Shown: positions 1-38,426 of the stretch, one piece after another | Numbering within the stretch: the first letter of the stretch is position 1 | Layout: each line of letters begins with the position of its first letter | IMG/VR virus record: IMGVR_UViG_3300034119_000495 | Location: 1-38,426 of that record | Direction: 5' to 3' (one strand) | DNA: 38,426 nt | Source of the DNA: a virus | Translations under genes and position numbers: made by a program | Notes under the pieces: generated by a model | Told to the model about the DNA's origin: nothing | Seen by the model: only the letters and a program-made list of their open reading frames with translations | The model's database searches: none

Positions 1-1
1 T

Positions 2-220
2 GGGTTCCCTGAAAAGTTTGCTACATCTGAGGATTACTTCTTATCTAGGAAGTATAGTCCTAAAAAGTTTAGAATTGTTAAACATCATTTTGGGCAAGAT
101 AGTCGTAGATTTAAGAAGATGGGATATTTAGGTATGGCTAAATATCTAGTTAAGAATTTTATCAATCGTAATAACAAACAATATTGGGATAATTTGGATT
201 CATCTAAATATTGGAGTTGA
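2..220 (+). CDS. Probable glycosyltransferase, C-terminal end only (5' truncated)
   Basis: An open frame enters from the left edge and stops at TGA 218-220, leaving 72 codons. The peptide opens with GFPEKF and has SEDYFLSRKY, an ED acidic pair in the setting seen near the catalytic base of GT-A family 2 glycosyltransferases, followed by a basic RRFKKMGYLGMAKYL helix typical of their C-terminal tail. The frame uses the same AT-rich codons as its neighbours. The family call is an inference from this short tail; the start and the DxD region lie outside the window. The gene is followed 34 nt later by a late-type promoter, so it probably ends a transcription unit. Confidence 0.55.
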   Translation, partial: GFPEKFATSEDYFLSRKYSPKKFRIVKHHFGQDSRRFKKMGYLGMAKYLVKNFINRNNKQYWDNLDSSKYWS

Positions 221-254
221 TAATTGGTTTATTGAGTGATACTATCAACCTACT

Positions 255-263
255 GATAAATAC
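255..263 (+). promoter_or_regulatory. T4-like late promoter box GATAAATAC
   Basis: GATAAATA matches 7 of 8 positions of the T4 late promoter TATAAATA, and the following C also recurs at most other boxes in this window. It lies just upstream of the ATG at 267. By T4 spacing transcription would start at about 268, on the start codon itself. Confidence 0.6.
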
Positions 264-266
264 TCT

Positions 267-2027
267 ATGGACTTAAAAGAATTACATTCATTCAAAATGT
301 CAGATGCAGTGACATTTCACAATAACCTCAATCCAAAGTTATTTCGTGGGCAACATCTACAACCTGAAGTAGAACTACAATTAAAAAATATTGCACAAGA
401 CTTCCTACAGGAGATGGGTATACATGATTTAGATGTACGTGATATCACTATTTCTGGAAGTAATGCAGCCTATAGTTATACAGACCATAGTGATTTAGAT
501 TTACATATTTTGGTCAATATGAAGGATTTACCGGATGATGAAGTTTACCGAGAATTCTTTACTGCCAAAAAAGATTTATATAATGATTCACATGATATTA
601 CCATTAATGGAATTCCAGTAGAGTTATATATACAAGATGCTACAGAACCAGTTACTAGTTTGGGTGAATATAGTATTAAAGATAAGAAATGGTTAAGATT
701 GCCCACAAAACGTAGAGCAAATTTTGACCAAAATGCTACCAAAGCAAAATATGAAAAACTATTAGATGTTATTGAAAAAACACTAGAGTCTGATAAGATT
801 AGCAAAGTTAATAAAGTATTGAAGAAGATTAGGCAATATCGTCAAGCTGGGTTAGATAAAGGTGGTGAGTTTGGTCCTGAAAACTTAGCATATAAAGCAT
901 TACGTAGCCAGGGTTATATTACACGTTTATATGATTTACGTGATAAATTACATAGCAAACATTTAAGTTTGAATGGAATGTATTCTAATGTTAATGAAAT
1001 TATAGATATGCCGCCGGTTACTAAGCGTATGGATATACAATCAATGTATAATGATATGCAGACTAAACTTAAATATCATGAAGCAAGTCAATTAACACCT
1101 ATTAATTTTCCTATGAAAAATCAAATATTTCGTGATGAGAAATATGGATACAAATTTTTCTTATTTAATAAAGAAAATAAACCAGTGTTTTACCTCGGTG
1201 TAAGTAAGTTCCATGATGGTTTTAAAACAGGTGTAGTTGCGGGTGAAAAAGAAGTTCAGGGACAGGGTTTAGGCTGGAAGTTATATAAAGCAGTAAGTGA
1301 TTATTTAGGTGTACCTTTGTATAGTGATAGCACACAAACTTCTGATAGTAAGAAGGGTATTTGGCAAAAGCTAATTGATAACTATCCTAACCAAGTTGTA
1401 GGATATGATCAAATTTCACGTAAAAATGTACCTATAAATGCCATTTATCAAACATTGCCACCAGATCAATTAAAATATGTAGATGATGATACTAGAAGAA
1501 ACACATTGTTATTAAAGTTTTTACCAGCGGTAGTACAAGAAACATTAGATGAATCATTTGGTATAGGTCCACTTCAAATGGGCAACATGTGGTTTGATAT
1601 TAGAAAACATGCATTAGAACGACTAGCAGAACGTAAAGTTCCTATATCTACTGCAAAAGAGATGTTGCGTAGAATATCAACAATGGAGAATAAAATTCAA
1701 CAAATGAGTGCAGGACAGGCTTTTTGGGTTTATGATTCTACGTTAGGAATTTCAATGGGTATGAGATTATTAGGTAGTGGTAAAATTCAATGGGCTACTA
1801 CTATTATAGGTGAACCCAGAAATCGTAATGCTAGGAATCCAGTAGTTGATATAAATGAAGCTAGCGGATATATTCCTAGCAAAAAAGAAAAGAATGACCC
1901 TCGTTTTAGTACAGCATTAACAGTAGATGTTAAGCCTAATAGTATCAAAAAGAACGCAAAAGCTTTCTATTGGAATACTAGTAGAGCAGGTATCCCACCA
2001 ACAGTAAAGCCCTCAGGCAAAATCTAA
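267..2027 (+). CDS. Multidomain phage protein with N-terminal nucleotidyltransferase-like domain
   Basis: 586 aa. Residues 62-80 carry GS followed by HSDLDLH, the GS...DxD signature of the polymerase-beta nucleotidyltransferase fold; E119 in PVELYIQD could be the third metal ligand. A middle part (about 285-385) has a VQGQGLGWKLY segment that resembles the acetyl-CoA loop of GNAT acetyltransferases. The C-terminal part (about 450-540) has a KHALERLAERKVP segment of unknown role. The N-terminus contains LKE at residues 3-5, a weak match to a T4 prohead-protease site. An in-frame ATG at 297 is an alternative start, because the late promoter would place the transcript start on the first ATG. It is probably a virion or internal head protein, but the function is unproven. 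Confidence 0.6.
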   Translation: MDLKELHSFKMSDAVTFHNNLNPKLFRGQHLQPEVELQLKNIAQDFLQEMGIHDLDVRDITISGSNAAYSYTDHSDLDLHILVNMKDLPDDEVYREFFTAKKDLYNDSHDITINGIPVELYIQDATEPVTSLGEYSIKDKKWLRLPTKRRANFDQNATKAKYEKLLDVIEKTLESDKISKVNKVLKKIRQYRQAGLDKGGEFGPENLAYKALRSQGYITRLYDLRDKLHSKHLSLNGMYSNVNEIIDMPPVTKRMDIQSMYNDMQTKLKYHEASQLTPINFPMKNQIFRDEKYGYKFFLFNKENKPVFYLGVSKFHDGFKTGVVAGEKEVQGQGLGWKLYKAVSDYLGVPLYSDSTQTSDSKKGIWQKLIDNYPNQVVGYDQISRKNVPINAIYQTLPPDQLKYVDDDTRRNTLLLKFLPAVVQETLDESFGIGPLQMGNMWFDIRKHALERLAERKVPISTAKEMLRRISTMENKIQQMSAGQAFWVYDSTLGISMGMRLLGSGKIQWATTIIGEPRNRNARNPVVDINEASGYIPSKKEKNDPRFSTALTVDVKPNSIKKNAKAFYWNTSRAGIPPTVKPSGKI

Positions 2028-2051
2028 TAAGTTTCCATATTATGGTATTTT

Positions 2052-2060
2052 GATAAATAC
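2052..2060 (+). promoter_or_regulatory. T4-like late promoter box GATAAATAC
   Basis: Same nonamer as at 255. It is placed 22 nt before the ATG at 2083, giving a leader of roughly 18 nt by T4 late spacing. Confidence 0.6.
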
Positions 2061-2082
2061 ACTATTAGTATGGAAATCCGTT

Positions 2083-2910
2083 ATGAAAATCAAACAAATC
2101 ACTGAAACTACAACATCAGGCTCAATGGCTACTGTAAATTCACCCTTAGATGGCACTCAAAGTAGAGGCAATCCTAGCATATATGGTGGTAAAAAAGTAG
2201 GATCTTTATTCAAAGGTAAAAAAACTAGTGCTCCATATGCCAATAGCATCAATGAAAGTACTGAAATTAGTGAACAAGATTTAAGTGAACAAGATTTAAT
2301 TGTTGTTCCCGGTCAAGGCCGCAAATCAAAGACAGGATTTGTTCAACATGGACAAAGTCGTTTAGACCATGAAGTAGAGATGGCTCGCAGTGATTTATTC
2401 AGCGCCGCAAAGAATGCTCAACAAGTTTATTTAATGATCAAAGACCTTAGTGAAGAAGAAGGTCTTGAAGGTTGGGTACAAGAAAAGATTATTAAAGCTA
2501 ATGACTATCTAAACACTATACGTGAATACTTAGAAGGTAAACAAGTTCAAGGTGTTGATGAAAGTATAGAAAATAATCCAGTAGCAAATGCACTCGTAAA
2601 TTATATTATGAAAAATCGTCCTGATTTATTAAAACATGGTGCCGATCGTGTAGGTGATGCAATTGATAGAATTGCAAGTAATGTTAGACATATCAACTCT
2701 GATAATATAGGTAAAGTGATTAAACAAATTGAATATTATGTTACAAGTGGTAACAATGACATGTATGAAGGTGCCAAAGTAGATAGAATGGTTAAGCATA
2801 TTGCTAAATCTGAAAAAAAATTAGGCAAAAGTAAAGACGAAGCAGAGAACATTGCTTGGGCTACTGCTAACAAACGTGGCATGTTAGATAACAAGAATAA
2901 GAAAGCATAA
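2083..2910 (+). CDS. Conserved phage structural/internal protein with capsid-targeting-like N-terminus
   Basis: 275 aa. The start at 2083 is chosen because the frame upstream of it contains the late promoter box. The protein opens MKIKQITE, ending in I-T-E, the (I/L)-x-E pattern cut by T4 gp21 prohead protease. Residues 45-90 are low complexity and include a duplicated SEQDL. A helical block (MARSDLFSAAKNAQQVYLMI and GWVQEKIIKANDYLNTIREYL) and a basic C-terminus (SEKKLGKSKDEAENIAWATA) are, from memory, common to many aquatic T4-like phage proteins of unknown function. It is separated by 1 nt from the next gene, which has a similar N-terminus. The role is inferred to be in the virion, possibly packaged inside the head. 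Confidence 0.55.
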   Translation: MKIKQITETTTSGSMATVNSPLDGTQSRGNPSIYGGKKVGSLFKGKKTSAPYANSINESTEISEQDLSEQDLIVVPGQGRKSKTGFVQHGQSRLDHEVEMARSDLFSAAKNAQQVYLMIKDLSEEEGLEGWVQEKIIKANDYLNTIREYLEGKQVQGVDESIENNPVANALVNYIMKNRPDLLKHGADRVGDAIDRIASNVRHINSDNIGKVIKQIEYYVTSGNNDMYEGAKVDRMVKHIAKSEKKLGKSKDEAENIAWATANKRGMLDNKNKKA

Positions 2911-2911
2911 T

Positions 2912-5665
2912 ATGAGCAATATCCTTAAAGGTATATTAAAAGAATCCAATTCAGTATATGGACATAGTGATCCAGCTAGAGAATATGGAGCTGAGGATCC
3001 ACCAAGATTTAACAAATCACGTTCTAGTTATCCTTCACAAGAAGATGATACATTTGACGATGATGTTGAGTATTCTAGGAAAATGTATCAACTAAGCCAA
3101 AAACAAAAACGTGATGCTGACCATGATAGATTAGCAACTGGTACAAATGAAGGTGTCAGAGATTTAGGTTATGATGCACAATCTCTTATAATGAAATTAC
3201 GCCGTGACATTGAAGAAAAAAGATTACAACCAACACGCCAATCAATATTAGCGGCAGCGAGAGAGTTAGCAGGTGACATGAATTTTGCACCTGAATTATT
3301 AGTACAACAAGTATTGAGTAAAGGTGTAGCAGAAGGCATAGATGATCCATGGGGAGATCAAGGTAACTTTGCAGGTGATAAGCCAGTTAAACTTGGCGGT
3401 GTCTCTATTAAGAACATACAGACAGGTGATACTGTTAAGTATCTAGGACAACCTGCAAAAGTAGTTGCTATGAGTAAGGATCGTAAACAGTCTCGTATTA
3501 CAATTTCTAAAGGTATCGGTAGTGTTACACAAGATGTATTAACAAGTGATTTACAACAATTGGGTCGTGGTACAACCATAGAAGAAGATGATAATAATAC
3601 TAGAATGAAAATGGATCAGTATTATGATTTAGCCGATGCTCTTCAGGAAAAGCTTAGACAAGCAATTAAGTTTGGTGATACCGAACTTGTACATAAATTA
3701 TCCAAAGAACGTGCTGACTTAGATGCACGTGTTAAAAAATATGGATTAATACCAGAATCACAACTAGATGAAATCTCTAATGAGAAATTATCACAATACA
3801 AAACAGCGGCAGCAGCCGATGCTAGTAAAGCTGATAGTGAAGGTGATTACAAGCGTGGAGATAAACGTTTCAGTGGTATTGTTAAAGCAACTAAGAAACA
3901 ATTTGCTAATGATACAAAGAAATCTGGTATCAGTCAAGGTATAAACGAATTTGCTGTAGTTCCTAATGGCCCTAAAGGACCTAAAGATTACGGTCAACCA
4001 AATAGCTCACGTTATATAGGTGGTAATAAGTTTGTAGTAGGTACTACTAACAACTATGTATTAACTGCAACAATAGACAAATGGGGATTAGAATGGGATG
4101 AGGATGATGAGATATGGTTCTTAGATAGTCCTGGTGCCGCTCATATTGCTGATGCTAGTGAAGGTGAAATAGAATTACCCCCACCACGTGAACAAAGAAA
4201 TCAGATACATGATTTAGTAACTGATTATCTTAACGCTAGAAATTCTGCAGATTTACAAAAAGTAGCCGCATATTACGGTCATAGTGATGATGGCGAAATG
4301 GCAACAAATGAAGAATTCAGACCTACATCCGGTCAAGCTAATAATATACGTAAACAAACTGCACAAAAAATGAATCCAGGCAGTACTAAGTTTGTTTGGA
4401 AAAGACCTAATCAAATAGGTGGCAGTCATACAGAGAACGAACTTAAATCATTGAATTTTAAATATTCATCAAAACATAATGTTTGGGGCGGTACACAAGA
4501 CATGTGGAATAGTTTGTCTAGTAACCTGGATGAGAATTTAGGAGATCAACTTAAAGCTACATCATTGGATGCATTAGTAAAAGCTAAATTAGCCATAGAG
4601 CAACAGCGTGAAGCTGAGATAGAAGCTTGGAAAAGAGATTTTGAAAAGAATACAGTACAAAAAGCGCAACAAGGTTTACGTAGAGAATTTCAACCAACAC
4701 CTGTAGCGCAACCCGGTGAGAAACATTCAGTATTAAAAGCCAGACTAGCTCAATTGAATAGTGCTATAGAGAAACAAGCATTATTAGATAAGCTAGTTGA
4801 TAGATTAGAACGTAAGGGTTTAATGACTCCTGCAATGCAAAATGATACTGATACAAGAATGCATGTTAGATATGGTGCAAAAGATAATTATGAATCACTA
4901 AATAAAAAATTAGACAACACTATTGCAATGTTACAAAATAGATTGTATATACGTAAAAAGTCAGGGTTAAAAGAAGAAGAACAATTAGATGAGTTAAAAT
5001 GTTGGTCCGGCTATCATAGAGTTGCCGGCACAAAAGCAGGCTTTCCAGGTAGTTGTGAAAAAAATAAAACAAATGAAGAAGATATATCGGAAGAACAACA
5101 TAGTTGCCCACATTGCGGTGGCGAGATGGTCAGTGAAGAATTGATGAACGAGAAGAAAGACGCTTGCTACTATAAAGTTAAGAGCCGTTATAAAGTATGG
5201 CCAAGTGCTTATGCTAGTGGTGCATTAGTTAAGTGCCGCAAGAAAGGCGCAGATAGCTGGGGCAATGGTGGCAAGAAGAATGAAAGCTCTATACTAGAAG
5301 GTATTGAACAAGTAGACGAGAACTTAAATAAATGGTTCAAAGAGAAGTGGGTTCGTTTTGGTCCAGATGGTAAGATTCGTGGTGACTGTGCTAGAGGTGA
5401 TGATAGTGAAGGCAAGCCAAAGTGTTTGCCACAAAGTAAAGCACACAGTTTAGGTAAGAAGGGTCGTGCAAGTGCTGCCTCAAGAAAGCGCAGAGAAGAT
5501 CCTAATCCAGAGCGTAGTGGCAAAGCTATCAATGTTAATACTAAGAAAAAAGCAAATGAAGATCAACTAGAAGAAAAGTGGTCACAGAAATACAAAGATA
5601 GTATCAACTGTAGCAATCCTAAAGGCTTTAGTCAAAAAGCACATTGTCAGGGAAAAAAGAAATGA
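2912..5665 (+). CDS. Large phage protein with C-terminal Cys-containing modules (DUF5872-like)
   Basis: 917 aa, function not recognised. It opens MSNILKGILKE, ending in L-K-E like T4 capsid-targeting peptides. The long centre is hydrophilic and mostly helical or disordered, with acidic patches. The last quarter is a string of short modules: a CWSGYHRVAG...GSC unit near 690-710, a CPHCGG pair near 730, DACYYKVKSRYKVWPSAYASG...KC near 750-775, a WFKEKWVRFGPDG unit with three Cys near 810-845 resembling DUF5872, and a final INCSNPKGFSQKAHCQG unit. Such modules recur in unrelated phage proteins. The likely location is inside the virion. It is followed by overlapping ATGA coupling to a micro-ORF and the Dps gene. 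Confidence 0.55.
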   Translation: MSNILKGILKESNSVYGHSDPAREYGAEDPPRFNKSRSSYPSQEDDTFDDDVEYSRKMYQLSQKQKRDADHDRLATGTNEGVRDLGYDAQSLIMKLRRDIEEKRLQPTRQSILAAARELAGDMNFAPELLVQQVLSKGVAEGIDDPWGDQGNFAGDKPVKLGGVSIKNIQTGDTVKYLGQPAKVVAMSKDRKQSRITISKGIGSVTQDVLTSDLQQLGRGTTIEEDDNNTRMKMDQYYDLADALQEKLRQAIKFGDTELVHKLSKERADLDARVKKYGLIPESQLDEISNEKLSQYKTAAAADASKADSEGDYKRGDKRFSGIVKATKKQFANDTKKSGISQGINEFAVVPNGPKGPKDYGQPNSSRYIGGNKFVVGTTNNYVLTATIDKWGLEWDEDDEIWFLDSPGAAHIADASEGEIELPPPREQRNQIHDLVTDYLNARNSADLQKVAAYYGHSDDGEMATNEEFRPTSGQANNIRKQTAQKMNPGSTKFVWKRPNQIGGSHTENELKSLNFKYSSKHNVWGGTQDMWNSLSSNLDENLGDQLKATSLDALVKAKLAIEQQREAEIEAWKRDFEKNTVQKAQQGLRREFQPTPVAQPGEKHSVLKARLAQLNSAIEKQALLDKLVDRLERKGLMTPAMQNDTDTRMHVRYGAKDNYESLNKKLDNTIAMLQNRLYIRKKSGLKEEEQLDELKCWSGYHRVAGTKAGFPGSCEKNKTNEEDISEEQHSCPHCGGEMVSEELMNEKKDACYYKVKSRYKVWPSAYASGALVKCRKKGADSWGNGGKKNESSILEGIEQVDENLNKWFKEKWVRFGPDGKIRGDCARGDDSEGKPKCLPQSKAHSLGKKGRASAASRKRREDPNPERSGKAINVNTKKKANEDQLEEKWSQKYKDSINCSNPKGFSQKAHCQGKKK

Positions 5666-5709
5666 CAGATTATGAATTTTATTGGAATAGAAAAGGATAC
5701 CCAAGATAA
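5662..5709 (+). CDS. Possible 15-residue micro-ORF bridging two genes
   Basis: ATG at 5662 overlaps the previous stop as ATGA, and its TAA at 5707-5709 overlaps the Dps start as TAATG. The product would be MTDYEFYWNRKGYPR. AGGGA lies 11 nt upstream. The double coupling suggests a translated leader that keeps ribosomes moving into the Dps gene, or a tiny peptide. No homologue is recognised, so it may simply be a linker. Confidence 0.35.
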   Translation: MTDYEFYWNRKGYPR

Positions 5710-6149
5710 TGTTATCAGATAACTTAAAAGTATTATTAGCAAGCACACAAGCGTTTGCTATCAAAAGTCAAAACTTTCACTGGAATGTGGAGGGAAGTAA
5801 TTTTCCGCAATATCACGAATTCTTTGATACATTGTACGGTGATGTAAGTGCCACTATTGACCCGATCGCTGAATATATCAGAATCTTAGGACATTATACT
5901 CCTGGCAGTTTGTCACGATATGGTGAACTAAGTATTATTCAAGACCAAACTAAAATCCCACGTGCTGAGTTAATGTTTGCTGAATCATTACAAGATTGTG
6001 AAAAGATGATTGAATTAGTTGTTGCTATGTTTGCTGAAGCGGCAAATGAAAACCAACATGGTATAGAAAACTATATGGCTGAATTACAAGACCTATATGG
6101 TAAGAAAGCTTGGTTTATCCGTTCTACATTAAAAAGAGAACGTGAGTGA
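5709..6149 (+). CDS. dps: Dps-family ferritin (DNA protection during starvation protein)
   Basis: 146 aa, close to the usual Dps length. The inter-subunit ferroxidase residues are all present: H24 in NFHWNV, H36, D40, D51 and E55 in IDPIAEYIRILG. They match Listeria Dps H31, H43, D47, D58 and E62 at a constant offset of 7. Dps forms dodecamers that bind DNA, oxidise Fe(II) using peroxide and store iron. The gene follows putative internal head proteins and starts by TAATG coupling. There is no obvious basic N-terminal tail, so DNA binding is uncertain. A phage Dps could protect phage DNA from Fenton damage, or scavenge iron late in infection; both ideas are inference. Confidence 0.85.
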   Translation: MLSDNLKVLLASTQAFAIKSQNFHWNVEGSNFPQYHEFFDTLYGDVSATIDPIAEYIRILGHYTPGSLSRYGELSIIQDQTKIPRAELMFAESLQDCEKMIELVVAMFAEAANENQHGIENYMAELQDLYGKKAWFIRSTLKRERE

Positions 6150-6188
6150 GAGCAATAGATGCACATGAAAAACATATAAGGAAATATT

Positions 6189-6233
6189 ATGCAATTTAGT
6201 GGAATGGTTTTAAGTGGTGGATTTACTTATAGT
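6189..6233 (+). repeat. 45-bp direct repeat, copy 1 (5' end of first KAIFGYG gene)
   Basis: The first 15 codons of this gene are identical in DNA to those at 7161-7205. They encode the MQFSGMVLSGGFTYS tag. This stretch could act as a recombination handle between paralogous adhesin genes. Confidence 0.9.
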
Positions 6234-7136
6234 TCACCACCCCCTCTTAGCGGACCAACGCAAAAGGCTATTTTTGGTTATGGTGTTGCGTCAGGAATTA
6301 CAGCAGTAACCAACTTAGTATCAAATACAGGAGTTGTTGCTACTGATACTACAGGAGTAGGTACTGCTAGATATTATCTTGCAGCCGCAAATTATGGCGG
6401 GGACAAGGCTATATTTGGATATGGTCGCAATGATACAGGAGCAGGATCACAATCAATGACCAACTTAGTAAGTAACACCGGTGTAGTTGCTACTGATACT
6501 ACTGGTGTTGGTACTGCTAGAAATTCATTAGCAGCCGCGGGTTACGGAACTGATAAAGCTATTTTTGGATATGGAGTTCGTACTGACACAGGTATTACGC
6601 AATCAATTACTAACAAAGTATCAAACACAGGGGTTGTTGCTACAGATACTACAGGCGTCGGTACTGAAAGATATTTTCTAGCAGCCGCAGGGTATGGTAC
6701 TGATAAAGCAATATTTGGTTATGGAATTACTTTTTCAAGTCAGGTGGTATCAGTAACTAACAAAGTATCAGATACAGGTGTGGTCGCTACTGATACGACA
6801 GGTGTAGGTACTGCTAGAACTGGATTAGCAGCCGCAGGTTATGGTACAGATAAAGCTATATTTGGATATGGAAATAGTGGATCAGTAACAGCAATAACCA
6901 ACCTAGTATCAAACACCGGAGTTGTAGCCAATAATACAACTGGTGTTGGTACTGCTAGAGATAGTCTTGCGGCTGCAGGATATGGCACTGATAAAGCTAT
7001 TTTTGGATATGGTACTACTTCTGTAAAGGTGTCAATGACCAATCTAGTATCAAACACCGGTGTTGTTGCTACTGATACGACAGGTGTAGGTACTGCAAGA
7101 TTAGGCTTAGCAGCCGCAGGTTATTCATTTACTTAA
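6189..7136 (+). CDS. Six-repeat KAIFGYG adhesin-like protein (paralogue 1)
   Basis: 315 aa. A 15-residue N-terminal tag and a short Pro-rich linker are followed by six repeats of about 46-50 residues. Each begins KAIFGYG, continues through TNLVSNTGVVATDTTGVGTAR and ends LAAAGYGTD. Six regular beta-rich repeats with closing Gly-rich turns suggest a six-bladed propeller like Kelch or tachylectin proteins; this fold is an inference. The variable residues sit just after KAIFGYG and after GTAR, as expected for exposed loops. AAGGAAAT serves as RBS. It is paired with a paralogue 24 nt downstream. The likely role is a virion-surface receptor-binding or tail-fibre tip protein. Confidence 0.6.
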   Translation: MQFSGMVLSGGFTYSSPPPLSGPTQKAIFGYGVASGITAVTNLVSNTGVVATDTTGVGTARYYLAAANYGGDKAIFGYGRNDTGAGSQSMTNLVSNTGVVATDTTGVGTARNSLAAAGYGTDKAIFGYGVRTDTGITQSITNKVSNTGVVATDTTGVGTERYFLAAAGYGTDKAIFGYGITFSSQVVSVTNKVSDTGVVATDTTGVGTARTGLAAAGYGTDKAIFGYGNSGSVTAITNLVSNTGVVANNTTGVGTARDSLAAAGYGTDKAIFGYGTTSVKVSMTNLVSNTGVVATDTTGVGTARLGLAAAGYSFT

Positions 7137-7160
7137 AAATATAGAATAAGGAAAAATATT

Positions 7161-7205
7161 ATGCAATTTAGTGGAATGGTTTTAAGTGGTGGATTTACTT
7201 ATAGT
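7161..7205 (+). repeat. 45-bp direct repeat, copy 2 (5' end of second KAIFGYG gene)
   Basis: Identical base for base to 6189-6233. The two copies diverge directly after it at the Pro-rich linker. Confidence 0.9.
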
Positions 7206-8081
7206 CCACCTCCCCCACCGGGAACAACAAAAGCAATCTTTGGATATGGTGCCACTGCTATTACTACATTTACAGCAATAACCAACTTAGTATCAGACAC
7301 TGGTGTTGTTGCTACAAATACGAGTGGTGTTGGTACTGCTAGAGAGGGCCTTGCAGCCGCAAGTTACGGAACTGATAAAGCCATATTTGGTTTTGGATAC
7401 AATCAAGCTCTTACATATTTATCTATGACTAACTTAGTATCAAACACTGGTGTTGTTAGTAATGATACTACAGGTGTGGGCACTGCTAGAAGTTATCTTG
7501 CTGCCGCGGGATATGGCTATGATAAAGCTATATTCGGGTATGGCACCAGCGGCACAGGCATTAAATCAATGACTAACCTAGTATCAAACACTGGTGTTGT
7601 TAGTAATGATGTTGCCGGGGTGGGTACAGCAAGATGGTGGCTTGCAGCCGCAGGTTATGGCGGTGATAAAGCTATATTTGGATACGGAACTACTAGGGTA
7701 ACCAATCTAGTATCAAACACAGGTGTAGTAGCCACAGATACTGCAGGTGTCGGTACTGATAGAGTGGCATTAGCGGCTGCAGGTTATGGAACTGATAAAG
7801 CTATATTTGGGTATGGAGACGGACCCACATCAATAACCAATCTAGTATCAAATACAGGCGTTGTTAGTAATGATGTTACCGGTGTAGGTACAGCAAGAAA
7901 CCGATTAGCAGCCACTGGGTATGGTAGGGATAAGGCTATATTTGGATATGGATCTATTAATGGAGTTAATGGCTTATCAATGACTAATTTAGTAAGTAAT
8001 ACAGGTGTAGTTGCTACTGATACTACAGGTGTAGGTACTGGTAGATTTCAACTTGCGGCTGCAGGTTATTCAACATCATAA
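7161..8081 (+). CDS. Six-repeat KAIFGYG adhesin-like protein (paralogue 2)
   Basis: 306 aa, same architecture as the preceding gene: an identical MQFSGMVLSGGFTYS tag, a PPPPPG linker and six KAIFGYG repeats. Repeat 4 is shortened at the variable loop (TTRVTNLVS) and several repeats use VVSNDV in place of VVATDT. Conserved framework and differing loops point to duplication followed by diversification of the binding surface. AAGGA lies 10-15 nt before the ATG. It is followed 4 nt later by the GH19 gene without an SD, so that gene is probably translationally coupled. A receptor-binding role is inferred. Confidence 0.6.
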   Translation: MQFSGMVLSGGFTYSPPPPPGTTKAIFGYGATAITTFTAITNLVSDTGVVATNTSGVGTAREGLAAASYGTDKAIFGFGYNQALTYLSMTNLVSNTGVVSNDTTGVGTARSYLAAAGYGYDKAIFGYGTSGTGIKSMTNLVSNTGVVSNDVAGVGTARWWLAAAGYGGDKAIFGYGTTRVTNLVSNTGVVATDTAGVGTDRVALAAAGYGTDKAIFGYGDGPTSITNLVSNTGVVSNDVTGVGTARNRLAATGYGRDKAIFGYGSINGVNGLSMTNLVSNTGVVATDTTGVGTGRFQLAAAGYSTS

Positions 8082-8085
8082 AATA

Positions 8086-8967
8086 ATGAGAGCTACAGAG
8101 TTTATTACCGAACAAGCAAATCCTAAAGTAGATTTGACACCAAATTATCCCAACTATCAAGTATTAGTTGGTGAGTTTGTTGGCATAAAAAAGAATAGAG
8201 CAAGATTCTTAATTGTAGCATCTGAACTTAAGCCAGGGGTACGTGAGACTGATAATATATTTAGAGCAAAAACAACTAATACACCAATAAGTATTGAGAT
8301 TAGTAAAGTAAAAAATCGTAAAGTATTAGAAGATTTAAGTCGTAGAGGTTTTCTTGGTGGGTTAGCTGGCATGGCTGCATTAGGCACTAGAGATACAAAA
8401 CCTAACAATACTGTTAATAAAGACACACCGATAGAACCACAAAAAGAAGCTCCCATAACTACATTAAGTAACTATCCTCAAATTGAAAGTTTATTACATA
8501 AAGCCGCGGTAGCTGCCGGTATAGTTGGTACTGAATTAGCACAGTTTATGGCTCAAACTAAACATGAATCATGGAATTTTAGTAGACTAAAAGAAAAAAG
8601 TGTTGGTCAAGGATATTTTGCTAAGAAATATGATCGCCAATATGCACCACGTACTGCAAAGATATTAGGTAATAAATATGTAGGTGATGGAGAAAAATAT
8701 CATGGTCGTGGCTTCATTCAATTGACCGGACGTGATAACTATCGTATGGCTAGTCAAGCATTAGGTATTGATTTATTAAATCAACCTGAATTAGCAGAAA
8801 GACCTGATATCGCAGCCAAGATTGCAGTATGGTATTGGCAAACAAGAGTTAAACCACATATAAATAACTTTAACGATACAAAGGCAGTAACAAAAAAGAT
8901 TAATCCAGCACTACGTGGATTACAAGATAGACATGCAAAGTTTATTGATTACAAAAATATTTTATAA
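8086..8967 (+). CDS. GH19-family lysozyme/chitinase-like hydrolase with internal twin-arginine-like segment
   Basis: 293 aa. The start at 8086 gives MRATEFITEQ, whose I-T-E matches a prohead-protease site. Residues 22-75 form an unknown small domain. Residues 85-100 read SRRGFLGGLAGMAALG, a striking internal Tat-type signal (RR, F, L, then a hydrophobic stretch). From about 130 onward is a GH19 domain: AQTKHESWNFSRLKE with probable catalytic E161, and YHGRGFIQLTGRDNY at 205-219. GH19 phage enzymes cut peptidoglycan. The sequence suggests a virion-associated or exported muralytic enzyme rather than a plain endolysin. The gene is followed by the secreted nuclease, 10 nt downstream. Confidence 0.75.
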   Translation: MRATEFITEQANPKVDLTPNYPNYQVLVGEFVGIKKNRARFLIVASELKPGVRETDNIFRAKTTNTPISIEISKVKNRKVLEDLSRRGFLGGLAGMAALGTRDTKPNNTVNKDTPIEPQKEAPITTLSNYPQIESLLHKAAVAAGIVGTELAQFMAQTKHESWNFSRLKEKSVGQGYFAKKYDRQYAPRTAKILGNKYVGDGEKYHGRGFIQLTGRDNYRMASQALGIDLLNQPELAERPDIAAKIAVWYWQTRVKPHINNFNDTKAVTKKINPALRGLQDRHAKFIDYKNIL

Positions 8968-8977
8968 AGACAACTAA

Positions 8978-9415
8978 ATGAAAAAAATAATAACAATCAT
9001 ATTATTAGCAATATCTACTATAGCATTTGCACAAAAACAAAAACCAATGAATGTATATGATTTTACAATCACTAGAGTTATTGATGGCGATACTGTAGCA
9101 TTTCAAGCACCGTTCTTACCTCCACCATTAAAACAAGAATTAAGTATTCGTGTATTTGGTGTTGATACACCTGAAAAAGGTCATAGAGCGCAATGTCCAG
9201 CTGAAGATCAACGTGGTCAGGCTGCTTCTGCATTCACAAAAAATGCTATAACTAAAGCACAAAAACGTCAAGTAGCTATTGCTGATTGGGATAAGTATGG
9301 TGGACGTGTATTGGGTGATATATTACTTGATGGACAAAGTTTAAGAACAATGTTAATACAGAATGGATTTGCAAGAGAATACTACGGAGAAGCTAAAACT
9401 TCTTGGTGTAACTAA
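8978..9415 (+). CDS. Secreted staphylococcal-nuclease-like (thermonuclease) protein
   Basis: 145 aa. Residues 1-19 are a signal peptide (MKKIITIILLAISTIAFAQ). The SNase core follows: VIDGDT (calcium-binding Asp), IRVFGVDTPE with the Arg, Asp and Glu positions of nuclease R35/D40/E43, and KYGGRVLGDI supplying the second active-site Arg (R87). Two Cys near the end (C in RAQCPAE and the final WCN) could form a periplasmic disulfide. The family hydrolyses DNA and RNA. Export suggests action in the periplasm, for example degrading host or competitor DNA. It is encoded between the GH19 enzyme and the HExxH protein. Confidence 0.8.
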   Translation: MKKIITIILLAISTIAFAQKQKPMNVYDFTITRVIDGDTVAFQAPFLPPPLKQELSIRVFGVDTPEKGHRAQCPAEDQRGQAASAFTKNAITKAQKRQVAIADWDKYGGRVLGDILLDGQSLRTMLIQNGFAREYYGEAKTSWCN

Positions 9416-9429
9416 CCCACCTTAGGGCA

Positions 9430-9498
9430 CGTTGTCGTCAACGGTTAATGGCGTCAAGCAGGCGGCTGCTGCCTGGTTCAGAGTTACGCCAGACTCTG
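9430..9498 (+). ncRNA. Structured GC-richer intergenic element, possible pseudoknot RNA or terminator
   Basis: The stretch is visibly richer in G and C than its surroundings. Stems: CGTTG/CAACG (9430-9434 with 9439-9443, TCGT loop), CAGGC/GCCTG (9459-9463 with 9471-9475) and CAGAGT/ACTCTG (9479-9484 with 9493-9498). The loop of the last stem plus its flank, ACGCCA at 9486-9491, is complementary to TGGCGT at 9449-9454, so a pseudoknot is possible. The last stem is followed by TTTAA, so a weak terminator for the nuclease gene is the simplest reading. Confidence 0.4.
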
Positions 9499-9509
9499 TT
9501 TAAAGTGAG

Positions 9510-9518
9510 CATAAATAC
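9510..9518 (+). promoter_or_regulatory. T4-like late promoter box CATAAATAC
   Basis: 7 of 8 matches to TATAAATA plus the recurrent C. By T4 spacing transcription starts at 9523, exactly the A of the next ATG. Confidence 0.55.
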
Positions 9519-9522
9519 TAAT

Positions 9523-10098
9523 ATGAGAGCAATAGAACTATACGAATCAGCCGCAAGTGAACTAGCTAAGAAACTTCCTAGCTTAGAGAAACACGACTAT
9601 AATACCATTGATAAACTAATGAGAAGTATAGCAAAGAAGCATCGTATAACCGGTGATGCATTACATGACTTATTTGTTAGAAAATATCACAAAACTCCAG
9701 ACAATTGGATTAAAGGTAAACTAGATGAAGATGGTCAAGCAGATTTGAATAATAATCCTATTGTACAGAAGTTTCTTGCTTGGACAAGTAAGAAGTTAAA
9801 TTTAGAAAGTACACCAAAGATAGAGTTTAGTTATGATAGTAAAGAAGCACAAGAGGGTCATCATACTGGAAGACATAATCCAGAAACAGGTGAAGTATGG
9901 GTTTATTGTGCTAATAGAAATTTAGTAGATATATTTCGTACAGTATTCCATGAATTGGTTCATGTACGTCAGGGTGAATTAAATATGATTAAGCCGGGTG
10001 ATAGTTATCCGGGTAGTCCAATAGAAGCAGAAGCGGATATGATGGCTGGAAAATATATTAAAATATTTGGTAAAGCACATCCTGAAATATTTCAATAG
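9523..10098 (+). CDS. HExxH zinc metallopeptidase-like phage protein with capsid-targeting-like N-terminus
   Basis: 191 aa from ATG 9523. This start is chosen over 9448 because the upstream frame runs through the late promoter and the hairpin region. The protein opens MRAIELYE, ending in L-Y-E like T4 gp21 cleavage sites. Residues 50-66 contain a KYHKTPDNWIKGKL segment. The zinc motif is HELVH at 143-147, with PIEAEADMMAGKYI (E168/E170) as a likely third ligand. The resemblance is to small phage and plasmid HExxH proteins of unknown substrate. The targeting-like tag suggests packaging in the head or processing during maturation. Protease activity is inferred from the motif only. Confidence 0.6.
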   Translation: MRAIELYESAASELAKKLPSLEKHDYNTIDKLMRSIAKKHRITGDALHDLFVRKYHKTPDNWIKGKLDEDGQADLNNNPIVQKFLAWTSKKLNLESTPKIEFSYDSKEAQEGHHTGRHNPETGEVWVYCANRNLVDIFRTVFHELVHVRQGELNMIKPGDSYPGSPIEAEADMMAGKYIKIFGKAHPEIFQ

Positions 10099-10159
10099 AA
10101 AAAGTAATAACAAATGTCAATAATATTTTGACAACAGATATTTCCTACTAAATATCTAC

Positions 10160-10816
10160 ATGTCAATATTAATAGGAATGCCTTGCTACGGCGGAGTAGT
10201 ATCAGATAAAACAACCAACAGCCTCTTTAAATTGGGTAAACAATTTGTTAGAAATAACATAGATCACGGTATGCTCACACTTGCAAACGAAAGTTTAATA
10301 AGTCGTGGTCGCAGCCGTATAGCTAACTTCTTCATAAACAATACTGATTTTGAATATCTATTCTTTTTAGATAGCGATGTTGGATTTGAAGCTGATGATG
10401 TACTAAAACTTCTTAATCACAATAAAGAAATGGTATGCGGTGCTTACCCAATGAAAACTATACCACTAAAATGGAACTTCACACTCACTCAACCACCACA
10501 ACGTGAAGGTGATCTAGTAGCTATAGATAAAATTGGTATCGGCTTCAGTCTCATTCACCGTAACGTATTCATTCGTATTGCAAAACAATACCCAGATCTT
10601 AAATATACACCAACAAACGAAAGCACTACTCATAACCCAACTGAACAGGAATATGATAACAGCTATCACTACTTCCATGAAATGCGTCAGGGTGATATCT
10701 ATCTACCAGAAGATTTAAGCTTCTTCACTAGGGCCCGTAGTACTGGAATGCAAGCTTGGATGGATACTAGTATCAATCTATGTCACGTTGGTAGTCATGT
10801 CTTTCAGGAACTATAA
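10160..10816 (+). CDS. GT-A fold glycosyltransferase
   Basis: 218 aa. It begins with the MSILIGMPCYGG beta strand of GT-A enzymes, has ANFFINNTDFEYLFFLDSDVGF with the metal-binding D71-S72-D73, then ADDVLKLLNHNKEMVCGAYP, and a late PEDLSFFTRA segment with the acidic pair of the acceptor site. This pattern matches GT2-like and phage Anp1-like transferases that move a sugar from a nucleotide donor. It overlaps the next gene as TAATG. It heads a run of protein- or sugar-modifying genes (oxygenase, ParB-like, sulfotransferase) before the propeller adhesins, so the acceptor may be a virion protein or an envelope glycan; the target is not visible. Confidence 0.75.
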   Translation: MSILIGMPCYGGVVSDKTTNSLFKLGKQFVRNNIDHGMLTLANESLISRGRSRIANFFINNTDFEYLFFLDSDVGFEADDVLKLLNHNKEMVCGAYPMKTIPLKWNFTLTQPPQREGDLVAIDKIGIGFSLIHRNVFIRIAKQYPDLKYTPTNESTTHNPTEQEYDNSYHYFHEMRQGDIYLPEDLSFFTRARSTGMQAWMDTSINLCHVGSHVFQEL

Positions 10817-11430
10817 TGAAAACTAATATCGTAATCATTGATGACTTTTTAGATGATCCATATCAAATGCGATTAAACGCATTGAACTCAAATTATCCGG
10901 AACCAAAAGATCATACATATCCAGGCAAAAACTCTGATAAATCTTACTTCACAGAAGAAATGTTAGAGAAGGTGCAAAATCGTTGGGGTGATTACTTAAT
11001 CCCGGCAGAGGGCAGTAGTTGCGGTTACTTTAGAATTAGTTTAGCAACTGATACCTTTGAACAAAATATACATATTGATCCAGGTTGGGATGTGGGCGGT
11101 GTACTATATCTTAATACACCAAATCAATGTCGTCCAGAATCTGGAACACACTTTTATTATCATAATAGATTAGGTATAGAACGTGCTCCAGCTACACCAG
11201 AAGAAGGTAAATATTTAGGCTTCACTAACTATGAAGAACTACGTAGAAATGTAATCTATGGTGATGGGCTTGATAAAACATTATGGACACGCTATGCATC
11301 TAGTCCAATGAAGTATAATCGTTTAGTATTGTTTGATCCGTTATTATGGCACAGTCATGGTGATAACTTTGGTGATTGTATGGATAACGGCAGATTGGTT
11401 ATGCTATTCTTCTTTACAAAACAAAAATGA
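10816..11430 (+). CDS. 2OG-Fe(II) oxygenase-like protein (DUF6445 type)
   Basis: 204 aa. The iron-binding facial triad is H86-x-D88 in IHIDPG and H179 in LLWHSHGDNFGD, with R193 in NGRL as the 2-oxoglutarate anchor. Framework motifs GVLYLN, SGTHFYYH and NRLVLFD match the DUF6445 branch of the dioxygenase superfamily. Such enzymes hydroxylate side chains or small molecules. It starts by TAATG coupling with the GT upstream and ends by ATGA overlap with the next gene, so the three are one translational unit. The substrate is unknown; a nearby virion protein or a sugar are candidates by context. Confidence 0.7.
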   Translation: MKTNIVIIDDFLDDPYQMRLNALNSNYPEPKDHTYPGKNSDKSYFTEEMLEKVQNRWGDYLIPAEGSSCGYFRISLATDTFEQNIHIDPGWDVGGVLYLNTPNQCRPESGTHFYYHNRLGIERAPATPEEGKYLGFTNYEELRRNVIYGDGLDKTLWTRYASSPMKYNRLVLFDPLLWHSHGDNFGDCMDNGRLVMLFFFTKQK

Positions 11431-11921
11431 AACAAGCATACTTTGTACCAAACTTCCCTATAAATCGTATCACACAAACCGGTGAAGATGGTTGGTGTCA
11501 TATGCCAAATCATCCAAGAAGTCGTTATGACTATCTAGGTGCAATACTAGAACATATGGATAATAGTAAACATATAGATCCAATACAAATAATTATACAT
11601 GACGAACAACAGGTACATGCAGGACCAAGTGGTGTGTCCAGATTGTTTGCGTTAACACATCGTAGACAGTATACTCATATACCATGTATTGTTAGTAGCG
11701 AAATATGTTATGAATGGTTTGGTGAAGATGTAGTTAAAATCAATACAACTGAAGAACTACTAAGTTACTTTGATCCTGCGTATTTACCCAAAAGTTATAA
11801 TTTAGATAATGGTGCATTTTGGCACAATGGTGCGTGGAGTTATGAAGAACTAGAACGTACTATGAATGTGTCCGAAGCTACTAAACTACGTATGAAACAA
11901 ATGATGACAGAAACAAATTAA
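11427..11921 (+). CDS. ParB/sulfiredoxin-like fold phage protein
   Basis: 164 aa. The centre has IDPIQIIIHDEQ, VHAGPSGVSRLFAL and HIPCIVSS, the strand, loop and helix order of ParB/sulfiredoxin-type domains, in which a G-x-R/S-R loop binds nucleotide. The canonical GxxR is degenerate here. The ends have no recognised motif. It lies between the DUF6445-type oxygenase (ATGA overlap) and the sulfotransferase (1 nt gap). Whether it binds a nucleotide cannot be settled from the sequence; the fold call is moderate and the function is unknown. Confidence 0.45.
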   Translation: MKQAYFVPNFPINRITQTGEDGWCHMPNHPRSRYDYLGAILEHMDNSKHIDPIQIIIHDEQQVHAGPSGVSRLFALTHRRQYTHIPCIVSSEICYEWFGEDVVKINTTEELLSYFDPAYLPKSYNLDNGAFWHNGAWSYEELERTMNVSEATKLRMKQMMTETN

Positions 11922-11922
11922 T

Positions 11923-12768
11923 ATGAAACAAGAGTTCTTTTTTTATAGTGGATTACCAAGAGCTGGTGGCACTATGCTAGCTTCAGTAATGAATCAACAT
12001 CCAGACTTGTATGTAAGTCCATTAAGCCCTACTGTAGAGTTGTTATATTATACAGAGAAATACTTTGATGAAGGTAGTGAAGCGTATAGTGCTAATCCAC
12101 AACCAGTAGCTAAACAAAATGTATTAGAATCATTACCCAGAGAGTACTATAAGAATATACCTAAAAAGTACATAATGGATAACAATCGTGCATGGCCTAA
12201 CAACACTGATAGAATATGTAAGTTTATAACTACAAAGCCAAAGATTGTATGTATTGTTAGAGATGTACCATCTATCTTAGCTAGTTTTATTGATTTAGTA
12301 AATCGTAGCAATAATCCCGGTGATAACTTTATTGACCGTTGGTTAGTAGACAATCGTATGGAATTGAACACTAAGAACCGATGTTATTATTTGATGCAAC
12401 CTACGGGTATTGTAAATCAGAGTTTATGGAGTATGTATCAGGGTTACAATAATCCAAGTGTAAAAGCCTGTATGCATATAGTAGAGTATGATGATTTAGT
12501 TAGTAATCCGGAAGAAACATTGAGTGATATTGTTGATTTTTTAGATATTCCGTCGTATAAGTTTGTTTTTAATAATATTAAGAATGTAACACCCGTAGAT
12601 GATGTAACTTACAATTTAGAGGGTATGCATAGTGTACGACCTAAATTAGCCAGTAGGAATTTAGATCCAGTAGAGATATTAGGTATTGAGTTAGTTAGAG
12701 AGTATTCTAAATTAGAATATTGGAGAGAAGTTGTAAAACCGAGTAAAATCAAGCTGTTTAGTATATAA
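11923..12768 (+). CDS. Sulfotransferase (PAPS-dependent)
   Basis: 281 aa. The 5'-phosphosulfate loop is SGLPRAGGTM at residues 9-18 and the 3'-phosphate site is CIVRDVPSILASF with R113 and S117, as in bacterial carbohydrate and tyrosylprotein sulfotransferases. Residues 190-215 (VEYDDLVSNPEETLSDIVDFLDIP) are the usual C-terminal helix pair. The enzyme transfers sulfate from PAPS to a hydroxyl. A P-loop kinase with APS-kinase-like features is encoded at 31886, which could supply PAPS. It is the last gene before a late promoter and the propeller adhesins. The C-terminus KLFSI weakly resembles the clamp-binding-like tails noted elsewhere, but I give this little weight. Confidence 0.8.
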   Translation: MKQEFFFYSGLPRAGGTMLASVMNQHPDLYVSPLSPTVELLYYTEKYFDEGSEAYSANPQPVAKQNVLESLPREYYKNIPKKYIMDNNRAWPNNTDRICKFITTKPKIVCIVRDVPSILASFIDLVNRSNNPGDNFIDRWLVDNRMELNTKNRCYYLMQPTGIVNQSLWSMYQGYNNPSVKACMHIVEYDDLVSNPEETLSDIVDFLDIPSYKFVFNNIKNVTPVDDVTYNLEGMHSVRPKLASRNLDPVEILGIELVREYSKLEYWREVVKPSKIKLFSI

Positions 12769-12772
12769 TATT

Positions 12773-12781
12773 GATAAATAT
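12773..12781 (+). promoter_or_regulatory. T4-like late promoter box GATAAATAT
   Basis: 7 of 8 matches to TATAAATA, in the 31-nt gap before the first GWFGGG adhesin gene. It is followed by an AAAGAGAG ribosome-binding site before ATG 12800. Confidence 0.6.
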
Positions 12782-12799
12782 ATTAAAGAGAGATATATT

Positions 12800-13774
12800 A
12801 TGCCAGTAACGATTACAGCAGGAATTACATTTAGCGGGGGTGGATTGACTATGGAATTTGCACCACCATCAACAGCAACAGCAGGATGGTGGGCAGGTGG
12901 ATCTACTGGATCAACTGTACAGCGTATTACATTTGCAACAGATACTGCAAGTACATCAGTCAGGGGTCCATTAAGCGGCTCATTCACCGATCAAGCCGCT
13001 ACAGGAACACTTACTTATGGATGGTATGCCGGTGGTAATAATCCACCATCGTCTACTGTAGGTAGAATAACTTTTGCATCAGATACTAATACTGCTTCTG
13101 TTAGAGGGCCATTAAATCGTTCCGTACGTCAATTAGCAGCCTCTACCACTGACACATATGGGTGGTTTGGTGGCGGTTATACTACCAATAACACAAGTGC
13201 AGTATCACGTATAACATATGCAACAGATACAGCAACAGCTACTGGCGTAGGTCCACTAAGTTATACTTCATATAATATGACCGCTACTGGTACAAATGAA
13301 TATGGATGGTTTGCCGGTGGCTTTGCACCGGGTCCAGCTAGAGTCGTATCTACTGTATCTAGGATAACATATGTATCTGATACTAATGTTGCAATCGACC
13401 GCGGGCCATTAAGTGAAGCTAATCGGGCCATGGCAGCAGTCACGGATTCTACTACATATGGCTGGTTTGGCGGAGGTTACCTGGGCATTACACCCACACC
13501 CCCATATGTAACATCGGTAGTAAATCGTATGACATTTGCAAATGATACAGCCGCATTAAGCAGCCGTGGACCATTAACTGTACGTAGACAGCTACTGTCT
13601 GCAGCCTTCGATAATACTAATGGTTGGTTTGGCGGCGGTTATGTAAATAGTGGCGGAGGCAGTAGATCAACTGTTGATAGAATAACATATGCAACAGATA
13701 CTGCAACAGCTAGTGTTCGCGGCCCATTAAATGCTGCCGTATACTCTACCTCTACAACCTCCGGTGTACAATAA
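12800..13774 (+). CDS. Six-repeat GWFGGG adhesin-like protein 1
   Basis: 324 aa. The short N-terminal tag (MPVTITAGITFSGGG) is shared in pattern with five later proteins. Six repeats of 46-54 residues follow, each built as GWFGGG, a variable loop, STVDRITYATDTATASVRGPL, and a variable turn. The first repeat is AGWWAGG and the last closes at SGVQ. Equal repeat number and GG turns resemble Kelch-type propellers with six blades; the fold is inferred. Variation is concentrated in the loop after GWFGGG. It is the first gene after a late promoter, consistent with a virion protein, and probably binds host surface glycan. Confidence 0.6.
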   Translation: MPVTITAGITFSGGGLTMEFAPPSTATAGWWAGGSTGSTVQRITFATDTASTSVRGPLSGSFTDQAATGTLTYGWYAGGNNPPSSTVGRITFASDTNTASVRGPLNRSVRQLAASTTDTYGWFGGGYTTNNTSAVSRITYATDTATATGVGPLSYTSYNMTATGTNEYGWFAGGFAPGPARVVSTVSRITYVSDTNVAIDRGPLSEANRAMAAVTDSTTYGWFGGGYLGITPTPPYVTSVVNRMTFANDTAALSSRGPLTVRRQLLSAAFDNTNGWFGGGYVNSGGGSRSTVDRITYATDTATASVRGPLNAAVYSTSTTSGVQ

Positions 13775-13789
13775 AAGAAAGAATATAAA

Positions 13790-14752
13790 ATGTCAGTAAC
13801 AATAACAGGTGGAATATCATTTTCGGGCGGTGTTAGTATGGAAGGTGCACCCCCACAAAACACAGCGGGTTGGTTTGGCGGTGGATATTTGTCACCGACA
13901 TACGGTCGTACCTCAACCGTACAACGAATCACATATGCAACCGATACTGCAATTGCAAGTGTTCGTGGACCACTTACTGGAAATAAAAGTGATATGGCTG
14001 CCTCCAGTAATTTTACTTACGGTTGGTTTGCAGGAGGTGCAGGAGGTGCAGGAGGTTTATCAGTCGTAGACCGAATAACATTTGTAACCGATACTGCAAC
14101 CGCTAGTGTACGTGGTCCACTTAGTGCGGCTACCTATCAAATGGCCGCTGCAGGTAATACTACTAATGGCTGGTTTGGTGGCGGCACAGGTGGAGCACCC
14201 GGTTCAACGGTACAACTAATTACATATGCAACCGATACTGCAACCGCGTCAGTGCGGGGCCCACTTAGTGTGGCTAGAAGGCTTTTTGCGGCTGCAGGTG
14301 ATAGTGATTATGGCTGGTTTGGTGGAGGATACGTCCCGGCCTCACCCAACATCAACCGTTCAACGGTAGACCGAATCACATATGCAAACGATACTGCAAC
14401 CGCTAGTGTACGTGGTCCACTTAGTTTGGCTAGACAGCGTTTAGCCGCGGCGGGTAATACCACTGACGGTTGGTTTGGTGGTGGCACAACTTCACCGGGC
14501 AGCCTTTCAATAGTAGATAGAATCACATATGCAAACGATACTGTAACTGCTAGTGTGCGTGGTCCACTTAGTTCTGCTAGATATTTTTTGTCGGCGGTGA
14601 GTAATACAACTGATGCGTGGTTTGGTGGCGGCAATGGACCGGTGTCAACAGTTAACCGAATAACATTTGCAACTGATACTGCAACTGCAAGTTTAGTCGG
14701 TCCACTTAGTGCATATTCTCAGAGAATGGCCGCTGCAGGTGGTATACAATAA
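13790..14752 (+). CDS. Six-repeat GWFGGG adhesin-like protein 2
   Basis: 320 aa, tag MSVTITGGISFSGG, then six GWFGGG/DRITYATDTATASVRGPLS repeats, ending AGGIQ. Repeats 2-5 are very uniform, suggesting recent internal duplication. Repeat 2 contains a GGAGGAGG loop. Codons are repeat-biased, so the opposite strand has long spurious open frames. It lies 15 nt after its paralogue and 3 nt before the GT fusion gene. The same inferred role applies: a propeller-like receptor-binding or decoration protein. Confidence 0.6.
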   Translation: MSVTITGGISFSGGVSMEGAPPQNTAGWFGGGYLSPTYGRTSTVQRITYATDTAIASVRGPLTGNKSDMAASSNFTYGWFAGGAGGAGGLSVVDRITFVTDTATASVRGPLSAATYQMAAAGNTTNGWFGGGTGGAPGSTVQLITYATDTATASVRGPLSVARRLFAAAGDSDYGWFGGGYVPASPNINRSTVDRITYANDTATASVRGPLSLARQRLAAAGNTTDGWFGGGTTSPGSLSIVDRITYANDTVTASVRGPLSSARYFLSAVSNTTDAWFGGGNGPVSTVNRITFATDTATASLVGPLSAYSQRMAAAGGIQ

Positions 14753-14755
14753 AAA

Positions 14756-16576
14756 ATGATGTTAGGTGCTACCCAATCTGGGTTTCATTTTTTACAAGAA
14801 CATATCAATTTCCCGACTGATACTTTAGTAGATTTTGACCCACATAAACTAATCAATAGCAATAAACAAATAAAGATACTCTGGGCACACTACGCCCACG
14901 ATCAACCAATCTTCTTAAACGTTGATTGGACTAAAATAACACATATTGTATGTGTAAGTGAATGGCAAAAAACTCAATTCATTAAATATCTTAACATACC
15001 AAAACATAAGATATCTGTAATACGTAATGGCGGTGCAGACTATTTTACATATAAACAAAAAACAAACAAAACTCTTATATACGCTAGTACACCATTTCGT
15101 GGACTAAAATATCTACCCTATATCTTTAAACAAGTACTAAAACAACATCCAGACGCAATACTTAAAGTATTCTCGGGTATGAAATTGTATGGTAACAGTG
15201 ATACACAAGAGTTTAAACAAATATACAAAGAATTACAAAATACACCAAACACATATTATAGTGAACCAATAAATCATCAACAACTTGCTAATGAATTTAG
15301 TGAAGCATCATTACTTGTTTATCCAAATATTTGGGAAGAAACAAGCTGTGTTACGTTGATTGAAGCGATGCGTTCAGGATGTTACCCAGTATTAAGTGAT
15401 ATAGGTGCATTACCCGAAACAAGTAATGGTTATGGAACTATTGTTCCATTAGATGCACAATATCATCCAAGTGGATGGATACCGAGTAAAAAGTTTTTAG
15501 ATGATTTTGCACATAATATTTGCCAAGCACTATCACAAACTAAATATACACATACTAGGGAACAGGCTGAATGGGCTTGTGAATACTATAACTGGAACAC
15601 TATTGCCAAAGAATGGCATATTCTACTAAACAAACTATCAACAAAAGGATCAACAATGAAAAAGAAAATGGAAATATCTAATCTAACATCACATACAGGT
15701 GATAAGATTGTACATGATGAAAAAATACTAACACAAGTATTTGACGAAATCTTTCGCTGGGAAGAAGCAGATAAAGAACATGCTCAAGGGCGTAGTAACT
15801 TCCAAATTGAAAAGTTTATCACACTGGATAACTATACAATTCCAAGTGCATTCAATGCTATGTTGAAGAATCGTAGAATTATGGCAGAAGGATTATTCAG
15901 CAAGATTACTGAGATGAAAGAACATCAACGTGAGTTTGATTATAAGTGGAATAAGAAAAACAAAGAAGAACCAATTCAATGGCCAACTAAAGATGGTGGT
16001 ACTAAGTTGTGTTGGTATGATTTAGATTATTTAAATCTACAAAACTTCTTAAAGAGTAGTGAGTTAGAGATACGTGATCGGGTACAGCAGATTGCTACGT
16101 TTGATAAGATTTTAGATAGATTAGTAGAACAGAATGGTGGTCCAATAACTCGTGAACAGTTTGAGAATGAAGACCATGTATATTGGGAGCGTAGATTAGC
16201 TAACCAAGCTATGGATGAGATGATTAGTCGGAACACTGGGATTGGTGTCGGTAACATTCACAGTATGCGTAGAGCCAGTGCACCTACATTGATTTCAGGT
16301 GATGTAAATCGTGTTAAGAATGACTTTCCTGATTTAGGTAAAGCATTGACTGGTGGTGAGCATAGTGTAGAATTCTTATTAGAGTTACAGAAGAAAGTTG
16401 TTGCTGGTATTGAAGAAGTAACCAGTAGTGATATACTAGCATTAGCAAATGAGAAGGTTACTGAACGTATTGGTATTACTGAAAGATTAGACAGAATGCA
16501 CGAGAAGCCATCAACACATAGTAAACCAGAAGTATCACCAAAGAGTTTGTTTAATGACAAATGGAATAGTAAATGA
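14756..16576 (+). CDS. GT4-type glycosyltransferase fused to a helical phage domain
   Basis: 606 aa. Residues 1-300 are a compact GT-B enzyme: SVIRNGG, TLIYASTPFRGLKYL, and EETSCVTLIEAM with the E-x7-E motif of GT4 retaining transferases. Residues about 301-606 are a separate, charged, largely helical domain with no recognised motif (RVQQIATFDKILDRL, FLLELQKKV). The join at 15643-15658 has AAAAGGAT followed by an in-frame ATG at 15656, a good internal translation start, so a 306-aa C-terminal product may also be made. The two parts may be two genes that lost the stop between them. The target of the GT is unknown; context suggests adhesins or surface sugars. Confidence 0.65.
   Translation: MMLGATQSGFHFLQEHINFPTDTLVDFDPHKLINSNKQIKILWAHYAHDQPIFLNVDWTKITHIVCVSEWQKTQFIKYLNIPKHKISVIRNGGADYFTYKQKTNKTLIYASTPFRGLKYLPYIFKQVLKQHPDAILKVFSGMKLYGNSDTQEFKQIYKELQNTPNTYYSEPINHQQLANEFSEASLLVYPNIWEETSCVTLIEAMRSGCYPVLSDIGALPETSNGYGTIVPLDAQYHPSGWIPSKKFLDDFAHNICQALSQTKYTHTREQAEWACEYYNWNTIAKEWHILLNKLSTKGSTMKKKMEISNLTSHTGDKIVHDEKILTQVFDEIFRWEEADKEHAQGRSNFQIEKFITLDNYTIPSAFNAMLKNRRIMAEGLFSKITEMKEHQREFDYKWNKKNKEEPIQWPTKDGGTKLCWYDLDYLNLQNFLKSSELEIRDRVQQIATFDKILDRLVEQNGGPITREQFENEDHVYWERRLANQAMDEMISRNTGIGVGNIHSMRRASAPTLISGDVNRVKNDFPDLGKALTGGEHSVEFLLELQKKVVAGIEEVTSSDILALANEKVTERIGITERLDRMHEKPSTHSKPEVSPKSLFNDKWNSK
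15643..15658 (+). promoter_or_regulatory. Internal ribosome-binding site and in-frame ATG
   Basis: AGGA at 15646-15649 sits 6 nt before ATG 15656, which is in frame (900 nt after the gene start). Spacing and sequence are as good as those of normal starts in this window. Confidence 0.45.
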
Positions 16577-17280
16577 AACATAATCCACTAAGTAACATAT
16601 TAATTGCACCCAATGTGATTTCCAAAGAGGGTGTAGAGTTCATTATGAATCATGCCAAAAGGCAGCAAAAAGTTGATTTATCTGTATTTGATCCAGAACA
16701 AAGTAACAAAAGTAAAAGTACCAAATTTAGTGTAGACAAAAAAGTTAGAGATACACAGATGATTGACCTAGAAGATATTGCTGATGAGATTATTGATTTG
16801 TTTCGTAATGTTGTAACCAATGTTATCAATCCATTCTATGAGTTTGAGATTAAAGATTCTGAGTTGCCGCAACTATTGCATTATGGAATAGATGGTCATT
16901 ACTTACCGCATTGTGACGGTCAATCATTGTGGAAGCCACCTGGCAATGAACCATTGATTTGGCGTAAAAGTACTGATAGAGATTTGAGTACAGTATTGTT
17001 TTTAAATGATGATTTTGAAGGTGGAGATTTTGTATTTCCTGAGTTAAGAGTAAGAGTTCGTCCAGAACCGGGAATGTTAGTTTGTTTTCCCTCTACGCAT
17101 GAGTATTTGCATGGGGTTGAAGCTGTTACTAAAGGAACCAGATATAGTATAGTAAATTGGATGACAGTTAAGGGTTTTCCAAGTATGGAAGACGAAACTA
17201 ATATGATTAATCATAAATATAATATAGGTGTTGATAAACCTATAGCTAATAAAAAGGATAAAACATGGCTAAGTACATAA
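16573..17280 (+). CDS. Prolyl 4-hydroxylase-like 2OG-Fe(II) dioxygenase
   Basis: 235 aa. The catalytic domain spans about 100-200: HYLPHCDGQS with H113-x-D115, LSTVLFLNDDFEGGDFVFP, then FPSTHEYLHGVEAVTKGTRYSIVNW with distal H180 and R190 anchoring 2-oxoglutarate. This is the P4Hc family signature. These enzymes hydroxylate proline or other residues in proteins. ATGA-type overlap links it to the GT fusion upstream, and it overlaps the next gene by 16 nt. Every repeat of the neighbouring adhesins contains an RGPLS proline, so they are attractive but unproven substrates. Confidence 0.8.
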   Translation: MKHNPLSNILIAPNVISKEGVEFIMNHAKRQQKVDLSVFDPEQSNKSKSTKFSVDKKVRDTQMIDLEDIADEIIDLFRNVVTNVINPFYEFEIKDSELPQLLHYGIDGHYLPHCDGQSLWKPPGNEPLIWRKSTDRDLSTVLFLNDDFEGGDFVFPELRVRVRPEPGMLVCFPSTHEYLHGVEAVTKGTRYSIVNWMTVKGFPSMEDETNMINHKYNIGVDKPIANKKDKTWLST

Positions 17281-17678
17281 AGCATTATTACGTTGATGGT
17301 GAGAATTTAGTAGAGTTCTTTGTTGATAAGAACATGGGACCTAATGGTAAGACACATCCAAGAATTGACGGATTAGACGTTAAGTTTTGGTTTGTAGATA
17401 GTAATGGTATTGACTATTGCATGAGTGTTGTACCAGATGAGACTGTTATTACTCCAGTAAATGGCTTGGGTGAGGGTACATATTCTCAGTGGGCCAATGA
17501 AATACAGGGCCAATATGAAGCACAGAGAGCTAGTGTAGCTAGCAATAGTGATATGTTGACACGATTGAGCAAGACCGAAGCTGAAGTATTAGCTATGGCT
17601 TTTGACAATAGTAGTGTTGAGTCAATGTTAGCTAGTTTTGCACAATTAGCACCTGCTTCGGAAACTTTAGGTGGTTAA
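17265..17678 (+). CDS. Hypothetical phage protein
   Basis: 137 aa, function not recognised. The N-terminal half is beta-rich (KHYYVDGENLVEFFVDK, DVKFWFVDSNGIDYCMSVV) and the C-terminal half is helical (RLSKTEAEVLAMAFDNSSVESMLASFAQL). The start ATG 17265 lies 16 nt inside the hydroxylase gene, so translation is probably coupled. No signal peptide or membrane segment. It precedes two late-type promoters and the third adhesin cluster. It could be a chaperone or base-plate accessory protein for the adhesins by position only. Confidence 0.5.
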   Translation: MAKYIKHYYVDGENLVEFFVDKNMGPNGKTHPRIDGLDVKFWFVDSNGIDYCMSVVPDETVITPVNGLGEGTYSQWANEIQGQYEAQRASVASNSDMLTRLSKTEAEVLAMAFDNSSVESMLASFAQLAPASETLGG

Positions 17679-17704
17679 GATAGTTGTGTCCTAAGCCATA
17701 TAGT

Positions 17705-17725
17705 TATAAATAGTGTGATAAATAC
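17705..17725 (+). promoter_or_regulatory. Tandem T4-like late promoters (TATAAATAG and GATAAATAC)
   Basis: TATAAATA at 17705-17712 is a perfect T4 late consensus, and GATAAATAC follows at 17717-17725, twelve bases on. Both face the adhesin gene at 17746, whose RBS is AAAGG at 17734-17738. Confidence 0.65.
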
Positions 17726-17745
17726 GCTATGATAAAGGTAAATAT

Positions 17746-18681
17746 ATGACGATTGTGATAGGACCAGGTTGGACAATAGGTAGTGGGATATCAATAGTTC
17801 AGCCACCTCCCACTGCCACTGCAGGATGGTTTGGTGGAGGAAACGGACCGTCTTCACGGATAGATAGGCTAACATATGCGACAGATACTGCTACTGCAAG
17901 TGTACGTGGCCCACTAAATTCAGCTACTACTCAACTAGCCGGTACTGGAAATCTCGACTACGGTTGGTTTGGTGGTGGAGATCCTGGACCTAAATCAACT
18001 GTACAACGCATTACGTATGCCACAGATACCGATACAGCTAGTGTACGTGGACCATTAAGTTTAGCCAGACGCCTTTTAGCCGCTGCCGGCAATGATACTG
18101 ATGCATGGTTTGGTGGTGGTGTTGGTCCATTATCAAGGATAGATAGAATAACATATGCAACAGATACTGCTACCGCAAGTGTACGTGGTCCATTGAATAC
18201 TGCACAAGCACGAATGGCAGCAACAGGTAATACAACCGATGCCTGGTTTAGTGGTGGCGATCCCGGGCCGGTGTCATCAGTACAGAGAATAACATATGCA
18301 ACTGATACCGCAACTGCAAGTGTACGTGGTCCATTAAGTTTAGCCAGATATGGTTTATCCGCTGCCGGCAATACAACTGATGGATGGTTTGGTGGTGGGT
18401 ATGATCCGAGTGTCGGGTTTAGTTCAACAGTTGATAGAATAACATATGCAACAGATACAGCAACAGCTAGTGTGCGTGGTCCACTATCATCAGCTAAACG
18501 ATATTTGGCTGCATCCGGAAATAATACTGATGGATGGTTTGGTGGCGGATATAGTTCTAGTTTTCAAGTATTGTCAACTACAGATAGAATAACATATGCA
18601 ACAGATACAGCAACAGCTAGTGTGCGTGGTCCACTAAGTTTAGCTAGACAGGCTTTGGCATCATCATCAGGTATACAATAA
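17746..18681 (+). CDS. Six-repeat GWFGGG adhesin-like protein 3
   Basis: 311 aa. The tag MTIVIGPGWTIGSGISIV is a divergent version of the family N-terminus. Six repeats follow with short variable loops (NGPSS, DPGPKS, VGPLS, DPGPVS and two longer ones), ending SSGIQ. This is the most regular member; RITYATDTATASVRGPL is repeated almost unchanged. It is the first gene behind tandem late promoters, consistent with high late expression of a virion protein. Propeller fold and receptor binding are inferred. Confidence 0.6.
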   Translation: MTIVIGPGWTIGSGISIVQPPPTATAGWFGGGNGPSSRIDRLTYATDTATASVRGPLNSATTQLAGTGNLDYGWFGGGDPGPKSTVQRITYATDTDTASVRGPLSLARRLLAAAGNDTDAWFGGGVGPLSRIDRITYATDTATASVRGPLNTAQARMAATGNTTDAWFSGGDPGPVSSVQRITYATDTATASVRGPLSLARYGLSAAGNTTDGWFGGGYDPSVGFSSTVDRITYATDTATASVRGPLSSAKRYLAASGNNTDGWFGGGYSSSFQVLSTTDRITYATDTATASVRGPLSLARQALASSSGIQ

Positions 18682-18696
18682 TAGAAAGAATAATAT

Positions 18697-19650
18697 ATGT
18701 CAGTAACATTTAGTGGTGGAATAACATTTACAGGTGGAGGGTTTAGTTTCAGTGCCGCGCCACCTTCAGAGCCTACTGCAGCTTGGTTTGGAGGTTCACG
18801 TCCCGCAGGTGGAGTGAATCAACGTATAGTTTTTGCAACAGATACTGCAACAGCCTCTAATAGAGGTACAAACGCCGTTCGTGGATCAGGAGGTGTAGCA
18901 ACACTTGCTAACGGTTGGTGGGGCGGTGGTTATGATAATGGTTCTAATGTAAAGCGAGTCACATATGCAACTGACACTGATGCTTCTACAACTAGAGGTC
19001 CATTAACTGTTGGTAGAAACACTTTGGCTGGAGTATCCGATTCATCTACGTATGGTTGGTTTGGAGGAGGTCTTTCTGCTACTGTACCCTTTGTATATTA
19101 TACAACAGTAGACCGTATTATATATGCAACAGATACAGCAACTGCCACTGCAAGGGGACCATTAAGTTTAGGTAGGTACGGACTAGGATCAACTTCTACT
19201 ACTAGCTATGGATGGTTTGCAGGAGGAAGTGCACCTGGCTCTCCGGCACTTTCTAGGGTAGATCGTATAGAATATGCAACTGATACTGCAACAGCTAGTG
19301 TTAGAGGTCCATTGAGTATTTCTACCTCAGAAACAAGTGGCAGTGGAAATAGTACATATGGTTGGTTTGCGGGTGGAAATAATCCAGGTGGTTCCCCTAT
19401 GTCAAATGTGATGCGTATTGAATATGCAACCGATACAGCAACTGGAACCACTAGAGGACCATTAAATGCGGCAAGACGTGCAGCAGGACAGGCAGGAGAT
19501 AGTAATTACGGATGGATAGCAGGCGGGGGACCTGACACTAGTGTTGTTTTACGAATTACATATGCAACTGATACTGATGTTGCTAGTGTAAGAGGACCAT
19601 TGACCGCCGCCGGGGATACGTTTGTGACTGCAAATGCAGGTCAATATTAA
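18697..19650 (+). CDS. Six-repeat GWFGGG adhesin-like protein 4
   Basis: 317 aa, tag MSVTFSGGITFTGGGFSF, six repeats. It is the most divergent member: repeat 1 has AAWFGGS and a rearranged ASNRGTNAVRGSGG segment, repeat 6 uses GWIAGGG, and the C-terminus is NAGQY rather than SGIQ. The framework YATDTATA and RGPL is kept. The lower internal identity suggests an older gene than its neighbours. 15 nt and 18 nt gaps to the flanking members imply co-transcription. Confidence 0.6.
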   Translation: MSVTFSGGITFTGGGFSFSAAPPSEPTAAWFGGSRPAGGVNQRIVFATDTATASNRGTNAVRGSGGVATLANGWWGGGYDNGSNVKRVTYATDTDASTTRGPLTVGRNTLAGVSDSSTYGWFGGGLSATVPFVYYTTVDRIIYATDTATATARGPLSLGRYGLGSTSTTSYGWFAGGSAPGSPALSRVDRIEYATDTATASVRGPLSISTSETSGSGNSTYGWFAGGNNPGGSPMSNVMRIEYATDTATGTTRGPLNAARRAAGQAGDSNYGWIAGGGPDTSVVLRITYATDTDVASVRGPLTAAGDTFVTANAGQY

Positions 19651-19668
19651 AAGAATAAAGGTTAAAAA

Positions 19669-20550
19669 ATGTCAATAACGATAACAGGTGGCATAACAGT
19701 AGATGGTAGCGGATGGACTGTAGTCTCGGCACCCCCGCCCACGGGTCAACAATCATTCACTACACCCGGTACTACCTCGTTTGTAGTACCTGCAGATGTT
19801 ACTACTGTTTGTGCAGTATGCGTCGGTGCCGGTGCACCGCGATCATCCGGTGGAAGTGGAGGTGGACTACGATATATTAATAATCTACCAGTTACACCAG
19901 GAGAAACATTAACAGTAGTAGTCGGTGAAGCATTTAAATTATTAAACGGTGGTGACTACGCAACAGATAGTTCAATTAGTAGAAGCAGTAATATTCTTGT
20001 ATACGGTGGCGCAGGCGGGTTTCAAGGTGGTACCGGATCTGCATTTGGTGCTGGCCCTTACGGTGGTACCGTTGGTGGCGGCAATGGTGGTAATAGTAGT
20101 AATGGTTCTCAAAACGGAGGTGGCGGAGCCGGTGGCTATTCAGGTAATGGTGGCACCGGCGGTAATCCAGATTCCCGTAACGGTGGTTCAGGAAGTGGTG
20201 GTGGCGGTGGAGGTGGCGGTGCTAGTTACATATATTCTAACCCACCTTGGTATTTCAATAATGGTTCAGGTGGCGGCGGAGTAGGTATTTACGGAGAAGG
20301 TCCGAGTGGGGGAGGTGGCGCCGGCGGCTATTCTCCAACTGCTGGAAGTGGCGGCTCAAGTGGCGGAAACGGGACTAACAGCGCATATGGTACTGGCGGT
20401 GACGGTGGATTATACGGCGGTGGGAGTGGCGGTGGCGGACTAAATGCACAGCAAAATGCCTACACTAATGGTGACGGTGGTGACGGAGCTGTACGTATAA
20501 TATGGGGACCAAATCGTGCCTACCCATCAACCAATACTGGTGATTTATAA
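19669..20550 (+). CDS. Glycine-rich adhesin sharing the propeller-family N-terminal tag (gp38-like tip candidate)
   Basis: 293 aa. The N-terminus MSITITGGITVDGSGW matches the tag of the six-repeat proteins. Next comes a beta domain, FTTPGTTSFVVPADVTTV, the common entry to phage glycine-rich domains. Residues about 90-280 are long Gly-rich runs (GGGGAGGYSGNGG, GSGGGGGGGGAS) with aromatic breaks, then GDGGDGAVRIIWG closes the domain. Glycine-rich runs of this kind form polyglycine-II bundles in the gp38 receptor-binding tip of S16-like phages. The same tag on an unrelated body argues that the tag is an attachment module. Host-range determination is an inference. Confidence 0.65.
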   Translation: MSITITGGITVDGSGWTVVSAPPPTGQQSFTTPGTTSFVVPADVTTVCAVCVGAGAPRSSGGSGGGLRYINNLPVTPGETLTVVVGEAFKLLNGGDYATDSSISRSSNILVYGGAGGFQGGTGSAFGAGPYGGTVGGGNGGNSSNGSQNGGGGAGGYSGNGGTGGNPDSRNGGSGSGGGGGGGGASYIYSNPPWYFNNGSGGGGVGIYGEGPSGGGGAGGYSPTAGSGGSSGGNGTNSAYGTGGDGGLYGGGSGGGGLNAQQNAYTNGDGGDGAVRIIWGPNRAYPSTNTGDL

Positions 20551-20563
20551 TAAAGGTTAAAGA

Positions 20564-21520
20564 ATGTCAATAACAATAACAGGTGGATTTACAGCAGCCG
20601 GCGGTGGCTTCACTCTAGTTCCACCACCATCAACACCCGATGCAGGATGGTTTGGCGGCGGATCTACAGGGAGTATCGCATCATTAGTAAGTCGCATAAC
20701 ATATGCAACAGATACTGATACTTCAACTAATAGAGGGCCATTAAGTTTAGCTAGAAAAAGTTTAGGTGCAACTGGTGATCTTACTTACGGATGGTTTGCA
20801 GGCGGAGAAGTTACTGGCCCAACAGTACAATCATTAGTAGATCGCATAACATACGCAACTGATACTGCTACAGCAAGTGTACGTGGTCCACTAAGTGCGG
20901 CAAAAAAATATTTAGCTGGTACTGGAAATACAACTAATGCTTGGTTTGGTGGTGGGCGTACACCTGCAGGTGTTTATTTTTCAACAGTAGATCGCATAAC
21001 ATACACAACTGATACTGCTACAGCAAGTGTACGTGGTCCATTAAGTTTAGCCAGAAGTGCCTTGGCCGCAACAGGTAATGCAACTGATGGATGGTGGGCA
21101 GGCGGTTATGCATCTAGCCCTGCCCCCGGAACATTCCGTTCTACCATAGACAGGGTAACCTTTGCAACTGATACTGCAACTGCAAGTGTTCGTGGTCCAT
21201 TAACTAATTCAAATTTTCGTCTAGCCGCAACAGGTACACCCACAGATGGATGGTTTGGCGGTGGTTATAGTGGTTCTACAGTACAACGAGTTATATTTGC
21301 AACTGATACCGCAACAGCAAGTGTTCGTGGTCCATTAAGTTCAGGTAGAACATATTTGGCTGCATCAACTGATAGTACAACATATGGTTGGTTTGGCAGC
21401 GGCTCATTTACTTCTAGGGTAGACCGCATAACATATGCAACTGATACAGCAACTGCAAGTATTCGCGGCCCGTTAAGTTCAGCAAGAAGTTATTTGGCCG
21501 CAAGTTCAGGTATCCAATAA
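20564..21520 (+). CDS. Six-repeat GWFGGG adhesin-like protein 5
   Basis: 318 aa, tag MSITITGGFTAAGGGFTL, nearly the same DNA start as the glycine-rich gene before it. Six repeats follow, with one DSTTYGWFGSG variant, ending SSGIQ. It is the last of four adjacent adhesin genes in this cluster, and its stop lies in a CCAATA/TATTGG inverted repeat at the boundary with the replication region. Same inferred propeller and receptor-binding role. Confidence 0.6.
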   Translation: MSITITGGFTAAGGGFTLVPPPSTPDAGWFGGGSTGSIASLVSRITYATDTDTSTNRGPLSLARKSLGATGDLTYGWFAGGEVTGPTVQSLVDRITYATDTATASVRGPLSAAKKYLAGTGNTTNAWFGGGRTPAGVYFSTVDRITYTTDTATASVRGPLSLARSALAATGNATDGWWAGGYASSPAPGTFRSTIDRVTFATDTATASVRGPLTNSNFRLAATGTPTDGWFGGGYSGSTVQRVIFATDTATASVRGPLSSGRTYLAASTDSTTYGWFGSGSFTSRVDRITYATDTATASIRGPLSSARSYLAASSGIQ

Positions 21521-21526
21521 TATTGG
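21514..21526. repeat. Short perfect palindrome at the adhesin/tilS boundary
   Basis: CCAATA, one base, TATTGG. It covers the stop of the last adhesin gene and overlaps the -35 hexamer of the promoter for the next gene. It could be an operator; there is no T-run after it, so a terminator is unlikely. Confidence 0.35.
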
Positions 21527-21551
21527 TAACTAAATCATTCTATGTTACAAT
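21523..21551 (+). promoter_or_regulatory. Sigma70-like promoter before the tilS-like gene
   Basis: TTGGTA at 21523-21528, 17-nt spacer, TACAAT at 21546-21551 with an extended TGT just before it. Transcription would start about 7 nt downstream, at 21558, the A of the start codon. Confidence 0.5.
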
Positions 21552-21557
21552 AGATAG

Positions 21558-22154
21558 ATGATTAAGTTAACAGTACCATTACCCAAACAAGTTACAGTAG
21601 CATTCAGTGGCGGTGTTGACTCTTGTGCTGTTGTTGACTTTTTAAGTCGTAAACATGACGTATCTTGTGCATACTTCCATCATGGTACTGAACACAGTAA
21701 TAAAGCATTAGATTTTGTATCTAAATTTTGTGAAGATAGAAATCTTCCATTATTTTTAGGTGTGCTAAATCGTGACAAACCCAAATCAATGAGCCAAGAA
21801 GAATTCTGGAGAGAAGAACGCTATCAATATTTTGCTAAACATGGACCAATCATTACCTGTCATCATTTGGATGATTGTGTTGAAACATATATTTGGTCAA
21901 GTTTACACGGCACACCCAAAGTTATTCCACTAACAAGAAACAATGTACTACGCCCATTCTTAACCACACGAAAAGAAGATTTTATATATTGGTGTGAAAG
22001 TCATAATATTGAATGGTGTGAGGATAAATCTAATAAGAATAACAGATATACCCGTAATTACATCCGTAATGAATTAATGCCTCACGTATTGAAAGTCAAT
22101 CCGGGTATTTATACTTTGGTCAAGAAGATTGTAGAAGGTAAGAAAAACACTTGA
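21558..22154 (+). CDS. tilS: TilS-like tRNA(Ile)-lysidine synthase, catalytic domain only
   Basis: 198 aa. PP-loop SGGVDS at 17-22, CHHLDDCVET at 101-110, LRPFL at 131-135, then EDKSN and RYTRNYIRNELMP (163-175), all in TilS order. TilS charges C34 of tRNA-Ile(CAU) with lysine using ATP so that it reads AUA. Bacterial TilS is usually 300-450 aa; this one stops after the N-terminal catalytic domain, lacking the tRNA-binding C-terminal domains. It lacks the four-Cys zinc site of QueC, so it is not a QueC. The ATG sits on the predicted transcript start with no SD. No tRNA-Ile gene is seen in the window. Confidence 0.75.
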   Translation: MIKLTVPLPKQVTVAFSGGVDSCAVVDFLSRKHDVSCAYFHHGTEHSNKALDFVSKFCEDRNLPLFLGVLNRDKPKSMSQEEFWREERYQYFAKHGPIITCHHLDDCVETYIWSSLHGTPKVIPLTRNNVLRPFLTTRKEDFIYWCESHNIEWCEDKSNKNNRYTRNYIRNELMPHVLKVNPGIYTLVKKIVEGKKNT

Positions 22155-22179
22155 CTTATCTACACAACTCAAGTATACT
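22151..22179 (+). promoter_or_regulatory. Sigma70-like promoter before the dsbA-like gene
   Basis: TTGACT at 22151-22156, 17-nt spacer, TATACT at 22174-22179. It overlaps the end of the tilS-like gene and is followed by a strong AAGGAG RBS at 22192-22197. Confidence 0.65.
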
Positions 22180-22202
22180 AACTAATTATTTAAGGAGAAA
22201 CT

Positions 22203-22469
22203 ATGTCAGATTATAACAGAACCTTTAACGGTGAAGCAAAGATTAAACTAACACAATTAATTAATGAAGGGATGCACGTCCTACATGAAATTGATACATT
22301 GAATGGTGGATTAAACGACACTATTAAAGCTGTAGCAGAAGAACTTGAAATCAAAGCTAGTACATTAAAGAAAGCAATTAAAATTGCACACAAAGCAAGT
22401 TTAGGTCAGACTAACAAAGACCACGATGAACTCAACACTATCCTAGAAACTGTAGGGAAAACACTTTGA
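22203..22469 (+). CDS. DsbA-like small dsDNA-binding / late-transcription accessory protein
   Basis: 88 aa, all helical and charged: FNGEAKIKLTQLINEG, LNGGLNDTIKAVAEELEI, ASTLKKAIKIAHKA. It resembles, from memory, the small DsbA-like proteins found next to DNA polymerase in T4-like aquatic phages; T4 DsbA is 89 aa and binds DNA near late promoters. It has its own sigma70-like promoter and a strong SD. Its stop overlaps the polymerase start as TTGA. The assignment is moderate; a generic helical DNA-binding protein is the alternative. Confidence 0.5.
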   Translation: MSDYNRTFNGEAKIKLTQLINEGMHVLHEIDTLNGGLNDTIKAVAEELEIKASTLKKAIKIAHKASLGQTNKDHDELNTILETVGKTL

Positions 22470-25183
22470 GTTATGTGGATGCTATTCACAGTAGGGATGA
22501 AGACCGTATCTACGTTGTAGAAAGAGACAAGGACGGCAAGCGTCAATACAAAGAATACCCTACTAATTACGTATTGTATTATCCTGATCCTAGGGGTAAA
22601 CAACGTAGTATATACGGCGATCCAGTCAGTCGTTTCAGTACTCGCAAACGACAAGAGTTTGAAAAAGAAAAACGTATCCATTCAAATAAAAAATTATTTG
22701 AAAGTGATATACCAGTTGTCTTTCGCTGTTTAAGTGAAAACTATCTTGGTATTGATGCACCTAAACTTCATACTTGTTTCTTTGACATTGAAGTAGACTT
22801 TGATCCTGTAAAAGGATTCAGCCCTACTAATGATCCATTCAATCCTGTTACAGCTATTAGTTGTTACTTAGATTGGCTAGATCAATGTATTACATTAGTG
22901 ATTGCTCCGAAACATATGAGCAGTGAAACAGCCCAAGAAATCACTAATGAGTTTGAGAATACAATGCTATTCACAAATGAGAAAGAAATGTTTGATGTTT
23001 TCTTTCAACTCATTGAAGATGCTGATGTACTAACTGGCTGGAACTCAGAAGGCTATGATATACCCTATATGGTCAATCGTGTTACTAGAGTAATGAGTAA
23101 GGATGACACACGCAAGTTCTGCTTGATGGGTCAACTTCCTAAAGCTAGAGAATACGAACGATTCGGTAAAAGTGAAACAACTTATGACTTAGTAGGTCGT
23201 ATTCACTTGGACTATTTACAGTTGTACAAAAAATATAACTATGAATCACGCCACAGTTATAAACTTGATTCTATCGGTGAGATGGAAGTGGGTGAAAACA
23301 AAACACAATATGAAGGTACTCTTGACCAACTGTATAACAAAGACTTTAAAAAATTCATTGAATACAACAGACAAGATACTATGTTGTTAGTGAAGATTCA
23401 CAACAAACTTAAGTTTTTAGAATTAGCTAATCAACTTGCACACGAGAATACTGTACTGCTTCCAACAGTTATGGGTTCAGTAGCAATGATTGAGATGGCA
23501 ATTTTTAATGAAGCACACGAACGTGGCTTAGTAGTACCAGATAAAAAACGAAAGGTTGAAAATGAAGAAGATGTCCAGCAGGCAGCAGGTGCCTTTGTTG
23601 CTACGCCGAAAAGAGGAATGCACGAGTGGGTCGGTGCAGTTGATATCAACTCACTCTATCCCTCGGTTATTCGTGCCCTCAACATGGCAGGAGAAACCAT
23701 CGTTGCTCAGGTCAGACAAACAATCACAGACCAATATATGCACGACAAAGGTGTACGATTAGCAAGTGAAAAGAAACGTCACAAAGAAGGTGATGATGCA
23801 GTTACAGGGTCTATTCTCTGGGAAAATCTATTTGGTGCATTAGAGTACACAGCGATTATGAACCAAGAACGTGGAACTATTCTTACTGTTGACTACGAAG
23901 ATGGTCGTAGTGTAGAAATGTCGGCAGCTGAAATATGGAAGATGATCTTTGATAGTCATAAGCCCTGGATGTTAAGTGCTAATGGTACAATCTTTACTTA
24001 TGAAAAAGAAGGTGTTGTACCCGGTCTACTAAGTCGTTGGTACTCAGATCGTAAAGAGATGCAGAAAAAACTTAAAGAAGCAACTACTACGGAGGATAGA
24101 GAGTACTGGGACAAACGACAACTTGTTCGTAAGATTTTACTCAACTCAGCATACGGTGCACTATTGAATGAACATTGTCGTTTCTATGATAAACGTATTG
24201 GTCAATCAGTTACATTATCTGGTCGTCAGATCGTTAAGCATATGATGAGTACTATCAATGAAACTGTAGAAGGTATCTATTCACACGAAGGTAATGCTAT
24301 TGTGTATGGTGATACTGACAGTTGTTACTTCACAGCTTATCCAACATTAAAGCCTCAGATTGATTCTGGTGCATTAGAGTGGAATAAAGAAACTTGTATT
24401 GGATTGTATGATGGTATAGCTGACCAAGCAAATGAATCGTTCCCTGCATTTATGGAGAAAGCTTTTCATGCACCACGTAAGAATGGTGCTATCATTAAAG
24501 CTGGACGTGAATTGATTGGTGATCGTGCTATCTTTATTGTTAAGAAGCGTTATGCTATTAATATCTTTGACAAAGAAGGTAAACGTAAAGACAAAGACGG
24601 TGCATTGGGTGATATCAAAGCTATGGGTCTTGATTTGAAACGTGCTGATACTCCTAAGTATGTACAAGAATTCTTAATGAATGTACTACAGATGGTTCTA
24701 CAACAAGGTAAAGGCCGTACAGAAGTTATTGAAGCTGTAAAAGATTTTAAACGCATATTAACAGCACAGGATAGTTGGACTAAAGGTTCACCTAAAGGTG
24801 TAAACAAACTTACGATGTATGGTGACTTAGAAGCAAAAAGTAGTACAGGTCGTGCTAATATGCCCGGTCACGTTAGAGCGGCATTGAATTATAATTACCT
24901 ACGTAGAGTAAACGGAGACAATTATAGTCAAAAGATTATTGACGGTATGAAGGTTGTAGTCTGTAAACTAAAACCTAATCCATTAGGGTTTACTAGTGTA
25001 GCATATCCAGTAGATGAATTACGTTTGCCCAAATGGTTTACTGAGTTACCATTTGATGATTCAGCAATGGAACAAACGTTAGTAGATGAAAAGATTGATA
25101 ACTTATTGGGTGTATTAGATTGGGATATTCGTAGTAATACAGATACCAACAGTACATTCAATGATTTATTCAGTTTCGGTTAA
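22466..25183 (+). CDS. 43: T4 gp43-type family B DNA polymerase
   Basis: 905 aa (T4 gp43 is 898). 3'-5' exonuclease: FFDIEV with D107/E109, TGWNSEGYDIPY with D198, EYNRQDT. Polymerase: motif A DINSLYPS near 392, motif B ILLNSAYG near 555, motif C YGDTDS near 614, then VKKRYAI. The C-terminus TFNDLFSFG fits a clamp-binding peptide. The start is taken as TTG 22466, which overlaps the upstream stop and has AGGGA 7 nt before it; GTG 22475 is the alternative, and no ATG occurs before the ExoI motif. It is the replicative polymerase, followed by its clamp gene. Confidence 0.97.
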   Translation: MSYVDAIHSRDEDRIYVVERDKDGKRQYKEYPTNYVLYYPDPRGKQRSIYGDPVSRFSTRKRQEFEKEKRIHSNKKLFESDIPVVFRCLSENYLGIDAPKLHTCFFDIEVDFDPVKGFSPTNDPFNPVTAISCYLDWLDQCITLVIAPKHMSSETAQEITNEFENTMLFTNEKEMFDVFFQLIEDADVLTGWNSEGYDIPYMVNRVTRVMSKDDTRKFCLMGQLPKAREYERFGKSETTYDLVGRIHLDYLQLYKKYNYESRHSYKLDSIGEMEVGENKTQYEGTLDQLYNKDFKKFIEYNRQDTMLLVKIHNKLKFLELANQLAHENTVLLPTVMGSVAMIEMAIFNEAHERGLVVPDKKRKVENEEDVQQAAGAFVATPKRGMHEWVGAVDINSLYPSVIRALNMAGETIVAQVRQTITDQYMHDKGVRLASEKKRHKEGDDAVTGSILWENLFGALEYTAIMNQERGTILTVDYEDGRSVEMSAAEIWKMIFDSHKPWMLSANGTIFTYEKEGVVPGLLSRWYSDRKEMQKKLKEATTTEDREYWDKRQLVRKILLNSAYGALLNEHCRFYDKRIGQSVTLSGRQIVKHMMSTINETVEGIYSHEGNAIVYGDTDSCYFTAYPTLKPQIDSGALEWNKETCIGLYDGIADQANESFPAFMEKAFHAPRKNGAIIKAGRELIGDRAIFIVKKRYAINIFDKEGKRKDKDGALGDIKAMGLDLKRADTPKYVQEFLMNVLQMVLQQGKGRTEVIEAVKDFKRILTAQDSWTKGSPKGVNKLTMYGDLEAKSSTGRANMPGHVRAALNYNYLRRVNGDNYSQKIIDGMKVVVCKLKPNPLGFTSVAYPVDELRLPKWFTELPFDDSAMEQTLVDEKIDNLLGVLDWDIRSNTDTNSTFNDLFSFG

Positions 25184-25190
25184 ATTGGTG

Positions 25191-25219
25191 TTGCTATTCG
25201 TAATATATTCCATTATAAT
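25191..25219 (+). promoter_or_regulatory. Sigma70-like promoter before the sliding clamp gene
   Basis: TTGCTA at 25191-25196, 17-nt spacer, perfect TATAAT at 25214-25219. The 12-bp palindrome TAATACGTATTA (25216-25227) overlaps the -10 and the expected start site. An AAAGGA RBS precedes ATG 25261. Confidence 0.65.
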
Positions 25220-25260
25220 ACGTATTACAACTACCTAAATAGTTAAAACAAAGGAAAAAC

Positions 25261-25992
25261 ATGAAAGATAATTTACAAGATTTAATTCAACACACACATG
25301 GCTTAGGCTGTATTGATTTGATTAAAGTTAGTGGAACTGACACAGAGACAACTGTAAACGCAGTAGCAGAAGATAAATCTGTTATCGTTAGTGGTGTTCT
25401 TAAACATCCTAGCGTAGAGTTTATCGGAACGTTTGGTATGCCTAACTTAGGTAAACTTAAAACAATTCTAAGCTTTGATGACTATGATGAACATGCTAAA
25501 ATCAATGTTACACGTGTTAACAAAGACGGTGCAAGTGTACCAGAATACATTCACTTTGAAACAAAAGCAGGTGATTTCGTTAACGACTATCGTTTGATGA
25601 GTAAAGCTATTGCTGATGAAAAAGTTAAGAATGTAATGTTCAAAGGCACTACATGGAATGTAGAGTTTGAACCAAGTATTGCTGGCATTCAACGATTGAA
25701 ACGTCAAGCAAGTGCCAATAGTGAAGAAAAGAACTTTACTACTAAAACAGAAAATGGTAACTTAATGGTTTACTTTGGTGATCCGTCAACTCACTCAGGT
25801 AACTTTGTGTTTCATCCGGGTGTCACTGGTTCATTGAACAAAGCATGGATGTGGCCTGTTAAAGAATTCTTAAGCATTATGGATCTACCCGGTGATAAGA
25901 TTATTCGCATTAGTGATGCTGGCGCTACAGAGATTGTTGTTGACAGTGGTTTAGCAGTTTATCGTTACTTACTCCCAGCACAAGCAAAATAA
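25261..25992 (+). CDS. 45: T4 gp45-type sliding clamp
   Basis: 243 aa, similar to T4 gp45 (228 aa). Motifs such as GTFGMPNLGKLKTILSF, VEFEPSIAGIQRLKRQAS and the closing VDSGLAVYRYLLPAQ match clamps of T4-like phages. The clamp forms a trimeric ring that tethers polymerase to DNA and also activates late transcription in T4. It has its own sigma70-like promoter after the polymerase gene. It ends in TAATG coupling to the DpdA-like gene, so clamp and DNA-modifying enzyme are made together. Confidence 0.9.
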   Translation: MKDNLQDLIQHTHGLGCIDLIKVSGTDTETTVNAVAEDKSVIVSGVLKHPSVEFIGTFGMPNLGKLKTILSFDDYDEHAKINVTRVNKDGASVPEYIHFETKAGDFVNDYRLMSKAIADEKVKNVMFKGTTWNVEFEPSIAGIQRLKRQASANSEEKNFTTKTENGNLMVYFGDPSTHSGNFVFHPGVTGSLNKAWMWPVKEFLSIMDLPGDKIIRISDAGATEIVVDSGLAVYRYLLPAQAK

Positions 25993-27542
25993 TGGAACAA
26001 GATAATCTATCAGCAAAACAAAACCCTGATTGGGCATTGTTCTTACCTGCAGTTAGTAGTTTTTATATCTCTGGCTTGGGTAAGCAACGTAAAGGTGAAC
26101 AATACTTTGACCCTGCACGTATCCCTGCTCAATTCAACGGTGATGTAGAGAAACTAAACTTTTTAAATAGTAGTGAAGGTCTATATTATTATAAATGGGG
26201 TTTGTACAGTGCAGGTCATGCTAACTTAGATACAACTGTAAACGATCCTAGCGAAAGTATCATTAGAGAACGTGAAGCTGGTACATTTATGTTGGGTGAC
26301 TCTGGTGGATTTCAGATTTTAAAAGGTCAATGGCCGGCTGATTGGAAAGACCCTAATTGCCCTAAGGCTATGATTAAGCGTAAAGCTGTATTGAACTGGA
26401 TGGATACATACATGGACTATGGTATGGTACTTGATATTCCTTCACAATCAATAACTACCTTTAATATGAAGGATAAGAACGGTAATAGTCTTCATGGTAT
26501 TAGTACTATTCAGGAAGCAATTACTGCTACTCATATTAACAACGAATACTTCATTAACAATCGTTCGGGTAAATGTAAGTTCCTAAATGTATTGCAAGGT
26601 CGTACACATACACAGTCAGATGATTGGTATGCTGAAATGAAGAAGTATTGTGACCCAAATATCTATCCAGACACTCATTTTAATGGTTGGGCATTTGGTG
26701 GTCAAAACAAGATTGATGTACACTTGATGCTAACTAGAATGGTTGATATTATCCATGATGGTTTATTAGTAGAAGGTAAACATGATTTAATTCACTGTTT
26801 GGGTACAAGTATATTAGAGTATGCAGTATTGTTTACTGATATACAACGTGCTATTCGTAAGTATCATAACCCAAAATTACAGATTACGTTTGACTGTGCA
26901 AGCCCATTCTATAGTGCGGCTAAGGGTTTAGCATATTTCAATACTAATATTGAGCATAATAAGAAATGGTCATACAGTATGGAAAAGACTGCTGAAAAGA
27001 AAGAATATGCAAGTGATACTAGAAAATATCGTGATGCTGTATTAGCTGAAGGTATCCATAAACTATTTACAGATAGTCCAGTAACTGATAAACTACTGCT
27101 TAAGGATATGTGCTATCGTGGTCATGGTTTCTTGGGACAGCATAACAAAGAAACAAAAACAAGTTGGGATACATTGAGTTATACATTGATTCAAAGTCAT
27201 AATGTTTGGATGCATATGAATGCTGTACAAGAGGCTAATCGTCAATATGAGCAAGGTGTTGTTCCCAAGATGTTAATGAATGAACAGTTTGAACGTGTTT
27301 TGTTCAAAGATGTTATTGATGAAATCTTTAGTAAAAAAACTAAACAGGAAGCAATTGATTTGATTGATCAAAACAGTAGATTGTGGATGCAGTTTCAATC
27401 AGGTAGTCAGGGTATTAGTGGTAAACGAACTGTTAATGCATTAAGTAAGTTTGAAGAATTATTTGAAGTTCAAAATGAACCAGAGTTTGAAGAGGTAATA
27501 GAGGATAGCGATGATGCTATGAATGAAATACTAGGAGAGTAA
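25992..27542 (+). CDS. dpdA: DpdA/Tgt-like transglycosylase (7-deazaguanine insertion into DNA)
   Basis: 516 aa. Tgt-superfamily motifs in order: GDSGGFQ with D103, the base-binding and catalytic Asp of Tgt; LNVLQG (198-203); GWAFGG (232-237); FDCASP with D301 at the place of the Tgt nucleophile; and SHNVW with H403. The usual CxCxxC of the zinc site is reduced to MCYRGHG (C374). Tgt enzymes swap guanine for a 7-deazaguanine; the phage DpdA branch does this in DNA. DpdA is favoured over Tgt because of length, divergence and the phage folE-queD-queE genes. The gene is translationally coupled to the clamp. The archaeal-type tRNA enzyme is the alternative. Confidence 0.75.
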   Translation: MEQDNLSAKQNPDWALFLPAVSSFYISGLGKQRKGEQYFDPARIPAQFNGDVEKLNFLNSSEGLYYYKWGLYSAGHANLDTTVNDPSESIIREREAGTFMLGDSGGFQILKGQWPADWKDPNCPKAMIKRKAVLNWMDTYMDYGMVLDIPSQSITTFNMKDKNGNSLHGISTIQEAITATHINNEYFINNRSGKCKFLNVLQGRTHTQSDDWYAEMKKYCDPNIYPDTHFNGWAFGGQNKIDVHLMLTRMVDIIHDGLLVEGKHDLIHCLGTSILEYAVLFTDIQRAIRKYHNPKLQITFDCASPFYSAAKGLAYFNTNIEHNKKWSYSMEKTAEKKEYASDTRKYRDAVLAEGIHKLFTDSPVTDKLLLKDMCYRGHGFLGQHNKETKTSWDTLSYTLIQSHNVWMHMNAVQEANRQYEQGVVPKMLMNEQFERVLFKDVIDEIFSKKTKQEAIDLIDQNSRLWMQFQSGSQGISGKRTVNALSKFEELFEVQNEPEFEEVIEDSDDAMNEILGE

Positions 27543-27543
27543 T

Positions 27544-27756
27544 ATGCCATATAAAAATCGTATTAAAACTTTAGAAGAATCATATAGATTAGTTGAGAAT
27601 CAACTTTTTCAATTAGAAAAATCAGGTAGTACTGATACTGAAAAAATTCAAAAATTGAAAGATGTTAAGGATAAGTATTTTAATGAATTGCGTTTATTGA
27701 ATAGGGCGCAATGGGATCATGACCATGAAAGGGTAGATTTAGATGATGACCGTTAA
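27544..27756 (+). CDS. Small coiled-coil phage protein
   Basis: 70 aa. A single heptad-like helix (residues 5-60: IKTLEESYRLVENQLFQLEK and KIQKLKDVKDKYFNELRLL) with an acidic tail DLDDDR. Function not recognised. It lies 1 nt after dpdA and overlaps the next gene by 14 nt, so it belongs to the same translational chain. Confidence 0.5.
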   Translation: MPYKNRIKTLEESYRLVENQLFQLEKSGSTDTEKIQKLKDVKDKYFNELRLLNRAQWDHDHERVDLDDDR

Positions 27757-27970
27757 TCCATCACTTACAATGAAATCAACAATATCTTCTGAAACTCAGG
27801 AGTCTGTTATCACCTTTACTGGCGGAACAAGTGAGATGTTACGTGTAGCAAAAGACGGGTTTTATATACGTGGAATTAGGGTAAATCAGGATGACAAAGA
27901 AGCTGAATTAGTGTATAATACATTTCATCAGTGGTTAACATGGGCAACATTAAATAGGGACTATAAATGA
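27743..27970 (+). CDS. Small conserved phage protein
   Basis: 75 aa. The core EMLRVAKDGFYIRGIRV followed by DDKEAELVYNTFHQWLTW is, from memory, seen in many aquatic T4-like phages, always of unknown function. Start 27743 is one of two adjacent ATGs, with AGGG about 10 nt upstream. It overlaps both neighbours (14 nt upstream, ATGA downstream). Confidence 0.55.
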   Translation: MMTVNPSLTMKSTISSETQESVITFTGGTSEMLRVAKDGFYIRGIRVNQDDKEAELVYNTFHQWLTWATLNRDYK

Positions 27971-28422
27971 TAGAACAACATGAACAAGCAATGGCAGAGA
28001 AACGTTCTCGTATTAAAAATAATGCATTACGTACAATCTTTGTACGTTTTCAAAAAGAAGGTATTCATAAATACCCAGCGGCAGCAACAGACCCAGCACT
28101 TGCAACAGGTGATGAGTATGATGTTAGCTTTTTAGCTACTCCACATAGACACATCTTTCATTTTGAAGTGTCTATTGAAGTATTTCACAACGACCGTGAT
28201 ATTGAGTTTATTCAGTTTAAAAGATGGTTAGAGAATCAATATTCTCAAGGCATTCTAGAATTGAATTACAAAAGTTGTGAAATGATTAGTGATGATCTTT
28301 ATGAGATTATCGCAACTCGGTATCCAGATCGTAATATCGCTATTCAAGTATCAGAAGATAATGAGAATGGTGCTACGATTGTCTATAACACAAATAAACC
28401 TTATCAACAACTCGCTATTTAA
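27967..28422 (+). CDS. Conserved phage protein of unknown function
   Basis: 151 aa. Beta-rich segments (DEYDVSFLATPHRH, IFHFEVSIEVFHNDRDIEFI) followed by a helix (QFKRWLENQYSQGILEL) and a YNTNKPYQQLAI end. No catalytic motif is visible. It starts by ATGA overlap with the preceding gene. It probably acts with the neighbouring small replication-region proteins; nothing more can be said. Confidence 0.5.
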   Translation: MIEQHEQAMAEKRSRIKNNALRTIFVRFQKEGIHKYPAAATDPALATGDEYDVSFLATPHRHIFHFEVSIEVFHNDRDIEFIQFKRWLENQYSQGILELNYKSCEMISDDLYEIIATRYPDRNIAIQVSEDNENGATIVYNTNKPYQQLAI

Positions 28423-28433
28423 AGGAATATAAA

Positions 28434-28637
28434 ATGGCAAAACAACAACAATCTAACCCACGTGTTCAACAAATCTTTGAGGACCTAGAAAACTATCTAA
28501 TGTTCTGTCAGGATTATGGATACAAGTTTGATGAATCAACACTATATGATATGCGTAGCTTTGCATATCGCCAATTTACTAAAGCAGTAACTGGCAAGTG
28601 GGCTAAAGATCAGTGGCAGGAAGATGCACGTCCATGA
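28434..28637 (+). CDS. Small conserved phage protein (NPRVQQIFEDLENY family)
   Basis: 67 aa. RVQQIFEDLENYLMFCQDYGYKF followed by LYDMRSFAYRQF and GKWAKDQWQEDAR, a helix-rich protein that I recognise as a conserved small protein of T4-like aquatic phages without known role. AAAGGAATA precedes the ATG. It overlaps the downstream GT gene as ATGA. Confidence 0.55.
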   Translation: MAKQQQSNPRVQQIFEDLENYLMFCQDYGYKFDESTLYDMRSFAYRQFTKAVTGKWAKDQWQEDARP

Positions 28638-29812
28638 GAAAACTGTTTTACATGGGTCTTGAACCCTATAAAGCACGATACACTCTACAACTGCAAGAGT
28701 GGAATGAATCTGTGTTCAAACGTAGAGGCATTAACTATGTTATTGTACCGGGTGAAACTCTCAGTAATGACCAAGCTATTGTGACAGGACAAGTACTAGA
28801 TGCACATGGTCGTACATACTTCGGTATGAGTCAACTTATGAATCTAGTTAAAATGATGAAGCAAGGCGAGTGTAGTGATGAAGATATTATCTATTTTGAA
28901 GATATGTTTCAACCAGGCATTGAGAGTTTGCCTTACATTCTTAAGCAAGTTCCTGCTAATCTCCGTCCTCGTATATTTGTCCGTTGTCTTGCTCAGTCAA
29001 TTGATCCGGATGATTTCGTACATGTATGGGGAATGAGTGAATTCATGGGTCACTATGAAAAAATGGTTGATAGTTTTGTTGATGGCGTATTAGCTACCAA
29101 TGAAGAAATGATTATGCATATGAAAATTGCAGGATGGAAGGCACCATTATATAACATTAGTGGTCTTGCATTTGGTAAACATGAAGTTCGTAGTCGTATC
29201 AGTGGACCTCTCAAACCTTTCAATCAACGTAAAATGCGTGTAGCATTTAGCGCAAGATGGGATCAAGAAAAGCAACCAGACTTCTATATGGATTTGATTG
29301 AAGCATTCCACGCTAGATCAAATAATAACATTGAATTCTGTGTATTCAGTGGTAGTAAACTAAAAAGCAATAACGAAAGTTATATGGAACGCACTCGTAA
29401 ACTACAAAGCGAGGGTAAGCTTGTTATCTATGAAGACTTGGAAAAGAACGATTATTATGAACTACTAAACGATACTAGAGTATTGTTTAATTGTGCTTTG
29501 CAAGACTGGGTAAGCAATACAGTTAGTGAAGCAGATACATTGGGTTGTAACGTACTATATCCAGCATATCGTAGTTTTCCAGAAACTTTTGCTAATGATA
29601 ATACCCGATTATATATCCCCTGGAGTATTGATGATGCTATGTCTAAGTTACAGAACTTGTTGGTAGCACCACATAACTTTCAAGGTCGTATTAGTGATTA
29701 TAATGATGGAACTATTGACCGTATCTGTGATATCATGGAAGGCAACGGAGAACAATATTTACGCATGAGTAGTGACTATCGTAAATACACAAGAGAAACA
29801 AAATACTCATAA
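28634..29812 (+). CDS. GT-B fold glycosyltransferase-like protein
   Basis: 392 aa from ATG 28634 (ATGA overlap); the longer frame from 28613 is less likely. N-terminal Rossmann half: KLFYMGLEPYKARY, DIIYFEDMFQPGIESL, RIFVRCLAQ. C-terminal half: KMRVAFSARWDQEKQPD, EFCVFSGS, and LFNCALQDWVSNTVSEADTLGC, where a nucleotide-sugar site with an acidic E is expected in GT4-like enzymes. The domain order supports a nucleotide-sugar transferase. Its location among replication genes rather than among adhesins is unusual and would fit a DNA- or base-modifying sugar transferase, but nothing in the sequence proves it. Confidence 0.6.
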   Translation: MRKLFYMGLEPYKARYTLQLQEWNESVFKRRGINYVIVPGETLSNDQAIVTGQVLDAHGRTYFGMSQLMNLVKMMKQGECSDEDIIYFEDMFQPGIESLPYILKQVPANLRPRIFVRCLAQSIDPDDFVHVWGMSEFMGHYEKMVDSFVDGVLATNEEMIMHMKIAGWKAPLYNISGLAFGKHEVRSRISGPLKPFNQRKMRVAFSARWDQEKQPDFYMDLIEAFHARSNNNIEFCVFSGSKLKSNNESYMERTRKLQSEGKLVIYEDLEKNDYYELLNDTRVLFNCALQDWVSNTVSEADTLGCNVLYPAYRSFPETFANDNTRLYIPWSIDDAMSKLQNLLVAPHNFQGRISDYNDGTIDRICDIMEGNGEQYLRMSSDYRKYTRETKYS

Positions 29813-29827
29813 CATAAAGGAAATAAA

Positions 29828-30022
29828 ATGAGCGCACAAAATGATATTGAAACTAGTTTGGCAGCATATAATGCCGAGAATGATAAGTTTAACAAAGGTA
29901 ATGCATCCGCAGGTACACGTGCCCGTAAAGCATTAGCAGAACTAGCGAAAGCAGTTAAGGCTCGCCGTAATGAAATTACAGCAGAAAAAGCCGCACGTGC
30001 AGAAGCAAAAGCTAAGGCTTAA
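29828..30022 (+). CDS. Histone H1/Hc1-like small basic protein
   Basis: 64 aa, Ala/Lys/Arg-rich. FNKGNASAGTRARKALAELAKAVKARRNEI resembles the Hc1-like N-terminal domain (K-G-N-x-x-A-x-x-R-x-R-x-x-x-x-L-x-x-L), and the tail is AEKAARAEAKAKA. It probably binds nucleic acid non-specifically and might condense phage DNA. AAAGGAAAT RBS. Moderate confidence; low-complexity basic proteins can mimic this family. Confidence 0.5.
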   Translation: MSAQNDIETSLAAYNAENDKFNKGNASAGTRARKALAELAKAVKARRNEITAEKAARAEAKAKA

Positions 30023-30024
30023 TC

Positions 30025-30255
30025 ATGGCAACCCGCAAGAAGAAATCTGAAAACGTTCCTTCTGGGGAGTGGCCTATAATCAATCAGGGTACTCATCTTA
30101 CTGTGAAAACATTTGAAGATGGGCATACTGAATTGATTTGGGATTGGGATGCATTAGTTAACGAGGTTCGTGAAGCTTGTCGTAGTGCAGAACTTGCTAA
30201 CATGAAGCCTGCAGTTAGGGCTAAATCAAAAAAATCAGTTGCTAAATCAAAGTGA
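30025..30255 (+). CDS. Small phage protein with basic C-terminal tail
   Basis: 76 aa. A central beta segment (THLTVKTFEDGHTELIWDWDALVNEV) and a lysine-rich tail KSKKSVAKSK. Function not recognised. It lies 2 nt after the Hc1-like gene, and its stop overlaps the late-type promoter for folE. The basic ends suggest nucleic-acid contact. Confidence 0.45.
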   Translation: MATRKKKSENVPSGEWPIINQGTHLTVKTFEDGHTELIWDWDALVNEVREACRSAELANMKPAVRAKSKKSVAKSK

Positions 30256-30262
30256 TAAATAC
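30254..30262 (+). promoter_or_regulatory. T4-like late promoter box GATAAATAC before folE
   Basis: The same nonamer as at 255 and 2052, overlapping the preceding stop codon. The predicted start near 30267 gives folE a leader of about 55 nt. Confidence 0.5.
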
Positions 30263-30286
30263 TTGTGTTACATAAAGGTAACACAA
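30263..30286 (+). promoter_or_regulatory. Nine-bp perfect hairpin in the folE leader
   Basis: TTGTGTTAC (30263-30271), loop ATAAAG, GTAACACAA (30278-30286). No T-run follows. It starts at the predicted late transcript start, so it could be a 5' mRNA stabiliser, an operator or an attenuator of read-through from upstream. Confidence 0.5.
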
Positions 30287-30321
30287 TATCAAAACAAAAC
30301 CATCACAAAGGAAGGTTATCT

Positions 30322-31002
30322 ATGAGTTATAATAAAACAAAAACAGATCCAGAGTTGGGCCAACAAGTACATGAACACTTAGTTAAAATGGGTGTTGAAA
30401 CACCTACATTGCCTAATAAGCTAGATAGAAAAGATAAAATTGATAGAATTGAAGAACACTTCACTGCTATTATGCAATATCTTGGTTTAGATTTAACAGA
30501 TGATAGTTTAATTGAAACACCCAAGCGTGTTGCTAAGATGTATGTAAATGAAATCTTTTGGGGGCTTGACTATGAAGCATTCCCTAAATGTACAACAGTT
30601 GACAACAAGATGCAATACAACGAAATGGTTGTAGAGCGTAATGTTAATGTTCAATCTAACTGCGAACATCATTTTGTAGTCATTGACGGATTGGCTACTG
30701 TAGCTTATGTCCCTAAACAAAAAGTATTAGGTCTTAGTAAGATCAACCGTATCGTAGAATATTTCAGTAAACGTCCGCAAATTCAGGAAAGATTAACTGA
30801 ACAAATATTTCACACCTTACAGTTCATCCTTGATACAGAAGATGTTGCAGTTATGATTGATGCACAGCATTATTGCGTTAAAAGTCGTGGTGTAGAAGAT
30901 ACAGGTAGTAGTACAGTTACTTGTCGTTTAGGTGGCGGATTCAAAACTGACCCAGCGGCACGAAGTGAGTTTTTACAAATTGCTAATAAAGGTTGCAAAT
31001 GA
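30322..31002 (+). CDS. folE: GTP cyclohydrolase I
   Basis: 226 aa (E. coli FolE 222). The start at 30322 is preferred: AAAGGAAGG lies 7 nt upstream, whereas the GTG at 30265 lies inside the leader hairpin. Zinc ligands C114, H117 (NCEHHF) and C185 (HYCVKSRG) are all present, as are [14 protein letters not shown] and STVTCRLGG. It makes 7,8-dihydroneopterin triphosphate from GTP, the entry to both folate and 7-deazaguanine synthesis. Given queD and queE nearby, DNA deazaguanine synthesis is the likely use. It overlaps the DfrB-like gene as ATGA. Confidence 0.95.
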
Positions 31003-31178
31003 AATTTAAATTAGGTGATATGGTTAAGAAAGTGTCAGGTTCACAATGGCACGGTAAAGTAGTAGGTACATACTCAACAGAGTTAACTCCCGAAGGTTAT
31101 GCAGTTGAAAGTTCTACTGAGAAGGGCTCTGTGCAAATATATCCTGCAAAAGCTCTTGAATTATGGGAGACCGTATAA
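30999..31178 (+). CDS. dfrB: R67/DfrB-like type II dihydrofolate reductase homologue
   Basis: 59 aa from ATG 30999 (ATGA overlap with folE). The whole length aligns with the SH3-like core of R67 DHFR, which is 78 aa with a dispensable N-terminus. GDMVKK (K11 equals R67 K32), [11 protein letters not shown] (W17 equals W38), [10 protein letters not shown], and GSVQIYP (S44, Q46, I47, Y48 equal S65, Q67, I68, Y69). Thus the NADPH and folate contact residues are kept. R67 works as a tetramer with one central pore and is insensitive to trimethoprim. Its link to folE suggests reduction of a pterin or of dihydrofolate during infection. Confidence 0.85.
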
Positions 31179-31414
31179 TGGGATTTCGTAAACCAATGGA
31201 TTACAATAGTGTTCATCATCAAATCTATATTGCAGGTGTAGAATTACATAGCAAGTATAATGATGGATTCAATCAGTTTGAAATTAAAAAAGATTTACAT
31301 CGTATCAAGTGGCTACTTGATGAGATTATAGCTGATAGTCCTACATTTGCAGGTGAGGAAGAATTCTTAAAAGAACACGACCAAACTAAGATGTGGAGAA
31401 CATTGTCCAAATGA
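31178..31414 (+). CDS. Small conserved phage protein
   Basis: 78 aa from ATG 31178, which overlaps the preceding stop as TAATG. HHQIYIAGVELHSKYNDGF followed by KKDLHRIKWLLDEII and GEEEFLKEHDQ is a helical protein that, from memory, recurs in T4-like aquatic phages next to nucleotide-metabolism genes. The function is unknown. It overlaps the next gene as ATGA. Confidence 0.5.
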   Translation: MGFRKPMDYNSVHHQIYIAGVELHSKYNDGFNQFEIKKDLHRIKWLLDEIIADSPTFAGEEEFLKEHDQTKMWRTLSK

Positions 31415-31884
31415 TTTTTAATCATATTAAAAAACTCAAACAAGAAGGTAAGAAAATTGGTATTACCTTTAGCACATTTGACATGCTTCATGCAGGTCAT
31501 ATCGCTATGTTAAGCGAAGCAAAGAATCATTGTGATTATTTGATTTGTGGTTTACAAACTGATCCAACTATTGATAGACCAGATACTAAGAATAAACCTA
31601 TTCAAAGTATTGTAGAACGACAAATTCAACTTAGTGCTTGCCGCTATGTTGATGAAGTTGTTGTATATCAAACTGAAAATGACCTAAGAGACTTGTTGCT
31701 AATTCTTCCCGTAGATGTACGCATTTTGGGTGTTGAATATCAGGATAAAGACTTCTCGGGTAAAGAAGAATGTTTTTATAGAAACATTGAAATAGTTTTC
31801 AATGGTCGTGACCATAGTTTCAGTAGTTCAAGTTTAAGAAAACGGGTAGCGGATGCCCAAATTATAAATACACTTAATAAATAA
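31411..31884 (+). CDS. Cytidylyltransferase-like nucleotidyltransferase
   Basis: 157 aa. The start ATG 31411 makes the ATGA overlap; the upstream GTG is less likely. ITFSTFDMLHAGHIAML carries the HxGH motif (H27, H30), followed by SEAKNHCDYLICGLQTD, KPIQSIVERQIQL, and SSSSLRKRV at 138-146, which is the ISSTxxR equivalent. This is the order found in glycerol-3-phosphate cytidylyltransferase (TagD) and the RfaE C-terminal domain. It would activate a sugar or polyol phosphate with CTP or ATP, probably feeding the many glycosyltransferases. The exact substrate cannot be called. Confidence 0.75.
   Translation: MIFNHIKKLKQEGKKIGITFSTFDMLHAGHIAMLSEAKNHCDYLICGLQTDPTIDRPDTKNKPIQSIVERQIQLSACRYVDEVVVYQTENDLRDLLLILPVDVRILGVEYQDKDFSGKEECFYRNIEIVFNGRDHSFSSSSLRKRVADAQIINTLNK
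31863..31871 (+). promoter_or_regulatory. T4-like late promoter box TATAAATAC
   Basis: Perfect 8/8 match to the T4 late consensus plus the recurrent C, inside the last codons of the cytidylyltransferase gene and 15 nt before ATG 31886. Being inside coding sequence it could be chance. Confidence 0.45.
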
Positions 31885-31885
31885 T

Positions 31886-32680
31886 ATGACTCAAAGAATT
31901 TTAATCATGGGCTTACCAGGAGCCGGCAAAACATATCTGGCACAACACATTAATGACCATTTACAATCTGAAAAGAAAAAAGTAGGATGGCTCAACGCTG
32001 ACGATGTTCGTAAGAAATATAACGACTGGGACTTTAGTACAGAAGGTCGTATTCGTCAAAGCCATCGTATGCGTGAATTAGCAGATAGTATGACAGACAT
32101 GGATTATGTCATCTGTGATTTTGTTGCTCCGTTAGTTGAAATGCGTAATAACTTCAAAGCAGATTGGACTGTTTGGGTTGATACTATTGACAAAGGTCGC
32201 TATGAAGATACTAATAAAGCATTTATTCCTCCTGAACAATATGATTTCCGTATTACCGAACAAAATGCAGAAAAATGGAGTGAATTCATTTTTGCTCATT
32301 TATATGACAACCGTCGTAGACCAGTATTTGATTGGCAAAAAGAAACAGTACAAATGTTAGGTCGTTGGCAACCATGGCATGCAGGTCATCGTAAATTGTT
32401 TGAACGTGCTATTGCTAAGACAGGACAAGTAGTTATTCAAATTAGAGACTGTCAAGGATGGCAAGGAAGTAATCCATTTGCTATTGAACAAGTAAAAAGT
32501 TTTATCAAACGTGATTTAGATATGTTATATCAAGGTCAGTACGAGATTCAAATTGTTCCAAATATTGTAAATATTACATATGGTCGTGATGTTGGGTATA
32601 AGATTGAACAAGAAACGTTTGATGATGCTACTCATTCTATTAGTGCTACAAAGATCCGTAAGGAACTAGGTCTTGAGTGA
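31886..32680 (+). CDS. Bifunctional P-loop kinase (APS-kinase-like) and NMN-adenylyltransferase-like protein
   Basis: 264 aa. Residues 1-140: P-loop GLPGAGKT (9-16), LNADDVR (36-42), ICDFVAPLVEMR and WVDT...KGRYED, the layout of APS kinase and related small-molecule kinases. Residues 155-264: LGRWQPWHAGHR with H165-x-x-H168, and HSISATKIRKEL, the NadM/CoaD-type adenylyltransferase signature. Kinase plus NMNAT recalls NadR-like salvage of nicotinamide riboside to NAD; the APS-like half could instead make PAPS for the phage sulfotransferase. The sequence does not decide between these. It overlaps the next gene by 8 nt. Confidence 0.75.
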   Translation: MTQRILIMGLPGAGKTYLAQHINDHLQSEKKKVGWLNADDVRKKYNDWDFSTEGRIRQSHRMRELADSMTDMDYVICDFVAPLVEMRNNFKADWTVWVDTIDKGRYEDTNKAFIPPEQYDFRITEQNAEKWSEFIFAHLYDNRRRPVFDWQKETVQMLGRWQPWHAGHRKLFERAIAKTGQVVIQIRDCQGWQGSNPFAIEQVKSFIKRDLDMLYQGQYEIQIVPNIVNITYGRDVGYKIEQETFDDATHSISATKIRKELGLE

Positions 32681-32879
32681 TACCAATAAACGTAGTTTAG
32701 TAAAGACTATCAGTTGGAGAATAACTGGTAGTTTTAGCACGTTTATGATATCCTATTTGATTTCAGGTAATTTCGTCATTGCAAGTTCAATTGCAACGAT
32801 TCAAATTATTGCCAATACCATATTATACTTTGTACACGAACGAATTTGGAATAAAGTATCTTGGGGAATAAAACGGTAA
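32673..32879 (+). CDS. DUF2061 small membrane protein
   Basis: 68 aa. NKRSLVKTISWRITGSFSTFMISYLISGN at the start, then a second hydrophobic helix (IASSIATIQIIANTILYFV) and HERIWNKVSWG: the DUF2061 pattern with two membrane helices. The start is TTG 32673, supported by AGGA 8 nt upstream and overlap with the kinase/NMNAT gene; no in-frame ATG is available. The biological role of DUF2061 is unknown. Coupling to the bifunctional enzyme hints at a shared task at the inner membrane. Confidence 0.7.
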   Translation: MSDTNKRSLVKTISWRITGSFSTFMISYLISGNFVIASSIATIQIIANTILYFVHERIWNKVSWGIKR

Positions 32880-32912
32880 ATAATATAACCGGTCTCTTTG
32901 GGCTCATCCCGG

Positions 32913-32941
32913 TATACAAATTCTGCGTCCTATGCTATAAT
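32913..32941 (+). promoter_or_regulatory. Sigma70-like promoter before queD
   Basis: TATACA at 32913-32918, 17-nt spacer, perfect TATAAT at 32936-32941. The -35 is 4 of 6. RBS AGGAG follows at 32949-32953. Confidence 0.5.
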
Positions 32942-32951
32942 ATAACATAGG
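32929..32951. promoter_or_regulatory. 23-bp near-perfect palindrome over the queD promoter
   Basis: CCTATG...CATAGG arms with matching inner TATA/TATA blocks; only one symmetric pair and the centre base fail. It spans the -10 box, the start site and the first bases of the RBS. It is a candidate operator or RBS-masking hairpin. Confidence 0.5.
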
Positions 32952-32959
32952 AGAAACAA

Positions 32960-33442
32960 ATGGCAAACAAAAAATTCTTTTCAACAAAAACATACAGACA
33001 AATAGGTCCTGTCGCATATCGTCAATGGCGTGCAGACAGTCATTGTAATTTAATTCATGGCTATGCCATGAGTTTTCACTTTGAGTTTGAAGCTGATACA
33101 CTAGACGCACGTAACTGGGTAACTGACTTCGGTGGACTACGACCACTCAAAGATAAACTAGAAGAATGGTTTGACCATACACTATTAGTCGCACAAGATG
33201 ACCCAATGCGTGAACATCTATTAGAACTAGGTCGTTTGAAACTAGCAAAGATTACAGAAGTAGAACGCACTGGATGTGAAGGTATTGCTGACTTCTTGTA
33301 TGAATATGTGAATACAATCTTTTTACCCAACTGTGGTAGTGAAGAAGCAAAGCGTGTTTGGTGCTGTAGAGTAGAGGTTCGTGAGACTGATAGTAATATG
33401 GCAGGCCGCGGTGGTCACAGAGAAGATAGAGAGTTTGAATAA
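32960..33442 (+). CDS. queD: QueD-like 6-carboxytetrahydropterin synthase
   Basis: 160 aa. The PTPS/QueD core: WRADSHCNLIHGYAMSF, where H28, C29 and H33 match E. coli H16, catalytic C27 and H31, but the third zinc ligand position (H33 in E. coli) is Tyr35. Then VTDFGGLRPLK, EEWFDHTLLV, CEGIADFLYEY with the conserved Glu, and VEVRET. QueD converts dihydroneopterin triphosphate to 6-carboxy-tetrahydropterin, the second step to preQ0. It follows a sigma70-like promoter under a palindrome, and ends in an overlap with the aldolase gene. The HGY form belongs to a subfamily I have seen before, so activity is likely but less certain. Confidence 0.85.
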   Translation: MANKKFFSTKTYRQIGPVAYRQWRADSHCNLIHGYAMSFHFEFEADTLDARNWVTDFGGLRPLKDKLEEWFDHTLLVAQDDPMREHLLELGRLKLAKITEVERTGCEGIADFLYEYVNTIFLPNCGSEEAKRVWCCRVEVRETDSNMAGRGGHREDREFE

Positions 33443-34062
33443 TGTTAGAAACTATTTGCGATACATTAGTTGAAGCATATAGACGCAATTGGATTACTAG
33501 TCGTGATGGCAATGTAAGTATTCGTCATCACGACCGTGATCACTTTTATATCACTCCTAGTGGCGTCCGTAAGCAGACACTACAGCCTGATCAATTTAAA
33601 AAGATCAGTATCCGTGGTCTATTATGGCAAGAAGAACACTATTCAGATATCAGTGCTAAACTAAAACCCAGTGGAGAGATTCCTCTGCACTTTGGATTAC
33701 AACGAGCAATGGGTCAGCATAGTAATGATGTACGTGTAGTAGTTCACTTACATCCTACTTATTGCATTGCTGCCATGCATGCCGGTATTGATTTAAGTAC
33801 CATTAGCGATGCGTTCCCAGAACTCAATCGTTACACTAAGGTAGCACCTAATGTAGGAGACGTGGCACCTATCAGTCAAGAACTAGCAGATCGTTGTCAC
33901 GAAAATCTCAAGTTAGATGATTATGGTAATATTGCTTATGACATTGTAGGAATTAAAGGTCACGGTGTAGTTGCTATTGACACTAGCCCATGGCGTGCAT
34001 TTGAACACATTGAACGATTAGAACACATTTGTCAAATCGTGTTAGCATCAGGAAAATATTAA
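33442..34062 (+). CDS. Class II aldolase/adducin-family protein
   Basis: 206 aa. DGNVSIR and ITPSGVRKQ (substrate phosphate loops), KPSGEIPLHF with catalytic E79, VHLHPTY with zinc ligands H102 and H104, and KGHGVVA with H174. This is the complete L-fuculose/L-ribulose phosphate aldolase-type site. Members also act as epimerases or dehydratases (for example MtnB). It starts at the last base of queD and ends directly before the next gene, so it is in the queD-queE operon. Its substrate is unknown; a sugar phosphate or a pterin side chain (as in FolB-like retro-aldol steps) are possibilities. Confidence 0.8.
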   Translation: MLETICDTLVEAYRRNWITSRDGNVSIRHHDRDHFYITPSGVRKQTLQPDQFKKISIRGLLWQEEHYSDISAKLKPSGEIPLHFGLQRAMGQHSNDVRVVVHLHPTYCIAAMHAGIDLSTISDAFPELNRYTKVAPNVGDVAPISQELADRCHENLKLDDYGNIAYDIVGIKGHGVVAIDTSPWRAFEHIERLEHICQIVLASGKY

Positions 34063-34698
34063 ATGAGTTATATTGTAGGATCGTTGCCACCAATCAAATG
34101 TTTTGTTAAACGAGAGTTTCTCTATAACTTTGAAAAAGGTCACGGCGAATTAGAACCTGCTATATGGGTCAGTCTTAAAGCACTGCGTGGACAAGTGTTT
34201 CGTATAGAATCATTATTGCCCAATTATGGGGCACTCTATGACAAGTTGCCTATTCATGCTTATGTATGGAAAGAAGATCATACTGGCAACTTACCTATAG
34301 ATATACTACAGCTTTGGGACTGTATGGGGTACCGTTTTACTATCATTGAAAAAATAGGCTTGCGTAATCTAGGTGTTAAGTTTTTAGGTAAAGATAAAGA
34401 ATGGCATTATGGTAACTATTTGTTTACAGTAGATTTTTGTGCTGACGGCATGGATGTAGATACCGGCTTTACTGAAGTTGCTGAAGAACACAAATCGTTT
34501 AATTTTATTAAGTTAGAAAATGGACAATTTGCTTGTCAGCCTAACAATCGTTGCTTGTGGTATGACCAAAGTTTAATTCCTAGTGAAACTAAATTTCCTG
34601 ATTTTCAAGCGGCTCAAAATCTATGGACAGTAGATGGTACACGCAAATGGACTGCAGGTGATGATTGGTTCTATAACATTGAGGAAAAAAATGAATAG
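34063..34698 (+). CDS. Conserved phage protein of the deazaguanine operon
   Basis: 211 aa, function unknown. Segments such as PPIKCFVKREFLYNFEKGHGEL, FRIESLLPNYGALYDKLPIHAYVW, LQLWDCMGY, HYGNYLFTVDF and EEHKSFNFIKLENGQF are strongly patterned and, from memory, conserved across aquatic T4-like phages. It is beta-rich with no signal peptide or nucleotide-binding motif. It sits between the aldolase and QueE genes with no gap, and overlaps the small membrane protein gene by 8 nt. Confidence 0.55.
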   Translation: MSYIVGSLPPIKCFVKREFLYNFEKGHGELEPAIWVSLKALRGQVFRIESLLPNYGALYDKLPIHAYVWKEDHTGNLPIDILQLWDCMGYRFTIIEKIGLRNLGVKFLGKDKEWHYGNYLFTVDFCADGMDVDTGFTEVAEEHKSFNFIKLENGQFACQPNNRCLWYDQSLIPSETKFPDFQAAQNLWTVDGTRKWTAGDDWFYNIEEKNE

Positions 34699-34882
34699 TT
34701 TAGAGAAAATTTGGGCTAGAGCAACCGGTCATTTAATGGGTAATACAGATGATGACAGACCTGATGTACCTATTCTTACATTGGGTGAAGCAAGAATTGC
34801 ATTGTTCCTAAAAACTTTCTGGGTGATCTTACATGTGATAACATGTTGTTTTATTATAGCAAACACAATACATAATTGGTAA
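34691..34882 (+). CDS. Small membrane-anchored phage protein
   Basis: 63 aa from ATG 34691, which overlaps the previous gene by 8 nt. A hydrophilic N-terminus (SLEKIWARATGHLMG, DDDRPDVPILTLGEAR) is followed by one membrane helix (IALFLKTFWVILHVITCCFIIA). Function unknown. It is probably an inner-membrane protein co-expressed with QueE. Confidence 0.6.
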   Translation: MNSLEKIWARATGHLMGNTDDDRPDVPILTLGEARIALFLKTFWVILHVITCCFIIANTIHNW

Positions 34883-34885
34883 AAT

Positions 34886-35734
34886 ATGAGTAACATAAAA
34901 ATTTCAGAACTATTCTATAGTATTCAGGGTGAGGGCCGTTATATGGGAGTTCCCTCCGTGTTCTTACGAACATTCGGTTGTAACTTTAAATGTGCGGGCT
35001 TTGGCATGCCTAAAGGTCAAGTAAGTAAAGAAGTAGAAGATATTGCGTCAAGGGTTCATTATTATGATGATTATAAAAAATTGCCTTTAGTCAGTACAGG
35101 TTGTGACAGTTATGCTTCATGGGATCCTAGGTTCAAGCATCTTAGTCCTGTTCGCCCCACTGATGATATTGTTGATGACATCATGGCTATGCTCCCTCAC
35201 AATCGTTGGATGGATGAACATCTTGTAATTACAGGTGGAGAACCTTTACTTGGCTGGCAAAGAGCATATCCTGACTTACTTTCAAATGAAAAAATGAGAG
35301 CATTGAAAGAGATTACGTTTGAAACTAACGGAACACAAGAACTTAGTCAAGACCTATCAATCTATCTACAACAATGGAAGATTAACAGAGAAAAGAATGC
35401 ATTAACATTTAGTGTTAGTCCTAAATTAAGCATCAGTGGTGAGAAGTGGGAAGAGGCAATTTGTCCTAGTGTTATTCGTCAATATGAAACAGTTGGCTTT
35501 GTTTATTTGAAGTTTGTTATCGCTACTAAAGATGATGCATTAGAAGCTGATAAAGCTGTACAAGAATTTCGTAATGGTGGATTTAGAGGTCCTGTATACT
35601 TTATGCCATGCGGTGGTGTAGAATCTGTATACAGCATGAATGCTAAGAATGTTGCTATTGAAGCAATGAATCGTGGTTACCGTTATAGTGACAGACTTCA
35701 AGTCCCGTTGTTCAAAAACGAATGGGGAACTTAA
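34886..35734 (+). CDS. queE: QueE-like 7-carboxy-7-deazaguanine synthase (radical SAM)
   Basis: 282 aa. LFYSIQGEGRYMGVPSVFLR opens as in QueE, then GCNFKC (C32, C36). The third cluster Cys is displaced: an insertion of about 34 residues precedes TGCDSYASW with C73, whereas ordinary QueE has CxxxCxxC followed by DT. ITGGEPLL at 115-122 and FETNGTQ follow. QueE is a radical-SAM enzyme that contracts 6-carboxy-tetrahydropterin to 7-carboxy-7-deazaguanine. The insertion is probably a lineage feature, as in other QueE with spaced cysteines. It overlaps the next gene as TAATG. Confidence 0.9.
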   Translation: MSNIKISELFYSIQGEGRYMGVPSVFLRTFGCNFKCAGFGMPKGQVSKEVEDIASRVHYYDDYKKLPLVSTGCDSYASWDPRFKHLSPVRPTDDIVDDIMAMLPHNRWMDEHLVITGGEPLLGWQRAYPDLLSNEKMRALKEITFETNGTQELSQDLSIYLQQWKINREKNALTFSVSPKLSISGEKWEEAICPSVIRQYETVGFVYLKFVIATKDDALEADKAVQEFRNGGFRGPVYFMPCGGVESVYSMNAKNVAIEAMNRGYRYSDRLQVPLFKNEWGT

Positions 35735-35952
35735 TGCCACAAACACAGGCATACGATCATTTCTATGAAAGAATGATCGGCACCGAATACAAGTTTGCTT
35801 GGTTACCACATAGATGTGATATATCAGGTAAACGTATTTGGTTAGAATACGCTTATCGTATGACTAGAATCATTACTGGGCCCGGTGAATCTATTTTTGA
35901 GTATAGATGGCACGATAAGAATACCCATATTATGTGGAAACTAAAAAGGTAA
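35734..35952 (+). CDS. Small conserved phage protein
   Basis: 72 aa from ATG 35734 (TAATG with queE; the longer frame is unlikely). YKFAWLPHRCDISGKRIWLEYAYRMTRIITGPG, then FEYRWHDKNTHIMWKLK. One Cys-containing turn (HRCDISG) resembles a single zinc-knuckle half, but only one Cys is present. Function unknown. Confidence 0.5.
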   Translation: MPQTQAYDHFYERMIGTEYKFAWLPHRCDISGKRIWLEYAYRMTRIITGPGESIFEYRWHDKNTHIMWKLKR

Positions 35953-35956
35953 ATAT

Positions 35957-36130
35957 ATGTATGAATTAAGATATCTTGTCCGAAACGGTTGGGACGGACC
36001 AGAAAAAGTGTTACAATATAGAACACATATTGAAGTAACTGATTACAGTACAAAGACCGATGATGGGAAATACGTAGCAGTGAAAAAATGGACTGAATGG
36101 TGTGATGTACCTACTGTAAAAGATAAATGA
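35957..36130 (+). CDS. Small phage protein, 57 aa
   Basis: MYELRYLVRNGWDGPEKV, then a beta-hairpin-like stretch ending VAVKKWTEWCDVPTVKDK. ATG 35957 has AAAAAGG 9 nt upstream, and the stop overlaps the next ATG as ATGA, so it fills exactly the gap between two genes. Strand-turn-strand composition; no recognised family. The tight packing and SD make translation likely. Confidence 0.6.
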   Translation: MYELRYLVRNGWDGPEKVLQYRTHIEVTDYSTKTDDGKYVAVKKWTEWCDVPTVKDK

Positions 36131-37461
36131 GAACATACGATAAACGAATTGGCTTTTTAGTAAGCTATCAAACTCTTATCCCTCATGGTGGGATAGGGCA
36201 ATTTACAAAAAGCTTTTGCGAGTTGATGGATCAACATAATATTAAAGTTGATATCATTACAGATAAAGAACCTAATGATAATGAGTTTGTTAAATCTATT
36301 CCCGCAAATATTATTGCACCATTAGAATCATTAAAGTATACCGATCATAGCAATATCTTTATGTATGGTGATACATTTTGCTATGAACGAATGGCTAACT
36401 TCCGTACTGCAATTGTAGAGGCGTTAGAACATAATCTATATGATGCTCTAATATGCAATACATATGAAACTGTACAAGTAGCAAGTACAATGGGTCTTGA
36501 GGATGTAATTCAAATCATTGCTTATACTCATTTAGAAAGTCAAATCTTTAAAGATACCAAGAATCCTTTCTTATATTCTACTAATGAAATGATGCGTAGA
36601 CAGTTAGAAATGGATCAATTGTATGTAGGAACACAAAGTAAATTCAATCAACTTAATATCAGTGATACAGTGTGGCATCTTCCTATTCCTATAAGTGAAC
36701 CTGCATTATTAGAAGAACATCACAAACAACGTGAAGGTATATTGTTTGTTGGTAGATGGGAAGAAGGTAAGAATCCTGAATTATTCTTAGAACTAATTGA
36801 ACAAACAAAACTGCCTGCTAAGGTAATGACTAGCGCAAATGGTGCTAAGAAGTTTGAAGATAGATTAAAGAAGATTGGCGTACCATACGAAATTAAAGTA
36901 GGTATCATTGGTCAAGAGAAAGTTGACTTTATGACTAGTGCTAGAATTGCATTCAATCCTAGTATTGTTGAGAGTTATGGTATGGCATTCTATGAACAAC
37001 ATATACAAATGCCTACACTTGTATTAGAGAATCAGCGTTGGACTAATAACTTTAACAGCGATTATTTTTACACTTGTAACAAAAAGAACATGGCTGAAAA
37101 AGCAAAAGAGTTATATGACATTTTTGAAAAAGCTGAAAGATGGTATAATTTAGGGTCATTGCAACACGCACAAGAACAAGAAGCTACAGTTTTTAATAAA
37201 TGGAATACATGCTTTAACACATTTGAAGCAAAAAAATCCAACACAAATACTGCAAAAATATGTAATGAAACTACAATTAAACATATTGATTTTATCAGTA
37301 GTTTAAACCGTAGTATTATTTGTATTGATGATGTACGTAGTGTATTAACAAATAAACACAAGTTCCGTGTTATATATACTGACAATGATACATATTTAAC
37401 AAAAGATCCTAGCTACGAACCAATAGAAGAGGAAACAGGATTAAGCCTGTTTAGTTTTTAA
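36127..37461 (+). CDS. GT4-type glycosyltransferase with clamp-binding-like C-terminus
   Basis: 444 aa. GT-B enzyme: HGGIGQFTKSF donor/acceptor loop, a VQIIAYTHLES strand, then the GT4 half EGILFVGRWEEGKNPELFLE and FNPSIVESYGMAFYEQ with the E-x7-E-like pair. After the GT core, residues about 370-444 form an extra tail that ends EETGLSLFSF. DNA polymerase here ends NDLFSFG, and T4 clamp clients, including the T4 alpha-glucosyltransferase, carry such hydrophobic C-terminal motifs. So this enzyme may glycosylate DNA at the clamp; the alternative is an envelope or protein sugar transferase. ATGA at the start, TAATG at the end with the epimerase. Confidence 0.75.
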   Translation: MRTYDKRIGFLVSYQTLIPHGGIGQFTKSFCELMDQHNIKVDIITDKEPNDNEFVKSIPANIIAPLESLKYTDHSNIFMYGDTFCYERMANFRTAIVEALEHNLYDALICNTYETVQVASTMGLEDVIQIIAYTHLESQIFKDTKNPFLYSTNEMMRRQLEMDQLYVGTQSKFNQLNISDTVWHLPIPISEPALLEEHHKQREGILFVGRWEEGKNPELFLELIEQTKLPAKVMTSANGAKKFEDRLKKIGVPYEIKVGIIGQEKVDFMTSARIAFNPSIVESYGMAFYEQHIQMPTLVLENQRWTNNFNSDYFYTCNKKNMAEKAKELYDIFEKAERWYNLGSLQHAQEQEATVFNKWNTCFNTFEAKKSNTNTAKICNETTIKHIDFISSLNRSIICIDDVRSVLTNKHKFRVIYTDNDTYLTKDPSYEPIEEETGLSLFSF

Positions 37462-38291
37462 TGAAAAAGATTTTAATTACAGGTAGCTCAGGCTACATCG
37501 GCAGTCATCTATGCAAAATGCTTAAAAATGAATATGAAGTGCATGGCTTAGATATTGATGAACCACAAGCACCGTTGAATGAGTTTTATCGTTGTGATAT
37601 TAATAGACAATTTGCCATACCCGGCGATATTGAATATGATGCGGTTATACATTTGGCAGCATTAGTTCGTGTGGGTGAAAGTGAACAGATTCCTATCAAA
37701 TACTATATCACTAACTTGAATGGTACAATGAATGTAGTTAACAAGATAAAGACAAAGAATTTTATCTTTGCTAGTACAGGTGCTGCCCAAGATTGTGCTA
37801 GTGCGTATGGTATAAGTAAACGTGCCGCAGAAGATGTTGTTAGAGAATATTGCACACAACATAAACAACAAGATTATACTATTTTTAGATTCTATAATGT
37901 TGTGGGTAGTGATGGTTATGAACCCACTAACCCTGACGGACTAATGTACAATCTAATAAAAGCACGTGATACAGGTAAGTTTACTGTATTTGGTAATGAT
38001 TATGATATATCACCTGACGGTACTTGTGTACGTGACTATGTGCATGTGAATGAGATATGTGATGCACTAAAACAAGCTATTGAAAAGCCTAGCAATAGTG
38101 TAGAATCATTGGGTCACGGTGTAGGTTATACAGTCAAAGAGATTGTAAGTCTGTTCCAGAAAGTTAATGATGTTGACTTTGATGTAGTATACGGTCCAAG
38201 AAGAAAGGGTGATATTGCTAGTTCAGTCCTAGAAGATGTATCACCCTATATGCGTAATCTTTATACTATGGAAGAGTTGTTAAAAATTTAA
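37461..38291 (+). CDS. UDP-glucose 4-epimerase-like NAD-dependent epimerase/dehydratase
   Basis: 276 aa. Rossmann GSSGYIGSH (8-16) for NAD, FASTGAA with S105/T106, catalytic YGISK (Y116, K120), and SPDGTCVRDYVHV, a GalE hallmark. It is shorter than E. coli GalE (338 aa), so parts of the C-terminal substrate region are trimmed. It interconverts nucleotide sugars, probably UDP-Glc and UDP-Gal or a relative, and is coupled by TAATG to the GT4 gene, whose donor it may supply. Its stop overlaps the end of the convergent minus-strand gene. Confidence 0.85.
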   Translation: MKKILITGSSGYIGSHLCKMLKNEYEVHGLDIDEPQAPLNEFYRCDINRQFAIPGDIEYDAVIHLAALVRVGESEQIPIKYYITNLNGTMNVVNKIKTKNFIFASTGAAQDCASAYGISKRAAEDVVREYCTQHKQQDYTIFRFYNVVGSDGYEPTNPDGLMYNLIKARDTGKFTVFGNDYDISPDGTCVRDYVHVNEICDALKQAIEKPSNSVESLGHGVGYTVKEIVSLFQKVNDVDFDVVYGPRRKGDIASSVLEDVSPYMRNLYTMEELLKI

Positions 38292-38426
38292 TTATTACGT
38301 GCGATTGGAGGAACCTTATCATTTTTACCAGTACCATCCAAGTTATGATAATAACTCTTTGAGAGATCACCGTCAAACTTTATAGCTGATTGAACTCCTT
38401 TAGGATTACCACCTGTTACCCGTTTA
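38288..38426 (-). CDS. C-terminal end of a convergent minus-strand gene (truncated at window edge)
   Basis: On the reverse strand an open frame of 45 codons runs from the right edge to TAA at 38288-38290. The visible peptide has GGNPKGVQSAIKFDGDLS, then HNLDGTGKNDKVPPIARNN. It has no stops, uses similar codons, and fills what would otherwise be a gap after the epimerase. It is the only supported minus-strand gene. Function not recognised. The stop overlaps the epimerase stop, so the two transcripts converge with no space for a separate terminator. Confidence 0.55.
   Translation of the reverse strand, partial: KRVTGGNPKGVQSAIKFDGDLSKSYYHNLDGTGKNDKVPPIARNN

Follow-up and report, generated by a model that had tools for sequence, protein, structure and literature searches.

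In bacteriophage T4, the C-terminal peptide of the DNA polymerase gp43 (892-SLDFLF-897) occupies a hydrophobic pocket of the sliding clamp gp45 (PMC12746103). C-termini of this kind are common to gp43, gp55 and gp33, and the linker of gp55 varies freely among T4-related phages (PMC2988020). The T4 alpha-glucosyltransferase (AGT) is reported to bind gp45 (PMC13216743, citing Sommer 2004), and in the same paper this binding has little influence on the alpha/beta ratio. Other phages carry queuosine-pathway genes together with a transglycosylase of the DpdA type, for example KVP40.0122, named DpdA2 (PMC8056088). Here we describe a viral locus that has features of both systems.

Organization of the locus

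The DNA analysed (the window) spans an entire viral record, 38,426 bases long, which is probably a fragment of a genome. The genes for the polymerase, the candidate clamp, the transglycosylase, the phrog_17812 protein, both glycosyltransferases, folE, queD, queE and the epimerase in the following map are on the plus strand. The T4-like family B DNA polymerase (DNAP, gp43-like; 22466..25183, 905 aa; PF00136, 1.4e-42) has RB69-type gp43 structures as its best PDB matches (5.7e-63). It is followed by a candidate sliding clamp of 243 aa (25261..25992), a DpdA-like tRNA-guanine-transglycosylase-like protein (TGT; 25992..27542, 516 aa), a small conserved protein of phrog_17812 (27967..28422) that is found in phage BUCT-ZZ01 too, and a second GT4-like glycosyltransferase (GT2; 28613..29812), 64.5% identical in BUCT-ZZ01. 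Further downstream are folE for GTP cyclohydrolase I (30265..31002; NF006824, 1.4e-98, over the cut-off), a queD-like gene (32960..33442; TIGR03367, 1.2e-08, under the cut-off) and a gene for a queE-like radical SAM enzyme (34886..35734; phrog_2076, 1.6e-51; QueE models, 7e-13, under the cut-off). The queD and queE genes are separated by an aldolase gene (33442-34062), a ferredoxin-family gene (34063-34698) and a small ORF (34634-34882). The glycosyltransferase of interest (GT; 36127..37461, 444 aa) is adjoined by a GalE-like nucleotide-sugar epimerase (37461..38291; TIGR01179, 3.3e-47, under the cut-off; PF01370, 1.1e-35), whose ATG overlaps the GT stop codon (TAATG). This agrees with the initial annotation, which had placed the GT after queD-queE and with its own epimerase; one small ORF (35722-35952) intervenes between queE and the GT.

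A TilS-like PP-loop ATPase (21558-22154; PF01171, 4e-32) is encoded just upstream of the DNAP, and the que cluster of Xanthomonas phage X1 has a PAPS-reductase-type PP-loop protein. The regions 6189-8081 and 12800-21520 encode many repeat-rich paralogues (TDTTGVGTAR / TATASVRGPLS), probably virion or adhesion proteins. A sulfotransferase (PF13469; 11923-12768) has the C-terminus KLFSI.

The glycosyltransferase has a GT-B fold

PF00534 matched the GT with an E value of 1.4e-05 and 25.2 bits, narrowly missing the curated cut-off of 26.4 bits. The EX7E motif is formed by E282 and E290, and in an alignment of 31 homologues both glutamates and most of the loop GRWEEGKNP are invariant. The AlphaFold model (pLDDT 75, pTM 0.72) matched some 200 GT-B structures in the PDB at E <= 0.001, among them the GT4 enzymes MshA, BshA and tll1591. 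Fold and EX7E motif thus identify the protein, on the basis of its sequence and model, as a GT4/GT-B glycosyltransferase. PDB profile searches with the GT and the TGT gave no significant match, and PF11440, the T4 alpha-glucosyltransferase family, did not match the GT in the Pfam search. A cellular origin was sought in bacterial genomes, where the sole match was a GT fragment (L351:8001-8144) near the end of an 865-kb contig of Sphingobium sp. AS12.

The C-terminal tail is conserved in the GT family

The DNAP ends in NSTFNDLFSFG and the GT in EETGLSLFSF, with LFSF as the exact common string. The initial annotation had drawn attention to this common tail and to an extra C-terminal extension on the GT. 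The tail is real in both translations, and the extension follows the GT-B core and spans roughly residues 371-444. The DNAP tail TFNDLFSFG (25154..25180) is in a position equivalent to that of the T4 gp43 peptide SLDFLFG. The GT tail GLSLFSF (37438..37458) is a predicted clamp-interacting peptide; residues 436-444 are unstructured in the AlphaFold model (pLDDT <50), and L441 and F442 are invariant in the 31 homologues.

An LF-type tail is present in 80/80 of the nearest viral GT homologues (74-100% identity), in the variants LFSF, LFSW, LFQW, LFEGL, LFEEI, LFEFL and others, and the linker before it varies in length and sequence. When the last eight residues are compared, the close GT family has 38 distinct tails, and every one has [LFMI]F among its final five residues; the background is 41 of 1032 distinct tails (about 4%) from 63 other conserved ORF families at the same loci. 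A second, more distant GT set, which shares 39-45% identity with the BUCT-ZZ01 homologue, has kept the LF tail likewise; the BUCT-ZZ01 GT matched no viral contigs as a single query, but an alignment query did. Over all homologues the tail is at the extreme C-terminus in 165 of 166. The sole exception (L175), in which the GT ends early, is on a 31-kb fragment where neither QueE nor TGT nor any other que gene was found. Tail-less homologues within an unchanged que context, which the initial annotation had named as evidence against its reading, were sought and none was found among the 166 loci. A very distant homologue in phage X1 (26% identity) has no tail and lies outside the que cluster.

Tail class follows the polymerase of the same phage

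The match between GT and DNAP tails is by class, not letter by letter. In the group of the window, nearly all contigs examined have a DNAP that ends in STF(D/N)xLF(S/T)FG, and the GT ends in xxLFxx. In a second group, which has another TGT family (TGT-II; L205, L196, L176), the ends are ATLEGLF(A/G) for DNAP, (S/T)LESLFA for GT and (S/T)LE(D/E)LF(A/G) for TGT; in L205 they are ATLEGLFA, SSLESLFA and VSLEDLFA. The corresponding tails of Synechococcus phage BUCT-ZZ01, a cultured phage that has the module, are STLDDFFS, GSLEDFFND and ASLDSFFD. DNAP and TGT also agree in the cultured phages X1 (SLESLFG/SLEELFG), ACP17 (SLDDLFE/TLDELFE) and Moby (SLEDLFGW/SLDDLFG). All 26 distinct GT tails from loci with TGT-I are of the first kind and all 17 from loci with TGT-II are of the second. 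We judged this match by a tree and not by a Fisher value, which ignores shared ancestry. On a GT tree calculated with the tail omitted, the tail class changed at least three times across well-supported branches, although the changes rest partly on long branches (L250, L291, L214, BUCT) and on L018, whose tail VFDSLFI is borderline. Because of these changes, tail class appears to follow the genome and not GT descent alone.

Among the 2050 distinct tails of 147 ORF families at 160 loci, 47 fit a strict T4-like pattern. All 47 belong to two families, the DpdA2-type TGT (34/42) and the GT (13/51), with none in the other 145. Within the window alone the common string is only four residues long, as would be expected if two short hydrophobic C-termini were alike by chance. 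The family-wide tail statistics and the class matching contradict this explanation, and its probability is negligible. Chance similarity was rejected on the background frequency and on the confinement of the strict pattern to two families; as far as the sequences of these families go, it is refuted for practical purposes.

The only other family in which all distinct tails are LF-type is a DNA methylase (PF01555) of the relatives, with the ends SLFSFG, SLFTFG and SLFVFG. It is a candidate for a third clamp-tethered DNA modifier. The methylase gene lies downstream of the GT-epimerase region (L141:4024-5082, L185:8447-9514 and L207:3815-4879, with SLFVFG, SLFTFG and SLFSFG, respectively), and these tails resemble the LFSFG of DNAP. 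A protein of about 195 aa that looks by eye like a GIY-YIG/T5orf172-type nuclease (L003:17034-17654, L035:7199-7795, L007:15947-16528) often has an LF tail as well (HFSTLFSYYDNLL, VFNSLFSYT, SVYNLFGM); its L003 copy had no Pfam match.

The sliding clamp as the predicted partner

The initial annotation had referred to T4 clamp clients with short C-terminal hydrophobic motifs, and gp43, gp55 and gp33 are such clients (PMC2988020). Its second analogy, with T4 AGT, holds only in part: the binding of AGT to gp45 is real (PMC13216743), but AGT has no LF tail and was rejected as a tail analogue. Therefore, gp43 (end SLDFLFG), gp55 (end SLDFLYEAND) and gp33 are the closer analogues. The GT tails SLESLFA and SLEDFFND are close to the T4 polymerase peptide SLDFLF.

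BUCT-ZZ01 encodes a bona fide gp45 (PF09116). In the window, the conserved 243-aa protein at 25261-25992 belongs to phrog_12062, a family of unknown function and the sole one recognised, and sequence comparisons with gp45 gave no match. Its position and size make it a candidate for a divergent sliding clamp of this lineage. A gp45 family search of the long contigs also gave no match, but this result is uninformative because control genomes gave none either.

The tail might instead bind another replisome protein, such as the clamp loader, the single-strand binding protein or the primase-helicase. The clamp of the window is only a candidate, and the LFSF-type tail is unlike the SLDFLF type of T4, which would fit such a partner. 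On the other hand, SLDFLF of gp43 sits in the gp45 pocket (PMC12746103), and T4-like tails are present on DNAP, GT and TGT in BUCT-ZZ01, which has gp45, and in the SLExLF lineages. We regard another partner as quite improbable. The tether of the GT to the clamp that the initial annotation had proposed is strongly supported by comparison, since the tail has been kept while the linker before it varies and it follows the DNAP class; clamp binding itself is deduced from these patterns. On this comparative evidence, the GT is very likely to be a clamp client.

The transglycosylase carries its own motif

The window TGT has the DSGG(F/L)Q active-site motif (DSGGFQ at 103) and a later catalytic Asp (FDCASPF at 300), and it aligns with DpdA2-type proteins at both positions. 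PDB profile matches to queuine tRNA-ribosyltransferase were weak, the AlphaFold model is poor (pLDDT 52) and no curated TGT family of Pfam matched, so that DpdA-like is the only label we use. The motifs are consistent with a DpdA-type DNA-guanine transglycosylase. Near its end is the sequence KFEELFEV, overlooked in the initial annotation, of which FEELFEV (27450..27470) resembles the DNAP tail; an acidic extension follows it. In two relatives, L073 and L060, the protein ends with this motif (KFNELFEFV and KFNEFFKFE). Two TGT families, TGT-I and TGT-II, with about 15% identity to each other, both carry a polymerase-like tail. For TGT-II, the BUCT-type protein, KVP40.0122 is a homologue with 35.6% identity across 63% of the query, and the TGT copies of KVP40 and pf16 have no tail.

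The GT is linked to the que module

The conserved module around the GT consists of folE, queD, queE, DpdA, GT2 and the epimerase, and it occurs in two recurrent gene orders with equal gene content. Flanks of 9 kb or more on each side of the GT are available at 28 loci; of these, 26 have folE, queD, queE and GT2, 23 have the epimerase and 21 have a TGT. Of 14 GT contigs searched for QueE and TGT, 13 are of at least 80 kb, and in these QueE was found in 13/13 and TGT in 13/13 (TGT-I profile in 12, TGT-II in L182). One of these, of 524 kb, has the module twice and may be a chimera: L020 and L023 (IMGVR_UViG_3300027749_002876, 524,565 bases) carry two diverged copies of DNAP, TGT, QueE and GT, from a chimera or two joined genomes.

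GT2 stands beside DpdA and has no tail, so that tethering would not extend to all enzymes of the module. GT2-related proteins adjoin TGT in ACP17, X1 and Paride. A second GT4-like protein has a wider distribution than the tailed GT and is beside or near TGT in five or more phage lineages (28613-29812; L092:9617-10678; L088:9272-10300; L086:6812-7972). Proteins similar to the phrog_17812 protein also adjoin TGT in X1 and ACP17; the window copy (27967-28422) has the pattern HRH..F...V..D..EF..K and VSED(G/N)E, by eye a likeness to the QueD-type T-fold.

QueC was absent from the complete genomes of BUCT-ZZ01, ACP17 and Paride, and it was not found over the cut-off in 14 of 15 GT/TGT contigs; one contig had it over the cut-off only together with its neighbours. 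It is present in Moby. With so few QueC genes in these phages, their own pathway would end at 7-carboxy-7-deazaguanine, unless QueC comes from the host, which could supply it. A 7-carboxy base carries at C7 neither an obvious hydroxyl nor an obvious amine.

This lack of an obvious nucleophile would be explained if the GT, as a clamp client, transferred sugar to a base of DNA other than the deazaguanine, such as a hydroxymethyl pyrimidine, and its proximity to que genes reflected a general DNA-modification island. The phage DNA glycosyltransferases that we know of act on hydroxymethyl pyrimidines, and DNA methylases of the relatives have the tail in common with the GT. The company of QueE and TGT in all 13 long contigs searched, and of folE, queD and queE at 26 of the 28 loci with long flanks, argues against it, and we consider this alternative unlikely.

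The substrate might also be a soluble pterin or nucleoside from FolE and QueD, or cell-surface material, with the tail merely parking the GT at the replisome. UDP-Glc:tetrahydrobiopterin glucosyltransferase is among the PDB fold matches (ranks 18 and 28), which keeps a pterin substrate in consideration, and GT clusters of cyanophages are commonly interpreted as genes for surface sugars (PMC7824862). However, the pterin enzyme is one of the roughly 200 matches, a polymerase-class tail would be of little gain to an enzyme with a soluble substrate, and the GT is linked to a clamp-tailed DpdA-like enzyme. This makes a soluble or surface substrate improbable, and we rate DNA as the likely substrate of the GT.

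Discussion

The initial annotation had suggested that the GT puts sugar on DNA, possibly on deazaguanine. This is plausible, and it has become likelier because the DpdA-like enzyme is itself clamp-tailed and the module is conserved. In the reading that we favour, the GT would dock on the phage sliding clamp through its C-terminal LFSF-type peptide, as the replicative polymerase does, and would act on newly made phage DNA. FolE, QueD and QueE would make a 7-deazaguanine base, which the DpdA-like enzyme, with its own clamp-type tail, would swap in behind the fork. The GT would then glycosylate the 7-deazaguanine derivative with nucleotide sugar supplied by the linked epimerase, and a second sugar might come from GT2. 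Several points speak against this reading: no clamp of the window's lineage could be recognised by sequence, the window TGT has no Pfam match and a poor AlphaFold model, a base made without QueC offers no obvious nucleophile at C7, GT2 is untailed, and T4 AGT binds gp45 without a tail of this kind and with little effect on the alpha/beta ratio. We still hold it to be somewhat more probable than all other readings together. Deazaguanine as the acceptor is given the same moderate confidence, below that for DNA as the substrate and further below that for the clamp tether; these grades for the GT are judgements and were not computed.

A more far-reaching and tentative possibility, which we think rather less probable than its opposite, is an assembly line on the clamp. 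The DpdA-type TGT and the GT, joined in certain phages by a DNA methylase, would be held there by polymerase-like tails, and glycosylated 7-deazaguanine would be built in step with replication. A glycosyl ester on the 7-carboxy group is conceivable because QueC is mostly missing. To our knowledge, such a DNA base has not been described before. Neither a clamp-tailed DpdA nor glycosylated deazaguanine in DNA turned up in the open-access literature that we searched.

Our comparison of relatives suggests that the GT and a base-swapping enzyme ride the replication machinery and build a sugar-decorated DNA base. If this is true, freshwater and cyanobacterial phages have a new class of DNA base with sugar on deazaguanine, and post-replicative DNA-modifying enzymes keep pace with the fork through the docking site of the polymerase on the clamp. 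It would also favour phage DpdA2-type enzymes as DNA enzymes and not tRNA enzymes. With the tail as a sequence tag, more DNA-modifying enzymes can be sought in phage genomes at little cost.

The GT has its fold and the EX7E motif in common with MshA, BshA and tll1591, but identity to these GT4 enzymes is 10-17%, and the extension and tail are extra. T4 AGT is a phage GT-B enzyme that acts on DNA and binds gp45, which resembles the predicted role of the GT; however, the GT does not belong to the PF11440 family of AGT, AGT does not have the LF tail, and the AGT system concerns hydroxymethylcytosine whereas the window has a deazaguanine pathway. FolE, QueD, QueE and a TGT-like enzyme are common to the window and to phage DpdA systems (Hutinet 2019, PMC6884629; KVP40 DpdA2, PMC8056088). 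Compared with these systems, QueC is mostly missing here, the transglycosylase has a clamp-type tail, which that of KVP40 lacks, and two GTs and an epimerase are present. As in T4 gp43, gp55 and gp33, a hydrophobic and acidic motif stands at the extreme C-terminus of GT and TGT after a variable linker, and SLDFLFG of gp43 and SLDFLYEAND of gp55 are near SLESLFA of GT and SLEDLFG of TGT. The motif, here a predicted clamp ligand, differs from that of T4 in that it is carried by DNA-modifying enzymes, in the window as the variant LFSF.
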